DNA of 64,000 nt. Origin: Fabrea salina. Taxonomy: Eukaryota > Ciliophora > Heterotrichea > Heterotrichida > Fabreidae. Both the position numbers and the translations under genes were made by a program. The DNA lies in NCBI GenBank assembly GCA_022984795.1, contig JALIHJ010000037.1, forward strand, positions 186,001-250,000. The letters are read 5' to 3'. The notes under the pieces were generated by a model. It saw nothing but the letters and a program-made list of their open reading frames with translations, made no database searches and was not told the origin of the DNA. Below are positions 1-64,000 of this stretch, piece by piece (the first letter of the stretch is position 1; every line of letters begins with the position of its first letter).

Positions 1-3000
1 CCTGCACAAGGGAGTCTTGGGACCGTTTAGAGTCTTCCCAGGCCTTTTCGTCTGAGTAGCTAGGAAACTCTTTTTCGATTTCCTGGCTTTCGAGTTTTGC
101 TTTTTCTTTGTCAACTTGTTTTTTGGACTTTTCGCCAATGGTATGGACTGAGTGTTTTTCTGTGATCTTTTTGAGTTTGATAGTTAAGGAGTTGGTTTGG
201 GTCTCTGAGGGCAGAACTGACAAAAGATTGTTTGTAAAGGCTTCTGTGAAGTCTTGAGTCCCAAAGATGTGGGAGAGTATCAGTGAGCCTTCGTAAGACT
301 GTGGAAAATTAGAAACTGAGTAAGGAAAGGGTTCAACAGTAGTGGGTGGCACGTAGAGTGTTTGAACAGAGTACCTTATTAAGTACAGAGACTCCAGAAC
401 AGGAGAAGCTAAGTCTTTGAAACTTTCGGAGAAAGGCAAAATGGCTTCTATAAAGGAGTTGAGTAGTTCTTCTATGTATTTGTAGTTGTTTTGAGAAAGG
501 TTGTGGTCAATGATTTGTTTAAGTCTGCTGTAAGAAAACAACTTGTTTAGTTGTTGGCGGAAAGCTTGGAACTCAAATGGTCTGTGGATCAGTAAAGGTT
601 GAATTTTCTTAAGCTTGTTTTGGAAGGTTTCTAGTTGCTTTTTGTAAAACTGGACTAGTGGAGTTTGGGGCTGGTAGCCGTATCTAAGAGTGTAGTAATT
701 AAGTCTTACTTGGAGTCTTTGAGTAGTGTCTTGGATGAAGTCGTTATAGTCAGTTGCTAACTCTTGGTACATACTAGAGGGGTCGTAGAGTAGGTCTCTG
801 TAAAGTCCAAACAAGCCTAGCCCATAAGCAATTCCTTTGTAAGTCCCTTCTTGCAGCCCTAGTTCTTGCTTAAGTTCTTCATAGTAACTTTCAGGAATAG
901 AAACTAAGTTGTAACTTCTAGGCCACTTCAAAATGTGTTTAAGCAAGAACCAGTACCTAGGAGCATTGAGTATTGAGGTGTTAGCAGCTCCTTCGTAAAC
1001 GTTTTTAAAGCTAACTGAAGGATAAGGGTGCTTTAGTAAAATAGGCAGTGTTATTTCTCGGGAAAAGTTACTAAAGTTGGACAAGAGCCACACAGGCTTA
1101 AGAAGCGAACTAGGCAAATAGTCCATGCTCCAAAGCTGACTTATGAACTTTTGAGGGTTATTTTCATTGAGGCAGTCAGTTAAGAACCTAAAAAAGACTT
1201 GTTCAAACAAGCTTTGGACTTCTTCAAGAATTTTAGTTTCTTCAGCTAAGCAAGAGTTCTTGTCAAGTATTAACCCAACACTGAAGTTTTTGTAGTTTTC
1301 GTCTTTAATTTGCACTGTGTAGGGGTTAGTTGGTTCTGAAAACACTCCAGACTCTAGTGCTGACTTAGCGGAGTCTGAGGTAACTATCTGGGGCAGATTC
1401 AGAGTGAACCTGAAACTAGGACTTAAAACTCTACTTTTCCAGGAGTCCATAAAAGACTTGCTTAAAAGAGGTTCAGGAACCATTAAAAAGCTAAGTGACT
1501 TACCTAGTTTGTACTTAGTAAAGTCACTTTTAGCCAAGCAGTAAAACAAGTAGTTCTTAAGGGACTCTATTTCTAAAGAGTACTCTAGTTGGTTCCCTGT
1601 GCACATACAAATAGTTAACAAATGCCCTGCAAGAATGGTTTTTTCGTCTAGTTTGCTTTCAAAGAAGTCAAACACACAACTGTAGTTGTCAGTTGGAAGG
1701 AACTTTTCAAACAACTCATTGAAACTTTGCAACCCAAAATGAGCAGAACGTTTTTGGTAGTCAACTAAACAAGAGTTTGAAAAGTAACAAGCCAAACCTT
1801 CACTGCCAAAAGCCAAAGCAAACTGTAAGTCTTCTTCGAAGTAAGCTTCAAGTGGGTTTGCTATAAATTCTTTGAGTGAACAGAACTTTAACCCAGTTTC
1901 TTTTAGTTGAATTTCTGTTTGTGGAAACACTAACTCTGAAGCTTCTTGCATACTACTTACTTGACTGACTCTTCCCCACTTAACTAACTCGCCAAAACCT
2001 AGTTTTTCTACTGTGCCTTTTTCAAGCAAGTCTTTTCCAAACACCTTTGCAAAGTCTTCTTCTGAGTAGCTCTTAGGCACCCAAAGTTCTACACACCTGT
2101 TCCTTATAGCTCTTGAAACCTCTCCAGCTGAAGGATCAAAGCTCAGTATTACTCTGAAGTCTTTGTGAGGAGTCACTACATAGCTTTCCCCGTCCACCAA
2201 ACCTCTTTCGTTTATCAGCAAAGACCCATTTGGCTCCAGTAAAGAATTTATTCTGTCTAAAACAGCAGCTGGGCACAAATTAGCTTGTTTGAGCAAAACC
2301 CAGTGCCCTGCTTTAATGGCCTTGACTAGTGTGCTTTCAAACCACTCAAACTGCCCTTGTGAGTTTTGTTCAAAAGAACCCAGCAACTCTGAAGAGTCAG
2401 TGGCTGGATTAAGTGTGTATTCGTGCAGGGGTTTCTGCATAAGTTCAGCTGCTAAGCGGCACAAACTTGTTTTGCCTGTGTAGCCTACTAAAAGAGTTGG
2501 CCAGTTAAGTCTAAGTGACTCTAGTAACTGGTGCAAAATAGCCAACTGGCTGGGAAGGAACTCTAGTTGGGGAGTTTGTGAGTTGTTGGGAATGCTTAAG
2601 TTTCCTAGTCTGATGCACTCTGGAGTAAACTTAAAGTAAGGCACTTGACTCACTCTAAGACTGCAGCCAAAAACTTGTTTATAAAGACTCAGAACTAGTT
2701 CTTTCTGAGATAGTTCTCGGCACCTGTAGTAGTAAAGTAGTTCTGGAGAAGCTCCTTCGCACCACCTCAGCACGTCTCTTAAGTTGAACTCCCAAGGCCC
2801 TTGCAGTTTCTTTTTAACTTGTTCATTAAACTCTACAATTTTAACTGAGTCAATTTGGGGGTAGAGTTCTTTAACTATACTAAGGTAGTCTTCTTTGGTG
2901 AGTTCTTTAATGTGAATTTTAGTGAACCTGTTCAGAAAACTCTTAGGAAGGCCTTTTCTGCCTCCGCCTTGCAAAAGAGGGTTTTGGGCTGCAAACACCC

Positions 3001-6000
3001 TAAATGACTTGGGACACCTAACTTCTTTGTTGATTTCAGGAATGTACACTGTTCCTCTGTGGTCTAGTAAAGCATTAAGTCCCTCTATCACAGGTTGGGG
3101 GCACAAGTTAAGTTCATCTAGTATTATCCAGTGGCCTGCCTTGATTGCACTCAACAGTACACCGTCGCACCACTCAAACTTGTTTCCTGAGGGCAAGTCA
3201 CAGCCCAGCAAGTCTATGAGGTCAGTTTCGTCACTCATGTTAATTCTGGTAACTTTGTGGCCAGTGGCTTTGCCTAAGGCTTCTATTATAGAGGTTTTTC
3301 CCACACCTGGAGGACCTTCTAGCAAAATGGCTTTTTTAAGAGTCATTCCTCTAAGCACTCTGTAAAGGTTCTGGATAACACTAGGTCCTTTAAAGCTGTA
3401 GTGGACTTCAGCGTTCTCAGAAGAGATGTAGTAAGGGTGTATTCCGAAACTACGCTCATTAACTTCTAAGGAAAAAGGCTGAAGACCAAAGTGCATTCCT
3501 AAGGACTCCTGTATAAAGAAAAAGGCTTTTTGGGGGTTAGGAAGGGAGTCTAAAAGCACTAAACTGGCTCCTTCACAGAACGCTTGTTCAGTAGGTAATT
3601 TGCAGTTTTTGGTGAATTCACTCCAAGTTATAGCGTCTCTTAGAGATAAGCCCGCCCTAGAGTTAGAATTGTACCATTCCATAAAAGAAACTATTTCCTT
3701 TGCACACGGACTTCCTTGAGAACTCAGCACCTCTTCAACCTCGCTTAGGGTTATTTGGACCCAGATCTCTGTGAACCTGTTCCTCAAGGCTGGAGAAAGT
3801 TCTTTTTTCCCGTAGTCTCCTCCTGGGTTCATAGTGCTCAGTAACTGGAACCCTTCTTGAGCTTTGATTTCGTAGTCAGTTTCTCCTCCTTTTTCTGGAA
3901 CCACTAAGTCCCTTTCGGACTCTAACACACTGTTAAGTCTTTCCAGCACACTGTCGTCTGCAAGTGAGATTTCGTCTATGAGCAAAAAAGACCCTTCTTT
4001 GTAGCTTTCTATAAGTGGCCCGTCCACCCACTCAAACAAGGAAACTGCTCTGTGGAACTTTTCTTTGAACTCAGAGGGCACATTTGGGCTATTGGTTAAG
4101 ATCTTTAATTTCTCTTCAAGTGACTTCTCAGCGTCCTTAAGCACCTTTTGGCAGTCTTCTGGGAAGTGGTGAATGTAGTTATCTAATTCACAAGTAACTT
4201 CTTGTCTAAGGGCCTCCCTTGCTCTAACTGGTCTCAAACTTCCTATAAAGTCCGAAGTTTCTGTATGTTGGTGACAGTTCACGCACCTAAGTCTCTTGTC
4301 CCTCACTAGTGACAGCAACTGACAAATAGTAGTTTTTCCACAGCCTGTTTCGCCAACCAGCAAAACAGGTTCGTTGTGCTTAAGAGCAATGTCAACTAAG
4401 CAGTAAAGCCTCTTCATGTGAGAGTTCCAGTTGATACTTCCTAAGTTTTGGCTCTCCAAAAGTTCTTGAGTTAATGTGTCCGAAAATACTGTTTGGAAGT
4501 ACTCAGTGTAGAACTTGTGCATGTCCAGTTTAACGTTTCTGCAGTTGCTTTGTATGACTTGCTTTACTAGGTCTGCTTCTTCTTGGGTTCTTAATCTTTC
4601 GCCCAAAACAGTGTAAGCTAAGTGAGCTAGTTGTTCGTAGCCTACAGGCTCCCTTTTGGCTATTTTAAGTAAGTCTCTTATGGTGATGAACCCTTGCTTC
4701 CCTAAGAACGCCCTTGTTTGCTGTCTGTGTCTTTGCAAGTCCCTCATTATGCTAATAAGGACCTTTGCGTACGAAGGAGCTAATTTGCCTCTTTTTTCTA
4801 AGACCTGAATGAGTTCATCGTCAGGCACTTCAGGCACAAACATCTCCACAAACCTGTTCCGAAAAGCCTTAGACAGCTCTTTACGTCCAGCGTAGCCTGC
4901 AGTTGGGTTCTGTGTAGCAAACAGTCTGAAGTGAGGGTGTGGCTTAATAGTAGTTTGGGTTTCAGGAATCAAAAGTTCGCGGTTGTCGTCTAAGAGTCTG
5001 TTAAGAGCTTCTAGGACTTCTGAAGGCGCTAGGTTGAGTTCGTCAAGGACCACAAAGTACCCTTCTCTGACAGCTTTTACAAGAGGGCCTTCTTTAAAAA
5101 CTAGTTTGCCTTCGTGGTCAGAAACATAAGACCCCAAGTACTCTTCGATGTCAGTGTGTTGGTGGTTGTTGATTCTTAAGAAGTTGTGGCCTGTGAGTTG
5201 GGCTAGGTACTTTACCATAGAAGTCTTTCCTGAAGAAGTAGGGCCTTCTAAAAGCACTGCTACGTTTTCGAAGATAACAGCTCTGCTTAAGTCCTTAAGG
5301 TGCTTCTCAACACTAGGAGTAACTATGAACTCTGGGTCTTCCAAAGGAGCGTTAGGGCCTTTTTCAACCCAGTAACCAAATACCTTTAAGTGGTCTTTAG
5401 AGGGCTGTTGGGACTTTTGAGGAGTTTTGGGTTTTAAAAGTAACTTCTGGACTCTCTCAGAGCACTCTTCTTTCAAAGGAGTTTTAAAAAACAGTTTGAG
5501 TCCTTCATAAAGACTAGTTTGGAACCCATAAACACTGCCGAAAGCTTTGGAGTACTTAAGAGCTCTGCACAGAGTTCTGAGTGAGTACTGGGGCACTCTG
5601 CCTCGGCCATCTTCAACTAAGGCTTCTTTGCAGAGCTCGCGACTTTTCAGGTAGAACTGCACAACGTTTTCAACAGTGTTTCTGTCAGCAAAGCCTTGCA
5701 GGTACCAAGAAACCACTCCTAAAATGTCTTCGTAACTCTGCATTTCTTCTACCCAGAGTTCCGTGAACTTGTTTCTGAGAGAAAAAGGTAGTTCTTTCTT
5801 GCCTACTTGTTTGCCAGGGTTCATGCAACCCAGCAACCTAAAGTTGGGGTGGACTGGAATCTGTGTAGAGTCAGCCTTTTCAAACAAAGTGAGGCCTTTG
5901 CCTTCAAGTACACTGTGGAGTCGTTCCAAAACTTCGTCTTCGGCTAAGTTGATTTCTTCCAACAGTATCCAGCTGCCTTCTTTAATAGCTTTAACTAAGG

Positions 6001-7402
6001 ACCCTTCAACGAACTGGAACGCAAACGCCGACTGGGAGATCTTGTGTGAAAGGTCCTCAGTTTTTGCTTTGAGAGACTCAATGCAAGGGTCTGGGTTGAG
6101 CGCTTCTAGCGTGCTTTGTATGCAGTGGATTACTTTGTTCCAGTTGTTTTTAGTGTAAGCTTTTCGGATTCTGTGTGCTGTTGTGGAGGTTTCTAGGTAC
6201 TTAGGAAGTACTTCAAGGAACTCAGCTATGAGTGGACTTAAAAAGGTTGAAACAGCTACGGGTTTAAAACCTCCTATGATGTCTGTGGGGTCAGAAACCT
6301 GACTTAAGTTGTGTACGTAAAGTTTAACGTTTAAAACCTCTGCTAAGTACTGAGCCATAGTGGTCTTTCCATTGCCAGTTTCGCCTACCAACAGCAGAGG
6401 TTCAGAGTTAGCTACTCCAGAGCAAAGGGCTTCCAAGAGTCTGAGTGTGTAAGGAGTTTTAGCAAAGTTAAAACTAGGCACCGAAAAGCTAGGAATCTGG
6501 GGTGCTTTTCCAAGCTGCAGTGAAGTTGAAGAACTACTGATCTTAGGAAGTCTGTGGAAGTACAAAGCATGCAGGGTCGCAAAAGGGATTTTAAGGACTA
6601 AGGAAAGCAAAGTAATGCACTCTTCGCAGTTCCTTGTTCCTGAAAAAACTTCCATGCTTTCTAAAAATACCATTTCTTTGAGCTTCTCAGTAAGTAAGTT
6701 GTTTTGGATTTCTTTGACTCCGTAAAGGTTCTCTAGGTGGTGCTGACACCTTTGGTTGAGTTTGAGCCAGTCTCTGGGAGTAACAGCTCTGCCCTTGATT
6801 TCAGACATCCCCTGGTACACTTCCAGCAAGCACTCTTTGAGCACTTGGCTTCCCTTTACCATCTCAAACAAGTCTTCAGAAGTAACCTTTTCTATGTTAA
6901 GGAGTATCCACTGATCAACTGCTTTAAGTGCACTTTCTGAAGTAGCTATGACCTTGAACCCAGGTTGTGGGTAGATGTTTTCACCCCGGTTAGGAATGTG
7001 CAGACGTCCAGTTTCTAAGAAATCGTTTAAAAGGCTCTGTATCTCTTGAGGCAGTGTGTGGAGGTTCTCAACTAAGAGCCACTTGCCCTGGGAAGCTGCC
7101 TGAGAAAGCACTCCTGGGGACCACACAAACTCCCCTGGAACCTCTGTGCACAAGTATGTTCCGAGAAGAGTCCTTCCGTCAATTGAGGAGTCAACAAACA
7201 AACTTATGACTTCTTGGCCCTGAGTTTCAGATAGGGTGTGAACTATTGAAGTTTTGCCTGAAGCTGGGGGACCTACAAGGCAAACTCCGTAGTTAGTTTT
7301 AAGTGCAGATTCTAAAAGTTGCGAGACTTTCAGTTGGGAAGTGTTGAGTTGGATGTTTTGACTAGAAAACTTAGCCTTTTTTCTGCCTGTAAAAAGCGAC
7401 AT
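1..7402 (-). CDS. MDN1: Midasin (dynein-like AAA ATPase of 60S ribosome maturation), N-terminal half
   Basis: Midasin/Rea1 strips assembly factors from pre-60S ribosomal particles in the nucleus. One frame stays open from the ATG at 7402 to the left edge (2,467 codons), so the long linker remainder and MIDAS domain lie outside the window. All six AAA modules are visible by their P-loops: GPPASGKT (residue ~44), GETGNGKT (~340), GPTSSGKT (~720), GETGCGKT (~1017), GPPGVGKT (~1365) and a shortened GYTGKT (~1640). The sixth is followed by the hallmark VLDRINSLLEPNG and INERG. Sensor-like MNPG and NKFTELWV stretches recur in the modules. The left end is Asp/Glu/Lys/Ser-rich and probably belongs to the linker. 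No intron is needed. The start was chosen because the next gene upstream ends 11 bp away and TATAAAC directly precedes the ATG. The family call is very secure. Confidence 0.96.
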   Translation of the reverse strand, partial: MSLFTGRKKAKFSSQNIQLNTSQLKVSQLLESALKTNYGVCLVGPPASGKTSIVHTLSETQGQEVISLFVDSSIDGRTLLGTYLCTEVPGEFVWSPGVLSQAASQGKWLLVENLHTLPQEIQSLLNDFLETGRLHIPNRGENIYPQPGFKVIATSESALKAVDQWILLNIEKVTSEDLFEMVKGSQVLKECLLEVYQGMSEIKGRAVTPRDWLKLNQRCQHHLENLYGVKEIQNNLLTEKLKEMVFLESMEVFSGTRNCEECITLLSLVLKIPFATLHALYFHRLPKISSSSTSLQLGKAPQIPSFSVPSFNFAKTPYTLRLLEALCSGVANSEPLLLVGETGNGKTTMAQYLAEVLNVKLYVHNLSQVSDPTDIIGGFKPVAVSTFLSPLIAEFLEVLPKYLETSTTAHRIRKAYTKNNWNKVIHCIQSTLEALNPDPCIESLKAKTEDLSHKISQSAFAFQFVEGSLVKAIKEGSWILLEEINLAEDEVLERLHSVLEGKGLTLFEKADSTQIPVHPNFRLLGCMNPGKQVGKKELPFSLRNKFTELWVEEMQSYEDILGVVSWYLQGFADRNTVENVVQFYLKSRELCKEALVEDGRGRVPQYSLRTLCRALKYSKAFGSVYGFQTSLYEGLKLFFKTPLKEECSERVQKLLLKPKTPQKSQQPSKDHLKVFGYWVEKGPNAPLEDPEFIVTPSVEKHLKDLSRAVIFENVAVLLEGPTSSGKTSMVKYLAQLTGHNFLRINNHQHTDIEEYLGSYVSDHEGKLVFKEGPLVKAVREGYFVVLDELNLAPSEVLEALNRLLDDNRELLIPETQTTIKPHPHFRLFATQNPTAGYAGRKELSKAFRNRFVEMFVPEVPDDELIQVLEKRGKLAPSYAKVLISIMRDLQRHRQQTRAFLGKQGFITIRDLLKIAKREPVGYEQLAHLAYTVLGERLRTQEEADLVKQVIQSNCRNVKLDMHKFYTEYFQTVFSDTLTQELLESQNLGSINWNSHMKRLYCLVDIALKHNEPVLLVGETGCGKTTICQLLSLVRDKRLRCVNCHQHTETSDFIGSLRPVRAREALRQEVTCELDNYIHHFPEDCQKVLKDAEKSLEEKLKILTNSPNVPSEFKEKFHRAVSLFEWVDGPLIESYKEGSFLLIDEISLADDSVLERLNSVLESERDLVVPEKGGETDYEIKAQEGFQLLSTMNPGGDYGKKELSPALRNRFTEIWVQITLSEVEEVLSSQGSPCAKEIVSFMEWYNSNSRAGLSLRDAITWSEFTKNCKLPTEQAFCEGASLVLLDSLPNPQKAFFFIQESLGMHFGLQPFSLEVNERSFGIHPYYISSENAEVHYSFKGPSVIQNLYRVLRGMTLKKAILLEGPPGVGKTSIIEALGKATGHKVTRINMSDETDLIDLLGCDLPSGNKFEWCDGVLLSAIKAGHWIILDELNLCPQPVIEGLNALLDHRGTVYIPEINKEVRCPKSFRVFAAQNPLLQGGGRKGLPKSFLNRFTKIHIKELTKEDYLSIVKELYPQIDSVKIVEFNEQVKKKLQGPWEFNLRDVLRWCEGASPELLYYYRCRELSQKELVLSLYKQVFGCSLRVSQVPYFKFTPECIRLGNLSIPNNSQTPQLEFLPSQLAILHQLLESLRLNWPTLLVGYTGKTSLCRLAAELMQKPLHEYTLNPATDSSELLGSFEQNSQGQFEWFESTLVKAIKAGHWVLLKQANLCPAAVLDRINSLLEPNGSLLINERGLVDGESYVVTPHKDFRVILSFDPSAGEVSRAIRNRCVELWVPKSYSEEDFAKVFGKDLLEKGTVEKLGFGELVKWGRVSQVSSMQEASELVFPQTEIQLKETGLKFCSLKEFIANPLEAYFEEDLQFALAFGSEGLACYFSNSCLVDYQKRSAHFGLQSFNELFEKFLPTDNYSCVFDFFESKLDEKTILAGHLLTICMCTGNQLEYSLEIESLKNYLFYCLAKSDFTKYKLGKSLSFLMVPEPLLSKSFMDSWKSRVLSPSFRFTLNLPQIVTSDSAKSALESGVFSEPTNPYTVQIKDENYKNFSVGLILDKNSCLAEETKILEEVQSLFEQVFFRFLTDCLNENNPQKFISQLWSMDYLPSSLLKPVWLLSNFSNFSREITLPILLKHPYPSVSFKNVYEGAANTSILNAPRYWFLLKHILKWPRSYNLVSIPESYYEELKQELGLQEGTYKGIAYGLGLFGLYRDLLYDPSSMYQELATDYNDFIQDTTQRLQVRLNYYTLRYGYQPQTPLVQFYKKQLETFQNKLKKIQPLLIHRPFEFQAFRQQLNKLFSYSRLKQIIDHNLSQNNYKYIEELLNSFIEAILPFSESFKDLASPVLESLYLIRYSVQTLYVPPTTVEPFPYSVSNFPQSYEGSLILSHIFGTQDFTEAFTNNLLSVLPSETQTNSLTIKLKKITEKHSVHTIGEKSKKQVDKEKAKLESQEIEKEFPSYSDEKAWEDSKRSQDSLVQ

Positions 7403-7413
7403 GTTTATAGGGT

Positions 7414-7797
7414 TTACAGTTTAGTTTTAAATCTGCTAGAAGACTTAGACCTAGTTTGTTTGCTGAGTCTTCTTTTCCTAGCTCTTAAAGAAACGTCCCT
7501 GGAACTAGGTGCTTTTTTAAGGGGTTGCAAGTTGTCGATTGCCTGCAGCACTCCACGGGAAGCATAGGGGGACTTAGCTAGCTTCTTAAAAGTAATTCTT
7601 TTTTTAAGTTTATCAGTGTCAGAGGACCTAGTAATTGAAAAAGTAGGTTTATAGGGTTCGTCTTCTTGGATAGAAAAAGAGTCGTATAGTTGGATGCCAA
7701 TGTTATCAAGGGAGAGTACTGGTTTACTGTAGGAAATACACAGACGGTGTTTAAGGAACTCAGTTAGATCCAAGGGGAAAAGTTCTGAATTTTTCAT
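7414..7797 (-). CDS. Small hypothetical protein with basic C-terminus
   Basis: A 127-residue protein that I do not recognise. The N-terminal half is mixed (MKNSELFPLDLTEFLKHRL). The C-terminal third is strongly basic and Ser/Arg/Lys-rich (RARKRRLSKQTRSKSSSRF) and looks disordered. It could bind nucleic acid or be a nuclear signal, but that is only inference. It sits between two minus-strand genes with 11-bp gaps on each side. The sequence before its ATG, GTTATAAAC, closely matches the one before MDN1 (CCTATAAAC). This spacing, together with a full-length open frame, is the main support for it being a gene. Confidence 0.65.
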   Translation of the reverse strand: MKNSELFPLDLTEFLKHRLCISYSKPVLSLDNIGIQLYDSFSIQEDEPYKPTFSITRSSDTDKLKKRITFKKLAKSPYASRGVLQAIDNLQPLKKAPSSRDVSLRARKRRLSKQTRSKSSSRFKTKL

Positions 7798-7808
7798 GTT
7801 TATAACGA

Positions 7809-8303
7809 TTACAAAGGTCTTAAGTACTTACTTCTGGAGTTCTTGGGTCTGGACTGAGTTGACCTTAAAGATAGCTCTGCTGACTGTTCAATTTGAGTGC
7901 ACTGCAGCTGGGTGAGCTCTCTGGCTGTTGTGCTGAGTTTCTGCTTAAGGAGGTTTCTGAGTTGTTCGACCCTAGCTTCTTCTCTTTCAACTACTTCTTG
8001 CAAGTAAGACTTTTTAGGTGTTTTGGCACTTTTGATTCTACTCAAGCTGCTTTCTAGTGTGCTTTCGTACCTACTAGAAGAGTCTTCAAGTTGGCCTTCG
8101 AGTTTTTCAATGAGTTTTCTTTGGTTTTCGAGCGTTTTGGAAAGATTCTGCATTTCAAGTTGCATGTTGCCTGTGAGTACTAGGTGTTGGTTATTGCCGA
8201 ACACAATAGAGTGGAGTCTTGAAATGTTGGTTCGCAGTATGTTGTTTTCTTCTTTTAAACTTTGGTTTTCTTCTTGGAGTGAGTCTTGTAAGTGGTTAGA
8301 CAT
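7809..8303 (-). CDS. Coiled-coil protein
   Basis: A 164-residue, mostly helical protein of unknown function. From about residue 5 to 125 it has heptad-like runs rich in Glu, Gln, Leu and Ser (SLQEENQSLKEENNILRTN; EKLEGQLEDSSSRYEST), typical of a coiled coil. The C-terminus is Ser/Arg-rich. The frame is open further upstream, but that extension would run into the divergent acylphosphatase coding sequence. The ATG at 8303, preceded by TAAATTATAAA, was therefore chosen. A structural role, for example cytoskeletal, is possible but not shown. Confidence 0.7.
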   Translation of the reverse strand: MSNHLQDSLQEENQSLKEENNILRTNISRLHSIVFGNNQHLVLTGNMQLEMQNLSKTLENQRKLIEKLEGQLEDSSSRYESTLESSLSRIKSAKTPKKSYLQEVVEREEARVEQLRNLLKQKLSTTARELTQLQCTQIEQSAELSLRSTQSRPKNSRSKYLRPL

Positions 8304-8316
8304 TTTATAATTTAGA
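8304..8316. promoter_or_regulatory. 13-bp divergent intergenic region with TATA-like core
   Basis: The whole space between the start codons of the coiled-coil gene (minus) and acylphosphatase (plus) is TTTATAATTTAGA. Both 5' leaders and any core promoter elements must fit here or lie inside the neighbouring coding sequence. An A/T-rich TATAA-like stretch close to the ATG recurs at many genes in this window. Confidence 0.5.
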
Positions 8317-8595
8317 ATGCTTAGGTTCTCTTTTGAGGTTTTTGGACTCGTCCAAGGAGTCTGTTTCAGAGCTGAAACTGTAAACCAAGCCAAAAGTTTA
8401 GGTTTGAAAGGCTGGGTAAGGAACACTTCTAGAAACACTGTGGAAGGAGTAGTTGAGGGACCTAATGATTCTGCTCAGAAAATGAAGCACTGGCTTTGCC
8501 ATACTGGGTCGCCTCAGTCAAGAATTGAAAGGTGTGAGTTCAGCAACGAATCTGAAATATCCCAGTTCTCCTTTGAAAGCTTTCAACAAAGGTAA
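8317..8595 (+). CDS. Acylphosphatase
   Basis: Acylphosphatase hydrolyses carboxyl-phosphate bonds of small acyl phosphates such as 1,3-bisphosphoglycerate in the cytosol. The 92-residue length is that of the family. The phosphate-binding loop VQGVCFR (residues ~12-18, catalytic Arg) and GWVRN (~32-36, catalytic Asn) are both present. The family's EG.V.G..........M..W...G.P..ri pattern follows. The start begins right at the family's first strand (MLRFSFEVFG). The C-terminus is slightly longer and Ser/Gln-rich. It is divergent from the coiled-coil gene with a 13-bp gap, and the next plus-strand gene begins 13 bp after its stop. Confidence 0.93.
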   Translation: MLRFSFEVFGLVQGVCFRAETVNQAKSLGLKGWVRNTSRNTVEGVVEGPNDSAQKMKHWLCHTGSPQSRIERCEFSNESEISQFSFESFQQR

Positions 8596-8608
8596 CCTAA
8601 TAAATATT

Positions 8609-9142
8609 ATGAGAGCTAACAATCAGCCTCTAAAGAAAATACCTCTGATACGGAAAGTTTGCTCCCAAAGGAAACTAAAAGTAGCATCTAACAACCATTC
8701 TAGAAGTCCCGAGGGTCTTAAAAACCTTGAAAAGTTCTTCGTCTCTCCAGAGTCAAGTCCCCGAAACAAAGTGCTTCAGAACTTTTCATCTCAAAATTCT
8801 AGAGTAACTTCCCCATTGAATTTACCTAACTCGCCAGTACACATAAAAAGACACCAACCAACTGTTAAAAACTTCAAACTCAACAAACCCCCACTAAAAG
8901 ACCAAAACTTTAAAGTCAGCGAAAACCACCTCCACCTCTTCAAGGAGTTTTTCAACCGGGAAGCCAGAAGAGTTTCTAGTGAAAAACTTAAACCAGAACT
9001 CCCCAACCTCAAAGTCAGACTGAGGAAAGGCCCTGGAAACAAAACCCAACCCCCAAGTCCTTCCAAACCAACCCAAACTAAAAAGCCTAAAGGAATGGTT
9101 TGGAAAGGCGCTTACGGAGTAATCCCTTCTTTAAACAGATAG
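8609..9142 (+). CDS. Basic, probably disordered hypothetical protein
   Basis: A 177-residue protein without a recognised domain. It is rich in Lys, Pro, Ser and Asn with repeated SP and KxxxSPE-like sites, which suggests a disordered, possibly phosphorylated protein. It ends with a less repetitive stretch (KGMVWKGAYGVIPSLNR) that could be a conserved C-terminal motif. The frame stays open upstream into the acylphosphatase gene. The ATG at 8609 was preferred because it is the first one after the acylphosphatase stop and follows TAATAAATATT. Function unknown. Confidence 0.65.
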   Translation: MRANNQPLKKIPLIRKVCSQRKLKVASNNHSRSPEGLKNLEKFFVSPESSPRNKVLQNFSSQNSRVTSPLNLPNSPVHIKRHQPTVKNFKLNKPPLKDQNFKVSENHLHLFKEFFNREARRVSSEKLKPELPNLKVRLRKGPGNKTQPPSPSKPTQTKKPKGMVWKGAYGVIPSLNR

Positions 9143-9201
9143 TAGTTGTAAGTAACTCAAAACCATAAGTAGAATATATTCACCTGGTGCAATAATCATA
9201 A

Positions 9202-11394
9202 ATGGAACAAAAAGAGGACTTTGCAGGTTCATTCTACTCAAACCTCCGAGCAATCATAACTCTAGTCGACCATTTGAGAGACGCCGGACTCAACAAATAC
9301 ATTAAGTTGCCCAGAATAGTTACGCTGGGTGTCCAGTCCTCAGGCAAGTCTTCAGTTCTAGAATCTATAGTGGGAATCAACTTTTTGCCTCGTGGAGAAG
9401 GAGTTTGCACTAGGCGGCCCCTAGAGCTGCGTCTTGTGCACGTTTACGATAACTCAGAACCCTGGGCCGAGTTTGAAGAAGTTCCAGGCAAAATGTCTGA
9501 CTTCGACAAGGTCAGAGAAACCATAGAAGACCTAACTGACAGAGTAGCAGGCACCAGAAAAGGAATAGTGGACTCCCCCATCGTGCTTACTATTTACTCA
9601 AATACTTGTCCTGACTTGACTCTAATTGACTTGCCTGGCATCACAAGGATTCCTATTCAAGGCTCTGACCAAGGAGACGACATCGAAAAAGTCACCAAAC
9701 AAATGGCTATGCGTTACGTTTCTGACCCCAGAACCATCATACTGTGTGTGGTGCCTGCAAACCAAGACATTTCTACTTCTGAAAGTTTGTTGATGGCCAA
9801 GAAGGTAGACAAAGCTGGAATCAGAACAATAGGAGTAGTTACCAAAATAGACATTATGGACAAAGGAACCAACGCTAGGAGACTCATAATGGGACAAGAA
9901 GTTTCTTTGAGACTAGGCTTTGTAGGAGTCAAGAACAGGTCCCAGGAAGACATCAACAACAGAATCCGAGTAGAAGCTGCTTTAGAAGAAGAAAAGCAGT
10001 TCTTTGCCAGCCACGACATCTACTCAACCATGCCTCCTGGGTGCTTAGGAATTGACGTGCTCACTGAAAAGCTCACTAAAGTTCTGTACACCCACATAAA
10101 GCACTACCTTCCTGAGATCCTAAAAGAAACAATGATGCGCGCAAAGGAGTGCGACGATAGACTTAAAGAACTAGGACCATCCACTCCAAGCGAACCCAAG
10201 CACAAGATACAGCTACTCTGGAACATGGTTACTGACTTTGTAGAGATATTCAAAAACACCATTAGAGGCAAGTTCGACAAAAGAAGTTCTTCAAGGGTCA
10301 CTAAAGACCTAGCAGGTGGAGCTACGATTAAGCACTACTTCAACTCTTTGCTAGAAGACTACTCTGGCAACTACAAAGCCACTGAAGAGTACAACAACGA
10401 AGAAATCAGAGACGCCATGCAGATGCACGAAGGAGACAACATTCCAGGGTTCCCTAGTGTGGACGTGTTTGTGTTTTTACTGCAGCCTCAACTTGAGAAG
10501 CTCAAAGACCCCGTTATGGACTGCTTGGCTGACGTGCACAGTTACCTAGAACAGTTGTCCCACAAGATAATTGAAAGGATCTTTTACAGGTTCCCCAACT
10601 TGGCTTCAGAGATTTCGCACTGCACTTCTCAAGTGCTGTTCAAAGAAAGGGAAAGCTGCAGAGAAATAGTTGAAAGCGTAATAGACGCTGAGGAAGGCTA
10701 CGTGTTTACTAATGACACTGAATACTTATTGCAGCGAACAGACATCATTCCTAAGGCCGAAGGTAAAGCCAGGAAGCCTGAGGAGTTGTTTGTGGATGAA
10801 ATCAGAACTAGAATAGACTCTTACTTCCGCATAGTGATTCGCAACGTCCGGGACACCATTCCTAAAGTAATAGGTCACTTTTTAGTGAGGTCAGTTATTG
10901 ACAAGATCCAGTATGAGTTATACGAACAAATCAACATGAGCGACACCATCCTGGACATGCTGAGCGAACCCAGCCATATCAGTACTGAGCGCGAAATGCT
11001 CAAGAAGCAACTGCAAACTCTGAGAAGGGCAGAAAAGATAATGAAGCACGACCCAAGTCTAGCTACTCAAGCTGACGACATTTCTACAGAAATTAAAAAG
11101 CAAGAAGAAGAACTCAAGAACGCAGAACTAGACAAGAAGCGCAAAGAAGAAGACAAGAAGCGCAAAGAAGAAGACAAACAAAAGAAAGAACAAGAAGACA
11201 AAAAACTTGAACAAGATAAACAAAAGAAAGAACAAGAAGACAAAAAACTTGAAGAAGAAAAAGTCCGCAAAGTCGAAGAAGTCAAAAAAGAAGAACCCAA
11301 AATTCAACCTAAAGACAGAAAAGAGTTCTCGAGTTCTTTGTTTGGGGACATCAAACCCAAAACCACTAAAGGTAAAGACAAACCACTATTTTAA
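9202..11394 (+). CDS. Dynamin-family GTPase
   Basis: A large GTPase of the dynamin family, which constricts or divides membranes (endocytosis, mitochondrial or peroxisomal division). The GTPase domain (residues ~20-310) has the P-loop GVQSSGKSS (~43), the Thr-containing switch LPRGEGVCTRRP, DLPG (~143) and TKID (~214). The middle domain follows, then a GED-like region (~540-640). No PH domain is evident. The tail is unusual: a Lys/Glu/Asp-rich repeat section (residues ~640-690) and a short C-terminal piece (EFSSSLFGDIKPK). The 730 residues fit a DRP1-like or ciliate Drp protein. The stop codon overlaps that of the convergent PAP2-like gene. Confidence 0.95.
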   Translation: MEQKEDFAGSFYSNLRAIITLVDHLRDAGLNKYIKLPRIVTLGVQSSGKSSVLESIVGINFLPRGEGVCTRRPLELRLVHVYDNSEPWAEFEEVPGKMSDFDKVRETIEDLTDRVAGTRKGIVDSPIVLTIYSNTCPDLTLIDLPGITRIPIQGSDQGDDIEKVTKQMAMRYVSDPRTIILCVVPANQDISTSESLLMAKKVDKAGIRTIGVVTKIDIMDKGTNARRLIMGQEVSLRLGFVGVKNRSQEDINNRIRVEAALEEEKQFFASHDIYSTMPPGCLGIDVLTEKLTKVLYTHIKHYLPEILKETMMRAKECDDRLKELGPSTPSEPKHKIQLLWNMVTDFVEIFKNTIRGKFDKRSSSRVTKDLAGGATIKHYFNSLLEDYSGNYKATEEYNNEEIRDAMQMHEGDNIPGFPSVDVFVFLLQPQLEKLKDPVMDCLADVHSYLEQLSHKIIERIFYRFPNLASEISHCTSQVLFKERESCREIVESVIDAEEGYVFTNDTEYLLQRTDIIPKAEGKARKPEELFVDEIRTRIDSYFRIVIRNVRDTIPKVIGHFLVRSVIDKIQYELYEQINMSDTILDMLSEPSHISTEREMLKKQLQTLRRAEKIMKHDPSLATQADDISTEIKKQEEELKNAELDKKRKEEDKKRKEEDKQKKEQEDKKLEQDKQKKEQEDKKLEEEKVRKVEEVKKEEPKIQPKDRKEFSSSLFGDIKPKTTKGKDKPLF
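11131..11256 (+). repeat. In-frame tandem repeats in the dynamin tail
   Basis: Two 21-bp units encoding DKKRKEE (11131 and 11152) are followed by two 42-bp units beginning at 11173 and 11215. The longer units encode DKQKKEQEDKKLEQ and a near-identical copy. All keep the reading frame and make a highly charged tail, probably helical. Confidence 0.85.
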
Positions 11395-12596
11395 AGAGTT
11401 AGTAAACTTCTTAGTTCGTTTTCTGAGTCCACTAGTGGCTTAACGTTCAAAGCTAGTTTTGCTTTGGCAAAAATCACAGGCAGCACTCCTGAGTACAAGT
11501 AAGCTATTAAGAAGTAAGGAAGCACGTAGTGGAAAGTGAAGTCTGTAGTGGTGTCGTAAGTCTCGAGTAACTGGAACAAAAAGTAAATCCCCAAACTCAG
11601 TCCTACTGAAACAATAGTGCGCACCCACCTTTTCCAGAAGTCCACGTGCCACCAGAACTGGGAAAGGTACTTAGAAGTGTGCATAGTCCCCATGACTACT
11701 CCTAAGTTGTAAAATATCCAAGCTGACCTGTAGAAAGAAGGAGCTCCTCCTATTTGGTACTTGAAGTGGCAGTTCTGAGTTGCGTTTTTGATCCACTTAA
11801 TGTTCACCAGTCTGTTGTTGTCAACTAAGTCAAAAATAGTGATGATGGCTAAAAGCATCATTAGGGTTGCTATGAACCAAAACACAGTGTTTTTTCTGTT
11901 GCGGTTATAGTAAAAACAAGACTTCATCACAAAAGTCAGTAGTTTCTTGTCAAAAGCAAAACACAAAGTCACGTAAACAAATGCATAACACAAAGACAAA
12001 AACAACTGGTGCGGAAAGTGCTCCCCCAAGTACAAACCACTAAACGACAAAAGCCCCAAAAATAACAGTGTCAAAGTGTATGCCACTAACTTGTAAGCTA
12101 GTTTACGCTCATGAAAGAACTCAATTGCAACTGTGCATAAAAGAACTGTTCCTAAAAAGGTTTCTCCACAAGGGTTTCCATACCCGTTTTCACAGTTGAT
12201 TCCACTGACCTTCTCAGAAACCCAGTAAGGCCTCGGACCTCCATACAACAAAGCCAAGAAGCTCCAAACGTAAGACGAAAAACTCGTCATAAGAATAAGC
12301 TTAATTGCTCTTCGACTGTCGTACAGATTATAAAAAGCCGGAAACACTGATAACAGCATAACATTATCACTGAGCACAAAAATCACCTTAAAAAAGTTGT
12401 CAGCGCTAGGAGTTCTGATTTGCTGTATACTATAAACGACTCCAATGCCCCAGTCCATGAGGGGTTTGTTCATAAGTTCTTGAAGAGGAATTATGAACAT
12501 AAGTAGCAACAGAGCCATTCCTTTGACTAGCAAAGACGTTTTAACCAAGTTGCTTTGTCTGAACTCGTGCTCTTTTCTAATTGACTCTACTTTCAT
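11391..12596 (-). CDS. PAP2-like polytopic membrane protein, probably catalytically inactive
   Basis: A 401-residue membrane protein with roughly eight to ten hydrophobic segments. It follows the layout of the PAP2/sphingosine-phosphate phosphatase/glucose-6-phosphatase superfamily, which dephosphorylates lipid phosphates or sugar phosphates at ER membranes. The three signature regions are recognisable but altered. The KxxxxxxRP motif keeps only RP (GGPRPYW, Lys position Ala). PSGH reads PCGE in GNPCGETF. SRxxxxxHxxxD reads SGLYLGEHFPHQ, so Arg becomes Gly and Asp becomes Gln, with only the His kept. This suggests a pseudoenzyme or a changed role. Convergent with the dynamin gene; its ATG lies 6 bp from that of the divergent TECR-like gene. 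A slightly later start is possible. Confidence 0.75.
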   Translation of the reverse strand: MKVESIRKEHEFRQSNLVKTSLLVKGMALLLLMFIIPLQELMNKPLMDWGIGVVYSIQQIRTPSADNFFKVIFVLSDNVMLLSVFPAFYNLYDSRRAIKLILMTSFSSYVWSFLALLYGGPRPYWVSEKVSGINCENGYGNPCGETFLGTVLLCTVAIEFFHERKLAYKLVAYTLTLLFLGLLSFSGLYLGEHFPHQLFLSLCYAFVYVTLCFAFDKKLLTFVMKSCFYYNRNRKNTVFWFIATLMMLLAIITIFDLVDNNRLVNIKWIKNATQNCHFKYQIGGAPSFYRSAWIFYNLGVVMGTMHTSKYLSQFWWHVDFWKRWVRTIVSVGLSLGIYFLFQLLETYDTTTDFTFHYVLPYFLIAYLYSGVLPVIFAKAKLALNVKPLVDSENELRSLLTL

Positions 12597-12602
12597 TTAC
12601 TA

Positions 12603-13205
12603 ATGGTAAACAGGAAGACTTTTAGTACAGTTGGTTACTTAGTTAGTTTTTACATATGGTGGCACGTTTGGAGCAAGTCAAGTACTTCCAGTTCAGTCTA
12701 CATAGCACTTTGGGGAGTGTATGTTACTAGAAGGACTGTACAGAGTGTTTTAGTTGACATCAGAAGTGAAACTAGCACTGACTTGTTTGTGCTGAGTACA
12801 GAGTGGACTTACTTGTGGACGTTTTCAAGCAACATTGCAGGAGAGGTTTACTCAAAGAACTTCCAAGAACCTTCAGCAACTTGGGTTTACTTGGGGTGTG
12901 CAGGTTTTTTAGTTGCCCAGTTATTGAACTTTTATGTGCACATTGTTTTGAGAAACACTAAGTTAGTTCATAAAAAGAAAACTCTGCCTCAAAGTGTAAT
13001 GTTTAAGTGGGTGTCTTGTCCCCACTACACCTTTGAGGTGCTAAGTTGGGTAGGGTTTTACTTGGCAAGTCAAACTACTTTTGCCGGACTTTACACAGGA
13101 ATGATAGCAGTGATTCTTATGAACTGGAGCAAAGAAAAACACCTTTTCTTGGAGAACCTTAAATGTGGAGCTCCTAAGCATATGCTGGTTCCTTTTATAT
13201 TTTAA
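12603..13205 (+). CDS. TECR: Very-long-chain enoyl-CoA reductase-like (steroid 5-alpha-reductase family)
   Basis: TECR/Tsc13 carries out the last reduction of the very-long-chain fatty-acid elongation cycle in the ER membrane. The C-terminal half fits TECR closely. LLNFYVHIVLRNTK matches the family's GNF-IH-LR motif. VSCPHYTFEVLSWVGF matches the (S/T)CPNYxxExxSWIGF signature with the active-site Tyr, and ILMNWSKEKH with a closing P-FIF end follows. About five hydrophobic segments are visible. At 200 residues it is shorter than the ~300-residue animal and yeast enzymes: the N-terminal ubiquitin-like domain and the first segment are missing. Polyprenol reductase or DET2-type enzymes of the same superfamily are alternatives. 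The stop shares a TTAA with the convergent surface-protein gene. Confidence 0.8.
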   Translation: MVNRKTFSTVGYLVSFYIWWHVWSKSSTSSSVYIALWGVYVTRRTVQSVLVDIRSETSTDLFVLSTEWTYLWTFSSNIAGEVYSKNFQEPSATWVYLGCAGFLVAQLLNFYVHIVLRNTKLVHKKKTLPQSVMFKWVSCPHYTFEVLSWVGFYLASQTTFAGLYTGMIAVILMNWSKEKHLFLENLKCGAPKHMLVPFIF

Positions 13206-16200
13206 ACAAGTTTAGGAGAGTTTATGCGTGAACTAGCTTTGGTGGTGTTGGGCCTTTTTACAGTGTTGGACTGTCTTGAAGACCCTAGTCTCTGCATGTA
13301 GATTGCTTCAAAAGACAAGTTAAGGTTTTGTTGAGGTAGCATTTTCTTAGTCGGGGGTTTCTTAGTAGGGGGTTTGCGGTCTTGTTTTTGGAAAAAGTTT
13401 TGTTTGTATACCTTGGAAAGGATGTCTTTGTTAGGTGTCCAAGCGTTTTGTGTTTTGGCAGGTTTCTTCTTGACTTTTTGGGACTTTTCAAAGGTTCCTT
13501 TGCCGAACTTCCAAACAGAGCCTGTGAAATCTTGGGAGTCGTCCATGACAGAGTCTAGTATTTCGTTTTCCATAGAAGAATGGATGCTTTTTTGCTGGGA
13601 TAAAAACTCTTGGTTTTCTTTGCCTAAGAAAAAAGACTCTTCTTGTCTTTGTATTGCTGAAGTGTTGAGTTCAGCCATGCTTTCTTGGGATGGTTGTTTT
13701 GAAAACTCTGAACTGGAGATGTAAGCTTCGTCTATTTCTTCAAGAACTACTGGACTTACGTACCCCTTGCTGAGTCTAACTACTGACTCTGGAGGTCTTT
13801 GGTCGGAGCGATTTAAGATTTCAGGCTCTTCTGCTTGAATTACAGCTCTGGAGGACTCAAAGCTAAAATCTTCTGTAAAAGAAAAGTTAGGGTTCTCAAA
13901 CCTTCTTTCAAGGTAGCTTTTGTACACAGAGGGATCTGACGAGGCTCTGTTATGAGAAGTCTTTCCGTCTTTCAATTCACTCATTGACTGAGTTTTATTG
14001 AGTTTTGGTCCAGCTTGGGACTTTCTTAGCTTTTTAAGGTTCTTAAAGTAGTTTTGGATGATTCCAGTTTTCTCTAATGGGCTTTCTTTGAAGAAATCCG
14101 TGTTTGTAGAGTTGTCTTCGTATTGGGTTGGGACTAATGTTCCGACTAGTCCAACAGGACTAATGTCTTCTTCTTTCGCAATGGTTTTTCCCATTCTGTA
14201 GATGTCCACTACAGAAAAGATACCTTCAACAGAGTTCAGCACTAAACAGTCCAATGTCAGGATAAACACCAGGTTACCTGTAGAAAACACTGTCAGGGTA
14301 AATATCTGGATACTTATTAAAGGCAGTGTAATCACTAGTAAGTAAATGTAGGTCGCTCTGATCAAGGGCGAAAGCAGTCTGCTCCACCTTTCAAACACAG
14401 TAGGTTCTTTTTTAAGCAGTTTGCAGTAAAAGAACCTAATTGCTTTAAAAGACACCAACAGTGACACTGTGCTTACAAAACAGCTGAAGTACTTGTGAGT
14501 TTCTGTCCAGTCTTTATGAATAGGGTCACTGGCCTTTATTATTTTCCAGTAAACACCAAAAAACACTAAGTTGGCTGAAAAATGCAGCACTAATAAAAAT
14601 ACTAAGCTGTAAAAAATCAACTCAACCTCAGTTTCTTCCACCTCCAAAAGAACCCTTCCTTTAGTAGAGTCTGCAATAGACACCTCCACTACCAGTCCTA
14701 TAAATCCCCCTGTTTGCAGTAGTCCAAGAACCCCCACTGCACTGCTTAAAAATGCTGTGCCCATAAAAGCACTCCCTGCACCTATTAATGCAATGCTTAC
14801 AAGTGCCAATCCACTTACTGCAAAAGGTTCTTTTTCTAGAGCTAATTTCTCAGTACGTTCTACAATTTCTGAGTTAAATTGTTCATAGTCCTCTTCGTTA
14901 GGCTCACCACAAACTTGGTTGTCGAAGTTGCAGGCTTCGTTGTTGCATTCAGGGTCACAAACTGAATTTGAAAGCTTTTCAAGAGTGCAACCCTGAGCAC
15001 ATTCTTGTGTTTGGGGGTCCAAGCAAACTCCTTCCTGAGCTGTGTAACTTGCTGGGCAGTTAGTGACACACCTAGTTTCAAACAAGTAGGAACCAGAAGG
15101 ACAAGAAGAGCAACTAGTTACTTCTTGATCACAAGTAAGACAAGAAGAGTCACAAGGCTTGCACTCTCCAGACACTCCAGCAAAGCCACTCGGACAAGTT
15201 TTCAAGCACTGGTCTTCATGTCTGTAGTAAGAAGGCGAGCACTCTGTGCAGTTGGCTTGAGTTCCTGAGCAAGAAGTACATGCAGGGTCGCAACTAATGC
15301 ACTTTCCTGAAGAAGGCAACTTTCCCGAAGGACACTGATTTAAGCACTGGTTTTCAAACAAGTAAGTGCCTGAGTAGCAGGACGTGCAGTAGTCTGCAGA
15401 TCCTTGGCAAGTCAGACAAGAATCAAGACATTCAATGCACTCTCCTTGGGACTCTACAGAGACCTCTGGAGGACAGGACTCTAAACAACGACCTTTGTAC
15501 TTCAAGTACTCCTCTGGACACTTGGTGCAGTAATTAGCTGACCCCCTGCACTCTAGGCACTCACTTGAGCACTCCTCACAACTAGTTTCACTTTTGTAGA
15601 ACCCAGGGTCGCATATAGCGTTGCAGGCGTTTCCAGACAAGTAGTAGTCGTACTCGCAAGAGGTACAATTAGTTAAACTTTCTGAACAAGTTTTGCAAGG
15701 AAAAGTGCACCTTTCACAAGTGTTTTCGACAGGAAGGGTTTCATCTTCAGGACACTCTTCGTAACAGGAGTTTTCAAAGAATATTTTCTGGGGTTCACAA
15801 GAAGCGCAGTTTTCAGCTGAGCCTCTGCATTCTTCGCAGGTTTCGCTACAGTCAAAGCATTCTTCTGAGTTTATGTAGGTGCTTCTGGGACACTCAGAAA
15901 TGCAGTTGCCTTTGTAGAGTACTTGTGGGTACACACAAGAAGAACAGTTACCAGGAGCTTCCTGGCAAGTTTTGCAAGACTCACTGCAAGCTACGCACTC
16001 AAAGTCTCCGTTAACGAATGTGTTGCTGGGGCAGTTGTTTATACAGGAACTTCGGTGGAGGTAAGGGTGGTTGCTGTTTAAAATGCAGGATGTACAGGTT
16101 TCCAGGTCTAAGCAAGTTTTGCACTTTGAGTCACAAGGAGTGCATTCTTTGTTTCCTGGGTCAAAAGTGCCTTGAGGGCACTCTTCAAAGCACTGGTTTC

Positions 16201-19111
16201 CCCAGAAATAAGAAGTTGGTGAATTTTCTATGCAGGATAAACAGTTGTCTGGAGAGTTTTCGCAGGTTTTGCACGGAGAGTAGCATTCAAAGTTAACTTC
16301 TAAGGATTCCTTTTCAATTAAGTAGCCCTCTGAAGTTTTAGTTGTGAGTGTGAAACTCTCATACTGGACTTGAGGAGAGTTCTTGATTGAGTCAATTTGT
16401 AGTCTGAAATGGTTAGGAGGGGATTCTTGAGTAAACATGTTAACTCTTATAGTTGACTGTGAAACCTTACTGCAAGAAAAAGGAGTTCCATCCACTTGAC
16501 AGTTAGAAAAGGAGTCTATTGAAACGTTTTCTGGAAAAGTCACTTCTAAGTAGGAGTCTTTAGGAGTCGAAACTGAAGTTTCGAAGTCAAACGAGTATGA
16601 AGTAACCTTGTTAATCCCTTTTTCTTCCAAATAAACAGAAGCCCAATTCATATCTGCAGGAGTAGTCATTTCAAGCACCAAATCTGTGTCTTTAAAGTCA
16701 ATTTGGTAGTCAGACTCCTTGAGTTCAAGTTTAAAAGACTCAGTTGGTTTTGTAGAAGTTGGGTTTACAACATTTCTGACTTTGAAACTGAACTGGTTTG
16801 TAGTTTGAGATTGTGGAAAGGTGATAGTAGCTCTTAACTTGTTGCCAATTAGTATGCAAGAAATACTTTGAGTTACACTTCCAGTAGCTTGACAAAAGTT
16901 TTGGGAACTAAAAGACATTCCTTCTGGAGGCTCAATGAACAAGTAACCACCTGAAGGAAATGGGTTGAAGGGGTGTATGGTAAAAGTTAAGTCGTTTTCG
17001 GAGTAGACTTGGTCAGAACTAGATGTTAACTCAGCACTTAGCAACTCATGAGGGTTAGTCATTGTAATTACTAAGTCTGTGTTATTGACTTCAACTGTGT
17101 TGCCTGCTTGGTTTTGCGACTCAACTCTTAAAGAAGACGAAGGCTTTGTAGAAGTTGGGTTCTTAACACCAGGAATGCTGAACACCAAAAGTCCTGGATT
17201 GAAATTTTGAGAAGCAAATCCATTCTCCACAGTAATTGAGTTTTGGGTGTTTTTGCAAGTTGCTGAGTTTTCGAAGCCCTGCCAGTCTCCACACACAGCT
17301 TGAGTATTTTGAATAAAGATTTCAGTAGGCAGCTCAATAAAGATTTTGCCTCCTTGTGGAATTACATTTGCAGTTTGGATTCTAAAGGTGTAAGTAGCTG
17401 AGTCTCCTGTGATGTAAGAGGAACTTTCTATCTCCACTGACTTGAAGTTTCCAGATTCTGGTGTGAACCTTCCGCCAGATGCTTTTGAAATTAGGTACTC
17501 AAAGTTATCTGAGGCGTAAATGGAAATTTGGAAATCCTCTGTTTCTTCGATAGAGGAAGGGTTAGTAACTTTTTCAAGGTAGAACTCAATTTTGCTAGTT
17601 CCAAAATCGTTGGGAAAACCATTTGTAATGAGTAGCTTCTGGTTTTGGACCTGACAAAGTGAAGAATAAACTATGCCTTGAAGGACTCCTGTGCAGGTGC
17701 TTTGGGGAGCTTCTGTGAACTTAACAGTAGGTGGAGGAATCACTTCAATGGCGGAGCCTTCAAGAATGGGTTCGTTTGGCCTTAAAGAAAAGGTGTAGGT
17801 AGTTTCCTTACTTATCTGGTAATTTTCTGGATACACTGAAACTAATAGTGTGCCCTCAGTGCTTGAGATTTGTAGTCCTTGGGTGACTTCGTCTATCAAG
17901 TACCCTTCACCTGTTTTTAAGTATATTTCAAAGGAAGAAGTGGGCTGGGTAGTTGGTGGGTTTTTGCAAGAGTCTATTTTAAACTCAATGTAGCTGCCGG
18001 GATCCCTGTAATTTCTGAAGGGTGAAAGGATCTTAAGGACTGAGTTTGAGATTTCTATTGAGATAGGGTTTTGGTCAAAGCCAAATATCCCAATCACAGA
18101 GGAAACATAACCTTCGAGACCTACTTCTTTGGGGAACTTTATCTCGATATAGCCATCTGCTGGAATAGGATTCGAGTTGGAGATACTGAACTTGTAAACT
18201 TCTTCCAGGTTAATTTTGGTTCTTCCGCTTTCAAACTCGTGAGAAGAACTTAAGAACTGTCCAGGCTCACTAACTTTAATTGAAACTTCTTCCCTTAGAG
18301 AACTCTCGATGTAACCTTCTTGAGCCTTAGTTCTAACTTCGAATTTGCTAATTGGCTGGGTGTTGGGAGGGTTCTTCACAGTTGACACCTGGAATTCAAA
18401 TCGTGTGCTCACCTCTTCTGGGACTGTCAGTGTAAGCAATTCATTTTCGAAGCTACAAGAAAATGGCTGGCAGGTAGGATTTTCCCTTATAAAGCTCTTA
18501 TGATCACTTACACCTAAGTTCGTATCCCAGGGGGGGAAATATACTTCAATTTGGCCTCCAGCAGGAATAGAGTAACTCAGATTCAAATCAAAGGTCCAAG
18601 TGGCATCTTCTCCACTAACATTCGAACTAGACTCAATGGTGACTTGGCCTAACTGGGCAGGCTCGAAATCGAGAAAGTTCCCCGAAGTGCTTGAGTCAAT
18701 AACACTGTCTTCTTGGGAAGTAGTAAATACCTGAAAGGTTCCAGATTGCTTTGCGTACATAGGGTTTTCCACAGAAGCTATACTGAAGGAAATAGAAGTG
18801 TCTGGACGAACTTCTTCAGGAAACCCATCAACAAGGACAACCTCTTTCTCCTGGACCAAACAAGAAGCACCCGGGTCTACGTTGTAGAATTTCTGACAAA
18901 CAGAGTTTTCCAGGTTAGAATTAGAAAACTCTTCTGGAAACAAAACCTTGATTTTACCGTTGGCAGGTATAGCGTTAGGGTTCCTCAAAGAAACCCTGTA
19001 TTCAGAAACCTCCCGGACTGTTTCCGTACTTGGATTGATTTGCAACTGATATATTAAGTCGCCTAAAGTTAGCGTGAACATCAGCAGTCCTACAAGAAGC
19101 TTAACTTCCAT
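13202..19111 (-). CDS. Giant surface receptor-like protein: seven beta-type modules, furin-like Cys repeats, LNR, multipass membrane region
   Basis: A 1,969-residue protein that I can describe but not name. A signal peptide (MEVKLLVGLLMFTLTLG) is followed by seven modules of ~135 residues (to ~940). Each carries a PxGG/PADG strand motif and an (I/V)xNPxxTxPT motif, and each is probably a beta-sandwich. Residues ~942-1365 hold nine furin/growth-factor-receptor-like repeats (CxxxCxTC....NCxSC). A Lin-12/Notch-type repeat follows (CDPECNNEACNFDNQVC, ~1370-1400). About five or six membrane segments lie between ~1429 and 1640. A ~330-residue Ser/Lys/Glu-rich tail with two KKPPT repeats ends the protein. 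This suggests a cell-surface protein with a large ectodomain and a cytoplasmic tail, possibly adhesive or sensory (inference). Similar Cys-rich membrane proteins are common in ciliates. Confidence 0.9.
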   Translation of the reverse strand: MEVKLLVGLLMFTLTLGDLIYQLQINPSTETVREVSEYRVSLRNPNAIPANGKIKVLFPEEFSNSNLENSVCQKFYNVDPGASCLVQEKEVVLVDGFPEEVRPDTSISFSIASVENPMYAKQSGTFQVFTTSQEDSVIDSSTSGNFLDFEPAQLGQVTIESSSNVSGEDATWTFDLNLSYSIPAGGQIEVYFPPWDTNLGVSDHKSFIRENPTCQPFSCSFENELLTLTVPEEVSTRFEFQVSTVKNPPNTQPISKFEVRTKAQEGYIESSLREEVSIKVSEPGQFLSSSHEFESGRTKINLEEVYKFSISNSNPIPADGYIEIKFPKEVGLEGYVSSVIGIFGFDQNPISIEISNSVLKILSPFRNYRDPGSYIEFKIDSCKNPPTTQPTSSFEIYLKTGEGYLIDEVTQGLQISSTEGTLLVSVYPENYQISKETTYTFSLRPNEPILEGSAIEVIPPPTVKFTEAPQSTCTGVLQGIVYSSLCQVQNQKLLITNGFPNDFGTSKIEFYLEKVTNPSSIEETEDFQISIYASDNFEYLISKASGGRFTPESGNFKSVEIESSSYITGDSATYTFRIQTANVIPQGGKIFIELPTEIFIQNTQAVCGDWQGFENSATCKNTQNSITVENGFASQNFNPGLLVFSIPGVKNPTSTKPSSSLRVESQNQAGNTVEVNNTDLVITMTNPHELLSAELTSSSDQVYSENDLTFTIHPFNPFPSGGYLFIEPPEGMSFSSQNFCQATGSVTQSISCILIGNKLRATITFPQSQTTNQFSFKVRNVVNPTSTKPTESFKLELKESDYQIDFKDTDLVLEMTTPADMNWASVYLEEKGINKVTSYSFDFETSVSTPKDSYLEVTFPENVSIDSFSNCQVDGTPFSCSKVSQSTIRVNMFTQESPPNHFRLQIDSIKNSPQVQYESFTLTTKTSEGYLIEKESLEVNFECYSPCKTCENSPDNCLSCIENSPTSYFWGNQCFEECPQGTFDPGNKECTPCDSKCKTCLDLETCTSCILNSNHPYLHRSSCINNCPSNTFVNGDFECVACSESCKTCQEAPGNCSSCVYPQVLYKGNCISECPRSTYINSEECFDCSETCEECRGSAENCASCEPQKIFFENSCYEECPEDETLPVENTCERCTFPCKTCSESLTNCTSCEYDYYLSGNACNAICDPGFYKSETSCEECSSECLECRGSANYCTKCPEEYLKYKGRCLESCPPEVSVESQGECIECLDSCLTCQGSADYCTSCYSGTYLFENQCLNQCPSGKLPSSGKCISCDPACTSCSGTQANCTECSPSYYRHEDQCLKTCPSGFAGVSGECKPCDSSCLTCDQEVTSCSSCPSGSYLFETRCVTNCPASYTAQEGVCLDPQTQECAQGCTLEKLSNSVCDPECNNEACNFDNQVCGEPNEEDYEQFNSEIVERTEKLALEKEPFAVSGLALVSIALIGAGSAFMGTAFLSSAVGVLGLLQTGGFIGLVVEVSIADSTKGRVLLEVEETEVELIFYSLVFLLVLHFSANLVFFGVYWKIIKASDPIHKDWTETHKYFSCFVSTVSLLVSFKAIRFFYCKLLKKEPTVFERWSRLLSPLIRATYIYLLVITLPLISIQIFTLTVFSTGNLVFILTLDCLVLNSVEGIFSVVDIYRMGKTIAKEEDISPVGLVGTLVPTQYEDNSTNTDFFKESPLEKTGIIQNYFKNLKKLRKSQAGPKLNKTQSMSELKDGKTSHNRASSDPSVYKSYLERRFENPNFSFTEDFSFESSRAVIQAEEPEILNRSDQRPPESVVRLSKGYVSPVVLEEIDEAYISSSEFSKQPSQESMAELNTSAIQRQEESFFLGKENQEFLSQQKSIHSSMENEILDSVMDDSQDFTGSVWKFGKGTFEKSQKVKKKPAKTQNAWTPNKDILSKVYKQNFFQKQDRKPPTKKPPTKKMLPQQNLNLSFEAIYMQRLGSSRQSNTVKRPNTTKASSRINSPKLV

Positions 19112-19141
19112 CTTAAATTATTCGAATTTGAATTAGAGAAA

Positions 19142-20407
19142 ATGGAATTCAACTTCAAGAACCTCGACATGCTTACTCTGAAAAACCTCAGAAAAATCTG
19201 CAAAAGCCTGGACTTGAAGCTCGCTGGTAGGCGAAAAGAAGTCATCACTAGACTAACTACCTATTTAACTACTGCTCACGGAAGGCAAAAAGCATACGAA
19301 AAACTAGATAGGTCCTTTTTAAGGCGTATTTACAGTGACCAAGACCCCATTTCTACACTAGTCAAAAGTTACCAGCCCCAAGAAGAGCAGTCTAGTGTTT
19401 TAGCCACTCCCAGTTTAGCTGAGACTCTAGAACAAGGCAGGCCAGAACTCAGGTGTGTGTGTGAATTAGGGTCCTTTCCTTTACTAACTTGCAGTACTTG
19501 TTTCACTAAGCAACACACAGCTTGCATGGGACGCAACTCTGAAATGCAGGGCTACCAGTGTCCTTTGTGTTTAATGGCTGCTCTTGACCCTTCACAACCC
19601 CCCTTCAAAGTACTTGTGATGCCCTTTGCCCTTGCTAGAGAAAATCCTTACTACATCAAGCGAGGCACCCAAAAAGAGTTTTCTCTGGACCAAGAAACTT
19701 ACAGAGAAGTTGCTGAGTCCCCAGAAACTACTCAGATTCAGCTCAGGTGCATGATGCTTGACGGCGAAGGCTTTAACTGCTACTGGCCTTCTAAAGGAGC
19801 AGTTATCATCAATGGAACTACTATTTTTGAGCCACACAAACTGCAAGCCAGAGAAGACTTGCCCCTGGTAATCACGAATAAACTTAAGCAAGGCACTAAT
19901 TCTCTAAGTGTGCTCAAGTACAAAGACCCTCAGTACTTCATAGCAGCAGTGTTTCTAGTTAAAAAGTTGCCAGCCCAAAGCATCATAAACAGGGTTGCCC
20001 AAAAAATAAAGTTTTTGCCCAAACAAGAAGGAATTAACTTCGTTAAAAAAACACTACTCAACGAAGGCTCAGCAAGTGTGTCTGTAAAATGCAGGTTTTC
20101 AGGAAAGCTTTTAAAAACACCTGTGAGAGGAATCCACTGCACGCACTTAGAGTGCTTTAGTTTCGAAGAGTGGGTAGTTAGTCAAGGAAGGACGTCTAGC
20201 AAGTGGAGGTGTCCTGTGTGTTGGAAAAAAGCAGTAGATCTAGTCCAGGACCTTTACTTCGAAGAAGCTGTACTTACCTGCCAAGCAGCAAACATCAGTT
20301 TTCACTCTGACGGAAGTTACTCAAGCACCCCAACACCCAAAAAGCACACTAACAAAAGGGAAACAGAACTCCCTAAAAAGAAACTAGTCATAGACCTGGA
20401 AACCTAG
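19142..20407 (+). CDS. SIZ/PIAS-type SUMO E3 ligase (SAP-PHD-PINIT-SP-RING)
   Basis: This protein attaches SUMO to nuclear targets together with the E2 Ubc9. All four domains of plant-type SIZ1 are present in 421 residues. They are a SAP DNA-binding helix pair (~10-45, LRKICKSLDLKLAGRRKEV), a PHD finger (~103-145, CVC..LLTCSTC..QHTACMG..CPLC), a PINIT region (~154-250) and an SP-RING (~313-367). The SP-RING has VKCRFSGKLLKTPVRG, HCTHLECFSFEEW and WRCPVC, with the Cys/His zinc ligands kept. The C-terminus ends with a hydrophobic-acidic patch (KKLVIDLET) that could be a SUMO-interacting motif. Its start lies 30 bp from the divergent surface-protein gene. Confidence 0.94.
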   Translation: MEFNFKNLDMLTLKNLRKICKSLDLKLAGRRKEVITRLTTYLTTAHGRQKAYEKLDRSFLRRIYSDQDPISTLVKSYQPQEEQSSVLATPSLAETLEQGRPELRCVCELGSFPLLTCSTCFTKQHTACMGRNSEMQGYQCPLCLMAALDPSQPPFKVLVMPFALARENPYYIKRGTQKEFSLDQETYREVAESPETTQIQLRCMMLDGEGFNCYWPSKGAVIINGTTIFEPHKLQAREDLPLVITNKLKQGTNSLSVLKYKDPQYFIAAVFLVKKLPAQSIINRVAQKIKFLPKQEGINFVKKTLLNEGSASVSVKCRFSGKLLKTPVRGIHCTHLECFSFEEWVVSQGRTSSKWRCPVCWKKAVDLVQDLYFEEAVLTCQAANISFHSDGSYSSTPTPKKHTNKRETELPKKKLVIDLET

Positions 20408-20447
20408 TAATTAAGCAGGAGAATAAATACTCCAAATAATAATTCTA

Positions 20448-20999
20448 ATGGGACTTTGGGAAAGACTTGTGAACTGGCTGCGGTCGTTGTTTTGGAAACA
20501 ACAACTAGAACTGTCTATAGTGGGCTTGCAAAACGCAGGAAAAACTACTTTTGTGAACGTACTTGCTACTTCGGAGTTCGACGAAGACACAATCCCGACG
20601 ATAGGTTTCAACTTCCGCCAACTCAAAAAAGGAGGAGTGGACTTGAGACTCTGGGACTTGGGAGGACAGCCTAAGTTCCGCGAAAGCTGGGAAAAGTACT
20701 GCCGAAACGTAGACTGCATAGTGTTTGTGGTGGACTCAGCAGACTTCGGAAATCTAGAAGTAGCTAGAGCCCAACTGCACAAGCTACTTTCGTGGCCTTC
20801 TCTGCAAGGAATTCCTTTGCTTGTTTTGGGCAACAAAAACGACTTAGAAGGGGCACTTAACGAAGAAGAACTGATTTCTGCTTTAAGTTTGCAGTCGGTC
20901 GTGGGCCGCCCTGTTGCTTGTTACAGCGTAAGTGCCAAGAACCTTGTCAATATTGACGTCACTCTTAAGTTTCTGACGAACATCCCTAAAAACAAGTAG
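20448..20999 (+). CDS. ARL8: ARL8 small GTPase
   Basis: ARL8 drives lysosome positioning and axonal/ciliary traffic in other eukaryotes. The 183-residue protein has the P-loop GLQNAGKTT, switch I TIPTIGFNFR, switch II WDLGGQPKFRESW, NKND and a C-terminal SA motif (SVSAKN). The N-terminus (WLRSLFWKQQLELSIVGLQ) is the ARL8-specific amphipathic helix. It lacks the Gly2 myristoylation seen in ARFs in a usable context, as expected for ARL8. Alignable with animal and plant ARL8 end to end. Plus-strand, 40 bp after the SUMO ligase stop and convergent with the EF-hand gene at 10 bp. Confidence 0.95.
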   Translation: MGLWERLVNWLRSLFWKQQLELSIVGLQNAGKTTFVNVLATSEFDEDTIPTIGFNFRQLKKGGVDLRLWDLGGQPKFRESWEKYCRNVDCIVFVVDSADFGNLEVARAQLHKLLSWPSLQGIPLLVLGNKNDLEGALNEEELISALSLQSVVGRPVACYSVSAKNLVNIDVTLKFLTNIPKNK

Positions 21000-21009
21000 T
21001 TATGTTAGT

Positions 21010-21285
21010 TTAAGATAGTTTTTTGAGGATTTCTATCATGAAGGTTTTGAACTCCTCGAGTTGTATCACTCCGTCTTGGTTTGTGTCTAAGTGCTTAAGA
21101 ACTGTTTCTACCTGTTCGGGTGCCGGAGGAGGAATTCCACCGTCACGTGCTAGCAATTCCATGGTTGCTGCGAGTTCTTTCCGATCAATGAACCCTGTGC
21201 AATTTACGTCTGCTTTGTCAAACACTAACTTTGTTAATTCGTAAAGTTTATTTTCGTCACTGAGTATTTCTTGGGGAGTTGACAT
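21010..21285 (-). CDS. Two-EF-hand calcium-binding protein
   Basis: A 91-residue protein with two complete EF-hand loops: DVNCTGFIDRKE (residues ~26-37) and DTNQDGVIQLEE (~71-82), each with acidic or Asn/Thr ligands at 1, 3, 5 and Glu at 12. It is about half a calmodulin or centrin. The linker (GGIPPPAPEQ) is long and Pro-rich. It likely senses Ca2+; the partner is unknown. Ciliates carry many such small EF-hand proteins. Confidence 0.9.
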   Translation of the reverse strand: MSTPQEILSDENKLYELTKLVFDKADVNCTGFIDRKELAATMELLARDGGIPPPAPEQVETVLKHLDTNQDGVIQLEEFKTFMIEILKKLS

Positions 21286-21318
21286 TGTAATTATGGAAAA
21301 AGTGTTTAAATAATATTA

Positions 21319-22092
21319 ATGGAAGTACTACTACTAGCTCTGGGTCTACTAGAAGTTAGCGCACAAATGCGAGCAGGTGGCGGTGGCGGTGGCGGTGGCG
21401 GTGGAGGAAGTGGAGGAAGTGGAGGAAGTGGAGGAGTCGGATTCAGTGGAAGTAGTGGAAGTGGAAGCAGTGAAATTGGAGAAGGGGGAGTAATAGTCGT
21501 TGTTACACTAGTAACTTTGATCTTTGTTTTCATTGGTGGATTCTTTCTTCTCAAAAGAATATACCCCAGAATCAGAACTGCAATAAATACCAAAAAAAGA
21601 AAAGCGGCAGTTTCTGAGAAACTCGAAGATTTTAAAGATAAGAAGTCAATGTGGAGGAAAGAGAACCTAAAACAAGTTGCTAATTCCTTCTTTTACGAAC
21701 TCCAAGATGCCTGGTCAAACAAAGACTTAGATGCTATTAGAAGAAAACTGGATAATTACCTCTACTCTAACTGGGAAAGCCAGATTGCAAAGATGAATGC
21801 TGAAGGCACTACTAATAAAATGTCAGATGTGCTGGTTAAAAAGGTAAGAATTATAGACTTTGAAGCCCCTAATGAAAACCTAGAAGAACCTGCTTGTTAC
21901 GCAGGTTCTAGTTTTAAGGCTTGGATCAAAGCTGAGGCTAAAGACCAAATGATTTCTTCTGATGGCAGAGTGATCAAGGACAATCAGTCCAAATTTGAAG
22001 AGATCTGGAACTTCGTCTGGGCAACAGACACTTGGCTATTAGGCCAAATCTACCAAACCAGTGAATTCTTCTTTTACTCATTTCAGGTATAA
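21319..22092 (+). CDS. Membrane-anchored Tim44-like domain protein
   Basis: A 257-residue protein. A hydrophobic N-terminus (MEVLLLALGLLEVSA), possibly a signal or targeting sequence, is followed by a Gly/Ser-only stretch (residues ~20-57). One membrane segment follows (~59-82, GVIVVVTLVTLIFVFIGGFF). From ~105 on it matches the Tim44-like (NTF2-fold) domain: AxxFFxxLQDAWSNKDLDAIRRKL, YLYSNWESQI, and the closing W-LL-QIYQ. The arrangement resembles Tim44-like proteins of bacteria and organelles with a Gly-rich spacer rather than matrix Tim44 itself. Location and role are not evident. A decayed copy of its 3' half lies just downstream. Confidence 0.78.
   Translation: MEVLLLALGLLEVSAQMRAGGGGGGGGGGGSGGSGGSGGVGFSGSSGSGSSEIGEGGVIVVVTLVTLIFVFIGGFFLLKRIYPRIRTAINTKKRKAAVSEKLEDFKDKKSMWRKENLKQVANSFFYELQDAWSNKDLDAIRRKLDNYLYSNWESQIAKMNAEGTTNKMSDVLVKKVRIIDFEAPNENLEEPACYAGSSFKAWIKAEAKDQMISSDGRVIKDNQSKFEEIWNFVWATDTWLLGQIYQTSEFFFYSFQV
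21376..21436 (+). repeat. GGT/GGC and GGAAGTGGA microsatellite inside the Tim44-like gene
   Basis: Repeated GGTGGC units run into GGAAGTGGA units and code for the poly-Gly and GSG stretch. All are in frame. Such runs expand or shrink easily, so length polymorphism is likely. Confidence 0.85.
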
Positions 22093-22475
22093 GCTTTAAT
22101 AACTATATGATCGCATTCTTTGATATTTAATGGAAATTGTGTAAGTGGGCTCAGAAACGATCCAAATATGCGAAAAAAAAACCCATGTTTAGCGAGACTG
22201 GGAAAGAAAAGACACTACTAACAAGATATCAGATGTGTGCATTAAATAACTAATTATAATCAATCTTTGTATGAAGAATCCAGCTTCAAAGTCTGCATTG
22301 AAGCCAAAGCTAAGGACAAAATCATTTCATCTGAAGTAGCCTGATTGAAAAGAACCATTCTTCCTTTAAAGTGCATTTCATTTGGAAAAAGACAACTGGC
22401 TCCTCAACAGAATAAGTCAAGTCGAAGAAAGCTTGGAGTAAAGGACTTCAGCCAATACTAAATAAATATTTTAAT
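22093..22475 (+). pseudogene. Decayed tandem copy of the Tim44-like gene (3' half), within an otherwise empty spacer
   Basis: This 383-bp spacer before the HUWE1-like gene holds no intact gene. From about 22190 to 22443 it can be read as a degraded relative of the upstream gene. DWERKDTTNKISDV matches NWES..GTTNKMSDV. YEESSFKVCIEAKAKDKIISSE matches YAGSSFKAWIKAEAKDQMISSD. FIW and DNWLLNRISQ match FVW and DTWLLGQIYQ. The match needs changes of frame, contains stops, and lacks two short internal segments present in the parent. A tandem duplication followed by decay is the simplest reading. The divergence is considerable, so it is not recent. The first ~100 bp show nothing recognisable. Confidence 0.75.
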
Positions 22476-25400
22476 ATGAAAATCGGCGAAGTTGCTCATA
22501 AGTACGTAGAAGGACTGGACGAATGGGTTAAGAACTGCGCAAGTCTTGACGACAAAAAGTTCTTAGAAAGCTTGTCTGAGCTGAAGGTTTGGGAATGGGG
22601 CAGAATAGAAGACCTAGGGCCGCTAGCTAAGATCCTTGACAGGATCGACACACTCTTGTACTCAGCACTGGAAACCCAAGACCAGAACCTTCTGAGCTTC
22701 TTACTAGCAAAAACCTGCCTGCTCATCAGACACGCCAATTCCAAGACTCTGTACAATTCCCTGGACCAGCTGATCCAAGCCCTTGACTGTGACTCCTGGG
22801 AAGTTGTTTACCAAACCCTCAGTGTTCTGCACCTTCTTGTCAACCGAATTTCGCCCACTATCAAAAACACAAAGGCTCACTCCAATCCAGAACTAAGCAA
22901 CAAGCTCTACGTGATAGCACTGGGCTCCCAACTCAACAACCCCAACCCCATTCCTCTTGAAGTCCTGGCTTCTTCCTCAAGCATCTCCAACCTTGACTTC
23001 CAGTACATGAAAGGCCAAACTCTGATCCAGAACCCTCCCTCAGCTCCTGAGAACCTTTCTTACACTTGGCTCAACCGAATGCGCACTAAAGCAGTTCTTT
23101 CTGACCACCAACAAAGACAACTTGCAGTGGCTTCACAGTTACTTGCAATCAGTGTGTTCTTGCAGATGTCTCCTGAAGGCGGACTTTTCCAAGACTTTTG
23201 TCGGAGTCTTCCAGAACTCTGGATGTTGCCTTCCTTAGTAAAGTTACTCAAAGGCCCCTTAGTAATACAAGTCCCAGCGATCCACGTAATTGCAGGAGTG
23301 CTTGTTATGATGGAAGACCAACCCAGAAGCGAGAACCCCCAGTTACTTCACGCTACCAACCAGCTTTTGGCTCCTTGGCAGCAACATGGGCTGCTCCAAA
23401 CAATGCTTAGGGACTTGGCTTTTGACCAGTCCGAGGTCCTGAGTCCAGACTCTAAGTCTTCGGAAGAACTGGTAGAAGCAGTGCTGCATCTTTCAAGCAT
23501 AATTGCTGACTACAAGTACAGAGTGGACCCTTCCCACGTGTCCGGAATGACATGTTCTCTGTTGCAAATGCTAGAAGTGCCTTCAGAGGGCTACAAGTTC
23601 TCACTTAACTGCATCGCTAAGGCAGCCCGGATACTATCTGTGCTAGCTTCGCACTCTATAGAAATGTTCAAGGAGCTTGAGGGACTTTCCAGAACTTTGA
23701 GTCTAGCAATCTTTGAAACGGCCCGCTTTACTGGTTCTCAAAAAGGCCACTATGCCTTTATGCCTGGCATTACTCCTGACCAGCACTCCAGAGCTTACCT
23801 AGTTAGGGCTGTTTTGCGACTGATCAAAATTGCTTTGAACAAATGGGAACCCTCACCCAGCATTCCTACTTCTGTTATAAGGCAAGTCTTGGACAGTGGA
23901 ATCACTCAAGCCTTTCAGCAGCTCTTCGACAACAAAAAGTTCGAAGTTTATGAGTCAACTCTGCACTTACTTGTGACTATGATCAACGAGCAGCCACCCA
24001 TCATTTCAGAGTTAGTCAGCGACAACACTCTGGTAAGTGCACTAAGGTCCTTGGAAACTCCTCTTCCTCCTCAGCCTAAGTTTTTGTGCGTTATAAGTAA
24101 GTTGCTCTGTGCAATGGTTCTACAGGAAACAGGGGTCAAAGTGGTTCAGGAGTTCAGCACCATCACCCACACGTTAAAAGCTTTCGGAGGGTTGGACTCC
24201 ACACAGCTGTCTAATGACATGGCTTTGGCCTTTGCTGAAAACATCAAAGAAGTAATGACAGCTGACTTGACTTCTAAAGAAAAAGCTGTAGAAGGCTGTG
24301 TTCAGCTTGTGAACAACCTGCACCAAAGTCAGTCTAAAGAGTCTTTTTTCACTCAACTTAACAACGTAGGCAGGCTTTTGTCGATGATCTTCAACTACTC
24401 TGCAGATGTTATTAGGGGCTTCCTCGACAGTGGAGGACTTGACAACTTTTTAGCAGTGTTTAAGCTCCCAATCATGCCTTTGACTTACCGGAACGAATTC
24501 CACAGTGTGCTGACTTGCTTCAAGTCAATTCCTATGAACCTTACGCCTTTAGTGCTTTCAAAAGTTTTAGAAACACTCAACCAGCAGTTGCTAGAGTTAC
24601 AAGAAGTCACAGGCTGCTTCACAGAGTCAAGGGACTTTTCACAGGTGCCAGAGGACTCCCGGAACAACTTACTCCACAAACTCACAGCTACTGACTCGTT
24701 TGTGGACATGACGCGTTTAGTTATTCAGTACGGAACAGGAGTCCATAACGTAGACGAACTGTGCCAAACTTTCATTAAGTTGGCTGAGTACAACCGAGTG
24801 CTGATAGCAGAACAGGCAAGGATCTCCAGCTTCAGCAAACCCAACGACAAAAAAACCAAGGAATTCAACATTCCCACTGACATCCAGGACATAGAAAACC
24901 CTGACCTCAAAACTTTTGAAGAGAACTTTTACTTCACTTGCCAGTTGAGTGTGCGTCGTTTACTGAGGTTTGCTATTAAGCTTCCAAGTGCCAAGTCAGG
25001 TCAAAACTTGTCAGACGAGGAATGCACTAAGGTTTCAAACACCATTGGAAAAATCTTGAATGACATGTTGCAAGTCATGGACCTTCAGAACATCGACCAA
25101 GGAAGAGCTTACCACTTGTGCCTTCACTTTTCAGAAATCCTCAAAATGCTTATGTACTCTTTTCCACCTACAATACTGGCTTTTTCGAACCAAGGCGGAC
25201 TCGAGTCGATCAAAAACTTCTTGATGACCCTCAAAGAGTTGTCTTTCCAACTCCACAAAGAGCAAGAACTTCCTTACGACTTAGTGAACTGCTTGCAAAT
25301 CCTTTGGAAACTAGGTGGGGAGTGCCTTAAAAACTTAGGAAACGGACAGTATGCTTTAAGCAACTACCCAGTTACTACCAGAACTCTTAAGCACATGGGA

Positions 25401-28400
25401 GTAGAAAACTCTAAAGAGGTTGTTCGCATTGTGCAAGCGCAAGTAGTGTCTACCATAGAGCAACTAGGTTACCTCGAGTGTGGCTTAGTGTCTACCATCT
25501 TTATCAAGTCCGTTTTGGAAATCTTTAAAAACTTAGACTACAAAAAAGACTCCAACGTCGACTCTCAGAACTTACAGCGTCTAATTGAAGAAGTAGGCTT
25601 AGATGAACACTCTGCCAGAAACGCTTTGGTGCAGTCCGGAAACGACTTTTCCCAAGCAGCTGCTATAGCCACAGAAAGACCCTTGGAAGTCAAGCCTTTG
25701 TTTCCAGGAAACCTGCACGAAATCCTAATCAACAGTATAAGTGCAGTTAGTTCAATGCACGCAGCTGTAACTGACCTTTTGCTCAAACTAGAACCCCGGA
25801 AAGAAGTTGCTGAGCTCGCACTAGGAGTCATAGGCCATTACGTCCAAGACTTGCTGGGATACTCCTTTTTAAAGGTTCCAAACCCCAAAGTCAGCCCACT
25901 TCAAGTCCCCAGTTCTTTTAGTGCACTCTGTGCTGCCCTTACTGTTTTGTCTAACTTGTGCTCTAGCAGTCGCGAAGTCCTTAACTCCTGCAAATCACTG
26001 GACTTAGAAACCCACTTAGTTAACCTTTTGGAGATTGCGGCAGGCGACTTCCAAGGCGAGTATGGATGGTTGTTCCCCTTGTTCAGTGGTCTCAACTCAC
26101 TTGTGAAGTTCACTGGTTCTGGAAGTCAAAAACTAGTTGGACTTCTAGCCCAGCTCATTAAAAAGAACTCAGAAACCAATTCTAAGATTCTAGGAGACTC
26201 TGACTTAGGTCCACTACTGAACTTGTTAGTGTCGCTAACTACCAACTCGGACTACGCCAAAACCTTTTTAGAAGAAGAAGGACTAAGGCCCTTACTCACA
26301 GCAAAGTCATTGCTTACTGAGTCTAAACAAAAAGTAGTAACTGACCAGTACTTCAGCTTACTTAAACAACTAGTGCAAGACCCCTACATTCTGCAAGCTG
26401 ACTTCCAAATAGCGATTCTCAACAACCTAAACGGTCCACAACCACTTACTCAGTTCTTAGAAAGTTTCACAGAAGAAATTAAAAGGAACTCCTCCATCTT
26501 CCAAAAAAGCTTTGAAAACACGTGTTCAGTAGTTAAGAAACAAGAAGAAGTTTATGTCCAGGCCAAAGAAGAAATAAAGGAAATACAAGCTGAAAGGTGG
26601 GACACTGTAGTTCAAATTGCACATGCAATCGCAGACATCCACACTAAAGAACAACAAACTTCAGAAAAACTAGTCCTTCACAACGAAAACTTGCTTTCAA
26701 TGCTAGGCGACTTGATCCACAAGTACCCCTTGCTGGCTTCTCAGTTGCTAGGACATAACGTAAACACTTTTGACTCAATGGCCTGCAACAACACCACAAA
26801 ACGGTTCCTCACGCACCTGCTTAAGAACATACTACCCTTTAAGTACACTTTAAGTTTACAAGAAGACAAAATCACTTTCCTAAACCCTAACACCCAAACC
26901 AACGTTTCAGCTGAAGCTTACCAAAACTGGATGAAAGTAGTAGTTAAGCTTGTGAAGTCTCTGTGCTTCAAACAAGCCCACAGAGACCCTAGCTCACAAG
27001 CAGGCCAAGTGCTTAACTCCACAATCTTAGCTCAAAACACACCTGTCACCAACGCTAGGAAAAGAGTTTTCAGAGAACTAAGGGACTTGCTTAGCGACCA
27101 CACCAGAAAAGGCTGGTTCAGCAACGACAAGTCTGTAAGCATAGTAAGGTCCTGTGCTATACTGCTGCTTCAGTTACTTAAAGAACCCTCCAAACCCCCT
27201 TACACCAACTCCAACACAGTGGAAATAGCCAAAATGCTTGTTTCAGAGCAGTTCAACTTCATTAAACTTCTAGCAGACGGCTGCAAAGGAATTAACTTGC
27301 ACTTTAAAAAAGCAGGGTCGTTTTTAAACATACTACTAGCTCCACTTGAACTCCTTACTAGGTACAACATAACATTTACACTTCACTTATCTGCACCCAA
27401 CCAAGAAGACCAGAGCGAGTCCTCCGAAGAAGAACCAGGAGAGTACGAAATGTACCCTGTTGAAGACTACTCCGAAGAAATGGAGTCTGATGAAAGCATG
27501 GAAGATGAATCCATGGGTTCAGAGATGAGCATGGACGACGAAGACATGGACGACGAAGAAGAAGATCCTGAAGACGAGTCTGACCAAGACCTGCTCGACG
27601 AAGACCTTGAAGAGGAGTATGAGCAACTTGAAGACTTAGTTATGGAACCCAGAGGCAGCGACACCTTTTGGGGAGAAGACGTTGATGAAGACTCAGGCGC
27701 TAACGACTTTATCGAGTCCCACAACTCTTACCACTCACCCGATAGGAACTTGCTTGAAAGCGACCTGAACGCAGACTTGGACGAGTTGCAGCCTGGGTTT
27801 TTGCTGCGTGCTAGAGAACTTGCAAGGGACGAAGACATGCAAATCATTTCTGAATTCGAGCCCAATGACGAAGTTATGCAAATCCAAGTTTACAGAAACC
27901 GTCCTAGAGAAACCCAAGTCAGGAACCCTCCTAGGTCACCTCAGGTAGACCTTCAGTCACTTTACCAACAATACGCTTCCACAGCAGAACCTGCTGGGCA
28001 AGAATTCGAAGAGCCCATGAACATCGAAGAAGAGGAAGAAAAGGCTGAAGAAGTTCATGAAGCAATCGACCCTGCCTTTTTAGAAGCCCTGCCTCCTGAC
28101 ATAAGGGAGGAAGTTCTAGGTCAGTTCAGACAAGCCCAACCCCAAAACGCCCAGGAAAACATTCCTGAAGACTTTTTAGAAGCCCTTCCACCTGAAATCA
28201 GAGCTGAACTTGAAGTACATCAAGCACAAGAACCCGCCCAAGAAATCGACAATGCTAGCTTCATAGCTTCACTTACTCCAGACCTCAGAAGAGAAGTTCT
28301 GCTAACTGCTGGCCCAGAACTCCTAGAAAGCCTTCCACCTGAACTAGTAGCCGAAGCTCGCCAACTGAACCATCCCCCCCACTACATGGTAGAGCGTCCT

Positions 28401-30659
28401 CAACGCAGAACCCCCGACAACAAGTACATTGGCCAAATAGTTGCTGACGACAAACTAGCTGGGTCTCTTGTGCAGATTGAGGACTCCTTTGTAGAGGCTC
28501 TTCTGCGGAGTTTGTTTTTGGTGAGTCCTTTGAACAGAGACATACTGGCTTCCTTGCTCCTGAACTTGTCAGCAAACCCCCAAAACAGAAACAAAGTTTT
28601 GGACGGACTAGTGAGTTTGCTTATGCAGCAAAGACCCTCAAGGGACTTCCCTCCTCAGCAACTTTACGGGTCGCATAACTTCTTGCAGAACTACGACTTA
28701 GTTTATGCTATAGTGGCTGGAAGGGCCCTGGACTTGCTTTCCCACTTAACTTCTTTCAACCCCAAAGTTTCTACTGAGTTGTGCACTCCTACCAAGTACA
28801 AACTCAACATTGCAAAAACAACCCAAGGAGAGTCTGTGAGGTGCTTAACCAACTTGATGCACTTGCTTAGGTGGAACCCCTATAGAGTAAGTGCTCCCCA
28901 CCTTAACTCACTGGTGACTCTGATGAAGGAGTCAGTTGAAAAGGCACAAGAAACGCCGACTGTGAACAGTGCCTCAGTAGAAAGTCTTTGTGCAGTGCTG
29001 GACTCTGAAAGCATGAACGAAGCCACTATGAAGAACTTTGTTGACTTAATTACGAAGCTTTGCGAGAACTCCCAAAATAAAACCAACATTGACGAAATCT
29101 TTTCCAAAGAAGTTGAAGCAGTGGGAACTGAAGTTTCAGCTTTGCTCAAACAAACCTGCACTTCTGAGTCAGGCTCCACGGAACTAAAGCTACTTAGACT
29201 GTGCAAAGTACTTACAAGCGTTCTGAGTTCCTTTGAGGGACCTGAGTGTGTGTGGGAGCCCTTGTCAGAAGCACTCATTAAACTAACACAGAGTGAAAAA
29301 GAAATACTCAGCACTACCAACCCCACACTCAGTAAAGTGCTTCCAGTCATTGAAAGCTTTTTCATTTACCACAGACAAAAAGGAGGCACCGAGCACTTCC
29401 AGAACTTCTGTGAACGCAGCAAAAGAATACTTAACCAGCTTGTGAAACAAAACCCTTTTCTTCTAAACGACACTCTGCACTCTTTAGTGACCCACTTCTA
29501 CAACCTTTTGGACTTCGAAAACAAACGCAACTACTTCAGAACCGAAATCAGAAAACTCAGGAACGACAGGGGTTACGACACTATCAAGCTGAACGTTAGA
29601 AGACAGCAAATGTTTATGGACTCCTTCCACCAACTCAAAGTCCGGAGTCCTTCAGAGATGTACGGCAAACTCAAAATCCAGTTCATAGGAGAAGAAGGAG
29701 TGGACGTAGGGGGCCTCACGAGAGAGTGGTACGCTTTGTTAGCTAGAGAAATCTTCAACCCCAACTACGCCCTTTTCAACCCATCTGCGAACGGAGTGTC
29801 TTTCCAGCCTAACTCCAAAAGCTACATTAACCCAGACCACCTGTCCTTCTTTAAGTTTGTGGGCAGAATCATTGGAAAGGCAATTTGTGACGGAGTGGCT
29901 CTGGACGTGTACTTCACCCGAAGTTTCTACAAACACATACTAGGCCAAGAAGTCCGCTACAACGACATGGAAGATCTGGACCCTGACTTCTACAGAAACT
30001 TGCAAATGCTCACTGAAATCAACTTAGACGACAACGACCTCCACGAGTACTACTTTGCTTACGAAGAAGAAGAGTTTGGAAGAATAGTTATGAAAGAACT
30101 TGTTCCTGGAGGCAAAAACATCAGAGTCACTGAAACCAACAAAATGGACTACATCAAAGAGATCTGCCACATGAAGATGACCAAAGAAATCAACTCCCAG
30201 ATCCAAAACTTTTTGGAGGGCTTCTACGAAATGGTTCCCAAGCACCTGGTTGGTATATTTGACGCCAAGGAACTTGAGCTCTTAATAGCTGGACTTCCTG
30301 AAATAGACATTACAGACCTCAAACTCAACACTGAATACCGCAACTACACCAAGGACTCCCAAGTCATTCAATGGTTTTGGGAAATCTTGTTTGAATTCAC
30401 TTACGAAGAAAGGGCTGAGTTCCTTCAGTTCGTCACAGGCAGTGCAAAGGTGCCCTTAGAAGGGTTCAAAGCCCTGCAAGGAATGGGAGGAGTCCAGAAG
30501 TTCCAAGTCCATAAAAGCTTCACGGGGCCTGACAGACTGCCTACAGCGCATACTTGCATGAACCAACTTGACCTTCCAGAGTACCCCTCCAAAAAAGTTC
30601 TTTACCAAAGACTGAAGATAGCCATTTCAGAGGGAAAAGAAGGCTTTGCTTTTATGTGA
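22476..30659 (+). CDS. HUWE1: HUWE1/UPL1-type HECT ubiquitin ligase
   Basis: A giant HECT E3 (2,727 residues) that transfers ubiquitin through a catalytic cysteine. The N-terminal ~1,000 residues are helical armadillo-like repeats (the DUF908/DUF913 region of HUWE1, Tom1 and plant UPL1/2). A UBA-like domain lies near residue 1031 (LQRLIEEVGLDEHSARNALVQSGNDF). A long Asp/Glu-rich stretch spans ~1640-1755. Three ubiquitin-binding motifs of the type FLEALPPDIREEVL occupy ~1860-1960. The C-terminal HECT domain (~2375-2727) has GVDVGGLTREW, the GRIIGKAICDG motif and catalytic Cys2694 in PTAHTCMNQLDLPEY. It ends with the expected GFAFM. There is no intron. The stop is TGA, direct evidence that TGA is not reassigned. 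Confidence 0.96.
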   Translation: MKIGEVAHKYVEGLDEWVKNCASLDDKKFLESLSELKVWEWGRIEDLGPLAKILDRIDTLLYSALETQDQNLLSFLLAKTCLLIRHANSKTLYNSLDQLIQALDCDSWEVVYQTLSVLHLLVNRISPTIKNTKAHSNPELSNKLYVIALGSQLNNPNPIPLEVLASSSSISNLDFQYMKGQTLIQNPPSAPENLSYTWLNRMRTKAVLSDHQQRQLAVASQLLAISVFLQMSPEGGLFQDFCRSLPELWMLPSLVKLLKGPLVIQVPAIHVIAGVLVMMEDQPRSENPQLLHATNQLLAPWQQHGLLQTMLRDLAFDQSEVLSPDSKSSEELVEAVLHLSSIIADYKYRVDPSHVSGMTCSLLQMLEVPSEGYKFSLNCIAKAARILSVLASHSIEMFKELEGLSRTLSLAIFETARFTGSQKGHYAFMPGITPDQHSRAYLVRAVLRLIKIALNKWEPSPSIPTSVIRQVLDSGITQAFQQLFDNKKFEVYESTLHLLVTMINEQPPIISELVSDNTLVSALRSLETPLPPQPKFLCVISKLLCAMVLQETGVKVVQEFSTITHTLKAFGGLDSTQLSNDMALAFAENIKEVMTADLTSKEKAVEGCVQLVNNLHQSQSKESFFTQLNNVGRLLSMIFNYSADVIRGFLDSGGLDNFLAVFKLPIMPLTYRNEFHSVLTCFKSIPMNLTPLVLSKVLETLNQQLLELQEVTGCFTESRDFSQVPEDSRNNLLHKLTATDSFVDMTRLVIQYGTGVHNVDELCQTFIKLAEYNRVLIAEQARISSFSKPNDKKTKEFNIPTDIQDIENPDLKTFEENFYFTCQLSVRRLLRFAIKLPSAKSGQNLSDEECTKVSNTIGKILNDMLQVMDLQNIDQGRAYHLCLHFSEILKMLMYSFPPTILAFSNQGGLESIKNFLMTLKELSFQLHKEQELPYDLVNCLQILWKLGGECLKNLGNGQYALSNYPVTTRTLKHMGVENSKEVVRIVQAQVVSTIEQLGYLECGLVSTIFIKSVLEIFKNLDYKKDSNVDSQNLQRLIEEVGLDEHSARNALVQSGNDFSQAAAIATERPLEVKPLFPGNLHEILINSISAVSSMHAAVTDLLLKLEPRKEVAELALGVIGHYVQDLLGYSFLKVPNPKVSPLQVPSSFSALCAALTVLSNLCSSSREVLNSCKSLDLETHLVNLLEIAAGDFQGEYGWLFPLFSGLNSLVKFTGSGSQKLVGLLAQLIKKNSETNSKILGDSDLGPLLNLLVSLTTNSDYAKTFLEEEGLRPLLTAKSLLTESKQKVVTDQYFSLLKQLVQDPYILQADFQIAILNNLNGPQPLTQFLESFTEEIKRNSSIFQKSFENTCSVVKKQEEVYVQAKEEIKEIQAERWDTVVQIAHAIADIHTKEQQTSEKLVLHNENLLSMLGDLIHKYPLLASQLLGHNVNTFDSMACNNTTKRFLTHLLKNILPFKYTLSLQEDKITFLNPNTQTNVSAEAYQNWMKVVVKLVKSLCFKQAHRDPSSQAGQVLNSTILAQNTPVTNARKRVFRELRDLLSDHTRKGWFSNDKSVSIVRSCAILLLQLLKEPSKPPYTNSNTVEIAKMLVSEQFNFIKLLADGCKGINLHFKKAGSFLNILLAPLELLTRYNITFTLHLSAPNQEDQSESSEEEPGEYEMYPVEDYSEEMESDESMEDESMGSEMSMDDEDMDDEEEDPEDESDQDLLDEDLEEEYEQLEDLVMEPRGSDTFWGEDVDEDSGANDFIESHNSYHSPDRNLLESDLNADLDELQPGFLLRARELARDEDMQIISEFEPNDEVMQIQVYRNRPRETQVRNPPRSPQVDLQSLYQQYASTAEPAGQEFEEPMNIEEEEEKAEEVHEAIDPAFLEALPPDIREEVLGQFRQAQPQNAQENIPEDFLEALPPEIRAELEVHQAQEPAQEIDNASFIASLTPDLRREVLLTAGPELLESLPPELVAEARQLNHPPHYMVERPQRRTPDNKYIGQIVADDKLAGSLVQIEDSFVEALLRSLFLVSPLNRDILASLLLNLSANPQNRNKVLDGLVSLLMQQRPSRDFPPQQLYGSHNFLQNYDLVYAIVAGRALDLLSHLTSFNPKVSTELCTPTKYKLNIAKTTQGESVRCLTNLMHLLRWNPYRVSAPHLNSLVTLMKESVEKAQETPTVNSASVESLCAVLDSESMNEATMKNFVDLITKLCENSQNKTNIDEIFSKEVEAVGTEVSALLKQTCTSESGSTELKLLRLCKVLTSVLSSFEGPECVWEPLSEALIKLTQSEKEILSTTNPTLSKVLPVIESFFIYHRQKGGTEHFQNFCERSKRILNQLVKQNPFLLNDTLHSLVTHFYNLLDFENKRNYFRTEIRKLRNDRGYDTIKLNVRRQQMFMDSFHQLKVRSPSEMYGKLKIQFIGEEGVDVGGLTREWYALLAREIFNPNYALFNPSANGVSFQPNSKSYINPDHLSFFKFVGRIIGKAICDGVALDVYFTRSFYKHILGQEVRYNDMEDLDPDFYRNLQMLTEINLDDNDLHEYYFAYEEEEFGRIVMKELVPGGKNIRVTETNKMDYIKEICHMKMTKEINSQIQNFLEGFYEMVPKHLVGIFDAKELELLIAGLPEIDITDLKLNTEYRNYTKDSQVIQWFWEILFEFTYEERAEFLQFVTGSAKVPLEGFKALQGMGGVQKFQVHKSFTGPDRLPTAHTCMNQLDLPEYPSKKVLYQRLKIAISEGKEGFAFM

Positions 30660-30662
30660 ATA

Positions 30663-31724
30663 CTAATCTAATTTAGAAAGGTCGATGTTTAAAGGCTGGG
30701 GGTTGTTGAGCACAGAGTCTAAGAGTTCAGGCGTCACTTCTTCCAAAGTAGACGGGAGCCAAGGAGGGTTCTTTTTCTTAGAGAGTTTGTACTTGACTCC
30801 TGTTTGGAAGTTGTAGTTCAAGTGCACCATCATAGCTGACTCCCACCTGTACTCTGCCTCTAAAACTTCTTTGAGTGTTAAGTCTTTACATTTGTGGAAA
30901 ACCTCAAAAGCCACCTTTAGGGACAGTGGACACGCTGTTTCTAGTTTAGCCAGTGTTTGTGTGTGCCAGTCTGAGTTTTGTGTTTTTAGCTTAGCAAGGA
31001 TGCCTTCTAAATTTGCAGCTGAAAAGCACTCCTTAATGTAGCCTTTGTACTTCAAGATGCCCGACTCAGCTAAGCTAGGTTCTTTGTGGTGCTTCTTGAC
31101 GACTTCTAAAGGGTCCAGGTGCTGCATCTCGTCCAGAATGCTTTCAAAGGAGTGCTCTGGAATGTAGAAGTTAGTTAGTCCCAACAAGTAAGTGTCTGGT
31201 CCCAGAACTTTAGTTCCAGTGAGAAATAAGTACAGCCCTACTTCTAGCTCTAAATAGTGGGTGAGGAAGTAGGGAGCCCCTACGTCTGGAAAAAGCCCTA
31301 GCATGTTTTCAGGCATGCTATAAGAAGTGCAAGAAAATCCCACTCTAAAGGCACAACTGCAAGCTAAGCCTGCACCACTGCCTATGACGTGGCCTGTCCA
31401 CAAACTTATAGCCCTGCCTAACTTGTGGACTTTCCAAAACATTTCGTGTAGACTGCGCAAGTACTCTGCAACTTGGCTTACTTGCTGTGTAGTGAGTTTA
31501 AGGTCTCCTCCTGCAATGAAGTTCTTAGAGGTGTTGCCTGTAAGCACTAAGTACTTGTTTTGGCGCTTGCACACCTCTGTTTGTGTTATTGTTGAGTAAA
31601 TCATTTCAAAAGAAGCTGCGTTGGAAACACTGGGTCTGTTGAACCTGAGCACTACAGCTTGGGAAGTATTGTGAATAATAACGTGGCCTTGCAAGTGGCA
31701 CTTTAAAAGTTCCAGCCTTTCCAT
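30663..31724 (-). CDS. HIBCH: 3-hydroxyisobutyryl-CoA hydrolase-like (crotonase superfamily)
   Basis: HIBCH hydrolyses 3-hydroxyisobutyryl-CoA in valine breakdown. The 353-residue protein has the crotonase core with HIBCH-type motifs: FIAGGDLK (~67-74, CoA/oxyanion loop), GHVIGSGAGL, and MPENMLGLFPDVGAPYFL (~135-150) with the catalytic Glu and Asp of the hydrolase branch. A FLTG..LGPDTYLLGL segment is also as in HIBCH. The C-terminal helical domain follows (LTLKEVLEAEYRWESAMM). GGGVGLS of typical enzymes reads GSGAGLA. No clear mitochondrial presequence is seen (MERLELLKCHLQG), so location is open. Its stop lies 3 bp from that of the HUWE1-like gene. Confidence 0.85.
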   Translation of the reverse strand: MERLELLKCHLQGHVIIHNTSQAVVLRFNRPSVSNAASFEMIYSTITQTEVCKRQNKYLVLTGNTSKNFIAGGDLKLTTQQVSQVAEYLRSLHEMFWKVHKLGRAISLWTGHVIGSGAGLACSCAFRVGFSCTSYSMPENMLGLFPDVGAPYFLTHYLELEVGLYLFLTGTKVLGPDTYLLGLTNFYIPEHSFESILDEMQHLDPLEVVKKHHKEPSLAESGILKYKGYIKECFSAANLEGILAKLKTQNSDWHTQTLAKLETACPLSLKVAFEVFHKCKDLTLKEVLEAEYRWESAMMVHLNYNFQTGVKYKLSKKKNPPWLPSTLEEVTPELLDSVLNNPQPLNIDLSKLD

Positions 31725-31760
31725 TTAAGCTTAATTAGCCTATCTCTTTGGTGGTTATTT

Positions 31761-33069
31761 TTACTTAAAATTACTATTTACAGAGTACAAAAGGGATTTT
31801 TGTTGCATGGTTCTTTCGTAGTGAGGACTTGCTAAGTAGTAGAACACTGAAGACAGAAAGTAGCCAGCAGTCAGGACGACCAGCATCATAAGTGCTAGGT
31901 CCTCCAAGTCTCTGCTTCCTACAACTAAGCAACTAAGACTGCCAGCGAGCACAGTTACACAAAGCATAAGTCCCGTTTGGAAAGCTTGCATGTTTCTCGG
32001 CGTTGAGTTCAAGATCAAAGAAATGTTTAAGGAGTTGTAAGTCTCCCCAACCACAGAAATGACTGAAAGGCACACACTTGCCACAGTAAAAGAGTTTGTG
32101 AGGCTCATACAAAAAGCAAAAGGTACTGAAACTAAGTTTGTGAGACTGCAAATCATTGGAGTCCATCTAAAGTTACAGGTGCTTTCTTTGTAGTCAGCTA
32201 GTTTTCCCCCTAAGTACAAAGACAAAGGCGTTGCGAACAAAAAAAGCGCATTCAGCACTGAAAATTGGTGTGTGTGTCCAGGGAACACTTGAGCAAAGTA
32301 AATTCCTGTAAAAAACCCCCTTGCATATGTTGCTGCGTACCTGCACATTGCAGCTATCATCACGAAAAGCACAACTTTGTTGTTGAGGGTAAAACTTAAG
32401 TTTTCTAGTAAGTTGGTTTTGGCTTCGTACTCTAAAAGAGAAGTTTGTAACTCACCAGTGGTTTCACTCCTCAAAAAGAAACTTGAAACCAAACAAACAA
32501 GCAGCCCAGCCACTCCAATCACTACGAAGGTCAGTCTCCAGCCCAGACAGTCTGAAATAATCAAACTGAAAGAAGCCAGTCCCGAGCCTAAGTAAAACCG
32601 CATTTGGAAGATCCCCAAAGCCACTCCTCTCTTCTGACTTGGAAAGTGCTTAGTCATCTCCCGCACAAAGGCCGGAGTGATTCCGCCAGTTCCTGCAGCA
32701 ATGCTAACTACACACAGAGTCACTCCCCAGAAACCCCTTGCTACCGAATAGCCCATACATCCTAGGGATGATACTATGCCGTATACTATCAAGGACCACT
32801 TAATCCTAGTAACTTTGTCTAAATAAAGTCCCTAACTTAGAACTTACATGACTGAAAACCGAAACACCTAAAGCCACTAAAAATACTGGGCCGGTGATAA
32901 CTCCATAGAGTTCGTGTGTTAGTCCTACATCGTCTAAAAAACTCCCTTCGGAAGCTACGTATGCTATTGCTGAGTAATTATTACAGAAAAACTGGAAAGT
33001 ACTTGTAGTGGCTATCAGCATACTCAAAAGTAGAAACACCCAGGCGTAAAAACTCACTTTATCCTGCAT
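31761..33069 (-). CDS. MFS transporter, two exons (430 aa)
   Basis: A major facilitator carrier with about 12 membrane segments. Exon 1 (33069-32848, 74 codons) and exon 2 (32831-31761) are joined across a 16-nt intron. The junction restores the MFS motif A exactly (GLYLDKVTRIKW), which neither exon alone contains. A second motif-A-like GGKLADYKES sits in the middle loop, and GWRLTFVVIGVAG is the usual motif before the central loop. The substrate cannot be read. It is loosely similar to sugar-phosphate or Spinster-like MFS members. Divergent from the VSR gene with a 24-bp gap. Confidence 0.88.
32832..32847 (-). other. 16-nt spliceosomal intron
   Basis: Coding-strand sequence GTAAGTTCTAAGTTAG between codons 74 and 75 (phase 0) of the MFS gene. 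Without removal the frame ends in a stop 26 nt downstream. With removal the conserved motif A of the transporter is restored. It has canonical GTAAGT and TAG ends with an internal A-rich CTAAG that may hold the branch point. Confidence 0.9.
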
Positions 33070-33093
33070 ATTATAGTAGTTGCCATATTAAAG

Positions 33094-34461
33094 ATGCTCG
33101 TTCAGCTTTTACTACTTGGTGTGGCAAGTGCAAAAGTCTACCTGTATGGACCTGCAGACCTAAAACAAAGAATCGAAGACGAGTACAGAACCGACGAAAT
33201 ACCTAGTTCTCTGGCCAACTTCGGAAACCCCCCCTACAACAAAGTAATTTTGGGCCGAGTCTTCGTTCCAGACTTGGATGAGCACAAACAAGCCTGCAAC
33301 AACCTCAACCCAATTAACTTCAACTTCGACCCTGACGGAATCAACACACCCATTCTGCTTGTGCAAAGAGGCGGTTGTTCCTTTGTAGTCAAGGTCAGAA
33401 ATGCCCAAAACATAGGAGCCTCTGCTGTAGTTATTTACGACGACCGCCAAGAAAATGTGGAGAACGTAGTCATGATTGACGATGGAACAGCAGGCAACAT
33501 ATTCATTCCTTCTTTCCTTATCCCCAAAAAGGCAGGCGAACTTATACATGAAGAACTAACCAGCACCCTTGAACCCCACTACGTAGCAATGACCCTTACT
33601 TTCGAAATGAACCGACCAGACAACCGAGTGGAGTACGAACTCTGGCTCTCAAGTGATCACCAGCTTGCTAGGCAGTTCCTGCAAGAATTTGCTCCTATGG
33701 CTAGATTGTTTGACGACGAGTCAGCCAAAATGACTCCTAACTACGTGCTGTGGTACTGCGGAACTTGTTCCCCTGAGTACACCACTGACCACCCCGACTG
33801 CGTCAGTGGAGGAAGGTACTGCGCACCTGACCCTGACTACTGGGGACCAAGGACCGGAAGAGAAATAGTTATGGAGGACCTAAGGCAACTCTGCATATAC
33901 AAACAAACCCGCGACGAAGAAGACGAAAACATCTGGTGGGACTACGTTGAAGTTTTTTCAAAGAGCTGCGTTGACAGGGACTTTAACAAAGAATGTTCTG
34001 AAAAAGCCATGAAGAAGGTAGACATTGACCCCAATCAAATAGACAAGTGTGTGAGGGACAGTTTCGACGGGCCTGACGAAAAACTAGATGACAACTGGCT
34101 TTTAAGGGCACAAAGAGACAAGTTGCTTTCTTCAGGAGTTATTTTTTACCCTTCAATAATCATCAACAACCAAACCTTCCGAGGAGACTTAGAGGCTCCA
34201 GAAGTAATGGAAGCTATTTGCGCAGGGTTCAGAGAAAAACCAGAAGCTTGTTTCAGCCACGAAGAAGAAGACTTGCGGCCAAGGTCAGGCATAGGTGCAG
34301 GCACACTTTTGTTGATAATCTTTTTTTCAATGGTGCTTTTGGCAGCCATTCTGTACTTTTACAGGTACTGGGTCCGCAAAGAAATGAACCAAGAAATGCG
34401 CTCCCAGGTCAACAGTGCTGTGAGTCAGTACATTGCCTTGACTGAGCAAAGCAGAGACTAG
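33094..34461 (+). CDS. Vacuolar sorting receptor (VSR/BP-80-like), lacking EGF repeats
   Basis: VSRs carry soluble hydrolases from the Golgi to the vacuole or lysosome. The 455-residue type I membrane protein has a signal peptide (MLVQLLLLGVASA) and a protease-associated domain (~60-160, LVQRGGCSFVVKVRNAQ). A thioredoxin-like Cys-rich region follows (~220-390, WYCGTC, GRYCAPDPDYW, WWDYVEVFSKSC, DKCV, IINNQTFRG), as in plant VSRs. A membrane segment (~405-428) and a short cytosolic tail end the protein. The tail contains YIAL, a YxxPhi-type adaptor signal. The EGF-like repeats found in plant VSRs are absent; ciliate and apicomplexan relatives may also be shorter. Confidence 0.88.
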   Translation: MLVQLLLLGVASAKVYLYGPADLKQRIEDEYRTDEIPSSLANFGNPPYNKVILGRVFVPDLDEHKQACNNLNPINFNFDPDGINTPILLVQRGGCSFVVKVRNAQNIGASAVVIYDDRQENVENVVMIDDGTAGNIFIPSFLIPKKAGELIHEELTSTLEPHYVAMTLTFEMNRPDNRVEYELWLSSDHQLARQFLQEFAPMARLFDDESAKMTPNYVLWYCGTCSPEYTTDHPDCVSGGRYCAPDPDYWGPRTGREIVMEDLRQLCIYKQTRDEEDENIWWDYVEVFSKSCVDRDFNKECSEKAMKKVDIDPNQIDKCVRDSFDGPDEKLDDNWLLRAQRDKLLSSGVIFYPSIIINNQTFRGDLEAPEVMEAICAGFREKPEACFSHEEEDLRPRSGIGAGTLLLIIFFSMVLLAAILYFYRYWVRKEMNQEMRSQVNSAVSQYIALTEQSRD

Positions 34462-34477
34462 TAATCTTATAATAAAG

Positions 34478-35437
34478 ATGCAAGCTAACAAAGCCTTTTT
34501 AAGCCCTTTTAAACCAGAAAACACACACACACTCGAACACCCTGTTTCAGGAGGCAAGTCTCTAGAAGAAACCCTTTCGAACTTTAAAGTAGAAGTAGTT
34601 GAGGAGTCCCCAGAAGAACTTGTGTTGGACTTAATTGGCGTAGAAGCACCTTTGGCCAACGCTTTGAGACGAGTTATGATAGCAGAGATTCCCACTATGG
34701 CAATTGAGGATGTCCACCTGTACCAAAACACTTCTGTGATTCCTGACGAAGTCCTTTCGCACAGGCTAGGACTAGTGCCCATTGCAGCTGACCCTAGACT
34801 GTTTCAGTACCGCAACTCAGAAGAAGACTACTCTGAAGACAACTCCATTTGCTTTAAAGTCCACGTTAAGTGCACAAGGAACTCTGACGGAAGTGTTTCA
34901 GGGGAACAAGTTTACTCTTCCAGTTTGGAGTGGGTTCCCTTGGGCAACCAGCGCGAGAAATTCGGAAACATCTACCCAGTGCACCCAGACATATTAATAG
35001 CTAAGTTAGGACCTGGCCAAGAAATCGAAGCTGAACTCTACTGTGAAAAAGGCACTGGCCAAATGCATGCTAAGTGGTCCCCTGTTTCCACAGCCAGTTA
35101 CAGACTGCTGCCTGTTGTGAGTCTGAAGCAAAGAGTTAAAGGCCAAGAAGCTTCTGAACTCAAAAAGAAGTGTCCAGCAGGAGTATTCGACCTTGAAGAC
35201 GGAGAACTTTTTGTGAAGAACCCAAGGAACTGCACGAGTTGCCGAGAGTGCATCAGGGAAGACGACTCCAAAGTGCAGTTGGCAAAACTGAAGGACCACT
35301 TTATTTTCACTGTAGAAAGTACAGGAGTGCTGCACCCCAGAGACATTTTCAGAGAAGCTTTAAAAGAACTTAAACAAAAGGCTAGTTTTTGGATAGAAAA
35401 AATTCACACATACAAAAGAGCACCTAAGAATAAGTAA
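34478..35437 (+). CDS. POLR1C: RNA polymerase I/III subunit AC40 (RPAC1)
   Basis: Shared alpha-like subunit of RNA polymerases I and III; it pairs with AC19 to start assembly. The alpha motif is clear: APLANALRRVMIAEIPTMAIEDV (from ~68) followed by NTSVIPDEVLSHRLGLVPI. A RFDSD-less C-terminal RPB3-type domain with a zinc-binding-like CTSCRECI loop (~249-256) and a final helix matches the alpha N-terminal domain. Length (319 residues) is close to the usual 335-350. The start is 16 bp after the VSR stop. RPB3 (Pol II) is the alternative, but the loop and N-terminal extension favour AC40. Confidence 0.92.
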   Translation: MQANKAFLSPFKPENTHTLEHPVSGGKSLEETLSNFKVEVVEESPEELVLDLIGVEAPLANALRRVMIAEIPTMAIEDVHLYQNTSVIPDEVLSHRLGLVPIAADPRLFQYRNSEEDYSEDNSICFKVHVKCTRNSDGSVSGEQVYSSSLEWVPLGNQREKFGNIYPVHPDILIAKLGPGQEIEAELYCEKGTGQMHAKWSPVSTASYRLLPVVSLKQRVKGQEASELKKKCPAGVFDLEDGELFVKNPRNCTSCRECIREDDSKVQLAKLKDHFIFTVESTGVLHPRDIFREALKELKQKASFWIEKIHTYKRAPKNK

Positions 35438-35481
35438 GCACTGAGTTTTCTTGAGAAATTCAGAAAAGTTATAATTTAAAC

Positions 35482-36090
35482 ATGGGAAAACCTTTAACAG
35501 CTGAGTTGGTTCTTACGAGAAGCAAGTCAGAAAAACTCGAAAGCGTGAAAAACTTGAATCTCTGGGGCAACGAAATAGACGACGTAAGGATCCTCAGAGA
35601 AATGCCTAATGTAGAAGTACTTTCTCTAAGCGTTAACAAAATAAGTTCACTAAGGGACTTCCGGCACTGCTTGAAACTAACTGAACTTTACTTGAGGAAA
35701 AACATGATATCCGACTTAACTGAGATCAGGTACCTTCAAAACCTACCTAACCTCAGGGTACTCTGGCTGTGGGATAACCCATGCACAGAGCATTCTCAAT
35801 ATAGGAACTTTGTCATAAAGCACTTGCCCAACCTAGTAAAACTAGACAACCAAGCAGTCAGCTCCGAAGAACGCAACGCTGCACTGGACCAAGGCGAAGT
35901 GCCTCAGCCCCGAAGAGAGTCACCCCACAGACCTGCAGAACCCAAAAGGAAAAACCGCCGTCCCCGCGAAGGGGATCCTAGGAACGAAAACATTCTTTGT
36001 GCAGTGCTTGCTTTGCTTAAAGAACTCGACGAAAGCGGACTTGAACTTGTCAAAAGAGACATTGACCGCAAACTTTCTACCAAACGCTAA
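35482..36090 (+). CDS. CFAP410: CFAP410 (C21orf2) leucine-rich-repeat ciliary protein
   Basis: CFAP410 acts at the basal body and in ciliogenesis with the NEK1 kinase. The 202 residues match it from end to end. The N-terminus LVLTRSKSEKLESVKNLNLWGNEIDD matches [21 protein letters not shown]. Leucine-rich repeats follow with VLWLWDNPC and the LRRcap LPNLVKLDNQAVSSEE. A Pro/Arg-rich linker leads to a C-terminal helix (NILCAVLALLKELDESGLELVKRDI), the oligomerising element. It faces the CEP164-like gene with stops 13 bp apart, placing two ciliary genes side by side. Confidence 0.94.
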   Translation: MGKPLTAELVLTRSKSEKLESVKNLNLWGNEIDDVRILREMPNVEVLSLSVNKISSLRDFRHCLKLTELYLRKNMISDLTEIRYLQNLPNLRVLWLWDNPCTEHSQYRNFVIKHLPNLVKLDNQAVSSEERNAALDQGEVPQPRRESPHRPAEPKRKNRRPREGDPRNENILCAVLALLKELDESGLELVKRDIDRKLSTKR

Positions 36091-36103
36091 ATTAATTTCA
36101 GTG

Positions 36104-37639
36104 TTATAAAAGATTTAGGGAACTTCTGAAGTTAGAAATCCAGTTAGAGTGGGCATGCGCGCAACTAAGCAAGTGTCTTTTGTGTCTTTGGGAGTGCCAA
36201 AGCATAACTTTGTTGATGTCTGAAGTGGATGAAGACCTTGTAAAGGCTATTAGCGACTTGGGTGTGGTTTCTTGAGAACTGAACTTAGGCAGCCAGTAAG
36301 TGTGTGTTGGGTGTTTGAAGTGACTGGCTAACTTGCTTTGGAAAGCTGCTTCTTTAGAGTGTCTTTGTTCTTGCAAGTTGTTGAGGAACTCTGAGTTGAT
36401 GTAGGCTTTGTTTTGGGCAAGTTCTGTTTCGTTTCTGGGCGAAACTAAGGACTTAAGGGTTTCCCTCGTTTCCATTCTCTGGAGTGACTTAGCTCTGAAC
36501 TTAGCATAGCAGTCAAGTTCTTCTTTAAGTGCAGTTTCAAAGTGTTTTTCTTCTTGATCTAGACTTTCCATGAGTTTTTCTACTTTTTTGAACTTTCTGA
36601 AGTAGTTGAGTTTCTTTTCCCAGGAGGTCTTTAGTCTTTTGAGCTTTTCTTGCAACTCAGTTTCCAGCAGAGTTTCAATGTGGTCTGTTTTAGGTTCTCT
36701 GGCAGAAAGAGATTCCTTTTGGAGTTGACTTATGGTTTTGTTTAGTTCGTTGGAAAGTTTGGTTTGTTCTTGTTCTAAAACTTGGTTGGAGGTGTTTTTT
36801 AGTTTAATGAGTTCGGACAAGTGGTTTTCTTTGGTTTGGACTATTTGGCTTTTAAGGAGTTTGGACTGAGCTTTCAGGGTTTCAAGTTGGTTTTGGAGCT
36901 CTGAACTTTCTTCCTCCAAACTGGCTTTAATGCTTTTTAGGTGTTGTTGGGACTCCTGGTGGAACTGCTTCTTGAAGTCTTGGGAGTCCTGTTCGAGTTT
37001 TTTCTGGAGGTGTTGTTTCAGAGTGAGCAGTTCTTGGTTTTTTTGTTTAGTGACTAGTTTTAAGTAGTTCTTTGCTTTTTTCTTCAAACTGTTGACTACT
37101 TTTTCTTTGTTTTCGCTGAACTTTTTTTCGAACTCTGAAAACAACTCGGCTTCCCGGGCTTTGAAGTTCTTCATAATTGAACACTTTTCTTTGGTGATTT
37201 CCTTTTTAAAGGCTTTTGAGGCCCTTTGTTTCTGTGTAGAAATTACTTTTTCTTGGTACTCTTTAATGAAGTCTTTGGCTTCTCGCAACTGGCTAGCTTG
37301 TGACTCCCCTTGAAGAGGTTTGTACTTTTTTTGTCTTCCAAAAGTAAGTTTTTTGTAGCTGCCTTGTTTGATGTTTTGGTAGAGCTGTTTGGTCTGTGGC
37401 ATCAGCGGGTGGTGTTTTTGCTGGCGCTTAGTGTAATTGTTGTAGAAGTACAGCCCTTGAGTATCTGACTTGCACATGCTCCAGTGGGACGGAAGGGGTG
37501 CTAGGAGTCCTGCCTTAGCTACGTATAAAAGGTTTTCGTCTTGGGGAAACTGCATTCCGATTTCTTTGGCGTATTCTTTAATTTCGTGTTCTGAGGGAAC
37601 GTAGTTCCTGTCCAAGACAACACAACTTTCTGATAACAT
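36104..37639 (-). CDS. CEP164: CEP164-like WW/coiled-coil protein
   Basis: CEP164 is a distal-appendage protein that helps basal bodies dock. The N-terminus has the CEP164 signature: YVPSEHEIKEYAKEIGM, LLYVAKAGLLAPLPSHW and a WW-like GLYFYNNYTKRQQKHHP. The first Trp of the WW fold and the final Pro are kept, but the second Trp position is not. From ~110 to ~470 the protein is an almost continuous Glu/Lys/Gln/Leu-rich coiled coil. Length (511) is about a third of the human protein. Other WW/coiled-coil proteins with this N-terminus cannot be fully excluded. Stop 13 bp from that of CFAP410. Confidence 0.85.
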   Translation of the reverse strand: MLSESCVVLDRNYVPSEHEIKEYAKEIGMQFPQDENLLYVAKAGLLAPLPSHWSMCKSDTQGLYFYNNYTKRQQKHHPLMPQTKQLYQNIKQGSYKKLTFGRQKKYKPLQGESQASQLREAKDFIKEYQEKVISTQKQRASKAFKKEITKEKCSIMKNFKAREAELFSEFEKKFSENKEKVVNSLKKKAKNYLKLVTKQKNQELLTLKQHLQKKLEQDSQDFKKQFHQESQQHLKSIKASLEEESSELQNQLETLKAQSKLLKSQIVQTKENHLSELIKLKNTSNQVLEQEQTKLSNELNKTISQLQKESLSAREPKTDHIETLLETELQEKLKRLKTSWEKKLNYFRKFKKVEKLMESLDQEEKHFETALKEELDCYAKFRAKSLQRMETRETLKSLVSPRNETELAQNKAYINSEFLNNLQEQRHSKEAAFQSKLASHFKHPTHTYWLPKFSSQETTPKSLIAFTRSSSTSDINKVMLWHSQRHKRHLLSCAHAHSNWISNFRSSLNLL

Positions 37640-37642
37640 AAC

Positions 37643-38005
37643 TTAATTATTTAAGTATACTCCATAGTACCATTTACCGCTTTTTTGGCCTAGGTCTTGG
37701 TTTTTAGAATAGATTTCAGGAATCTGGGAGGTGTCTGTGAAGCCTTCGTACTCAGAAAGGTCGTACACTCCCAAAGCTAAGCAAGTGCGCAGTCTCAGTT
37801 CAATTGCAGTTTTTGAAGGAAAGTACTCTGCTTGGATTTCCTCGAACTTGCCCACTCCTTTTTCCTGGAGCCCCATAAGTAGTTTTTGTTGGTCCTCCAG
37901 AGACCAGTAGTTCTTGGGCAAGTCTGCAAAGTACAAATGGTTGATGTTGCCCTCTGAGTCCACTATTGGTTCTTTGCACAGGGCTTTTCTTAGTTCTTTG
38001 TTCAT
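37643..38005 (-). CDS. Myb/SANT-like domain protein, unnamed
   Basis: A 120-residue protein. The middle looks like one SANT/Myb helix triplet: YWSLEDQQKLLMGLQEKGVGKFEEIQAEYFPSKTAIELRLRTCLALGVYDL is its span (residues ~33-83), with the W-x-DQ start, GVGKFEEI turn and TAIELRLR recognition-like helix. The C-terminus is Tyr-rich (KWYYGVYLNN). DNA or histone-tail binding would fit, but I do not recognise a named orthologue. It lies 3 bp before the CEP164-like start and 6 bp after the deaminase start in the same direction. Confidence 0.7.
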   Translation of the reverse strand: MNKELRKALCKEPIVDSEGNINHLYFADLPKNYWSLEDQQKLLMGLQEKGVGKFEEIQAEYFPSKTAIELRLRTCLALGVYDLSEYEGFTDTSQIPEIYSKNQDLGQKSGKWYYGVYLNN

Positions 38006-38011
38006 TTATTA

Positions 38012-39049
38012 TTAGGCTTCTTCTAACCTAGACGTTAGTTGTTCTATCTTAGACACTTGGTTGTTTACTTCTCTTTTGGGAAGGAAAGAACACTTAAAGC
38101 TGTTTTTGGCCAGTTCAGCCAAGTCTCTCAGGCCAAACCAAGGGGTCTGTTCAATGAACTCTTTGTACACCTCGGGCAAATAAGCCCCGTACATAGAAGG
38201 GTCGTCGCTGTTCAAACAAACCAAACAGTTTTGTTTGATGAATTCGTGGTAAATGTAACTCCCCTTAAAAAACCTGTCCAGTACCTTTAGTTTCCTGTTT
38301 GACACAGGACAAAGTGTTATGGGAGTTTGGCTCTCTGATAAAAACTTCATCAGATAGGGGTCTTCTACAGAACGCACAGCATGGTCTAGTCTTTTAGGGC
38401 GCAGAAACGCCAAAGTTTCAATGATTGAAGAAGGAGAAGCTTCCTCTCCTGTATGTACAGTTACTTTTTCGCCAGACCCACAAAGTCCCAGGTTCCTAGC
38501 TAACTCTAAAGTGCTTTCTAAGTCCTTAGAGGGTGCACAGAGCTCATTGCCTGCAAGTCCTACTCCAGCAATGTCTTCTTTGTACAAGCTAGCTTGCTCC
38601 AGAATCCACTTGTTGATAGAGGAGTCTTGGGTCCTCAATAACTGCAGAATCCAGCCTGTTTGGATTCCGAACTCAGTTTCAGCTCTGCTGGAGCCCTCCA
38701 ACAAGCCTTTAATGATAGAGTCAAAAGGCACGAGTCCCCAAAAAGCATTTCCGGGAAAAAAACAAGGTTCGCAGTAAGCCACGTTGAAACGAGCTAAACT
38801 TGCCAAGTAAGAGTAAGAAAGTTCTGAGTAGTCTTGCTGGGTCAGAAGAACAGACTGGACAACTTCAGACATGCCCAGCAAGTCGTCCAAACAAGAAAAC
38901 TCTTTTCTTTTCTGGAAAAGTTGCTCTTGTGTGAAGTCTAGGGTTTTGTGGTTGCGACTTGCAAACTCAGTAACTAGAGGAATGTCCAGGGTGTTTTCAA
39001 TGTGCACGTGGACTTCGGCTTTGGGAATGCTTTGGATGAACTCAAACAT
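38012..39049 (-). CDS. Adenosine/adenine deaminase family
   Basis: A zinc-dependent TIM-barrel deaminase of 345 residues. Metal and active-site motifs are in order: HVHIE near residue 12-16 (zinc His pair), VTVHTGEE (~203, His and catalytic Glu), RLDHAV (~221, His) and NSDDPSMYGAYL (~280, zinc and catalytic Asp pair). PVSNRKLKVLDRF and NSDDP..YGAYL resemble the yeast Aah1-type adenine deaminase branch more than animal ADA1, whose lid motifs are absent. The Gly of HxHLEG is Asn here (HIENTL) and the Gly of RIDHG is Ala. These are tolerated positions. Substrate (adenine, adenosine or N6-methyl-AMP) remains open. Role: purine salvage. Confidence 0.88.
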   Translation of the reverse strand: MFEFIQSIPKAEVHVHIENTLDIPLVTEFASRNHKTLDFTQEQLFQKRKEFSCLDDLLGMSEVVQSVLLTQQDYSELSYSYLASLARFNVAYCEPCFFPGNAFWGLVPFDSIIKGLLEGSSRAETEFGIQTGWILQLLRTQDSSINKWILEQASLYKEDIAGVGLAGNELCAPSKDLESTLELARNLGLCGSGEKVTVHTGEEASPSSIIETLAFLRPKRLDHAVRSVEDPYLMKFLSESQTPITLCPVSNRKLKVLDRFFKGSYIYHEFIKQNCLVCLNSDDPSMYGAYLPEVYKEFIEQTPWFGLRDLAELAKNSFKCSFLPKREVNNQVSKIEQLTSRLEEA

Positions 39050-39065
39050 TATAGGCGCTATAAAA
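39050..39065. promoter_or_regulatory. 16-bp divergent micro-promoter, near-palindromic
   Basis: The space between the deaminase ATG (minus) and the coiled-coil ATG (plus) reads TATAGGCGCTATAAAA. It presents a TATA-like element to each gene around a GC core, and is nearly a palindrome. It is one of the clearest examples here of a minimal bidirectional promoter. Confidence 0.5.
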
Positions 39066-39680
39066 ATGAAACACTCAGACTCCGAAGAAGAGGTTGCGCC
39101 TAGATCCTGGATATCAGTGAAGTCCCTTAAAGAAGCTTGTGAACTGAAGAACGCTTACAAGGCAACAAACGTATCCAGCAAGACTTCGTCGGTAACAGGG
39201 AGTCCTTGCTCCAACAATGTAAGTATCACTATGGAATGGAAGCCCAACACCACCATTAACAAAAGTCTAAGTTTCAAAGCACTTCACAAAACCTACACTT
39301 GCTTTGAAGAAGACTACTCCGAAGTAGAAGTATTGAAAACCCAACTCAAACAAAAAGACGAGTACCTGTCACAGTTAAATTTCAAATACGAAAGAGACAT
39401 TTCTGAACTCAACCAACTAATTCTGGAACTCAACGAGGAACTCGAAAAGTCGAAAAAAGAAACTTCTTACTACAAAAAACTAGTAGAGACCACTAGGGAA
39501 GAATATAATTTGAAAATTCAGTCCATGCAAGCCCGCCACGAAAGGAAACTCCAACGCTCCAAGCAAGACTTCGACTTTCTGCTCAGTGACATGAACTGCA
39601 AGTGCTCTCCACTTTACTCCGAAAGAACCAAAACCAGCGAATTTTCCCAAACCTTCATAGACTCTTTGCCTGATAATTAA
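39066..39680 (+). CDS. Coiled-coil protein
   Basis: A 204-residue protein without a named family. The first ~85 residues are Ser-rich and mixed. Residues ~90-180 form a coiled coil (EVEVLKTQLKQKDEYLSQL, ISELNQLILELNEELEKSKK). The frame is open further upstream into the opposite-strand deaminase gene. The ATG at 39066 follows the TATA-like CTATAAAA and is the first one outside that gene, so it was chosen. A cytoskeletal role is possible but not shown. Confidence 0.7.
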   Translation: MKHSDSEEEVAPRSWISVKSLKEACELKNAYKATNVSSKTSSVTGSPCSNNVSITMEWKPNTTINKSLSFKALHKTYTCFEEDYSEVEVLKTQLKQKDEYLSQLNFKYERDISELNQLILELNEELEKSKKETSYYKKLVETTREEYNLKIQSMQARHERKLQRSKQDFDFLLSDMNCKCSPLYSERTKTSEFSQTFIDSLPDN

Positions 39681-39693
39681 TTGGTAAACTTAA

Positions 39694-40314
39694 CTAAAAC
39701 ACCTTTTTGTCCAAGAAAAAAAAGTCTATAATCAGCCTAGAAATGTCAGTTTCTTCATCTTCTTCAAAGTCTCCCTTCAATTCTTCTTCTTGTTGAATTG
39801 TGTCGTGCAAAGGGTCTTTTGGGGCAGCCACTTTAATTCGTTCTAGCAACCACTCAAGCCAACTAATCCTTAACTGACTTTCCCGTTGCCCTGACACAGC
39901 GTTGTAAGTGTCCCGACTCACATGTTGGCAAGAGTGTTCTTTTAAGTCGTAGTTCTTTTTAGAAGCCTTTTCAACAAACAAATTGACAGCTCCGCCCACA
40001 GTCATTCCTCTTCTTGCCTTTGCTCGCCTGAAGAGTTCAGAAGGCAAAAAGTCAATGTAATCGTAGACTACTTCTCCTCTTGGAGTGTCTTGGCAGTACT
40101 CTAGTCTCACGCACTTACCTGTGTAAGTTCTCAGCACCACAAAGCTGTGCTGGGCTCCCAAAAGCCTTAGTGGGTTCTTTAGGTTGCAGCACCTTTCTTC
40201 AACCCACTCAACAGGCTCTGTGTCTAGGTACTTGCTTTCAAAAGCTTTGCTGGCTAGTTTTTCACCAACTAATGCACGTGAAGAAATTATCCCTAATGTT
40301 TGAATATTACCCAT
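39694..40314 (-). CDS. Possibly N-myristoylated protein with NC-like Cys/His motif
   Basis: A 206-residue protein starting MGNIQTLG, which fits the N-myristoylation pattern (Gly2, Thr6). The body has LLGAQHSFVVLRTYTGK (~43-59) and, later, EHSCQHVSRDTYNAV (~123-137). This pairing of an early His strand with a later Cys-x-His helix start recalls the permuted papain-like fold of LRAT/HRASLS or NlpC/P60 enzymes. No conclusive family match can be made by eye. The C-terminus is acidic, then hydrophobic (ISRLIIDFFFLDKK). The frame opens 14 codons upstream, overlapping the TRRAP gene. The Met at 40314 is favoured by the GxxxT signal and by lying 7 bp after the TRRAP stop. Confidence 0.65.
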   Translation of the reverse strand: MGNIQTLGIISSRALVGEKLASKAFESKYLDTEPVEWVEERCCNLKNPLRLLGAQHSFVVLRTYTGKCVRLEYCQDTPRGEVVYDYIDFLPSELFRRAKARRGMTVGGAVNLFVEKASKKNYDLKEHSCQHVSRDTYNAVSGQRESQLRISWLEWLLERIKVAAPKDPLHDTIQQEEELKGDFEEDEETDISRLIIDFFFLDKKVF

Positions 40315-40321
40315 TAAGTTA

Positions 40322-43300
40322 TTAAAACCAAGGGTACCACCAGTCAGGCTGGCCACTACAGTTCATAAGTTCCTGCAAGTGCCTGCTCACTAACTGGGGT
40401 TCAGACCCCTTTTCTAGTCTTTTGTAAACTCCAGACAAGTCAAAGTTTGCTTGATCCCTCAAAATGAACTCTAAAGCTGGTCCAAAGGAGTCCCACTTTT
40501 TGAGCATAGCTCTACAAGCGTTGCATATAACAGCGGGCATAGTCCCTTGGATCCCAGTTCTTCCCAACATAGTTACTATGTTAGGACTCATTCTAAGTCC
40601 GAACTCGCCAGAGTTGCCTAGGCCTAAATTCATTAGGTTGAAGCAAATAGATCCGTTGGTTTTGCAGAACCATATGTTGGAAAGTGTCTGTTCTTGAAGT
40701 TGAGTGTTTAGAAGCAAGCAAAGCACATACAACAACCCCCACTGGGCTGTAAACTGGTTTTTGAAGACTGCAAACCTGTCAGCTGACTGAAGACACCTTT
40801 GAATGTAAGACACAAAAAGGAACCTTGAAACCTCTGCAGGAGATTCAGGGTCTTGGCTTTGTTCGTCCATAACTAATTCGTAAACAGTTTGCAGTGAAAC
40901 AGCGTTTGGAGGAACTCCAAGAACTACGTGTCTGGGGTCAAGAGTAACTCCTTCGTACAAGTAAAAATTAGAGCCGCTGATTGTGTGTGGAATGCTTGTA
41001 GAGTTTAAGTAGTGGGACATAAGAACCATTACTTGGTTCAGCAACAAAGAGTCTTGCTTGTAGGGGGCAGTGACTTGCAGAAGCATGTGATGATCTGAAG
41101 CATCGCCTCCTCTAACTCCTAACACTCGGTTGCAGTTCTTGAGTTTAAGGGTCTCTACTTGGGAAATGAACCTTTCCAGAGTAGTTTCAGCTACAGGAAT
41201 TTTAACCTCTTTGCTGTAGAAAGTTGCTAGTTCCAAGCACTCTTGTTCCAAACTGAACCTTCCTACTAAGTCCTCACTGAGCCACTCCATCCACCTTTTA
41301 AGTGCTTTTTTAGTTTGGAAAGAGTCGTTGAAAAGGTCAGTGTTGAACTCTTCAGAGAAACTTCCAAAGTACTTGTCGGAGAACTCCTGGTTTTCTTCCT
41401 TCAAAAAGAACTTTTCAGTAATTAACTGGAAAGCTTTTTGCAAAACTTGACACGAAGTTTCGGAGCGGCATAAGTGTTCGTAAAGCACGTTGAGTGCACT
41501 GTAAAGGTCTTCTTCTAGAGAAAGTTTGAGGTTCTGCGTGAGATTGGTACATAGGAAGTTCAGAGTTTCTGCAAGTAAGGGGTGCCTTAACTTAAGTTCA
41601 GTGTGGAGTTTCACAAGGTGGAGTTTTTCCTGACTTTCTTCTTCAGGGTGGAGTTCTTCTTTTTCTATGAGTAAACTCCTTACGTGGAAAAAGAGTTTCT
41701 GGGGTTCAGTGTCTGCTAGTTTTTGGCAAATCTTAAAGTAAGTTTCTCCGTGGGGTTTGGACAAGCTCCTTAGCATCTGGGGAATCCAAGGCAAGTACAC
41801 TTTGCAAGGCAACTTCAAAAAGTACTCGTCTAGGGAGTCCTTTTCAGGGGCTTTTTCCAACAACAAAAAGATCTTAGGTAGGTAGTTTTTGTGCTTTTCA
41901 GGGTTCTTTCTGACTCCCAGCAAAAGACAGCACACAGCATTTGCACACAAACTCGGAGTCTTTTGGAGTTGGTTAGCAATTAAACAGCCCCAGTTGAGCC
42001 AAGTCTTTAAGTTGTTGGCCCAAACTTCAGAAGAGTTTGCAAAGTTAGAGTAAGCTAACTGGTAAGCCTCTGGGTTGCTGCTGTAAGCTTTGCCTTTAAG
42101 TCTCATCAACTCGCTTTTGTACTCCACCTCAAGTGAGTCTTCTTGCAAGCACTTGTTAATCACTGAAAGAGCTGCTTCGTGCTCTTTGTTTTCAAAGCAA
42201 AGTTTAACAATTTCCCTGTTGAGTAAAAACTTGTTTTCAGAGTTAATTCGGTGGTCGATTTGCTTCAAAAGGTTCAGAGCAGCTCTGTAAGAACCTGACT
42301 TGCGCAGGAGTCTAGCATAGTGAATCTTGGTCCAAATGGACTCTTCAAACTGCGAGGAAGAGCTCGGCCCTTGCATCCTACTTAAAACACTGTTCATGAT
42401 GTCGAACGTCAGGGTTCTTGCTTTGAAAAGCGACTCCCACACTCCAACTCCGTCTTGTATACTAGTGATGCGGCTTCTGAACACCTTGTTGTTGACTTGT
42501 TGGGTAGGAACTCCACTTTGAGCAATTTCTTCAAGGGGTTTGGTGAGTTGGAGGCACTCGTTGAACTCAAACTTCATGTCTAACTGCTGTACAATTGGTG
42601 TGTGGGCTGAACAGGGGTACTTGGGCAAACTCCCCCATTCCCTTACTACTGAACTAATGCTTAAGTGGTCTTCTTTCTTCTTCATTTCTTTCACTTGTGA
42701 GAAAAACTCTTCAGGACTCAAGTCAAGCAACTCCAACACTTGCAGGTAATGCTGCACTGTAGGGTGTGCTAAAACCCCTAGTTTCTGCGCAGCTTCTTTG
42801 ACTCCTGGCTTGTCGTTTAAGTGCCAGCAAGCTTCAACCAAAGACAAGTCGTCCATCATGCTTCCGTAGTGCCTGAGAGTCTGCCAATCCCCTGTGTTCT
42901 GCACACACTGCACCCAGGCTTTCTGGAGTATTTCCATGTCGTTCAAGTAGTTTTCGTTTTGCAGGAGTTGCTCTAACTTAGCTCTGCAGTCAATCCAGTT
43001 ACCTACAACCAAGTGACTCAAAGCCTCGACTGTTTCTGGGTTAACTGCTCTGGAAATCCAAGACCCAACTAGCTGTTCCTTTTCGTTCAGTCTCTCCAGT
43101 AAGTTTTCTAGATAAATGTTGTTTTTCCTGTCACCAAAGCCTTCGTAGTAACTCTCAAGCATTGGAATGACTATGTTCCAGGCATTGTGTGTCTTTGCCA
43201 AGAACTGAAGGATTTCAGGTCTGATTACTGGCTGGGGGTAACTACTGGCTATTGAAATCAAAATAGTTTTAACTGGAAAGTACTGGAAAGAACTTTCTAC

Positions 43301-46300
43301 AGAGAACCTGTTCAAGAGAAGGTTTTCCAGGGAGTGGGCAAGGGTGGACTGCTGGGAAGTTGAAAAAGTACTCCAGAGCTGAGGAAATATGTAGCAGAAG
43401 AAATAGTGCGCTGCTGGCAAATTGATCATTTGGCGAAGTGGTTTCAAAACGTCGGAAGCAGACTTGAGTGAGTTGTGGTGAATGTACCACTGGTGTTGGC
43501 GAAGGAACTCAGCAGTGTCTCGGTCAAAGGAGTCTTCGAAGTCGTCTGAAAGTTGGGGTCTAACTACAACTCCTTCTTCCAAGCAACCCAGCAATAAGTC
43601 AACTGAAGACTTAGCCCACGCTTTGGGTTCTGCTGCGTCAAGTTGCTCAGTTACGAAGATCAGCCTTCTCCAAACAGAAGTTCCAAGCATTTCCTTAAGA
43701 ACCCTGTCGAACTCAGGCTTAAGGGAGTGCGCAGGGTCCTTCAGCAAAAAGTGGAGAATGTTTTTGCAAAGCGTAATCCGGGGTTCAAAGGAGTCTTTGT
43801 TGTTTGAAAGAACTCGGAGGGCTATTTCCAAGGGAACACTGGCGTGGCTAATTTCGAGTCTGAAAGACTTGAAAAGGTTCAGCAGTAAAGAACACTTGTC
43901 TTTCGTAGTAAACATAGGGTCGTTTTCTGAGGACTCTAGCCAGATTTCGATGACTTTGCATCCTTCCATGATTAACTTGGATTCTGTTTTGCACTCAAAA
44001 ATGCTGGACAACAAGTGCTTAAGTATTTTTTTGTGGTCTTCGTTCAAAGCAGTGATGTTGTTGTGGATGATTTTCAAAGCAGTGAGGAGAGTGTCTATTT
44101 TCATGTCCTTGATAGGTCCCATGTCTTGTTGGATTTCTTTTATCAAAGAAGAGCACATCAGCAGTAGGTTTTTCATGTGAATTGTGATGTCGATAGGAGA
44201 AACTTCACTGATGACAGCTAACAGTTTAACTGCCCAGGAGTAGTTTTGAGTGCAGTCGTTAGACAAAGAACTTTCCAGGATCTCATTGAGCAGCATAAGG
44301 ATTTCGTTAGCAGGCACTTCTAGCAAGTTAGAAATGATGTCGCACAAAAGCTTAATCATGTTGGGGTATTCATTAGCTTTTACTTGGGAAGCGAGGTAAC
44401 GCACTAAGTCTGGGTACTGGATGATGGCGTTGCGAGTTGGGTGTTCTGAAAGTATTTTGATGATGTCTAAACTGCGGATTAACAGTTTCCTCTGACTGTC
44501 AATGACGTTGGTTCGGTGGGGTTGGTTTTGGTTTTGCTGGACTAGGTTCATGCACTTCTTCAGTGCGTCTGTCCAGTTTTTGGCTTTGAAGTTAACGTCT
44601 CCCCACAAACTGAGGGCCCGTTTTAGGTTTTGTTGGCACTTAGTTGAAAGAAAGTTCATTTGTTCAAAACTCCTTTGAGGCTGCTTCGAAATGTACAGAG
44701 CTGGTGCTTGGCCGAACCTTGCAAAGAAGTTAATCAGCATTTCCTTGTGGTGGGCTGCAATGTAACTTTCAGAGGACTCTTCTGCGTGGCGTTGTGACCA
44801 CTCTATCATCAAAGCTGTAAGGTCCAAGAGGGTTTTTTTGGCATTGTAGTTAGAGTGCAGTCCAAGTCCTAAGTGGTTTATCCAACTCAAAAAGTGGTTA
44901 GTCAGTCCTTCTCGAATGTGGTAAAACACACTTTGGTTCTTGATGATGATGTCAATTACGTGCATCATTGAACTGAACTCCCTAGTTTCGTGGAACAGGT
45001 TCTTCCTCACGAAGTCAGTTAAGTAGTCCTTCAACTTGGCGTCTCTAAAAAGTGCACTTAACTTTTCAGACAAGTAAGAAAAAGCTTGCTGGGAACTTGG
45101 TTGGAGTTCGTTGTGGTGGGCTTTGAGCAAAGCTCCCAAGAGTTGCACAGTTAGGGTGTCAGGCAAGTTGTAAACATTTATGAACCTTGCTACGTTCACA
45201 TAGGCGTTTCCTTTTATAATGGGGTTTTCTGACTTAATCATTCCCCAAAAGAACTTTATAAGTACTTTGCGGTAGGGGTAAAACTCTTCCTTGAGGTTTT
45301 CAATTAAAATTGAACCTAAGTTCATTAACTGCACACACAACTGGTTGGAGTAGTCTTCTAGGTGGTGTTTGATCAAGCGAATGGCAGAGTCTTGGAGTGA
45401 CTTCTGTATAACTTCTTTCCCCTGTTCCATTTTGAAAGTCCTCATTAAAAAAGGAATTACGAAGTGCTCCAGCACCTTTGACTTGTGCCCGTCAGAAACC
45501 TCTTTTCTGCTGAGGAACTGCATCACTTGCTTCATGGTTGAAAACTTTTGTCTGGGACACAGAATCTGTGGAAGTTCTTTTTGGAGGAAGTTGGTCAGGA
45601 AGTCTGAGTTCCAGATGTTTTTTCGGCCGTAAGACAAAGGCAACTCAAACAGAACGTCTATAACTCCCTTTCTAATGTTGAACCTGATGTAACTAATGAA
45701 CGCTTTGACTAAGTACTTCTCAATGTAAGTGGCCTTAATCAGTTCTTTTTCGTCAAACACTGGGTTTGCAAGTCGCTTGTCCCAAATGTTCTTGAGGACT
45801 GATATAAGGTCCTCTTTAGTAGAGATCCACCTAGTCATGTGCTTAGTCAGTCCGTTTACTATTTTCATCCCCTTGTACACAAGCTCTGTGTTTCCGTAGT
45901 CCGAAAAGCACTTGGTTATAAGTATTTCTTGGTACCTCCTTGCAACGATGTCTCTGAGTCCAAACCCCATAGGGTGTTTCAGAAGGTTAATGAAGTACCT
46001 CAGCAGCTTTTTTTCGTGGAACTCTTTTTCAAAGAAGAACTCTATTATTTCACTGGGGAACCTCACCAAGAACTTTATGAGTTGGTGCGAAATGATCGAG
46101 TTGAGGAACCCCTGCATTCCGTTTTTCTGGAGACTCTCCTCAGCTTTCATGAAGCCTTTGATTACGTCTGGAAGGATCTCTACAGCACAGTTAGGCATCA
46201 AGTGAAACAAGTTAGCAATGTTGGGAATAAGTGGCAGTTGGGGACGGTTGTGCTCGTTGCAGTAGTCGTTGAGGTGTCTCAAAAGACGATTGCCTAAGTT

Positions 46301-49300
46301 GGTGTTGAAGCAGTTAGAAATGACTTCCAGGAGCCTTGCTAGGTTCTGGATCCTTAAGAGACTAGGGGGTTTGCTGCTTTTGGCAAGTTCAAGTAAAATA
46401 GGCCTGAGGCACTGTTTGAGTTCTTCTTGGGGCAAAATGGTGTTTTTGTCTTCGGAAAGGATCTTAACTACTCCCTGTTTAGCTATTTCAGTTACTTGTT
46501 GATCCCTGCTTTGACTCAGCACTACCAAAAACACAGACGCTATTTTGTTTCTTAGGTTTGTGCACAAGTCGTTTTTTTCAGCAATTAGCTCCCAAGTTGA
46601 GGGACTTGAAATAAATGCTTTCAGGGCTCCGCAAAAGGCCACTTTTTCTTGTAAAATAACATCAGGCCCTGTAGTGTTTGCTCTGTCTTCTTTTGGGTCC
46701 TCTACTTTTTCGTGTTCCTTCATCACGTCAGTTAGGAGTTTGTGGATCTTAGCAATGTTTTCACTGGAGATCTCTAGCAATTGGTTTTCTACCAAGTAAG
46801 TAAAAGCTTCTAGAACTGCTGCCTTCACTGTGAGGTGGACACTTGCTAAGCTTTGCGAAAACACTACTTCAACTACTTGGTCTCTGAGGGAAGCTTCGTT
46901 CCGGTTCAGCGAAAACGGAGACTGCAAAGGAACAACTAAACTCGAAAGGTCGGCATCAAGGGACCCAAGTAAGTTCCTCACTTGTTGTCTTAACACAGGA
47001 GACCTAGAAAACAGCCCTCCAGCTAAGTACCCAATAACTGCTTCTCTGGGAACGTAATCAACTACTAACTTAAACAAATTCACAGGTTCGTCTATCAGCA
47101 AAGTTTTGAAAGTAGCTGGAAAACACTCTAAAATGTGGAGTGAAGTACGCAAAAGCAATTCAGCGTGGGACTGGATCAGCGACTGGGGAAACTTAGGCAG
47201 CAAGCGGTTAAGTCCGCCACAAGCGCCTACTTGAGTAGTCCACTCTTGTTTGTAGCAAGTTCTTTCTAAAGACAAGAGGACCTGCCTCACAGACTCACTT
47301 CTGCTCAGAGCAGGCTCGTTTCTCTGAAGTAGTTTTCCAACAGTGTTTAAGATAGTTTGGATTCCTTTAAGAGCAGCAATAAACCGGTCGTCACCTTTGT
47401 CAACATAAGCAAGTTTTTCAGAAAGCACGTCTAAGAGTTCTGTGGGGTTGAACCCTACATGTGTAAAGTCTCCTTCGACTTGACAAAACAAAAACAGTCC
47501 TATGTGGATGCACACAACTTCAAACAACTCGCCCAGTTCGTCTGACATTTCAGAAAACGCCAGTAACGAAACTATGGTTTCTACACAGTTTTTAAGAGTT
47601 TCTTGGAAGGCCATTGTGTGCATTCTGGGCACGTTAGTAGACACTTGGAACAAGCCACTTTCCCTTTTTCCAAACAAAACACTTGAAATTTTGGAGCTGA
47701 GGAGTTTTTGGTCTACTTGGAACCAACCCAAAAAGGAAGAGAGTGCAGAACTCAACAACTTACTGGCTGCAAGTAAAGTTTTCTTTTGGGTTTCGTAAAT
47801 GCTCAGTCGGTCTCTGAAGATTTTAGAAATCTTAGACAGAATGTAGTCTAGAGAAATCCTAACTGGAGGCTGCTCAGGGTCGTACTTTATAGGAATGTAA
47901 AAGGCATACGCAGGGTGCAGACTTTCACTAAGGTTGTTAAAAGGCATTTTCCGGCACTTAAAAGAAATTGGGTCTCTTTTCTCTCGGATGTAAGGACCGA
48001 GTTTGCCCAGGAGTTCCAGAATCACACTGTGGTAGCTGTACTGAGGAGTTCTGTGGAGCAGTTCAAAGAGTCTTTTGAGCAGTTCAGGAGTGATTTTGAT
48101 TCTGGACAAGTTTTCATCCAACAAAATGCAAGCAAAGTACACTCGGTCGTGACTAGAAGAGTATAAAGTAGAAAATATCACGTTCTGGGGAGGGCTGGGC
48201 AGTAGTATGGGGTCTAGTTGCTGGATCCAAGGCGTTGCAAGTTCTCTGCGGAGTTTTTCGTTTTTAAAGGCAATTCCAATGCACCTCCGGGCAAGCATCA
48301 CGAACCGAGGAATAGTTTCAGTCTTACAGAGTTCTTCGCACTTTTCAATTAGTCTTTTTCCGTGGGCTTCAAGCACATCTGAATTCAGCACTAACTCCAA
48401 AACAGTCCAGAACCTTTTTTTGATCATGTCTTTGGAGTCTTTGGCTAAGTTGGGTTTGTACTTAGCTTTGTTGTAAATACTGAGCATCTTGGCTTCCCAA
48501 ACAGCTGACTCAGGCTCCATCACTTCCAAGTTGTCAATGGCGAAGCCTATCACAATGTCTCCTAGAGCCAAGGCGTTGTCTCTGTTGGTGCGTTTGACCA
48601 TTTTAAAGATCTCTATAGTGTTGGCAGTTTCTAGGTACTTCACGAACAAAAAGGGCATGAGTTCCTGGAGTATGTCTTTGAGGGTGGCGTGGTGCAAGTT
48701 ACTAAGCAGTTGGGACACGATTTCGAACAAACTGATTTCTTCTCTTTCAGCCCCCAACTCAACGTAGATCCTAGAAGAAATAATCATATTTTTGAAAATC
48801 TTGGTAATCAACTTCACTGTTTTAAAGTCCTGGATCATGGCAGGACTTGCCCCTCCCGAAACCTTTTCCAGAATCACGAACTTAGCTAAGTCAGAGAGTC
48901 TTTTCAAAAGAGCACAAACTTCGTGGATGTTGAGACTCGACCTGGCTTGGGAGTGTCTGTCTTTGTAGTGCTTCAAGAACTCCTCTATAAGTCCCCGGCA
49001 GTACTTAAGGCGCTGGGTCACTGTCAGAAGGATCATTCGGTACATAAGGTCAATTTGGGTGGAGTTGCGGTCCCGGACCATTCTGTTGCTGCTGTCCTTT
49101 GCACTGCGGACACTTTCTAGGTAGTTCTTCAAAATAACCACAGCCTGCAGTTGGAACTGCACAAACAGGTGGATGTTGCGACAAATAAGAGCAATTGCTT
49201 TGCAGAGCTGGGGAGTGCTCATTTCGTTTCTGAAAATGTCACAAAACTCCAGCATGGCGTTGTACCAAGAACTCCGAATGCTCGAAGGCGCCAGAATCTG

Positions 49301-50230
49301 TTCCTCGTCCTCAAGCATCGAGTCAATGTGCTTGCAAAAGCCCCTTTTGTGGTTGGACTTTATGATTACTGAAAACCCATGGTACAGGTCCTTTTTGATG
49401 TTGTAAGCGTCCGAAGGGAACTTTCGCATCATGTCAATTATGGACTTGGGAAGTCTGTCTTCGTAGTTCTTGAACTCCTCAACGAACCTTTCACTCTGGG
49501 AAAACTGGGCCAAGAACTTGAGAATCCGAGTTTTGCACAGCATGTAGTCTTTTTTGAATTTCTGGTCCTTGTTAAGTCCTTCAGGGTCTTCACTGCAAAC
49601 TATTTCAAAGGAGTAAGTAATGAAGTGCTTCATAGGCACGTACTTCTGGAAGGAGTGGTACAAACTAGTGATGGCGTTGCCGCACTCAATCAAAACCTTG
49701 AGGCTGCTGTCTCTGTGCAGGAGCTGGCCTGGTTTCCTGTTCATAGCTCTTAAACAGATTTCTTTGTAGTCCTGGAACATCTTTTCAGCGTACCTGACGA
49801 ACTGGTTGATGTTGGACTCTGCAATGATGTCTTTGAAGGTGCGTGCGAGCTCTATGTGCAGTTTTATAGCCAACGCAGCGTTTTCTTCGTTGTCGGAGTT
49901 CATGACTTCTTCTGTTATTTTGTAAAGTTGTTGATTGAAGTTCCGGAAAGGCTCTAGATTAGGACACTTAAGAACTATTTCCAAAATGTTTTGTCTAGCT
50001 GTGTTCTCAGCGCAGTCCGTGAACTGGGGAGGAATTCTTCTTAAAGTCTGGATGAGTTCAGGAAATATTTGGACCATGTAGTTAGGTTGGTCTGCTCCGT
50101 AATAAGAACACCTGTCTAAAAAATCCTTTAGTTCATTAATTACTTCTGGTAACTCAGTTGCTTGTGACTTAAGCCTTTCTCGAAGCGACTCGAACCTCCG
50201 ATTTCTAGATGGGTTTTGGTCATCAGACAT
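40322..50230 (-). CDS. TRRAP: TRRAP/Tra1 pseudokinase scaffold of SAGA and NuA4
   Basis: TRRAP/Tra1 is the activator-binding subunit of histone acetyltransferase complexes SAGA and NuA4. The 3,302-residue protein is a long helical HEAT array (to ~2350), a FAT region (~2400-2850), a PI3K-like domain (~2950-3230) and a FATC end (final QPDWWYPWF). The kinase-like region has YLYEGVTLDPRHVVLGVPPNAVSL and GEFGLRMSPNIVTMLG as in TRRAP. It lacks the HRD- and DFG-type catalytic residues of true PIKKs, as expected for this pseudokinase. TOR, ATM and DNA-PK are excluded on that basis. There is no intron. It is the largest complete gene here and starts 16 bp from the acyl-CoA oxidase stop. Confidence 0.95.
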   Translation of the reverse strand: MSDDQNPSRNRRFESLRERLKSQATELPEVINELKDFLDRCSYYGADQPNYMVQIFPELIQTLRRIPPQFTDCAENTARQNILEIVLKCPNLEPFRNFNQQLYKITEEVMNSDNEENAALAIKLHIELARTFKDIIAESNINQFVRYAEKMFQDYKEICLRAMNRKPGQLLHRDSSLKVLIECGNAITSLYHSFQKYVPMKHFITYSFEIVCSEDPEGLNKDQKFKKDYMLCKTRILKFLAQFSQSERFVEEFKNYEDRLPKSIIDMMRKFPSDAYNIKKDLYHGFSVIIKSNHKRGFCKHIDSMLEDEEQILAPSSIRSSWYNAMLEFCDIFRNEMSTPQLCKAIALICRNIHLFVQFQLQAVVILKNYLESVRSAKDSSNRMVRDRNSTQIDLMYRMILLTVTQRLKYCRGLIEEFLKHYKDRHSQARSSLNIHEVCALLKRLSDLAKFVILEKVSGGASPAMIQDFKTVKLITKIFKNMIISSRIYVELGAEREEISLFEIVSQLLSNLHHATLKDILQELMPFLFVKYLETANTIEIFKMVKRTNRDNALALGDIVIGFAIDNLEVMEPESAVWEAKMLSIYNKAKYKPNLAKDSKDMIKKRFWTVLELVLNSDVLEAHGKRLIEKCEELCKTETIPRFVMLARRCIGIAFKNEKLRRELATPWIQQLDPILLPSPPQNVIFSTLYSSSHDRVYFACILLDENLSRIKITPELLKRLFELLHRTPQYSYHSVILELLGKLGPYIREKRDPISFKCRKMPFNNLSESLHPAYAFYIPIKYDPEQPPVRISLDYILSKISKIFRDRLSIYETQKKTLLAASKLLSSALSSFLGWFQVDQKLLSSKISSVLFGKRESGLFQVSTNVPRMHTMAFQETLKNCVETIVSLLAFSEMSDELGELFEVVCIHIGLFLFCQVEGDFTHVGFNPTELLDVLSEKLAYVDKGDDRFIAALKGIQTILNTVGKLLQRNEPALSRSESVRQVLLSLERTCYKQEWTTQVGACGGLNRLLPKFPQSLIQSHAELLLRTSLHILECFPATFKTLLIDEPVNLFKLVVDYVPREAVIGYLAGGLFSRSPVLRQQVRNLLGSLDADLSSLVVPLQSPFSLNRNEASLRDQVVEVVFSQSLASVHLTVKAAVLEAFTYLVENQLLEISSENIAKIHKLLTDVMKEHEKVEDPKEDRANTTGPDVILQEKVAFCGALKAFISSPSTWELIAEKNDLCTNLRNKIASVFLVVLSQSRDQQVTEIAKQGVVKILSEDKNTILPQEELKQCLRPILLELAKSSKPPSLLRIQNLARLLEVISNCFNTNLGNRLLRHLNDYCNEHNRPQLPLIPNIANLFHLMPNCAVEILPDVIKGFMKAEESLQKNGMQGFLNSIISHQLIKFLVRFPSEIIEFFFEKEFHEKKLLRYFINLLKHPMGFGLRDIVARRYQEILITKCFSDYGNTELVYKGMKIVNGLTKHMTRWISTKEDLISVLKNIWDKRLANPVFDEKELIKATYIEKYLVKAFISYIRFNIRKGVIDVLFELPLSYGRKNIWNSDFLTNFLQKELPQILCPRQKFSTMKQVMQFLSRKEVSDGHKSKVLEHFVIPFLMRTFKMEQGKEVIQKSLQDSAIRLIKHHLEDYSNQLCVQLMNLGSILIENLKEEFYPYRKVLIKFFWGMIKSENPIIKGNAYVNVARFINVYNLPDTLTVQLLGALLKAHHNELQPSSQQAFSYLSEKLSALFRDAKLKDYLTDFVRKNLFHETREFSSMMHVIDIIIKNQSVFYHIREGLTNHFLSWINHLGLGLHSNYNAKKTLLDLTALMIEWSQRHAEESSESYIAAHHKEMLINFFARFGQAPALYISKQPQRSFEQMNFLSTKCQQNLKRALSLWGDVNFKAKNWTDALKKCMNLVQQNQNQPHRTNVIDSQRKLLIRSLDIIKILSEHPTRNAIIQYPDLVRYLASQVKANEYPNMIKLLCDIISNLLEVPANEILMLLNEILESSLSNDCTQNYSWAVKLLAVISEVSPIDITIHMKNLLLMCSSLIKEIQQDMGPIKDMKIDTLLTALKIIHNNITALNEDHKKILKHLLSSIFECKTESKLIMEGCKVIEIWLESSENDPMFTTKDKCSLLLNLFKSFRLEISHASVPLEIALRVLSNNKDSFEPRITLCKNILHFLLKDPAHSLKPEFDRVLKEMLGTSVWRRLIFVTEQLDAAEPKAWAKSSVDLLLGCLEEGVVVRPQLSDDFEDSFDRDTAEFLRQHQWYIHHNSLKSASDVLKPLRQMINLPAAHYFFCYIFPQLWSTFSTSQQSTLAHSLENLLLNRFSVESSFQYFPVKTILISIASSYPQPVIRPEILQFLAKTHNAWNIVIPMLESYYEGFGDRKNNIYLENLLERLNEKEQLVGSWISRAVNPETVEALSHLVVGNWIDCRAKLEQLLQNENYLNDMEILQKAWVQCVQNTGDWQTLRHYGSMMDDLSLVEACWHLNDKPGVKEAAQKLGVLAHPTVQHYLQVLELLDLSPEEFFSQVKEMKKKEDHLSISSVVREWGSLPKYPCSAHTPIVQQLDMKFEFNECLQLTKPLEEIAQSGVPTQQVNNKVFRSRITSIQDGVGVWESLFKARTLTFDIMNSVLSRMQGPSSSSQFEESIWTKIHYARLLRKSGSYRAALNLLKQIDHRINSENKFLLNREIVKLCFENKEHEAALSVINKCLQEDSLEVEYKSELMRLKGKAYSSNPEAYQLAYSNFANSSEVWANNLKTWLNWGCLIANQLQKTPSLCANAVCCLLLGVRKNPEKHKNYLPKIFLLLEKAPEKDSLDEYFLKLPCKVYLPWIPQMLRSLSKPHGETYFKICQKLADTEPQKLFFHVRSLLIEKEELHPEEESQEKLHLVKLHTELKLRHPLLAETLNFLCTNLTQNLKLSLEEDLYSALNVLYEHLCRSETSCQVLQKAFQLITEKFFLKEENQEFSDKYFGSFSEEFNTDLFNDSFQTKKALKRWMEWLSEDLVGRFSLEQECLELATFYSKEVKIPVAETTLERFISQVETLKLKNCNRVLGVRGGDASDHHMLLQVTAPYKQDSLLLNQVMVLMSHYLNSTSIPHTISGSNFYLYEGVTLDPRHVVLGVPPNAVSLQTVYELVMDEQSQDPESPAEVSRFLFVSYIQRCLQSADRFAVFKNQFTAQWGLLYVLCLLLNTQLQEQTLSNIWFCKTNGSICFNLMNLGLGNSGEFGLRMSPNIVTMLGRTGIQGTMPAVICNACRAMLKKWDSFGPALEFILRDQANFDLSGVYKRLEKGSEPQLVSRHLQELMNCSGQPDWWYPWF

Positions 50231-50246
50231 TTTATTTTTATAAACA

Positions 50247-52199
50247 CTAAAGTTTAGGTTTAAGGACTTTTTGGACTCCTGGAAACACTCTGTAGTTGTT
50301 CACTGGGTTGAGGTACTTGCTGGTCCAAAGCATAGACGGGTAAATGTTGCCGTCTCTTTTGCCTATTACGGAGTTCAGAGTTTGGTCAGGAATTTCAAAG
50401 GCTTCTATCAAGGCCAAGGCATTTGGTCTTGTTGCCTCATAAGCTTTGTGCAACAAACCAGTCAAAGAGTCCACTACAGATCCTTCCATTCCCTGCCTCA
50501 GCAAAGTTGAGTGCCACTTCGTAAGTTCAGAAACTGCAAAAACAACTCTCAGTTGCTCTAAAGCTTGGGAGACACTAGGGTCCCTTACTTCTTGAATTGA
50601 GTTTAAAAAGGCTTGGTGAGTTATGCTGAGGTAAAGTGCTTCAGCTGCTTCTATTCCTTCGTGTTGCAGGTGGAAACTCCAAATTTCCTGTATGCTGTGT
50701 CCAGCTTCGTGGAGTTTCCTTTCTTTTTCAAACACTGCGTAAATAGTAGAGCGAGCAGCAGCGTCAAAAAGCACTTGGTGGAAGTGGGGGTCGGAGGGGT
50801 TTCCTTGTAGAGAGTCAGTGGCTTCAAGTATCTTTTTGAGCTTAGGTGGCAGTTCTTCTCCCTTCTTGGCGTGTCTTAGTCTGGACATTACGTACTTGGC
50901 TCCCTGCAGAATCAAAATGCTATTGTCTCCATCGTAAGTAATTGAAGGCAAGTAGTTAGCATATATTGAAGGCAGTCCAGATACCATTAAGTACCCGTGT
51001 CCTCCGCAACTCCTTCTGCAGATTTCAGTAGCTTCCAAAGACCTGCTTGTAGCAAAGCCCTTAAATATGGAAACTATCCCGTGTAGTTCCCCCAGACGGG
51101 AGTCGTCTCCGTTCTCAATTAGGACTCTGCACTTTTCGTACAGGTCCTTGATTTCGCTTCCTGCAAACACCAAAGCAAAGAGCCTTGCCAAACAAGTAAA
51201 CAGTTTATGCTGCTGGATCTGGTAGTCTAGTATTTGGAGTTCCTTTTTGGGGTCTGAAGGGCTCCCAAACTGCCTCCTCACTAAAGAGTACCTAATTGCT
51301 ATAGTCAGTGACAGACACAAAGGGTGCCAAGAATCCTTTGCTAGGTTAGCTCTTGCCTTCACTAGTGAAAAGTAAAGGATCTTTAAAGCATTTGGGTCAA
51401 TTATTTCGTACTCTCCTCCCTGTTTAACTCTAGCAAACCTGTTGAGCATGGCTTCTCTGGGAATTCTGAAGAATTCAAACCTCAAAAACCCGTTGTCAAT
51501 GCTGTGACTTCCGAGTTTAGGACCAACGTCTCCTACGAAGATGCCCGGAAGCGGTTCATAGGTCTTCATGTTTCTTATTTGGACAATAAAAGCGTGGGGT
51601 CCGTAGTCCACATCCTTTACTATAAGTCGAGCCACCACTAAAGCATGAGTTGAAGCCACTCCTAAGCCGCCAACCCACCACTTGCAAGCTGTGAATGAAG
51701 GGGTGTTCAGTATGAACCCGTCAGTTTCTGGTTCGTAAGTAGCTCTAGTTTCTATGCCTCTTACATTGGATCCGTGGCCTAGTTCAGTTTGGGCGTAGCA
51801 CCCTAGAATTTCGCACTTTTCGGCTTTAGGAACCCAGTACTTCCTTTGTTCTTCACTTGACTGGATTTCTAGTGCCGACATAAACAAGTCGTAGTGAATG
51901 ATGTGGGAAGTTAGTTCTGGGTAGTAAGACATAACTACTCTCCTTTCGTCTTCACTTAAGTTTTCTTTGTTGAAAACTTCCTTCATAGCTACTCCTTGCC
52001 TCAAGCCCCTTTCGATCTGGGCAGCTCTGCTTTCGACGTACTTTTCCAAAGAGTAGTTTAGCTCAGGAATTTTGTTTAGTTTTGACTTAAAGGCTCTCAG
52101 TCTTTCAAGGGGAGTCCCAGGAATTATTTTGCCAGTCAAGAGTGCAGTAAGTTCTTCGGAACTTATGGTTGCCCTTCTCCTTTCGTCTTCTAAACTCAT
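50247..52199 (-). CDS. Acyl-CoA oxidase
   Basis: Peroxisomal acyl-CoA oxidase performs the first step of beta-oxidation, passing electrons from FAD to O2. The 650-residue length is typical. Domains in order: N-terminal helical part (~1-130), beta domain with CYAQTELGHGSNVRGIETRA (~133-155) and KWWVGGLG, then C-terminal helical domains with RRQFGSP and RRSCGGHGYLM. The catalytic base position, Glu421 in rat ACOX1 (TYEG), is Asp423 here (ITYDGDNSIL). The C-terminus PKL is a plausible weak variant of the PTS1 peroxisomal signal. Bifunctional dehydrogenases are excluded by length and motifs. Confidence 0.94.
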   Translation of the reverse strand: MSLEDERRRATISSEELTALLTGKIIPGTPLERLRAFKSKLNKIPELNYSLEKYVESRAAQIERGLRQGVAMKEVFNKENLSEDERRVVMSYYPELTSHIIHYDLFMSALEIQSSEEQRKYWVPKAEKCEILGCYAQTELGHGSNVRGIETRATYEPETDGFILNTPSFTACKWWVGGLGVASTHALVVARLIVKDVDYGPHAFIVQIRNMKTYEPLPGIFVGDVGPKLGSHSIDNGFLRFEFFRIPREAMLNRFARVKQGGEYEIIDPNALKILYFSLVKARANLAKDSWHPLCLSLTIAIRYSLVRRQFGSPSDPKKELQILDYQIQQHKLFTCLARLFALVFAGSEIKDLYEKCRVLIENGDDSRLGELHGIVSIFKGFATSRSLEATEICRRSCGGHGYLMVSGLPSIYANYLPSITYDGDNSILILQGAKYVMSRLRHAKKGEELPPKLKKILEATDSLQGNPSDPHFHQVLFDAAARSTIYAVFEKERKLHEAGHSIQEIWSFHLQHEGIEAAEALYLSITHQAFLNSIQEVRDPSVSQALEQLRVVFAVSELTKWHSTLLRQGMEGSVVDSLTGLLHKAYEATRPNALALIEAFEIPDQTLNSVIGKRDGNIYPSMLWTSKYLNPVNNYRVFPGVQKVLKPKL

Positions 52200-52240
52200 A
52201 AATATGTCAACAAGTTAGTACTTAACTTACTTACCATTTA

Positions 52241-53629
52241 TTACCACTCGCTTCCCAACTTGTCAGCAGTGTTGTCCATGACTGACTCCTTGTTGGGGTT
52301 CTTTGACTCGAGAACTCTTCCTTTCTTCCCGTCGTCAATAAACAACATTATAGCAGTAACAAGTCCAATAAGACCCATAATCACTAGGAAAAACGAAGCC
52401 CAAAAGTACCCGTGCTGGTAAGAAGTCGCAGACACTATTCCTCCGAGAGCAGGCGGAATCGCTGCTAAACCAGCGTTTTGTATTGAAGTGACTACACCAA
52501 ACGCAGTTCCTACAGTCCTTGGCTCAACTATGTAGGGTATAGAAGCCCACATGACTGAAGCGTATATGGAGTACCCAATCCCTAAAAGTACCAAGGGGAA
52601 CGGCGGGTATACGCATCCGTCACAATCAGGCATAGCCATGTAAGCCACATGGACAATCACCATGATTCCTGACGACAAAAGTATCAAAGTGGCTCGTCTG
52701 CCTATTTTGTCAACTATAAACCCAAATATTGGGCAGAACACTGCAGATATTCCGTAAGTAATTGATATAATTGCTGAAGCCGTAGTCTTCGAGTACCCGA
52801 ACCTTTCGTAATAAAAGTTGGAGGCAACGTTGTTGAAGCACATCACACAAGCGTACACCACCACACAGTTCACGCAAATCAACCAATAGTTGAACTTGAA
52901 AGTTTTTATGTCGCTGAATTTGACTTTTTCAGAGGGGTCCAGGGTCTTTTTGCCCTTTATGCCTAACTTTGAGTCGCGTCTTTTGTCCATAAGGTTCAGA
53001 GCCAGTCCGCAACCTAATGAGATCAAACAAATCAAAAGCCCAAACCAGAGTCCTAAGACTACGTTTCCAGTAGTGTCATAAAACGCAGGCTCCACAAGGT
53101 CGTTGAAAACACTGCCTAGTCTTGAAATACTTACATTCAGTCCTAAAGCTAGTGCCAACTCTTTGTTTGCAAACCAACTAGAAACTATGGCGCTCTGAGC
53201 AACATTTAAGCTTTCCCCACCCATCCCAAACACGAATCTGCCTACCAGACCGAGCCAGTAGGATTTAATACTTATTCCAAAAGCAAAAATAGCCTGGCCT
53301 GAGCATACAAGAACAGAGAATATAAAAATTCCCGTCCTAACTCCTATGGCATCGACTAAGTAACCCCCTAGTAGGGGCAAAACTATGTTTGGAAAAGAAT
53401 AAACTGAATAGAACAGGTTGTACTCTAAGTCTCCAATATTAAGTCTCTAAATAACGCTTACGTCCATGAGTTGTGTCTGCAGAGCTGAGGGGTTGTCGTA
53501 AATGAAGTAACTCCCAAAGCAAAGCATGCAAGCAAACCCTAACATTAGGAACCTTAGACGCGACCTACTTATATCCACTTTTTTTTCCTCTTTCAGTTCT
53601 CCCACTAAAGACTCTTTTCCTCCCTCCAT
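52241..53629 (-). CDS. MFSD1: MFSD1-like lysosomal MFS transporter, two exons (457 aa)
   Basis: MFSD1 exports dipeptides from lysosomes in animals. Exon 1 (53629-53462, 56 codons) includes a charged N-terminus and the first membrane segment (LRFLMLGFACMLCFGSYFIYD). Exon 2 runs 53446-52241. They join across a 15-nt intron, giving QLMD-RLNIGDLEYNLFYSVYSFPN, which matches MFSD1. Diagnostic stretches are GGYLVDAIGVRTG, FVFGMGGESLNVAQSAIVSSWFANKELALALGL, and GTAFGVVTSIQNAGLAAI. About 12 membrane segments. The N-terminus has an acidic ESLVGELKEE that could be a dileucine-like sorting signal (inference). Confidence 0.93.
53447..53461 (-). other. 15-nt spliceosomal intron
   Basis: Coding-strand GTAAGCGTTATTTAG between codons 56 and 57 (phase 0) of the MFSD1-like gene. 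It contains an in-frame TAG at its 3' end, so an unspliced message would stop right at the acceptor. Its removal joins two halves of one recognisable MFSD1 protein. Confidence 0.93.
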
Positions 53630-53734
53630 TTATAAGAATTTTTTCACCTATGTTAAATTCATATTATTACCCTTCCAGGAGTCCACACACTAAGTCTAAT
53701 AAGCAATTTAACTCTGTCCCAACTTAACAATTAA

Positions 53735-56700
53735 ATGGCTAATCATCCCTATGAAAAAGCAGGGGTGTTTTCAAAACTCACGTTCCGCTGGGCAAAACAA
53801 CTTATCGACAACCCCAAAGACACCTTGGGAACTCCAGAAACTCTGGACCCCGAGCCCTACTACGAGGTTCTTAAGCAAAATTGGCATCTAGAACAACAAA
53901 AACAAAAACCAAGCCTTTTCAAAGCAATATTCAGGACTTACGCCAAAACACTGGTGTGGAAGATGTCCCCCATTGTGCTTGATATATTTGTACAAGTGGG
54001 TGTTGGGATTCTACTAGGGTACTTCATTGAATACCTGCAGGCAGGCGAAAATGAAGAAAACCCAGGCATTGGGTATGTTTATATTTGTAGCATAATCTGT
54101 TGCATACTTTTCACTCTTTTCAACAAACACACAGCTTTCCACAACGCAACTATCATGGGAGGAGTTATCAAACAAACTATTTACATGCTTGTTTACGATA
54201 AACTCATGAACCTGTCACATGAAGTCATACACGCAGGCTCTGCCCAGGGCAGAATCACCAACATTGCTTCTCTCGACATAGAACCCTTCGAGCTTTCCTT
54301 TCTGCTAAACTTTCTGTGGATTTCTCCCTTAGCAGCAGTAGTCGTTAGCATAGTACTTTTGGTAGAAGTCGGGCCTGCAGGACTCATTGGAATGCTAACT
54401 ATAGTAGGTTTAGTTCCAATTCAAGTCAAAGTAAACAGGTACACCATCAAACTCCACCGCAACATGGCCACCACTGCAGACACCCGGGCAAGGCGCACGG
54501 CTGAAATCATGGACGGAATCCGAGTCCTCAAGATGTATGGCTGGGAAACTGAGTACGCCAAAAAGGTTTTTGAGTACCGCAGCAAAGAAGTTAACTACAA
54601 CAGGTACAGACTCTCAATCAGGGCTTCCAACATGAGTTTGTTTTTGATAGCTCCTGGGTTAGCCTGTCTCACAACCTTTGCAGCCCACACAAGCATTTAC
54701 GGAGAAATAGAACCCAGCACTATATTCAGCACCTTGTCGCTCTTTATCACAGCTCAGTTCTACTTAACAACTATCTTTCCCTTTGCAGTAGAGTTCATTT
54801 CAAAGTTCACTGGAGCTGCTAAAAGAATTGAGGACTTCATGGAGGAAAAAGAACACCAGCCTGTCCACAAACCCTACAAACAAGGTTACGTCAAACTCGA
54901 CAGCGTAGAGACCATGTGGAAAGACCCCCGAAACCCGTCTGAACCCAACACCGCTTCTGAAGAAAACGATCTTGTCAAAGACCAAGACGAGTTTTGCTTA
55001 AAAAGTGTATCGATGAAGGTCAGAAAAGGCGACCTGTGCTTTTTGATTGGTAAAGTTGGTTCAGGCAAAACTTCTTTACTTCTAACTATTTTAGGTGAAA
55101 TGCACGTCAGCCAAGGCGACATTTACAGGTCAGGAACAATAGCCTACGTTGAACAAGAACCGTGGATCGTCTCAGGCAGCATCAAACAAAACATCACCCT
55201 AGGCAAGCACTTTGACCCCGAAAAGTATGAAGAAGCACTTAAATGTTCTGCTCTCATTGAAGACTTAGAAAGAATGCCTAAAGGGGACGAAACACTCATT
55301 GGAGAAAAAGGAGTCAACGTAAGCGGAGGCCAGAAAGCCAGACTCGCACTTGCAAGGGCCATTTACGCAGACGCTGATATTTACATGCTAGATGACCCAC
55401 TCAGTGCTGTCGATGTACGCATAGCAAGGCATATTTTCGACAAAGCCATTACAGGTTGTCTTGCCCACAAAACAGTGATCTTGGTAACTCACCAAACACA
55501 GTTCATTGACAGAAGAGCTAAAGTTTACAAGGTTAGTCACGGAACTGTAGAAAAGGTTTCTGAGTCAGCCGAGTTGCTTGAAGAAAAAGACAAAGTCCAC
55601 CACGAGGCCGACGAAGGCCAAGAAGAAGGATTTGCCAAAGAAGCTGTTGAGGAAGACTTAGAGTCTGTTAAGTGGTCCACTTACTGGAAGTACATGGTGA
55701 AGGGTTGGTGGTGGATAATCCCTCTGAACATTATTCTCTACCCAGTGACTATGCTGCTTTACATGGGAGTGCCTTTTTGGCTGTCTTACTGGTCTGAACA
55801 GGAAGAAAGGGACGACTTCTACTACATAGAAGTACTTGCCTTGATAGTGGGAGCACTCTTTGTGTTGGGATTGGCTAGAAACAACTTGTTCATCCAGGCC
55901 CTTCAAACTTCCTCTAAGAAGATACACAACGAAGCTCTTATGAGGATGGCTAGAATGCCTACTCGGTACTTTGACGAAAATACTTCGGGCAAAATCATGG
56001 GGAGACTCAGCAACGACGTTGCAAGGATGGACGAGTTCCTTACTTGGTTCTTTGTAGACATGCTCCAGGTATGCTTTATCACTTTGGGAAGCGCTATTGC
56101 AATGCTTGTAGGCAACCCTTACATGCTGGTGGGTTTCATACCTATGCTTATTGCTTTGAAGTTAGTTCACAGAAAATCTTTTTACGCTACCCAAATCTTA
56201 TACAAAAGGTTCAACGCCAGCAAAAGCCCCATTCTTACACACATGAACACCACCCTGTCCGGACTTTTTGCTCTGAGGAGCTACGGGCTGCTCCAGAACC
56301 TCAGGAAGGTCTTTGTGGACACTTGCTCTTTCAGCAACAACTCTTTTTTCGAGTACCAGTCTGGAATGCGTTGGATGCACTTTGCAAACGACTCTTTAAA
56401 TGCTATTTTTCTGAGTTTGATGCTTTTGAGTTCAATGATCCTGGTAAACTACCTAGACAAAGCCCTCCTAGCAACTGGGTTATCAATGCTGCTGATTTTG
56501 TTTGTTAACTTGATTTGGCTCATGATTCAAGTCACTCAAGTGCAAACATTCATGGCTAGTGCAGAAAGAATGCTGGACTACTCAAACTTAGCCACTGAAA
56601 AAGAACTTACAACTCAGCACTCTCTCTCTGTTAAAGGAGGCCAAGTGGAGTTCGAAAACGTAGTCCTCAAGTACAACGAAGACATCACAGCCTTAAACGG

Positions 56701-57373
56701 AGTGAGTTTCAAGGTCCTCCCAGGCGAAAAAATAGGCATAGTAGGCAGAACTGGTGCAGGCAAGTCTACCATTATCCAGGCCCTTTTCAGAATGGTCGAA
56801 GTCAGCTCTGGAAAGATCTACATCGACGGAACAGACATCTCGGTGTTGGGACTCCACACTTTGAGGAAAGCCATTGCAGTCATTCCCCAGTCGCCCTTCA
56901 TATTCACTTCTTCGATCAGGTACAACCTAGACCCCTTCAACGAAAAAACTGATGCTGAAATTTGGGAGGCTTTGAGTTTGGCTTCTCTGGGCGAAAAAGT
57001 AAGTTCCATGAAAGAAAAACTCAACGAAGAACTCAACTCCAACTCCTTTTCAGTCGGAGAAAAGCAACTTCTGTGCTTAGCACGTGCTTTGCTCAAGAAG
57101 TCTAAAGTCTTGGTGATGGACGAAGCCACTGCCAACGTGGACTACGAAACTGACCAAATCATCCAGAACTCCATCAGAGACAAGTTTGTGCAGAGTTCAG
57201 TCATAGTTATAGCCCACAGACTCGACACCATCAGGAACTCAGACAGAATCATAGTCATGCAGGAAGGCAAGGTCAAGGAAATCGGACCTCCAGAAGAACT
57301 TCTATCGAACCAAGACAGTGCATTTGCTCAGATGATCGCTATTTCAGACAAAAACTCTAAGAAAGGAGACTAA
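53735..57373 (+). CDS. ABC transporter, subfamily C (MRP-like full transporter)
   Basis: A 1,212-residue full ABC exporter with the ABCC short (no TMD0) layout. TMD1 is ~70-380. NBD1 has Walker A GKVGSGKTS (~438), signature VSGGQKARLALARAIYAD (~528) and Walker B YMLDDPLSAVD (~549). A charged linker leads to TMD2 (~660-930), then NBD2 with Walker A GRTGAGKST (~1003), signature FSVGEKQLLCLARALL (~1105) and Walker B VLVMDEATANVD (~1126). DDPLSAVD with Asp rather than Glu after Walker B in NBD1 is typical of MRPs. The start TFRWAKQL is the usual ABCC entry helix. Likely exports conjugates; substrate and membrane are unknown. The upstream 105-bp spacer is one of the longer ones and A/T-rich. Confidence 0.95.
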   Translation: MANHPYEKAGVFSKLTFRWAKQLIDNPKDTLGTPETLDPEPYYEVLKQNWHLEQQKQKPSLFKAIFRTYAKTLVWKMSPIVLDIFVQVGVGILLGYFIEYLQAGENEENPGIGYVYICSIICCILFTLFNKHTAFHNATIMGGVIKQTIYMLVYDKLMNLSHEVIHAGSAQGRITNIASLDIEPFELSFLLNFLWISPLAAVVVSIVLLVEVGPAGLIGMLTIVGLVPIQVKVNRYTIKLHRNMATTADTRARRTAEIMDGIRVLKMYGWETEYAKKVFEYRSKEVNYNRYRLSIRASNMSLFLIAPGLACLTTFAAHTSIYGEIEPSTIFSTLSLFITAQFYLTTIFPFAVEFISKFTGAAKRIEDFMEEKEHQPVHKPYKQGYVKLDSVETMWKDPRNPSEPNTASEENDLVKDQDEFCLKSVSMKVRKGDLCFLIGKVGSGKTSLLLTILGEMHVSQGDIYRSGTIAYVEQEPWIVSGSIKQNITLGKHFDPEKYEEALKCSALIEDLERMPKGDETLIGEKGVNVSGGQKARLALARAIYADADIYMLDDPLSAVDVRIARHIFDKAITGCLAHKTVILVTHQTQFIDRRAKVYKVSHGTVEKVSESAELLEEKDKVHHEADEGQEEGFAKEAVEEDLESVKWSTYWKYMVKGWWWIIPLNIILYPVTMLLYMGVPFWLSYWSEQEERDDFYYIEVLALIVGALFVLGLARNNLFIQALQTSSKKIHNEALMRMARMPTRYFDENTSGKIMGRLSNDVARMDEFLTWFFVDMLQVCFITLGSAIAMLVGNPYMLVGFIPMLIALKLVHRKSFYATQILYKRFNASKSPILTHMNTTLSGLFALRSYGLLQNLRKVFVDTCSFSNNSFFEYQSGMRWMHFANDSLNAIFLSLMLLSSMILVNYLDKALLATGLSMLLILFVNLIWLMIQVTQVQTFMASAERMLDYSNLATEKELTTQHSLSVKGGQVEFENVVLKYNEDITALNGVSFKVLPGEKIGIVGRTGAGKSTIIQALFRMVEVSSGKIYIDGTDISVLGLHTLRKAIAVIPQSPFIFTSSIRYNLDPFNEKTDAEIWEALSLASLGEKVSSMKEKLNEELNSNSFSVGEKQLLCLARALLKKSKVLVMDEATANVDYETDQIIQNSIRDKFVQSSVIVIAHRLDTIRNSDRIIVMQEGKVKEIGPPEELLSNQDSAFAQMIAISDKNSKKGD

Positions 57374-57385
57374 GTTTAAGTTTAT

Positions 57386-57478
57386 TTATTTATCAAATTC
57401 TTGCAAGTCGATTAAGTCTGTGTCTCTGTTTAGCTTTCGTTTCTGCTTTGCTATTTTTAAGTTTCTCCAGTAGTGCAT
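57386..57478 (-). CDS. Candidate 30-residue gene in the ABCC-WD40 gap
   Basis: An open frame of 30 codons, beginning MHYWRNLKIAKQKRKLNRDT and ending in an acidic DLIDLQEFDK. It starts with a good local context (TTAATATG) and ends TAAATAAATAA. It fits the gap with normal local spacing: 29 bp after the WD40 stop and 12 bp from the ABCC stop. Its basic-then-acidic composition looks protein-like and faintly recalls the N-terminus of Bud20/ZNF593-type proteins, which would make it a remnant. Too short to decide by eye. Confidence 0.35.
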   Translation of the reverse strand: MHYWRNLKIAKQKRKLNRDTDLIDLQEFDK

Positions 57479-57507
57479 ATTAACAAAGAATTTAAATCTG
57501 CTTTAAT

Positions 57508-58749
57508 TCAGATAAACTTAACTGACCAAACATGTCCTTCATGACCTTCCAGAACCTCAACCTCCTTGTTTGTTTGAAATTCCTCAATTCTGACTGAGCG
57601 GTTTTGATCCCCAGATGCTAGGTATCTCTCATCATTACCCGATAGATCAATTGAATGTATTCTGCTATTGAATTGAATTGCATTGATCTCACTTCCTATT
57701 GCAAGGCTCCATACTTTGATAGTACTGTCTGCGCTTCCAGAAACCACAGAATTTAGCCGAGTGCTAAAGGCTACTGAAAAAGCAGGACCATTGTGGCCGA
57801 TTAGTGGAATGATTTGATCTCCTGAATCAATACTCCACACTCCAACGGTTGTATCTTTGCTTCCTGAGAAAATGTAATCCTCGGAAATCGCCACTGACAA
57901 AACCCAGTCAGTATGAGTTCCTTGTATTCCCGAATTCAAACTCCAAACTCTGACAGTATTATCATTGCCTCCAGAAACTATGTAACCATGCCTATCGGAT
58001 ATTGCCACTGACCTGACTGTGTTGGTATGCCCATTTAGCACTCTAACTTGCTGCCCAGAATCTAGTCTCCAAACTCGAATGGTTTTGTCAGCACTCCCAG
58101 AGACTAAAAATTCATCCTGGCTGGATATTGCTACTGAAAAGACCGCGTTTTCATGCCCTCTTAATTCATTCAGTATTTGGCCAGTGTAGAAGTTCCAAAT
58201 TATAATTGTTTTGTCTTTGCTTCCAGATGCTATGAAATTCTTGTTGCGAGAAACATCTATTGAGTGAACTGCACCAGTATGGCCTCGCAACACTCTGGAT
58301 TCACGATTTTTCCAGACTCGAATAGTTGTGTCCTCACTTCCAGAAACAACTGTGTATTCAGAACTACTACTAGTCCTTTTTGGTTCTAGTTGCTTGATTA
58401 ATTCATTAAGTCCCTCTATATGCTCTCCAGAAGGCCCAACGTTGTCAAGGTTGTGTTTCAGATCCTTGGTAAGAGTTGTATCAAAGCCCTCCAGTTTTTC
58501 TTGTAGTTCTTTAAGTTTTTCTAGTTGATAAGAAGCTATCTCTTCAGCCTTTAGAATAATTGAGTGGCAAGTATCAATTACTTGGGCTTTTGCTTGGGAA
58601 ATTAAGTATTGAATTTGATATGGACTTAACTTCTCATCAAGTGGATAGATTCTATGGCCATCATCAAGATGTTCGTTTATCTTATGACTGCATAGTGAAT
58701 CTAAACAACTACACAAGGCTTCAAGGTTATGAGAACAAGAACCTTCCAT
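57508..58749 (-). CDS. Seven-bladed WD40 repeat protein with Cys/His-rich N-terminus
   Basis: A 413-residue protein. Residues ~5-33 are rich in Cys and His (CSHNLEALCSCLDSLCSH...HLDDGH) in a spacing reminiscent of a shortened B-box. A helical coiled-coil region runs ~45-125. Seven WD40 repeats (~130-413) follow, most with SGSxDxTIxxW (for example FIASGSKDKTIIIW, FLVSGSADKTIRVW). The last repeat is degenerate (SVRIEEF). The WD repeats are close to each other, as in ciliate and bacterial NACHT/WD-type expansions. It probably is a scaffold; partners unknown. Base use looks more A/T-rich than in its neighbours. It ends in TGA. Confidence 0.85.
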   Translation of the reverse strand: MEGSCSHNLEALCSCLDSLCSHKINEHLDDGHRIYPLDEKLSPYQIQYLISQAKAQVIDTCHSIILKAEEIASYQLEKLKELQEKLEGFDTTLTKDLKHNLDNVGPSGEHIEGLNELIKQLEPKRTSSSSEYTVVSGSEDTTIRVWKNRESRVLRGHTGAVHSIDVSRNKNFIASGSKDKTIIIWNFYTGQILNELRGHENAVFSVAISSQDEFLVSGSADKTIRVWRLDSGQQVRVLNGHTNTVRSVAISDRHGYIVSGGNDNTVRVWSLNSGIQGTHTDWVLSVAISEDYIFSGSKDTTVGVWSIDSGDQIIPLIGHNGPAFSVAFSTRLNSVVSGSADSTIKVWSLAIGSEINAIQFNSRIHSIDLSGNDERYLASGDQNRSVRIEEFQTNKEVEVLEGHEGHVWSVKFI

Positions 58750-59244
58750 TTACTTAGAAATTAAGTTAAGCGTATGTTCCTTAAGCATTCTCCGAAGTAT
58801 AGACACGGTTTTTTACTTAGAATTTATTTTTGACTGCCAGCACAGTAAGTCTTCTGGCTGCATTCAGGCTTTTGTTAGGCCAGTCTTTAAACTGCTGCAA
58901 GGCTTCAACTGGAAATCCCACAAACAATACTCCTGCAATTGGTCATTCAACTCTAATTAGTTATTGCTGCAATAAATGCTTCTAAAATTGGTTTCATTGC
59001 TCCAACCAAGTTCTGAAAGGTTCGACTCTACCTACTCAGGAAAAAACACTAGCCTGCACTTCTTGAATAGTCCACCTTACCTGTTTTATTCCACTTGGTT
59101 AGAAGTCAAGTATCGTTCAGAATAAAAAGTAATCCTTCTGGGAAACCATAAAAGTCCAAATTGGGCCCTAGAGTTGGAACTCACTCACTGCAACTATATC
59201 TATGCTTGTATTGCTAAGTATTATAGTACTTAAAAAGTAACATG
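58750..59244 (-). pseudogene. Gene-poor spacer with a decayed minus-strand coding fragment
   Basis: No intact gene is present here. On the minus strand, 58942-58818 reads PIAGVLFVGFPVEALQQF and on to a C-terminus ending AVKNKF then TAA. Just upstream (about 59000-58953), KPILEAFIAAITN is followed by a stop. Further up, a FYGFPEGLLFILN-like stretch lies in another frame. These look like remains of one protein's C-terminal part, broken by stops and shifts. I do not recognise the family. The rest of the spacer shows nothing. Confidence 0.4.
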
Positions 59245-59700
59245 TGCAGATTTCCTCAAAGTCACCGAAGCAACAACAGAGCAAGAAGTACAGATGAAAA
59301 CCTACATCAAACACAACAGCAACAGGAGAAACTCAATAGCAACAATACATGGATGGAGAGCAGGTTACAACGATACAGCGTACATCTAAGACATCAACAA
59401 AACAACAACAGATGCCAAGCACGCGGAGAAATAGAGACAGTAAGGCACATAACAAACGAATGCCCAGCTTACCAGTATGAAAGGCAGACCCTAATCGAAG
59501 AACTAACACAAAGTCGATGAGAGCATAGACCTATACGACATCGTCCTCTGCAGTAAAAAGTTTGAAAAACATGCTAAATGCCAAAAACCCCAACAAGTAG
59601 ACGGAGTCATCAAGAACTTTGTTGACTGGGTTTACAGAAGAAGAAACTGTAACAAAGTCAACGCTCCCTGTATTCCTAAAAAGGCCCAAGGACTCGATAA
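59245..59700 (+). mobile_element. LINE (non-LTR retrotransposon) 3'-end fragment, first copy
   Basis: Pieces in more than one frame read like the end of a LINE reverse-transcriptase ORF: NRRNSIATIHGWRAGYN, then RCQARGEIETVRHITNECPAYQYERQ, then KNFVDWVYRRRN. The second piece follows the zinc-binding pattern C..C/G....ET..H....CP.Y...R found after the RT/RNase H region in many LINEs. One Cys of the pattern is Arg and the frame is interrupted between the pieces. The element is therefore a dead fragment, with only its last few hundred bases kept. Confidence 0.6.
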
Positions 59701-59734
59701 AATAACAATTGAATTAAAGTCTCGTCGATACACA

Positions 59735-60000
59735 ATGACGCAATAAGCACATGGAACCAGACCCCAACTGCACCTGGTGTAAGCAAGAAGAGACAATCGA
59801 ACACATTCTGGAATACTGCCCAAAAACACAATCTCAAGAGAAAACTGAGGACAATCCCAAGGAAACACTCCGAACCAAGGGAATCACTCATCTACCACTT
59901 AGTACTAGAGTCAGACAAACTAAAGGAAGAAACCAGCCAACACGAGACAAAAGCAAAAATTAGACAAAGAAATCAAGAACTACGTCAACATCACGATCTT
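59735..60000 (+). mobile_element. LINE 3'-end fragment, second copy in the same orientation
   Basis: About 350 bp after the first fragment, the same motif order appears again: NCTWCKQEETIEHILEYCP (complete CxxC...H....C zinc pattern, 59766-59822), then a Lys/Gln-rich stretch, then KLDKEIKNYVNI, which corresponds to IKNFVDW of the first copy. The two fragments differ clearly, so they are separate insertions or an old duplication. The frame changes between the pieces. Confidence 0.6.
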
Positions 60001-60347
60001 CCAGGTAAGTCAGCACTTCGTTTGTGTCCTCATATTACAGCCTCCTAGGAAGCCTACGCCTATATTGGTCGACTGGCATTCTTCATCACGTCTTTTCTGA
60101 TCAGAAATTCGTCGAATTTCTTCTCATCTAATCGGAGTATTGCAAAGTCCACAGAACTGAGCTGGACAGTTTATCTGATTAACTTCAAGAATTCTCTTTC
60201 TAGTTTGCACTTACTAGGAACTCAGATTGACATCTGACTTTCAGAAGTGTCTCTGCAAGTGGTGTTTTTTCAAAGTACGTGTGCATACGTAAATTGTTTC
60301 TGAGAAGATATTCTGAGAACACTTAACTAAGAATAATTTGCATAAGG
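60001..60347. other. Spacer with no recognised content
   Basis: Between the second LINE fragment and the guanylyl-cyclase-like gene. I see no protein motif, RNA gene or clear repeat. The last ~40 bp before the ATG are A/T-rich (AACTAAGAATAATTTGCATAAGG is spread over this end) and probably hold the promoter. Confidence 0.6.
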
Positions 60348-63300
60348 ATGGAACCAAAGCAACGCCAAGTTGAATTCAAGGGCTCAGAGCTAGTTGAAGC
60401 CCAACGCAGTGAGCTACTCAACAAAGCAGTGGCAGCCTCAATTCTAGAGAGTCTGAAAAAACCATCAACAGTCTGGTTCATCATGGGCTGCATTCTACTT
60501 GCACTGGAGTCAGAAATCGGAGGCTCAATTGCTATTCTGGCGGTTCTGCTCACCAGAATCCTTTTTGACTATTTTATTGAGTACAGTCCACCCAGAAACT
60601 CTCACTGCAGAGTGTGGACTGGAATCAGTTTCCAAGAAATGCAGTCCTCTAAACTAAGAACAGGGGACTTAGTTCTTCTTGAGCAGAACCAAAAGTCTCC
60701 CTGCAAGTTAGTTGCTCTGAGCTCACTGACTCCTTCTATTGAAGTTCTAAAGACTCCAAACAAGTTAGTTTTCAGGAGCCCAGTCAAGGAAACCCAAGAG
60801 CTCTTAACTCCCATTTCATTCCAGGAACTAGTCTTTTTCATCCAGACACTGAGTCTCCAAGTTAGTTTTGAAGACAAAGACTTAAGCAAGGGCAAGTTGA
60901 AACTAGAAAACTCCCCTAGAAGCACTGAGTTGATGAAGAGTAATTTTATCAACAAGGGCTCTGTTCTAGTTTCTGGCTGGGTGGTTGGCTTAGTTGTTTT
61001 GGGTGGAGACCCTTCAGTTCGGAAGTTCAGTTCCTATTTCAGAAAGTCAGTCATGCAACTAGGCTGGATTTTAATTGTGTTTTCGGCACTGACTATAGGA
61101 GTACTGGCTCTGTATGAAGCACTGGCCGAGGACAGAAGTGCTGACTTGGTCTTTTACTACTTATATTCCTTGGTGCTGGTTCCTCTGCCCCTTTTGATTC
61201 TGCTGGATGTTCTGAGGTTCCTTTACTCAAGAAAGTTCCAAAAAAGGTTCCCAGACATAACCTTCAACAAAAAACTCCTCAACGAAGACCTAGCTAAGAT
61301 AGAGTACTCTGTAGTTGCCAAGTCCAATTTACTCAAGAACGAAGACTCCAAGGTAAGTTCTTTCTCTACTCCTTCTAGTTGCTACGACTTGAACCAAACC
61401 CTTTTCGAGAAAGACCGTTCGAGTGCTGACTCTTTTTACAACAACATTCTACTCAAAGACGAACACTTTGAAGTATTTGTCCAAGCTGTAGCTGTGTGCA
61501 GCTCTGTTCAAGACAACTTCAGAGAAAACCTTTCGTTCCAAGACATTGCTATTGAAGACCTTCTGGAGAAACTAGGAGTTAAAACTTCCAAAGACAGTGA
61601 CTACTTGCTTCTTGCAAACTCAGAAACTGTCCAGAGCTTCAAAGTTCTTAAGAGCCAGCCCAGCAAGTCCTCTAAAGTCAGAGTGCTGGTTGAAAACTCA
61701 GGTTCCTTTTGTCTGTTCGTGAGGGGAACTAAGCAAAGCATGGAAGGGATCATGGAAGAGCAAGACTTTGGAAGTGGAGTTCCAATTTGCTATGCAGCTG
61801 CAACTCTGTCAAGAGAAGAAGTTGACCAGTTGCTTAGAGACTATGACTATGCAGCTTCTGTCCCTTTTGAGTCACAGGCCAAGATCAACCAAGTCTTCCA
61901 AAACTACGAAAGGAACTTGGACTTTGTAGGTGCTGTGGTGATGAGTGCCCAAGTAAGTCAGGAAACCAAAAAGACCATCAAGAAGATGAAGAGTGCCCAA
62001 ATCAAACATGTGCTGGTGAGTTCTGACTCCTACGAAAACACTCTAAATGCTGGAGTGAGCAGTGGAATACTTGGAACTGGCAACTCACTTGTGCAAATAG
62101 AGAACTCACTTTCTCCATTGACACTTAAAACTGACTTGGAGGAACTACTGAATGGACTGCTGTTTAGTGAGCCCGACCAGAGTCTAGCTGTTGGGCCTCA
62201 GGGCTTTTCCAAGAGCTTTTCAGAAAGACTGAGTCGTTTCAGAGACTCCGACCAGTTGAAGAATGTTTACTACGAGTTCATGGACCCAGAAAACAAGGTG
62301 TTCAACGCAAGGATCAAGTATGACAAAAAAGCCAACGTCCACCCTTTCCTTGAAAAGGTCTTGACTATGAACAAGTCTGAGTTGCTGAGTTTTAAAAGGC
62401 ACTTCAAACCAAGCAACTTCGACTTAGTGCTTTCTGGAGAAGTACTTAGTGATGCTTTAAGCACTGAAGAAAACAGACTCTACTTAGCAATCCTTTTCCT
62501 ACTAGCTGAGTCAGTTGTTGTGGGTTGTCTCTCTAATAAGAAGTTAGTTTACAACTTCATCAAAGAGTGCAACTCCAATTCTACTGTACTTAGTCTATGT
62601 TCCCAACTAGAGTCAGAGGTGACTGTGGGTCCAGACTCTGAGTTCGAAGTAAGAGACTACAAAGCACTGAGCAAACTCATTTTCAAGGTAGGAGTCTCTA
62701 CTTTCCTGGGACTTAAAAAGGCTTGTGAGCTTTACTTCTACCAAAGTTTCCTTGTTTTTAGTCTGAACTCAGTGTTTCTAGTTTACTCAGGACCAAGTTC
62801 ATTCACAGTAACTGGCTTGACTTTCTACGACGTGCTTAGCTACTGCAGACTCTCCAGTCCACGAAGATACCAAGAGTCTTAGATTCCTAGTCAAGGCCCT
62901 GATTGAGTCTACTCTCCATTCACTGCTCATTAATGCTGGACTCATTCTCACCTACACAAGCATCACTGACTCTAGAGGCTTCACTGAAAACCAAGACTTA
63001 CTGACAAGTTCCTACATTTTGTGCTTTTACCTCACCACTCAACTAAGGATTCTGCTGTCTATGCCAACTTACACTCTCCGCAGAACCCTTGGAAGTCTTT
63101 CTTTAGCACTGCTTGTGATCACTCTTGTGTTCTTCAAGTACGGTGTTGTCTACAGTCCCTTCTACGTGGTGTTCAGCTCCCCCAAACTGGCTTTAGTAGT
63201 TCTGACTCTGCCTCTGGTTAACTTCGTCTTGTCCTACTGTTTCCAAAGAGTGTCTTTAAGAACCCCAAAACCACTCCAACTCAAAAAAAGCATCAAACTC

Positions 63301-64000
63301 TACAAGTCCAAGTTCCTGAAGTCCAGAAACATTGAAGAAGACTACCAAATTGACAAAGTGAGTCTAAGTTTCAAAGACCCAGACACTAATCGCAAGGTAC
63401 CACAACTACATGGTAAAGCAGAACTTAAGGAAGTACAGAATTGTTGTACTCAGTTTCTTGCTTATAACTACCATTTCCCAAGTTTGGAGACTACTTAGCT
63501 CAGAAATTGACTTTTACTACTTTTTGGTTGTTTACTTCATCCAAGCAGTAGTGCTGGGCATTCTTTACTTCACCAAGAGTTGCAAAGAACTATATTTCCC
63601 TTGTCAACTTTGCTTTTGGAGTTTACTGCTTAATAGTCATTGTGGTTGCAAGAAATTCCTTTGAAGAAGTTTCCCCAATGATTTACACTATGATTCCAAC
63701 ACTATACTACTTCGGAATCTACGTTTCCTGGAAACAAGCAGTAGTTCTTAGTTCAGCAAGTTTAGTAGTAGCTTTTGAGGACTTTTCCAGGTACTTCCAA
63801 GACCACGGTTTTGAGGGAGCCGAGTTAATTTTCAAAAATATGTTTTTTGTGCTTTACTGTGTTTTGATAATGATGATCTGTGCGACCATAAGCTTACCAA
63901 CAAAACTACGTCAGTCTAAAAGACTACAGCCTCAACCAACTAGCTAAAAAGAAAACAGAGACTGCTTACAACATTGTGAGTTTCCTGTTCCCTGAAGAAG
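60348..64000 (+). CDS. Degenerate P4-ATPase-like half of a probable guanylyl cyclase, partial; frame interrupted
   Basis: The first 844 codons (to 62882) have the layout of a P4-ATPase: paired N-terminal membrane segments, an actuator-like region (GDLVLLEQNQKSPCKLVALSS), the stretch FINKGSVLVSGWVVGLVV, then LNEDLAKIEYSVVAKSNLL, which stands where DKTGT should be. TGDK reads SSDS, and TGDGxND is gone. It therefore cannot be a working pump. Coding continues with membrane-rich sequence in successively shifted frames (about 62840-63400, 63400-63570, 63570-63890, 63892-64000). It reaches LNQLAKKKTETAYNIVSFLFPEE, similar to the helix before a class III cyclase domain. Such ATPase-cyclase fusions with altered ATPase sites are known in ciliates and apicomplexans. 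The cyclase domain itself lies beyond the edge, so the call is inference. Either unrecognised introns or true frameshifts explain the breaks. Confidence 0.65.

Follow-up and report, generated by a model that had tools for sequence, protein, structure and literature searches.

The genome of Fabrea salina contains a family of at least 28 loci in which a P4-ATPase (flippase) half is fused to guanylyl cyclase domains, and most of the near-full-length members have lost the residues of the pump. The residues of the guanylyl-cyclase site are kept in all of these members. The sequences are best read as dead flippase modules that regulate or scaffold cGMP synthesis without pumping. One member (L033, hereafter the window copy) lies at the right-hand end of the window, the whole stretch of 64,000 nucleotides that was analysed (C34:186001-250000, from a genome assembly of 18.33 Mb in 103 contigs). 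This copy is broken and subtelomeric, and is probably a non-functional pseudogene.

The window copy opens with a frame of 844 aa (60348-62882) on the + strand, on which all features described here lie. Its length far exceeds the chance expectation, as the longest stop-free run in 500 mononucleotide shuffles was at most 218. A non-standard genetic code was rejected, because the standard code leaves long frames open. The first 830 aa (60348..62837) form a P4-ATPase-like half with TM1-2, the A domain, TM3-4, the P/N domains and the start of TM5-6, as supported by homology searches, an AlphaFold2 model and Foldseek. A preliminary description of this DNA held that the protein is P4-ATPase-like with its catalytic motifs replaced, and the individual motifs bear this out. 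The conserved flank of the phosphorylation site is present (LNEDLAKIEY, 61278..61307), DKTGT has become AKSNL and the phospho-Asp is gone (61317..61331), and LTGDK has become VSSDS (62016..62030). The hinge GDGxND was not found in the window copy, either in its sequence or in the family alignment; the stretch that lacks it is directly preceded by LSNKK (62529..62543). Two further positions are changed as well, with KTPNKL at the A-domain DGE(S/T)NL position (60750..60767) and RGTK for the N-domain KGAD (61722..61733). The TM4 segment LVPLPLLILLDVLR (61176..61217) retains the proline of the PISL region. The motif set of active P4-ATPases (DKTGT, DGET, TGDK, GDGxND) is absent from the window copy.

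Profile searches gave 61.6 bits with the NCBIfam P4 model TIGR01652 versus 24.6 bits with the P5 model. The best phmmer match among PDB chains was NEO1 (2e-14), and all 20 matches were phospholipid-transporting ATPases; Pfam gave no match above its curated cut-offs for the 844-aa frame. The AlphaFold2 model of the ATPase-like half (pLDDT 74.3, pTM 0.66) is still P4-like. Among the 50 Foldseek matches listed, ranks 1-39 were P4 flippases (best 9vdm, E 7.2e-37), and the first non-P4 class came only at rank 40. Hence, the flippase fold appears to be kept where it was modelled, that is, in one model of the window copy. The TIGR01652 and P5 scores together with the Foldseek ranking led us to reject a P5 or other P-type class, and no better match than P4 was found in these comparisons. 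Stand-alone P4-ATPases (ATP9A, NEO1, Drs2p, ATP8A1) share fold and sequence homology with the N-terminal half of the fusion; unlike them, the window copy lacks the phospho-Asp and the other three motifs and is fused to cyclases.

Downstream of the ATPase half the coding sequence is fragmented. Positions 60348-64000 had been described as one gene feature, which does not hold: they do not form a single reading frame, and an uninterrupted frame across the ATPase half and both cyclases is absent from the assembled sequence. The first frame break is a 35-base deletion (62837..62838), with a premature TAG downstream of it (62880..62882). The end of the ATPase-like membrane part and a linker continue in the next frame (62884..63396; ATPase-half profile match 3.4e-38), which is closed by a single extra base near 63396. 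A hydrophobic linker follows in the third frame (63395..63580, with an extra base near 63577-63580) and in the first frame again (63579..63895, with an extra base near 63890-63895). The comparison is with L034 and L015, against which the window copy has one base too many near each of 63396, 63577 and 63890, and differs in length at more points before and within the second cyclase. After the hydrophobic segments comes the pre-cyclase-like helix that had been noted before (63892..64000), which runs into the first cyclase domain outside the window (C34:250039 on). The suggestion that this is probably the ATPase half of a guanylyl cyclase withstood extension of the contig to the right, where two cyclase domains appeared. 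The first matches PF00211 at C34:250039-250578 (138 bits) and begins 39 bases past the window end, and the second matches the same family in pieces (C34:251332-251675). Both sit in broken frames.

The window copy is located ~2.3 kb from the end of its contig (C34, 254197), in a subtelomeric position. A (GGGTGTTA)n array terminates this contig, and the same array was present at all four contig ends inspected. It is a permutation of CCCTAACA, the telomere repeat of the heterotrich Blepharisma according to the accessible part of the source (PMC9942806). On account of this repeat, an origin outside the alveolates was dropped. Together with L015, L016, L018, L034, L035 and L036, the window copy makes up a subtelomeric set. 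Its identity to L034 is 61-65% at 60348-61547 and 97-99% at 61548-63647, while further on it is 69-99% in patches. Such patchiness is what gene conversion between copies at chromosome ends would look like.

An alternative explanation might be that the frame breaks are assembly errors near the chromosome end, and that the true gene is intact. Most of the breaks are single-base length differences, and the telomeric arrays themselves appear noisy, which would fit such errors. However, the 35-base deletion is clean, which is atypical of read errors, and the sequence around it matches L034, L015 and L016 at 97-100% of positions. Moreover, each of the six other members of the subtelomeric set has the deleted bases, and L018 is intact at 1.9 kb from its contig end. 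We consider assembly errors a rather doubtful explanation. Tiny introns of the heterotrich type, which measure 15-16 bases in Blepharisma according to the available portion of PMC9942806, were rejected as the source of the breaks, which consist of one 35-base gap plus single bases relative to the paralogs and not of 15-16-base inserts.

The preliminary description also took the motif losses of the window copy as a sign that the domain serves as a sensor or scaffold. Since this copy is broken and probably non-functional, its own losses cannot carry that argument. At the level of the family the suggestion fares better, because the loss of pump residues is common to most members and is combined with an intact cyclase site; this speaks for a role as sensor or scaffold.

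The family was delimited from 30 cyclase loci taken from the genome, best-scoring candidates only, so that all locus counts are lower bounds. Among these, 28 (L009-L036) match both the ATPase-half and the cyclase family profiles and are P4-ATPase/cyclase fusions; the remaining two (L037, L038) match neither. Contig C20 carries nine of the 28 fusions. At 21 loci the fusion reads through as a single open frame, measuring 1875-2108 aa from stop to stop. The other seven, window copy included, are interrupted, and in six of these the nearest contig end is less than 5 kb away. We based the full-length alignment, the cyclase tree and the conversion test on 22 near-full-length members, i.e. the 21 uninterrupted loci and L034. 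The ATPase part of the window copy was added to the alignment and the ATPase tree, and L015, L016, L021, L035 and L036 did not enter these analyses.

All five P4 motifs are present in two of the 22 near-full-length members (L009 with DGES, L014 with DGET). DKTGT occurs in these two and in L012 and L022. In L012 the A-domain Glu survives (MGER), yet two later motifs read LSGDT and GDGNSD; L022 has LGKR, LSGDS and GDSSSD. The phospho-Asp is kept in eight members and gone in 14, and DKTGT and the hinge Asp are absent in 18. In most members, a phosphorylation cycle is thus no longer to be expected of the flippase half, judging from these residues. Of the 19 degenerate rows, by comparison, 18 have the TM4 proline; the window copy is one of the 19 and also one of the 18. 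Matches to PF16212 in the fused members range from 241.8 down to 24.3 bits at 21 places (the window copy is not among them), and the same search returned 12 stand-alone P4 frames.

Conservation of the cyclase half is of a different order, with 88 invariant columns from position 1345 of the 21-row alignment on versus three in the ATPase half (start Met aside). The guanine-specifying Glu and the transition-state Asn and Arg of the first domain, as well as the metal Asp pair of the second, are present in all 22 near-full-length members, and the second-domain Arg in all 21 rows with letters there. The Glu that we take to be guanine-specifying stands in a KxET motif in 22 of 22; the corresponding fragment of the window copy is IETVGYTF. 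The site is inverted in all 22 relatives, since Asn/Arg belong to the first domain and the metal Asp pair to the second. In the window copy the residues of this site are found only in separate fragments, with a frame break inside the second metal-Asp stretch. By its site residues, the family is one of predicted guanylyl cyclases with an intact inverted C1/C2 pair.

The ATPase-half tree, of the 22 members and the window copy, has the form of a ladder, in which (L009,L014) is followed by L012, by L022 and finally by a polytomy of L011 and two nine-member clades; the window copy belongs to one of these clades. It was rooted on one stand-alone P4 (L042; 999 aa read from an open frame of 1094), and with this single outgroup long-branch attraction of the degenerate rows is possible. 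The changes needed on the tree are one for the whole DKTGT, one for the hinge Asp and at least four for the phospho-Asp. Built from different columns, the cyclase-half tree likewise groups L012, L009 and L014 together.

In some members, the cyclase segments look homogenised by gene conversion and the ATPase halves diverged. For instance, dS between L030 and L031 is 0.06 in C1 versus 1.4-2.5 elsewhere, and between L017 and L019 it is 0.28 in C1 and 0.10 in C2 versus about 2 or more where computable. Conversely, L013 and L019 show no cyclase dip in dS. We compared all 231 pairs of the 22 rows with 200 shuffles per pair, where ~1 in 231 would be expected by chance to exceed all shuffles. Identity runs did so in 14 pairs, 11 of them centred in C1 or C2, which on average make up 39% of the comparable codons in the 14 pairs. 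Eight of the runs are long (at least 37 codons), seven of these being cyclase-centred, and six are short (12-20 codons); one strong run sits in the ATPase half (L019/L024). The cyclase-centred pairs share members and are not independent, coming mostly from the C20 cluster plus one subtelomeric pair. Homogenisation of the cyclases across the whole family was rejected, since few pairs in few lineages reach a synonymous-codon identity of 0.7 (of the 231, eight in C1, eight in C2, three in the linker, one in TM1-A-TM4 and none in other regions).

What could a dead flippase half contribute? Because the pump chemistry is gone, the fold is kept and the output site is invariant, we prefer, with modest confidence, to see it as an input module in the membrane that does not pump. 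The dead half would sense the lipid, ion or osmotic state, CDC50-type partners would work with it, and its conformation, not ATP turnover, would set the cGMP output. We infer that the proteins are produced, that their dead halves control the cyclase, and which kinds of signal these halves would sense. Several observations do not favour an input module. According to the accessible part of one study, the cyclase part of P. yoelii GC-beta makes cGMP independently of the ATPase domain (PMC6592433). In Plasmodium GC-alpha the phospho-Asp seems irreplaceable, as a mutant was unobtainable, and ATPase activity is placed upstream of cGMP synthesis in the available text of PMC7858053; a dead half therefore need not be a working regulator. 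Furthermore, the pairs that point to cyclase-centred conversion are not independent, the L019/L024 run lies in the ATPase half, L013/L019 lacks the dip, and the window copy itself is interrupted.

Alternatively, the dead half may be a passive scaffold for folding, trafficking or anchoring, with CDC50-dependent targeting to a membrane region and no sensing. Because of the GC-beta result, a cyclase reported to work without its ATPase domain, pure anchoring has to be taken seriously. For Toxoplasma, the accessible portion of the source (PMC7858053) reports that apical targeting depends on the ATPase domain and the cyclase on CDC50, and that no lipid flipping by this protein could be detected. Retention of the TM4 proline and the fold would be in line with such a role. 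So would the six CDC50 places in the genome, one of which has its match 33 bases past the stop of the fusion gene L024; together with 15 PDEase_I places they show that putative CDC50 partners and cGMP breakdown enzymes are present. A pure anchor, however, has no obvious need of some 18 divergent dead versions, and the ATPase halves are far less conserved than the cyclases. We regard a purely passive scaffold as possible but less probable than an input module.

Another explanation might be that the family is mostly decaying, with ATPase halves that drift neutrally after loss of the pump and many pseudogenes. The seven interrupted loci, concentrated near contig ends, fit this explanation. Selection was assessed by dN/dS in nine chosen pairs, eight of them among dead members and two of these with the window copy. 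In pairs with the window copy, dN/dS was 0.14-0.51, plus a value of 1.06 over 51 codons of TM5-10 (WIN/L034), the latter as expected under decay. Against decay, the six dead pairs without the window copy gave values of 0.17-0.64 for the ATPase-half regions (16 of 18 values computable, and rough since dS was often >1), and 21 of the 28 loci remain uninterrupted open frames. These ratios point to constraint on the ATPase half of dead members, and make general decay improbable. Finally, it is very unlikely that an altered chemistry lets the degenerate halves go on binding or hydrolysing ATP, with some transport left, even though Glu, the most conservative change, occupies the phospho-Asp position in 11 of the 19 degenerate rows (Asp in four, other residues in four), because the A-domain Glu and the first hinge Asp are lost in all 19 and a D to N change at the phospho-Asp site abolishes Drs2p activity according to the part of PMC7858053 available.

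The fusion as such is already known from ciliates and apicomplexans, as is a degenerate case, Plasmodium GC-beta. A 1999 study is said to have dealt with the ciliate P4-ATPase/cyclase fusion, and the Tetrahymena genes are reportedly PAC1 and PAC2. Tetrahymena has two copies of the fusion in the accessible text of PMC3143110, in contrast to at least 28 loci here, with dead ATPase halves in most of the 22 near-full-length members; this comparison uses the published description of Tetrahymena and not its motifs. GC-beta resembles the Fabrea proteins in having lost most ATPase signature residues while its cyclase works, according to the available parts of two papers (PMC6592433, PMC5746546), and most members appear by sequence to follow the GC-beta pattern. 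However, it is the single such gene in P. falciparum, beside GC-alpha, whereas Fabrea has many, graded between intact and dead. Plasmodium GC-alpha and Toxoplasma ATPaseP-GC have largely kept their P4 motifs, like L009 and L014, although the GDGxND of GC-alpha itself is described as degenerate in the text accessible to us. Their ATPase residues are needed for cGMP output or growth, again in partly accessible sources, in contrast to the 18 of 22 members here without DKTGT and the hinge Asp.

Apparently new are the number of members, the graded loss, and the pattern of constant output and variable input, none of which we met in the open-licence papers searched. In this literature we came across no account of dead P4-GC fusions radiating on a large scale (which is not proof of absence in print), nor of a Fabrea guanylate cyclase or a Stentor guanylate cyclase gene family, and among the open-licence matches listed on gene family expansion in ciliate macronuclear genomes none mentioned guanylate cyclase.

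For apicomplexans, the prevailing view is that cGMP synthesis is driven by the ATPase cycle. With intact, half-broken and dead fusions in one genome, the reason for joining a flippase to a cyclase can be tested by comparing them. Regulated cGMP from dead members would mark the flippase fold as a sensor that does not pump, and unregulated cGMP would mark it as a scaffold. The family is also a good series for study of the transition from pump to pseudoenzyme.

Tentatively, a flippase may here have turned into a receptor repertoire, in which some twenty dead P4 modules act as diversified membrane sensors in front of one standard cGMP output cassette, and gene conversion helps to keep the latter uniform. 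Salt or light as the sensed cue would be guesses from the lifestyle of the host. Candidate cues for such a repertoire include lipids, ions, osmotic state and light-driven membrane change.

Nine of the 28 loci encoding fusions of a P4-ATPase and a guanylyl cyclase in the genome assembly (G000) lie on a single contig of 288 kb, C20 (L017, L019, L021, L023, L024, L025, L028, L030 and L031), and three of these nine are found between 16 and 39 kb. Within this cluster, the fusion gene L024 (G000:C20:16068-21893, forward strand) is adjoined by a match to CDC50 (G000:C20:21929-22660, reverse strand), which starts 33 bases past the L024 stop codon. CDC50 is the usual partner of flippases. Two other class III cyclases, L037 on contig C81 and L038 on contig C14, each gave one match to the cyclase profile PF00211, and neither was matched in searches with the fusion-family profiles.

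The large neighbours of the fusion gene in the window are without introns. These are genes for a HECT ubiquitin ligase of 2727 aa (22476-30656, forward strand), a Tra1-like protein of 3302 aa (40325-50230, reverse strand), an acyl-CoA oxidase (50250-52199, reverse strand) and an ABC transporter (53735-57370, forward strand).

The rDNA pattern had nine exact matches in the assembly and one with a single mismatch, located on contigs C15, C22, C26, C31, C36, C48, C51, C55 and C92. On C22, C51 and C55 the matches lie less than 6 kb from base 1, and on C31 about 1.2 kb from the contig end. Judged from these four contigs, rDNA may therefore be subtelomeric, like the fusion copy in the window.

Beside this subtelomeric copy, the forward strand at window positions 59227-59963 contains short open pieces with Cys/His stretches, such as CTWCKQEETIEHILEYCPKT. 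These pieces appear similar to the tail with which reverse transcriptases of retroelements bind zinc, and are perhaps element remnants adjoining the fusion gene.
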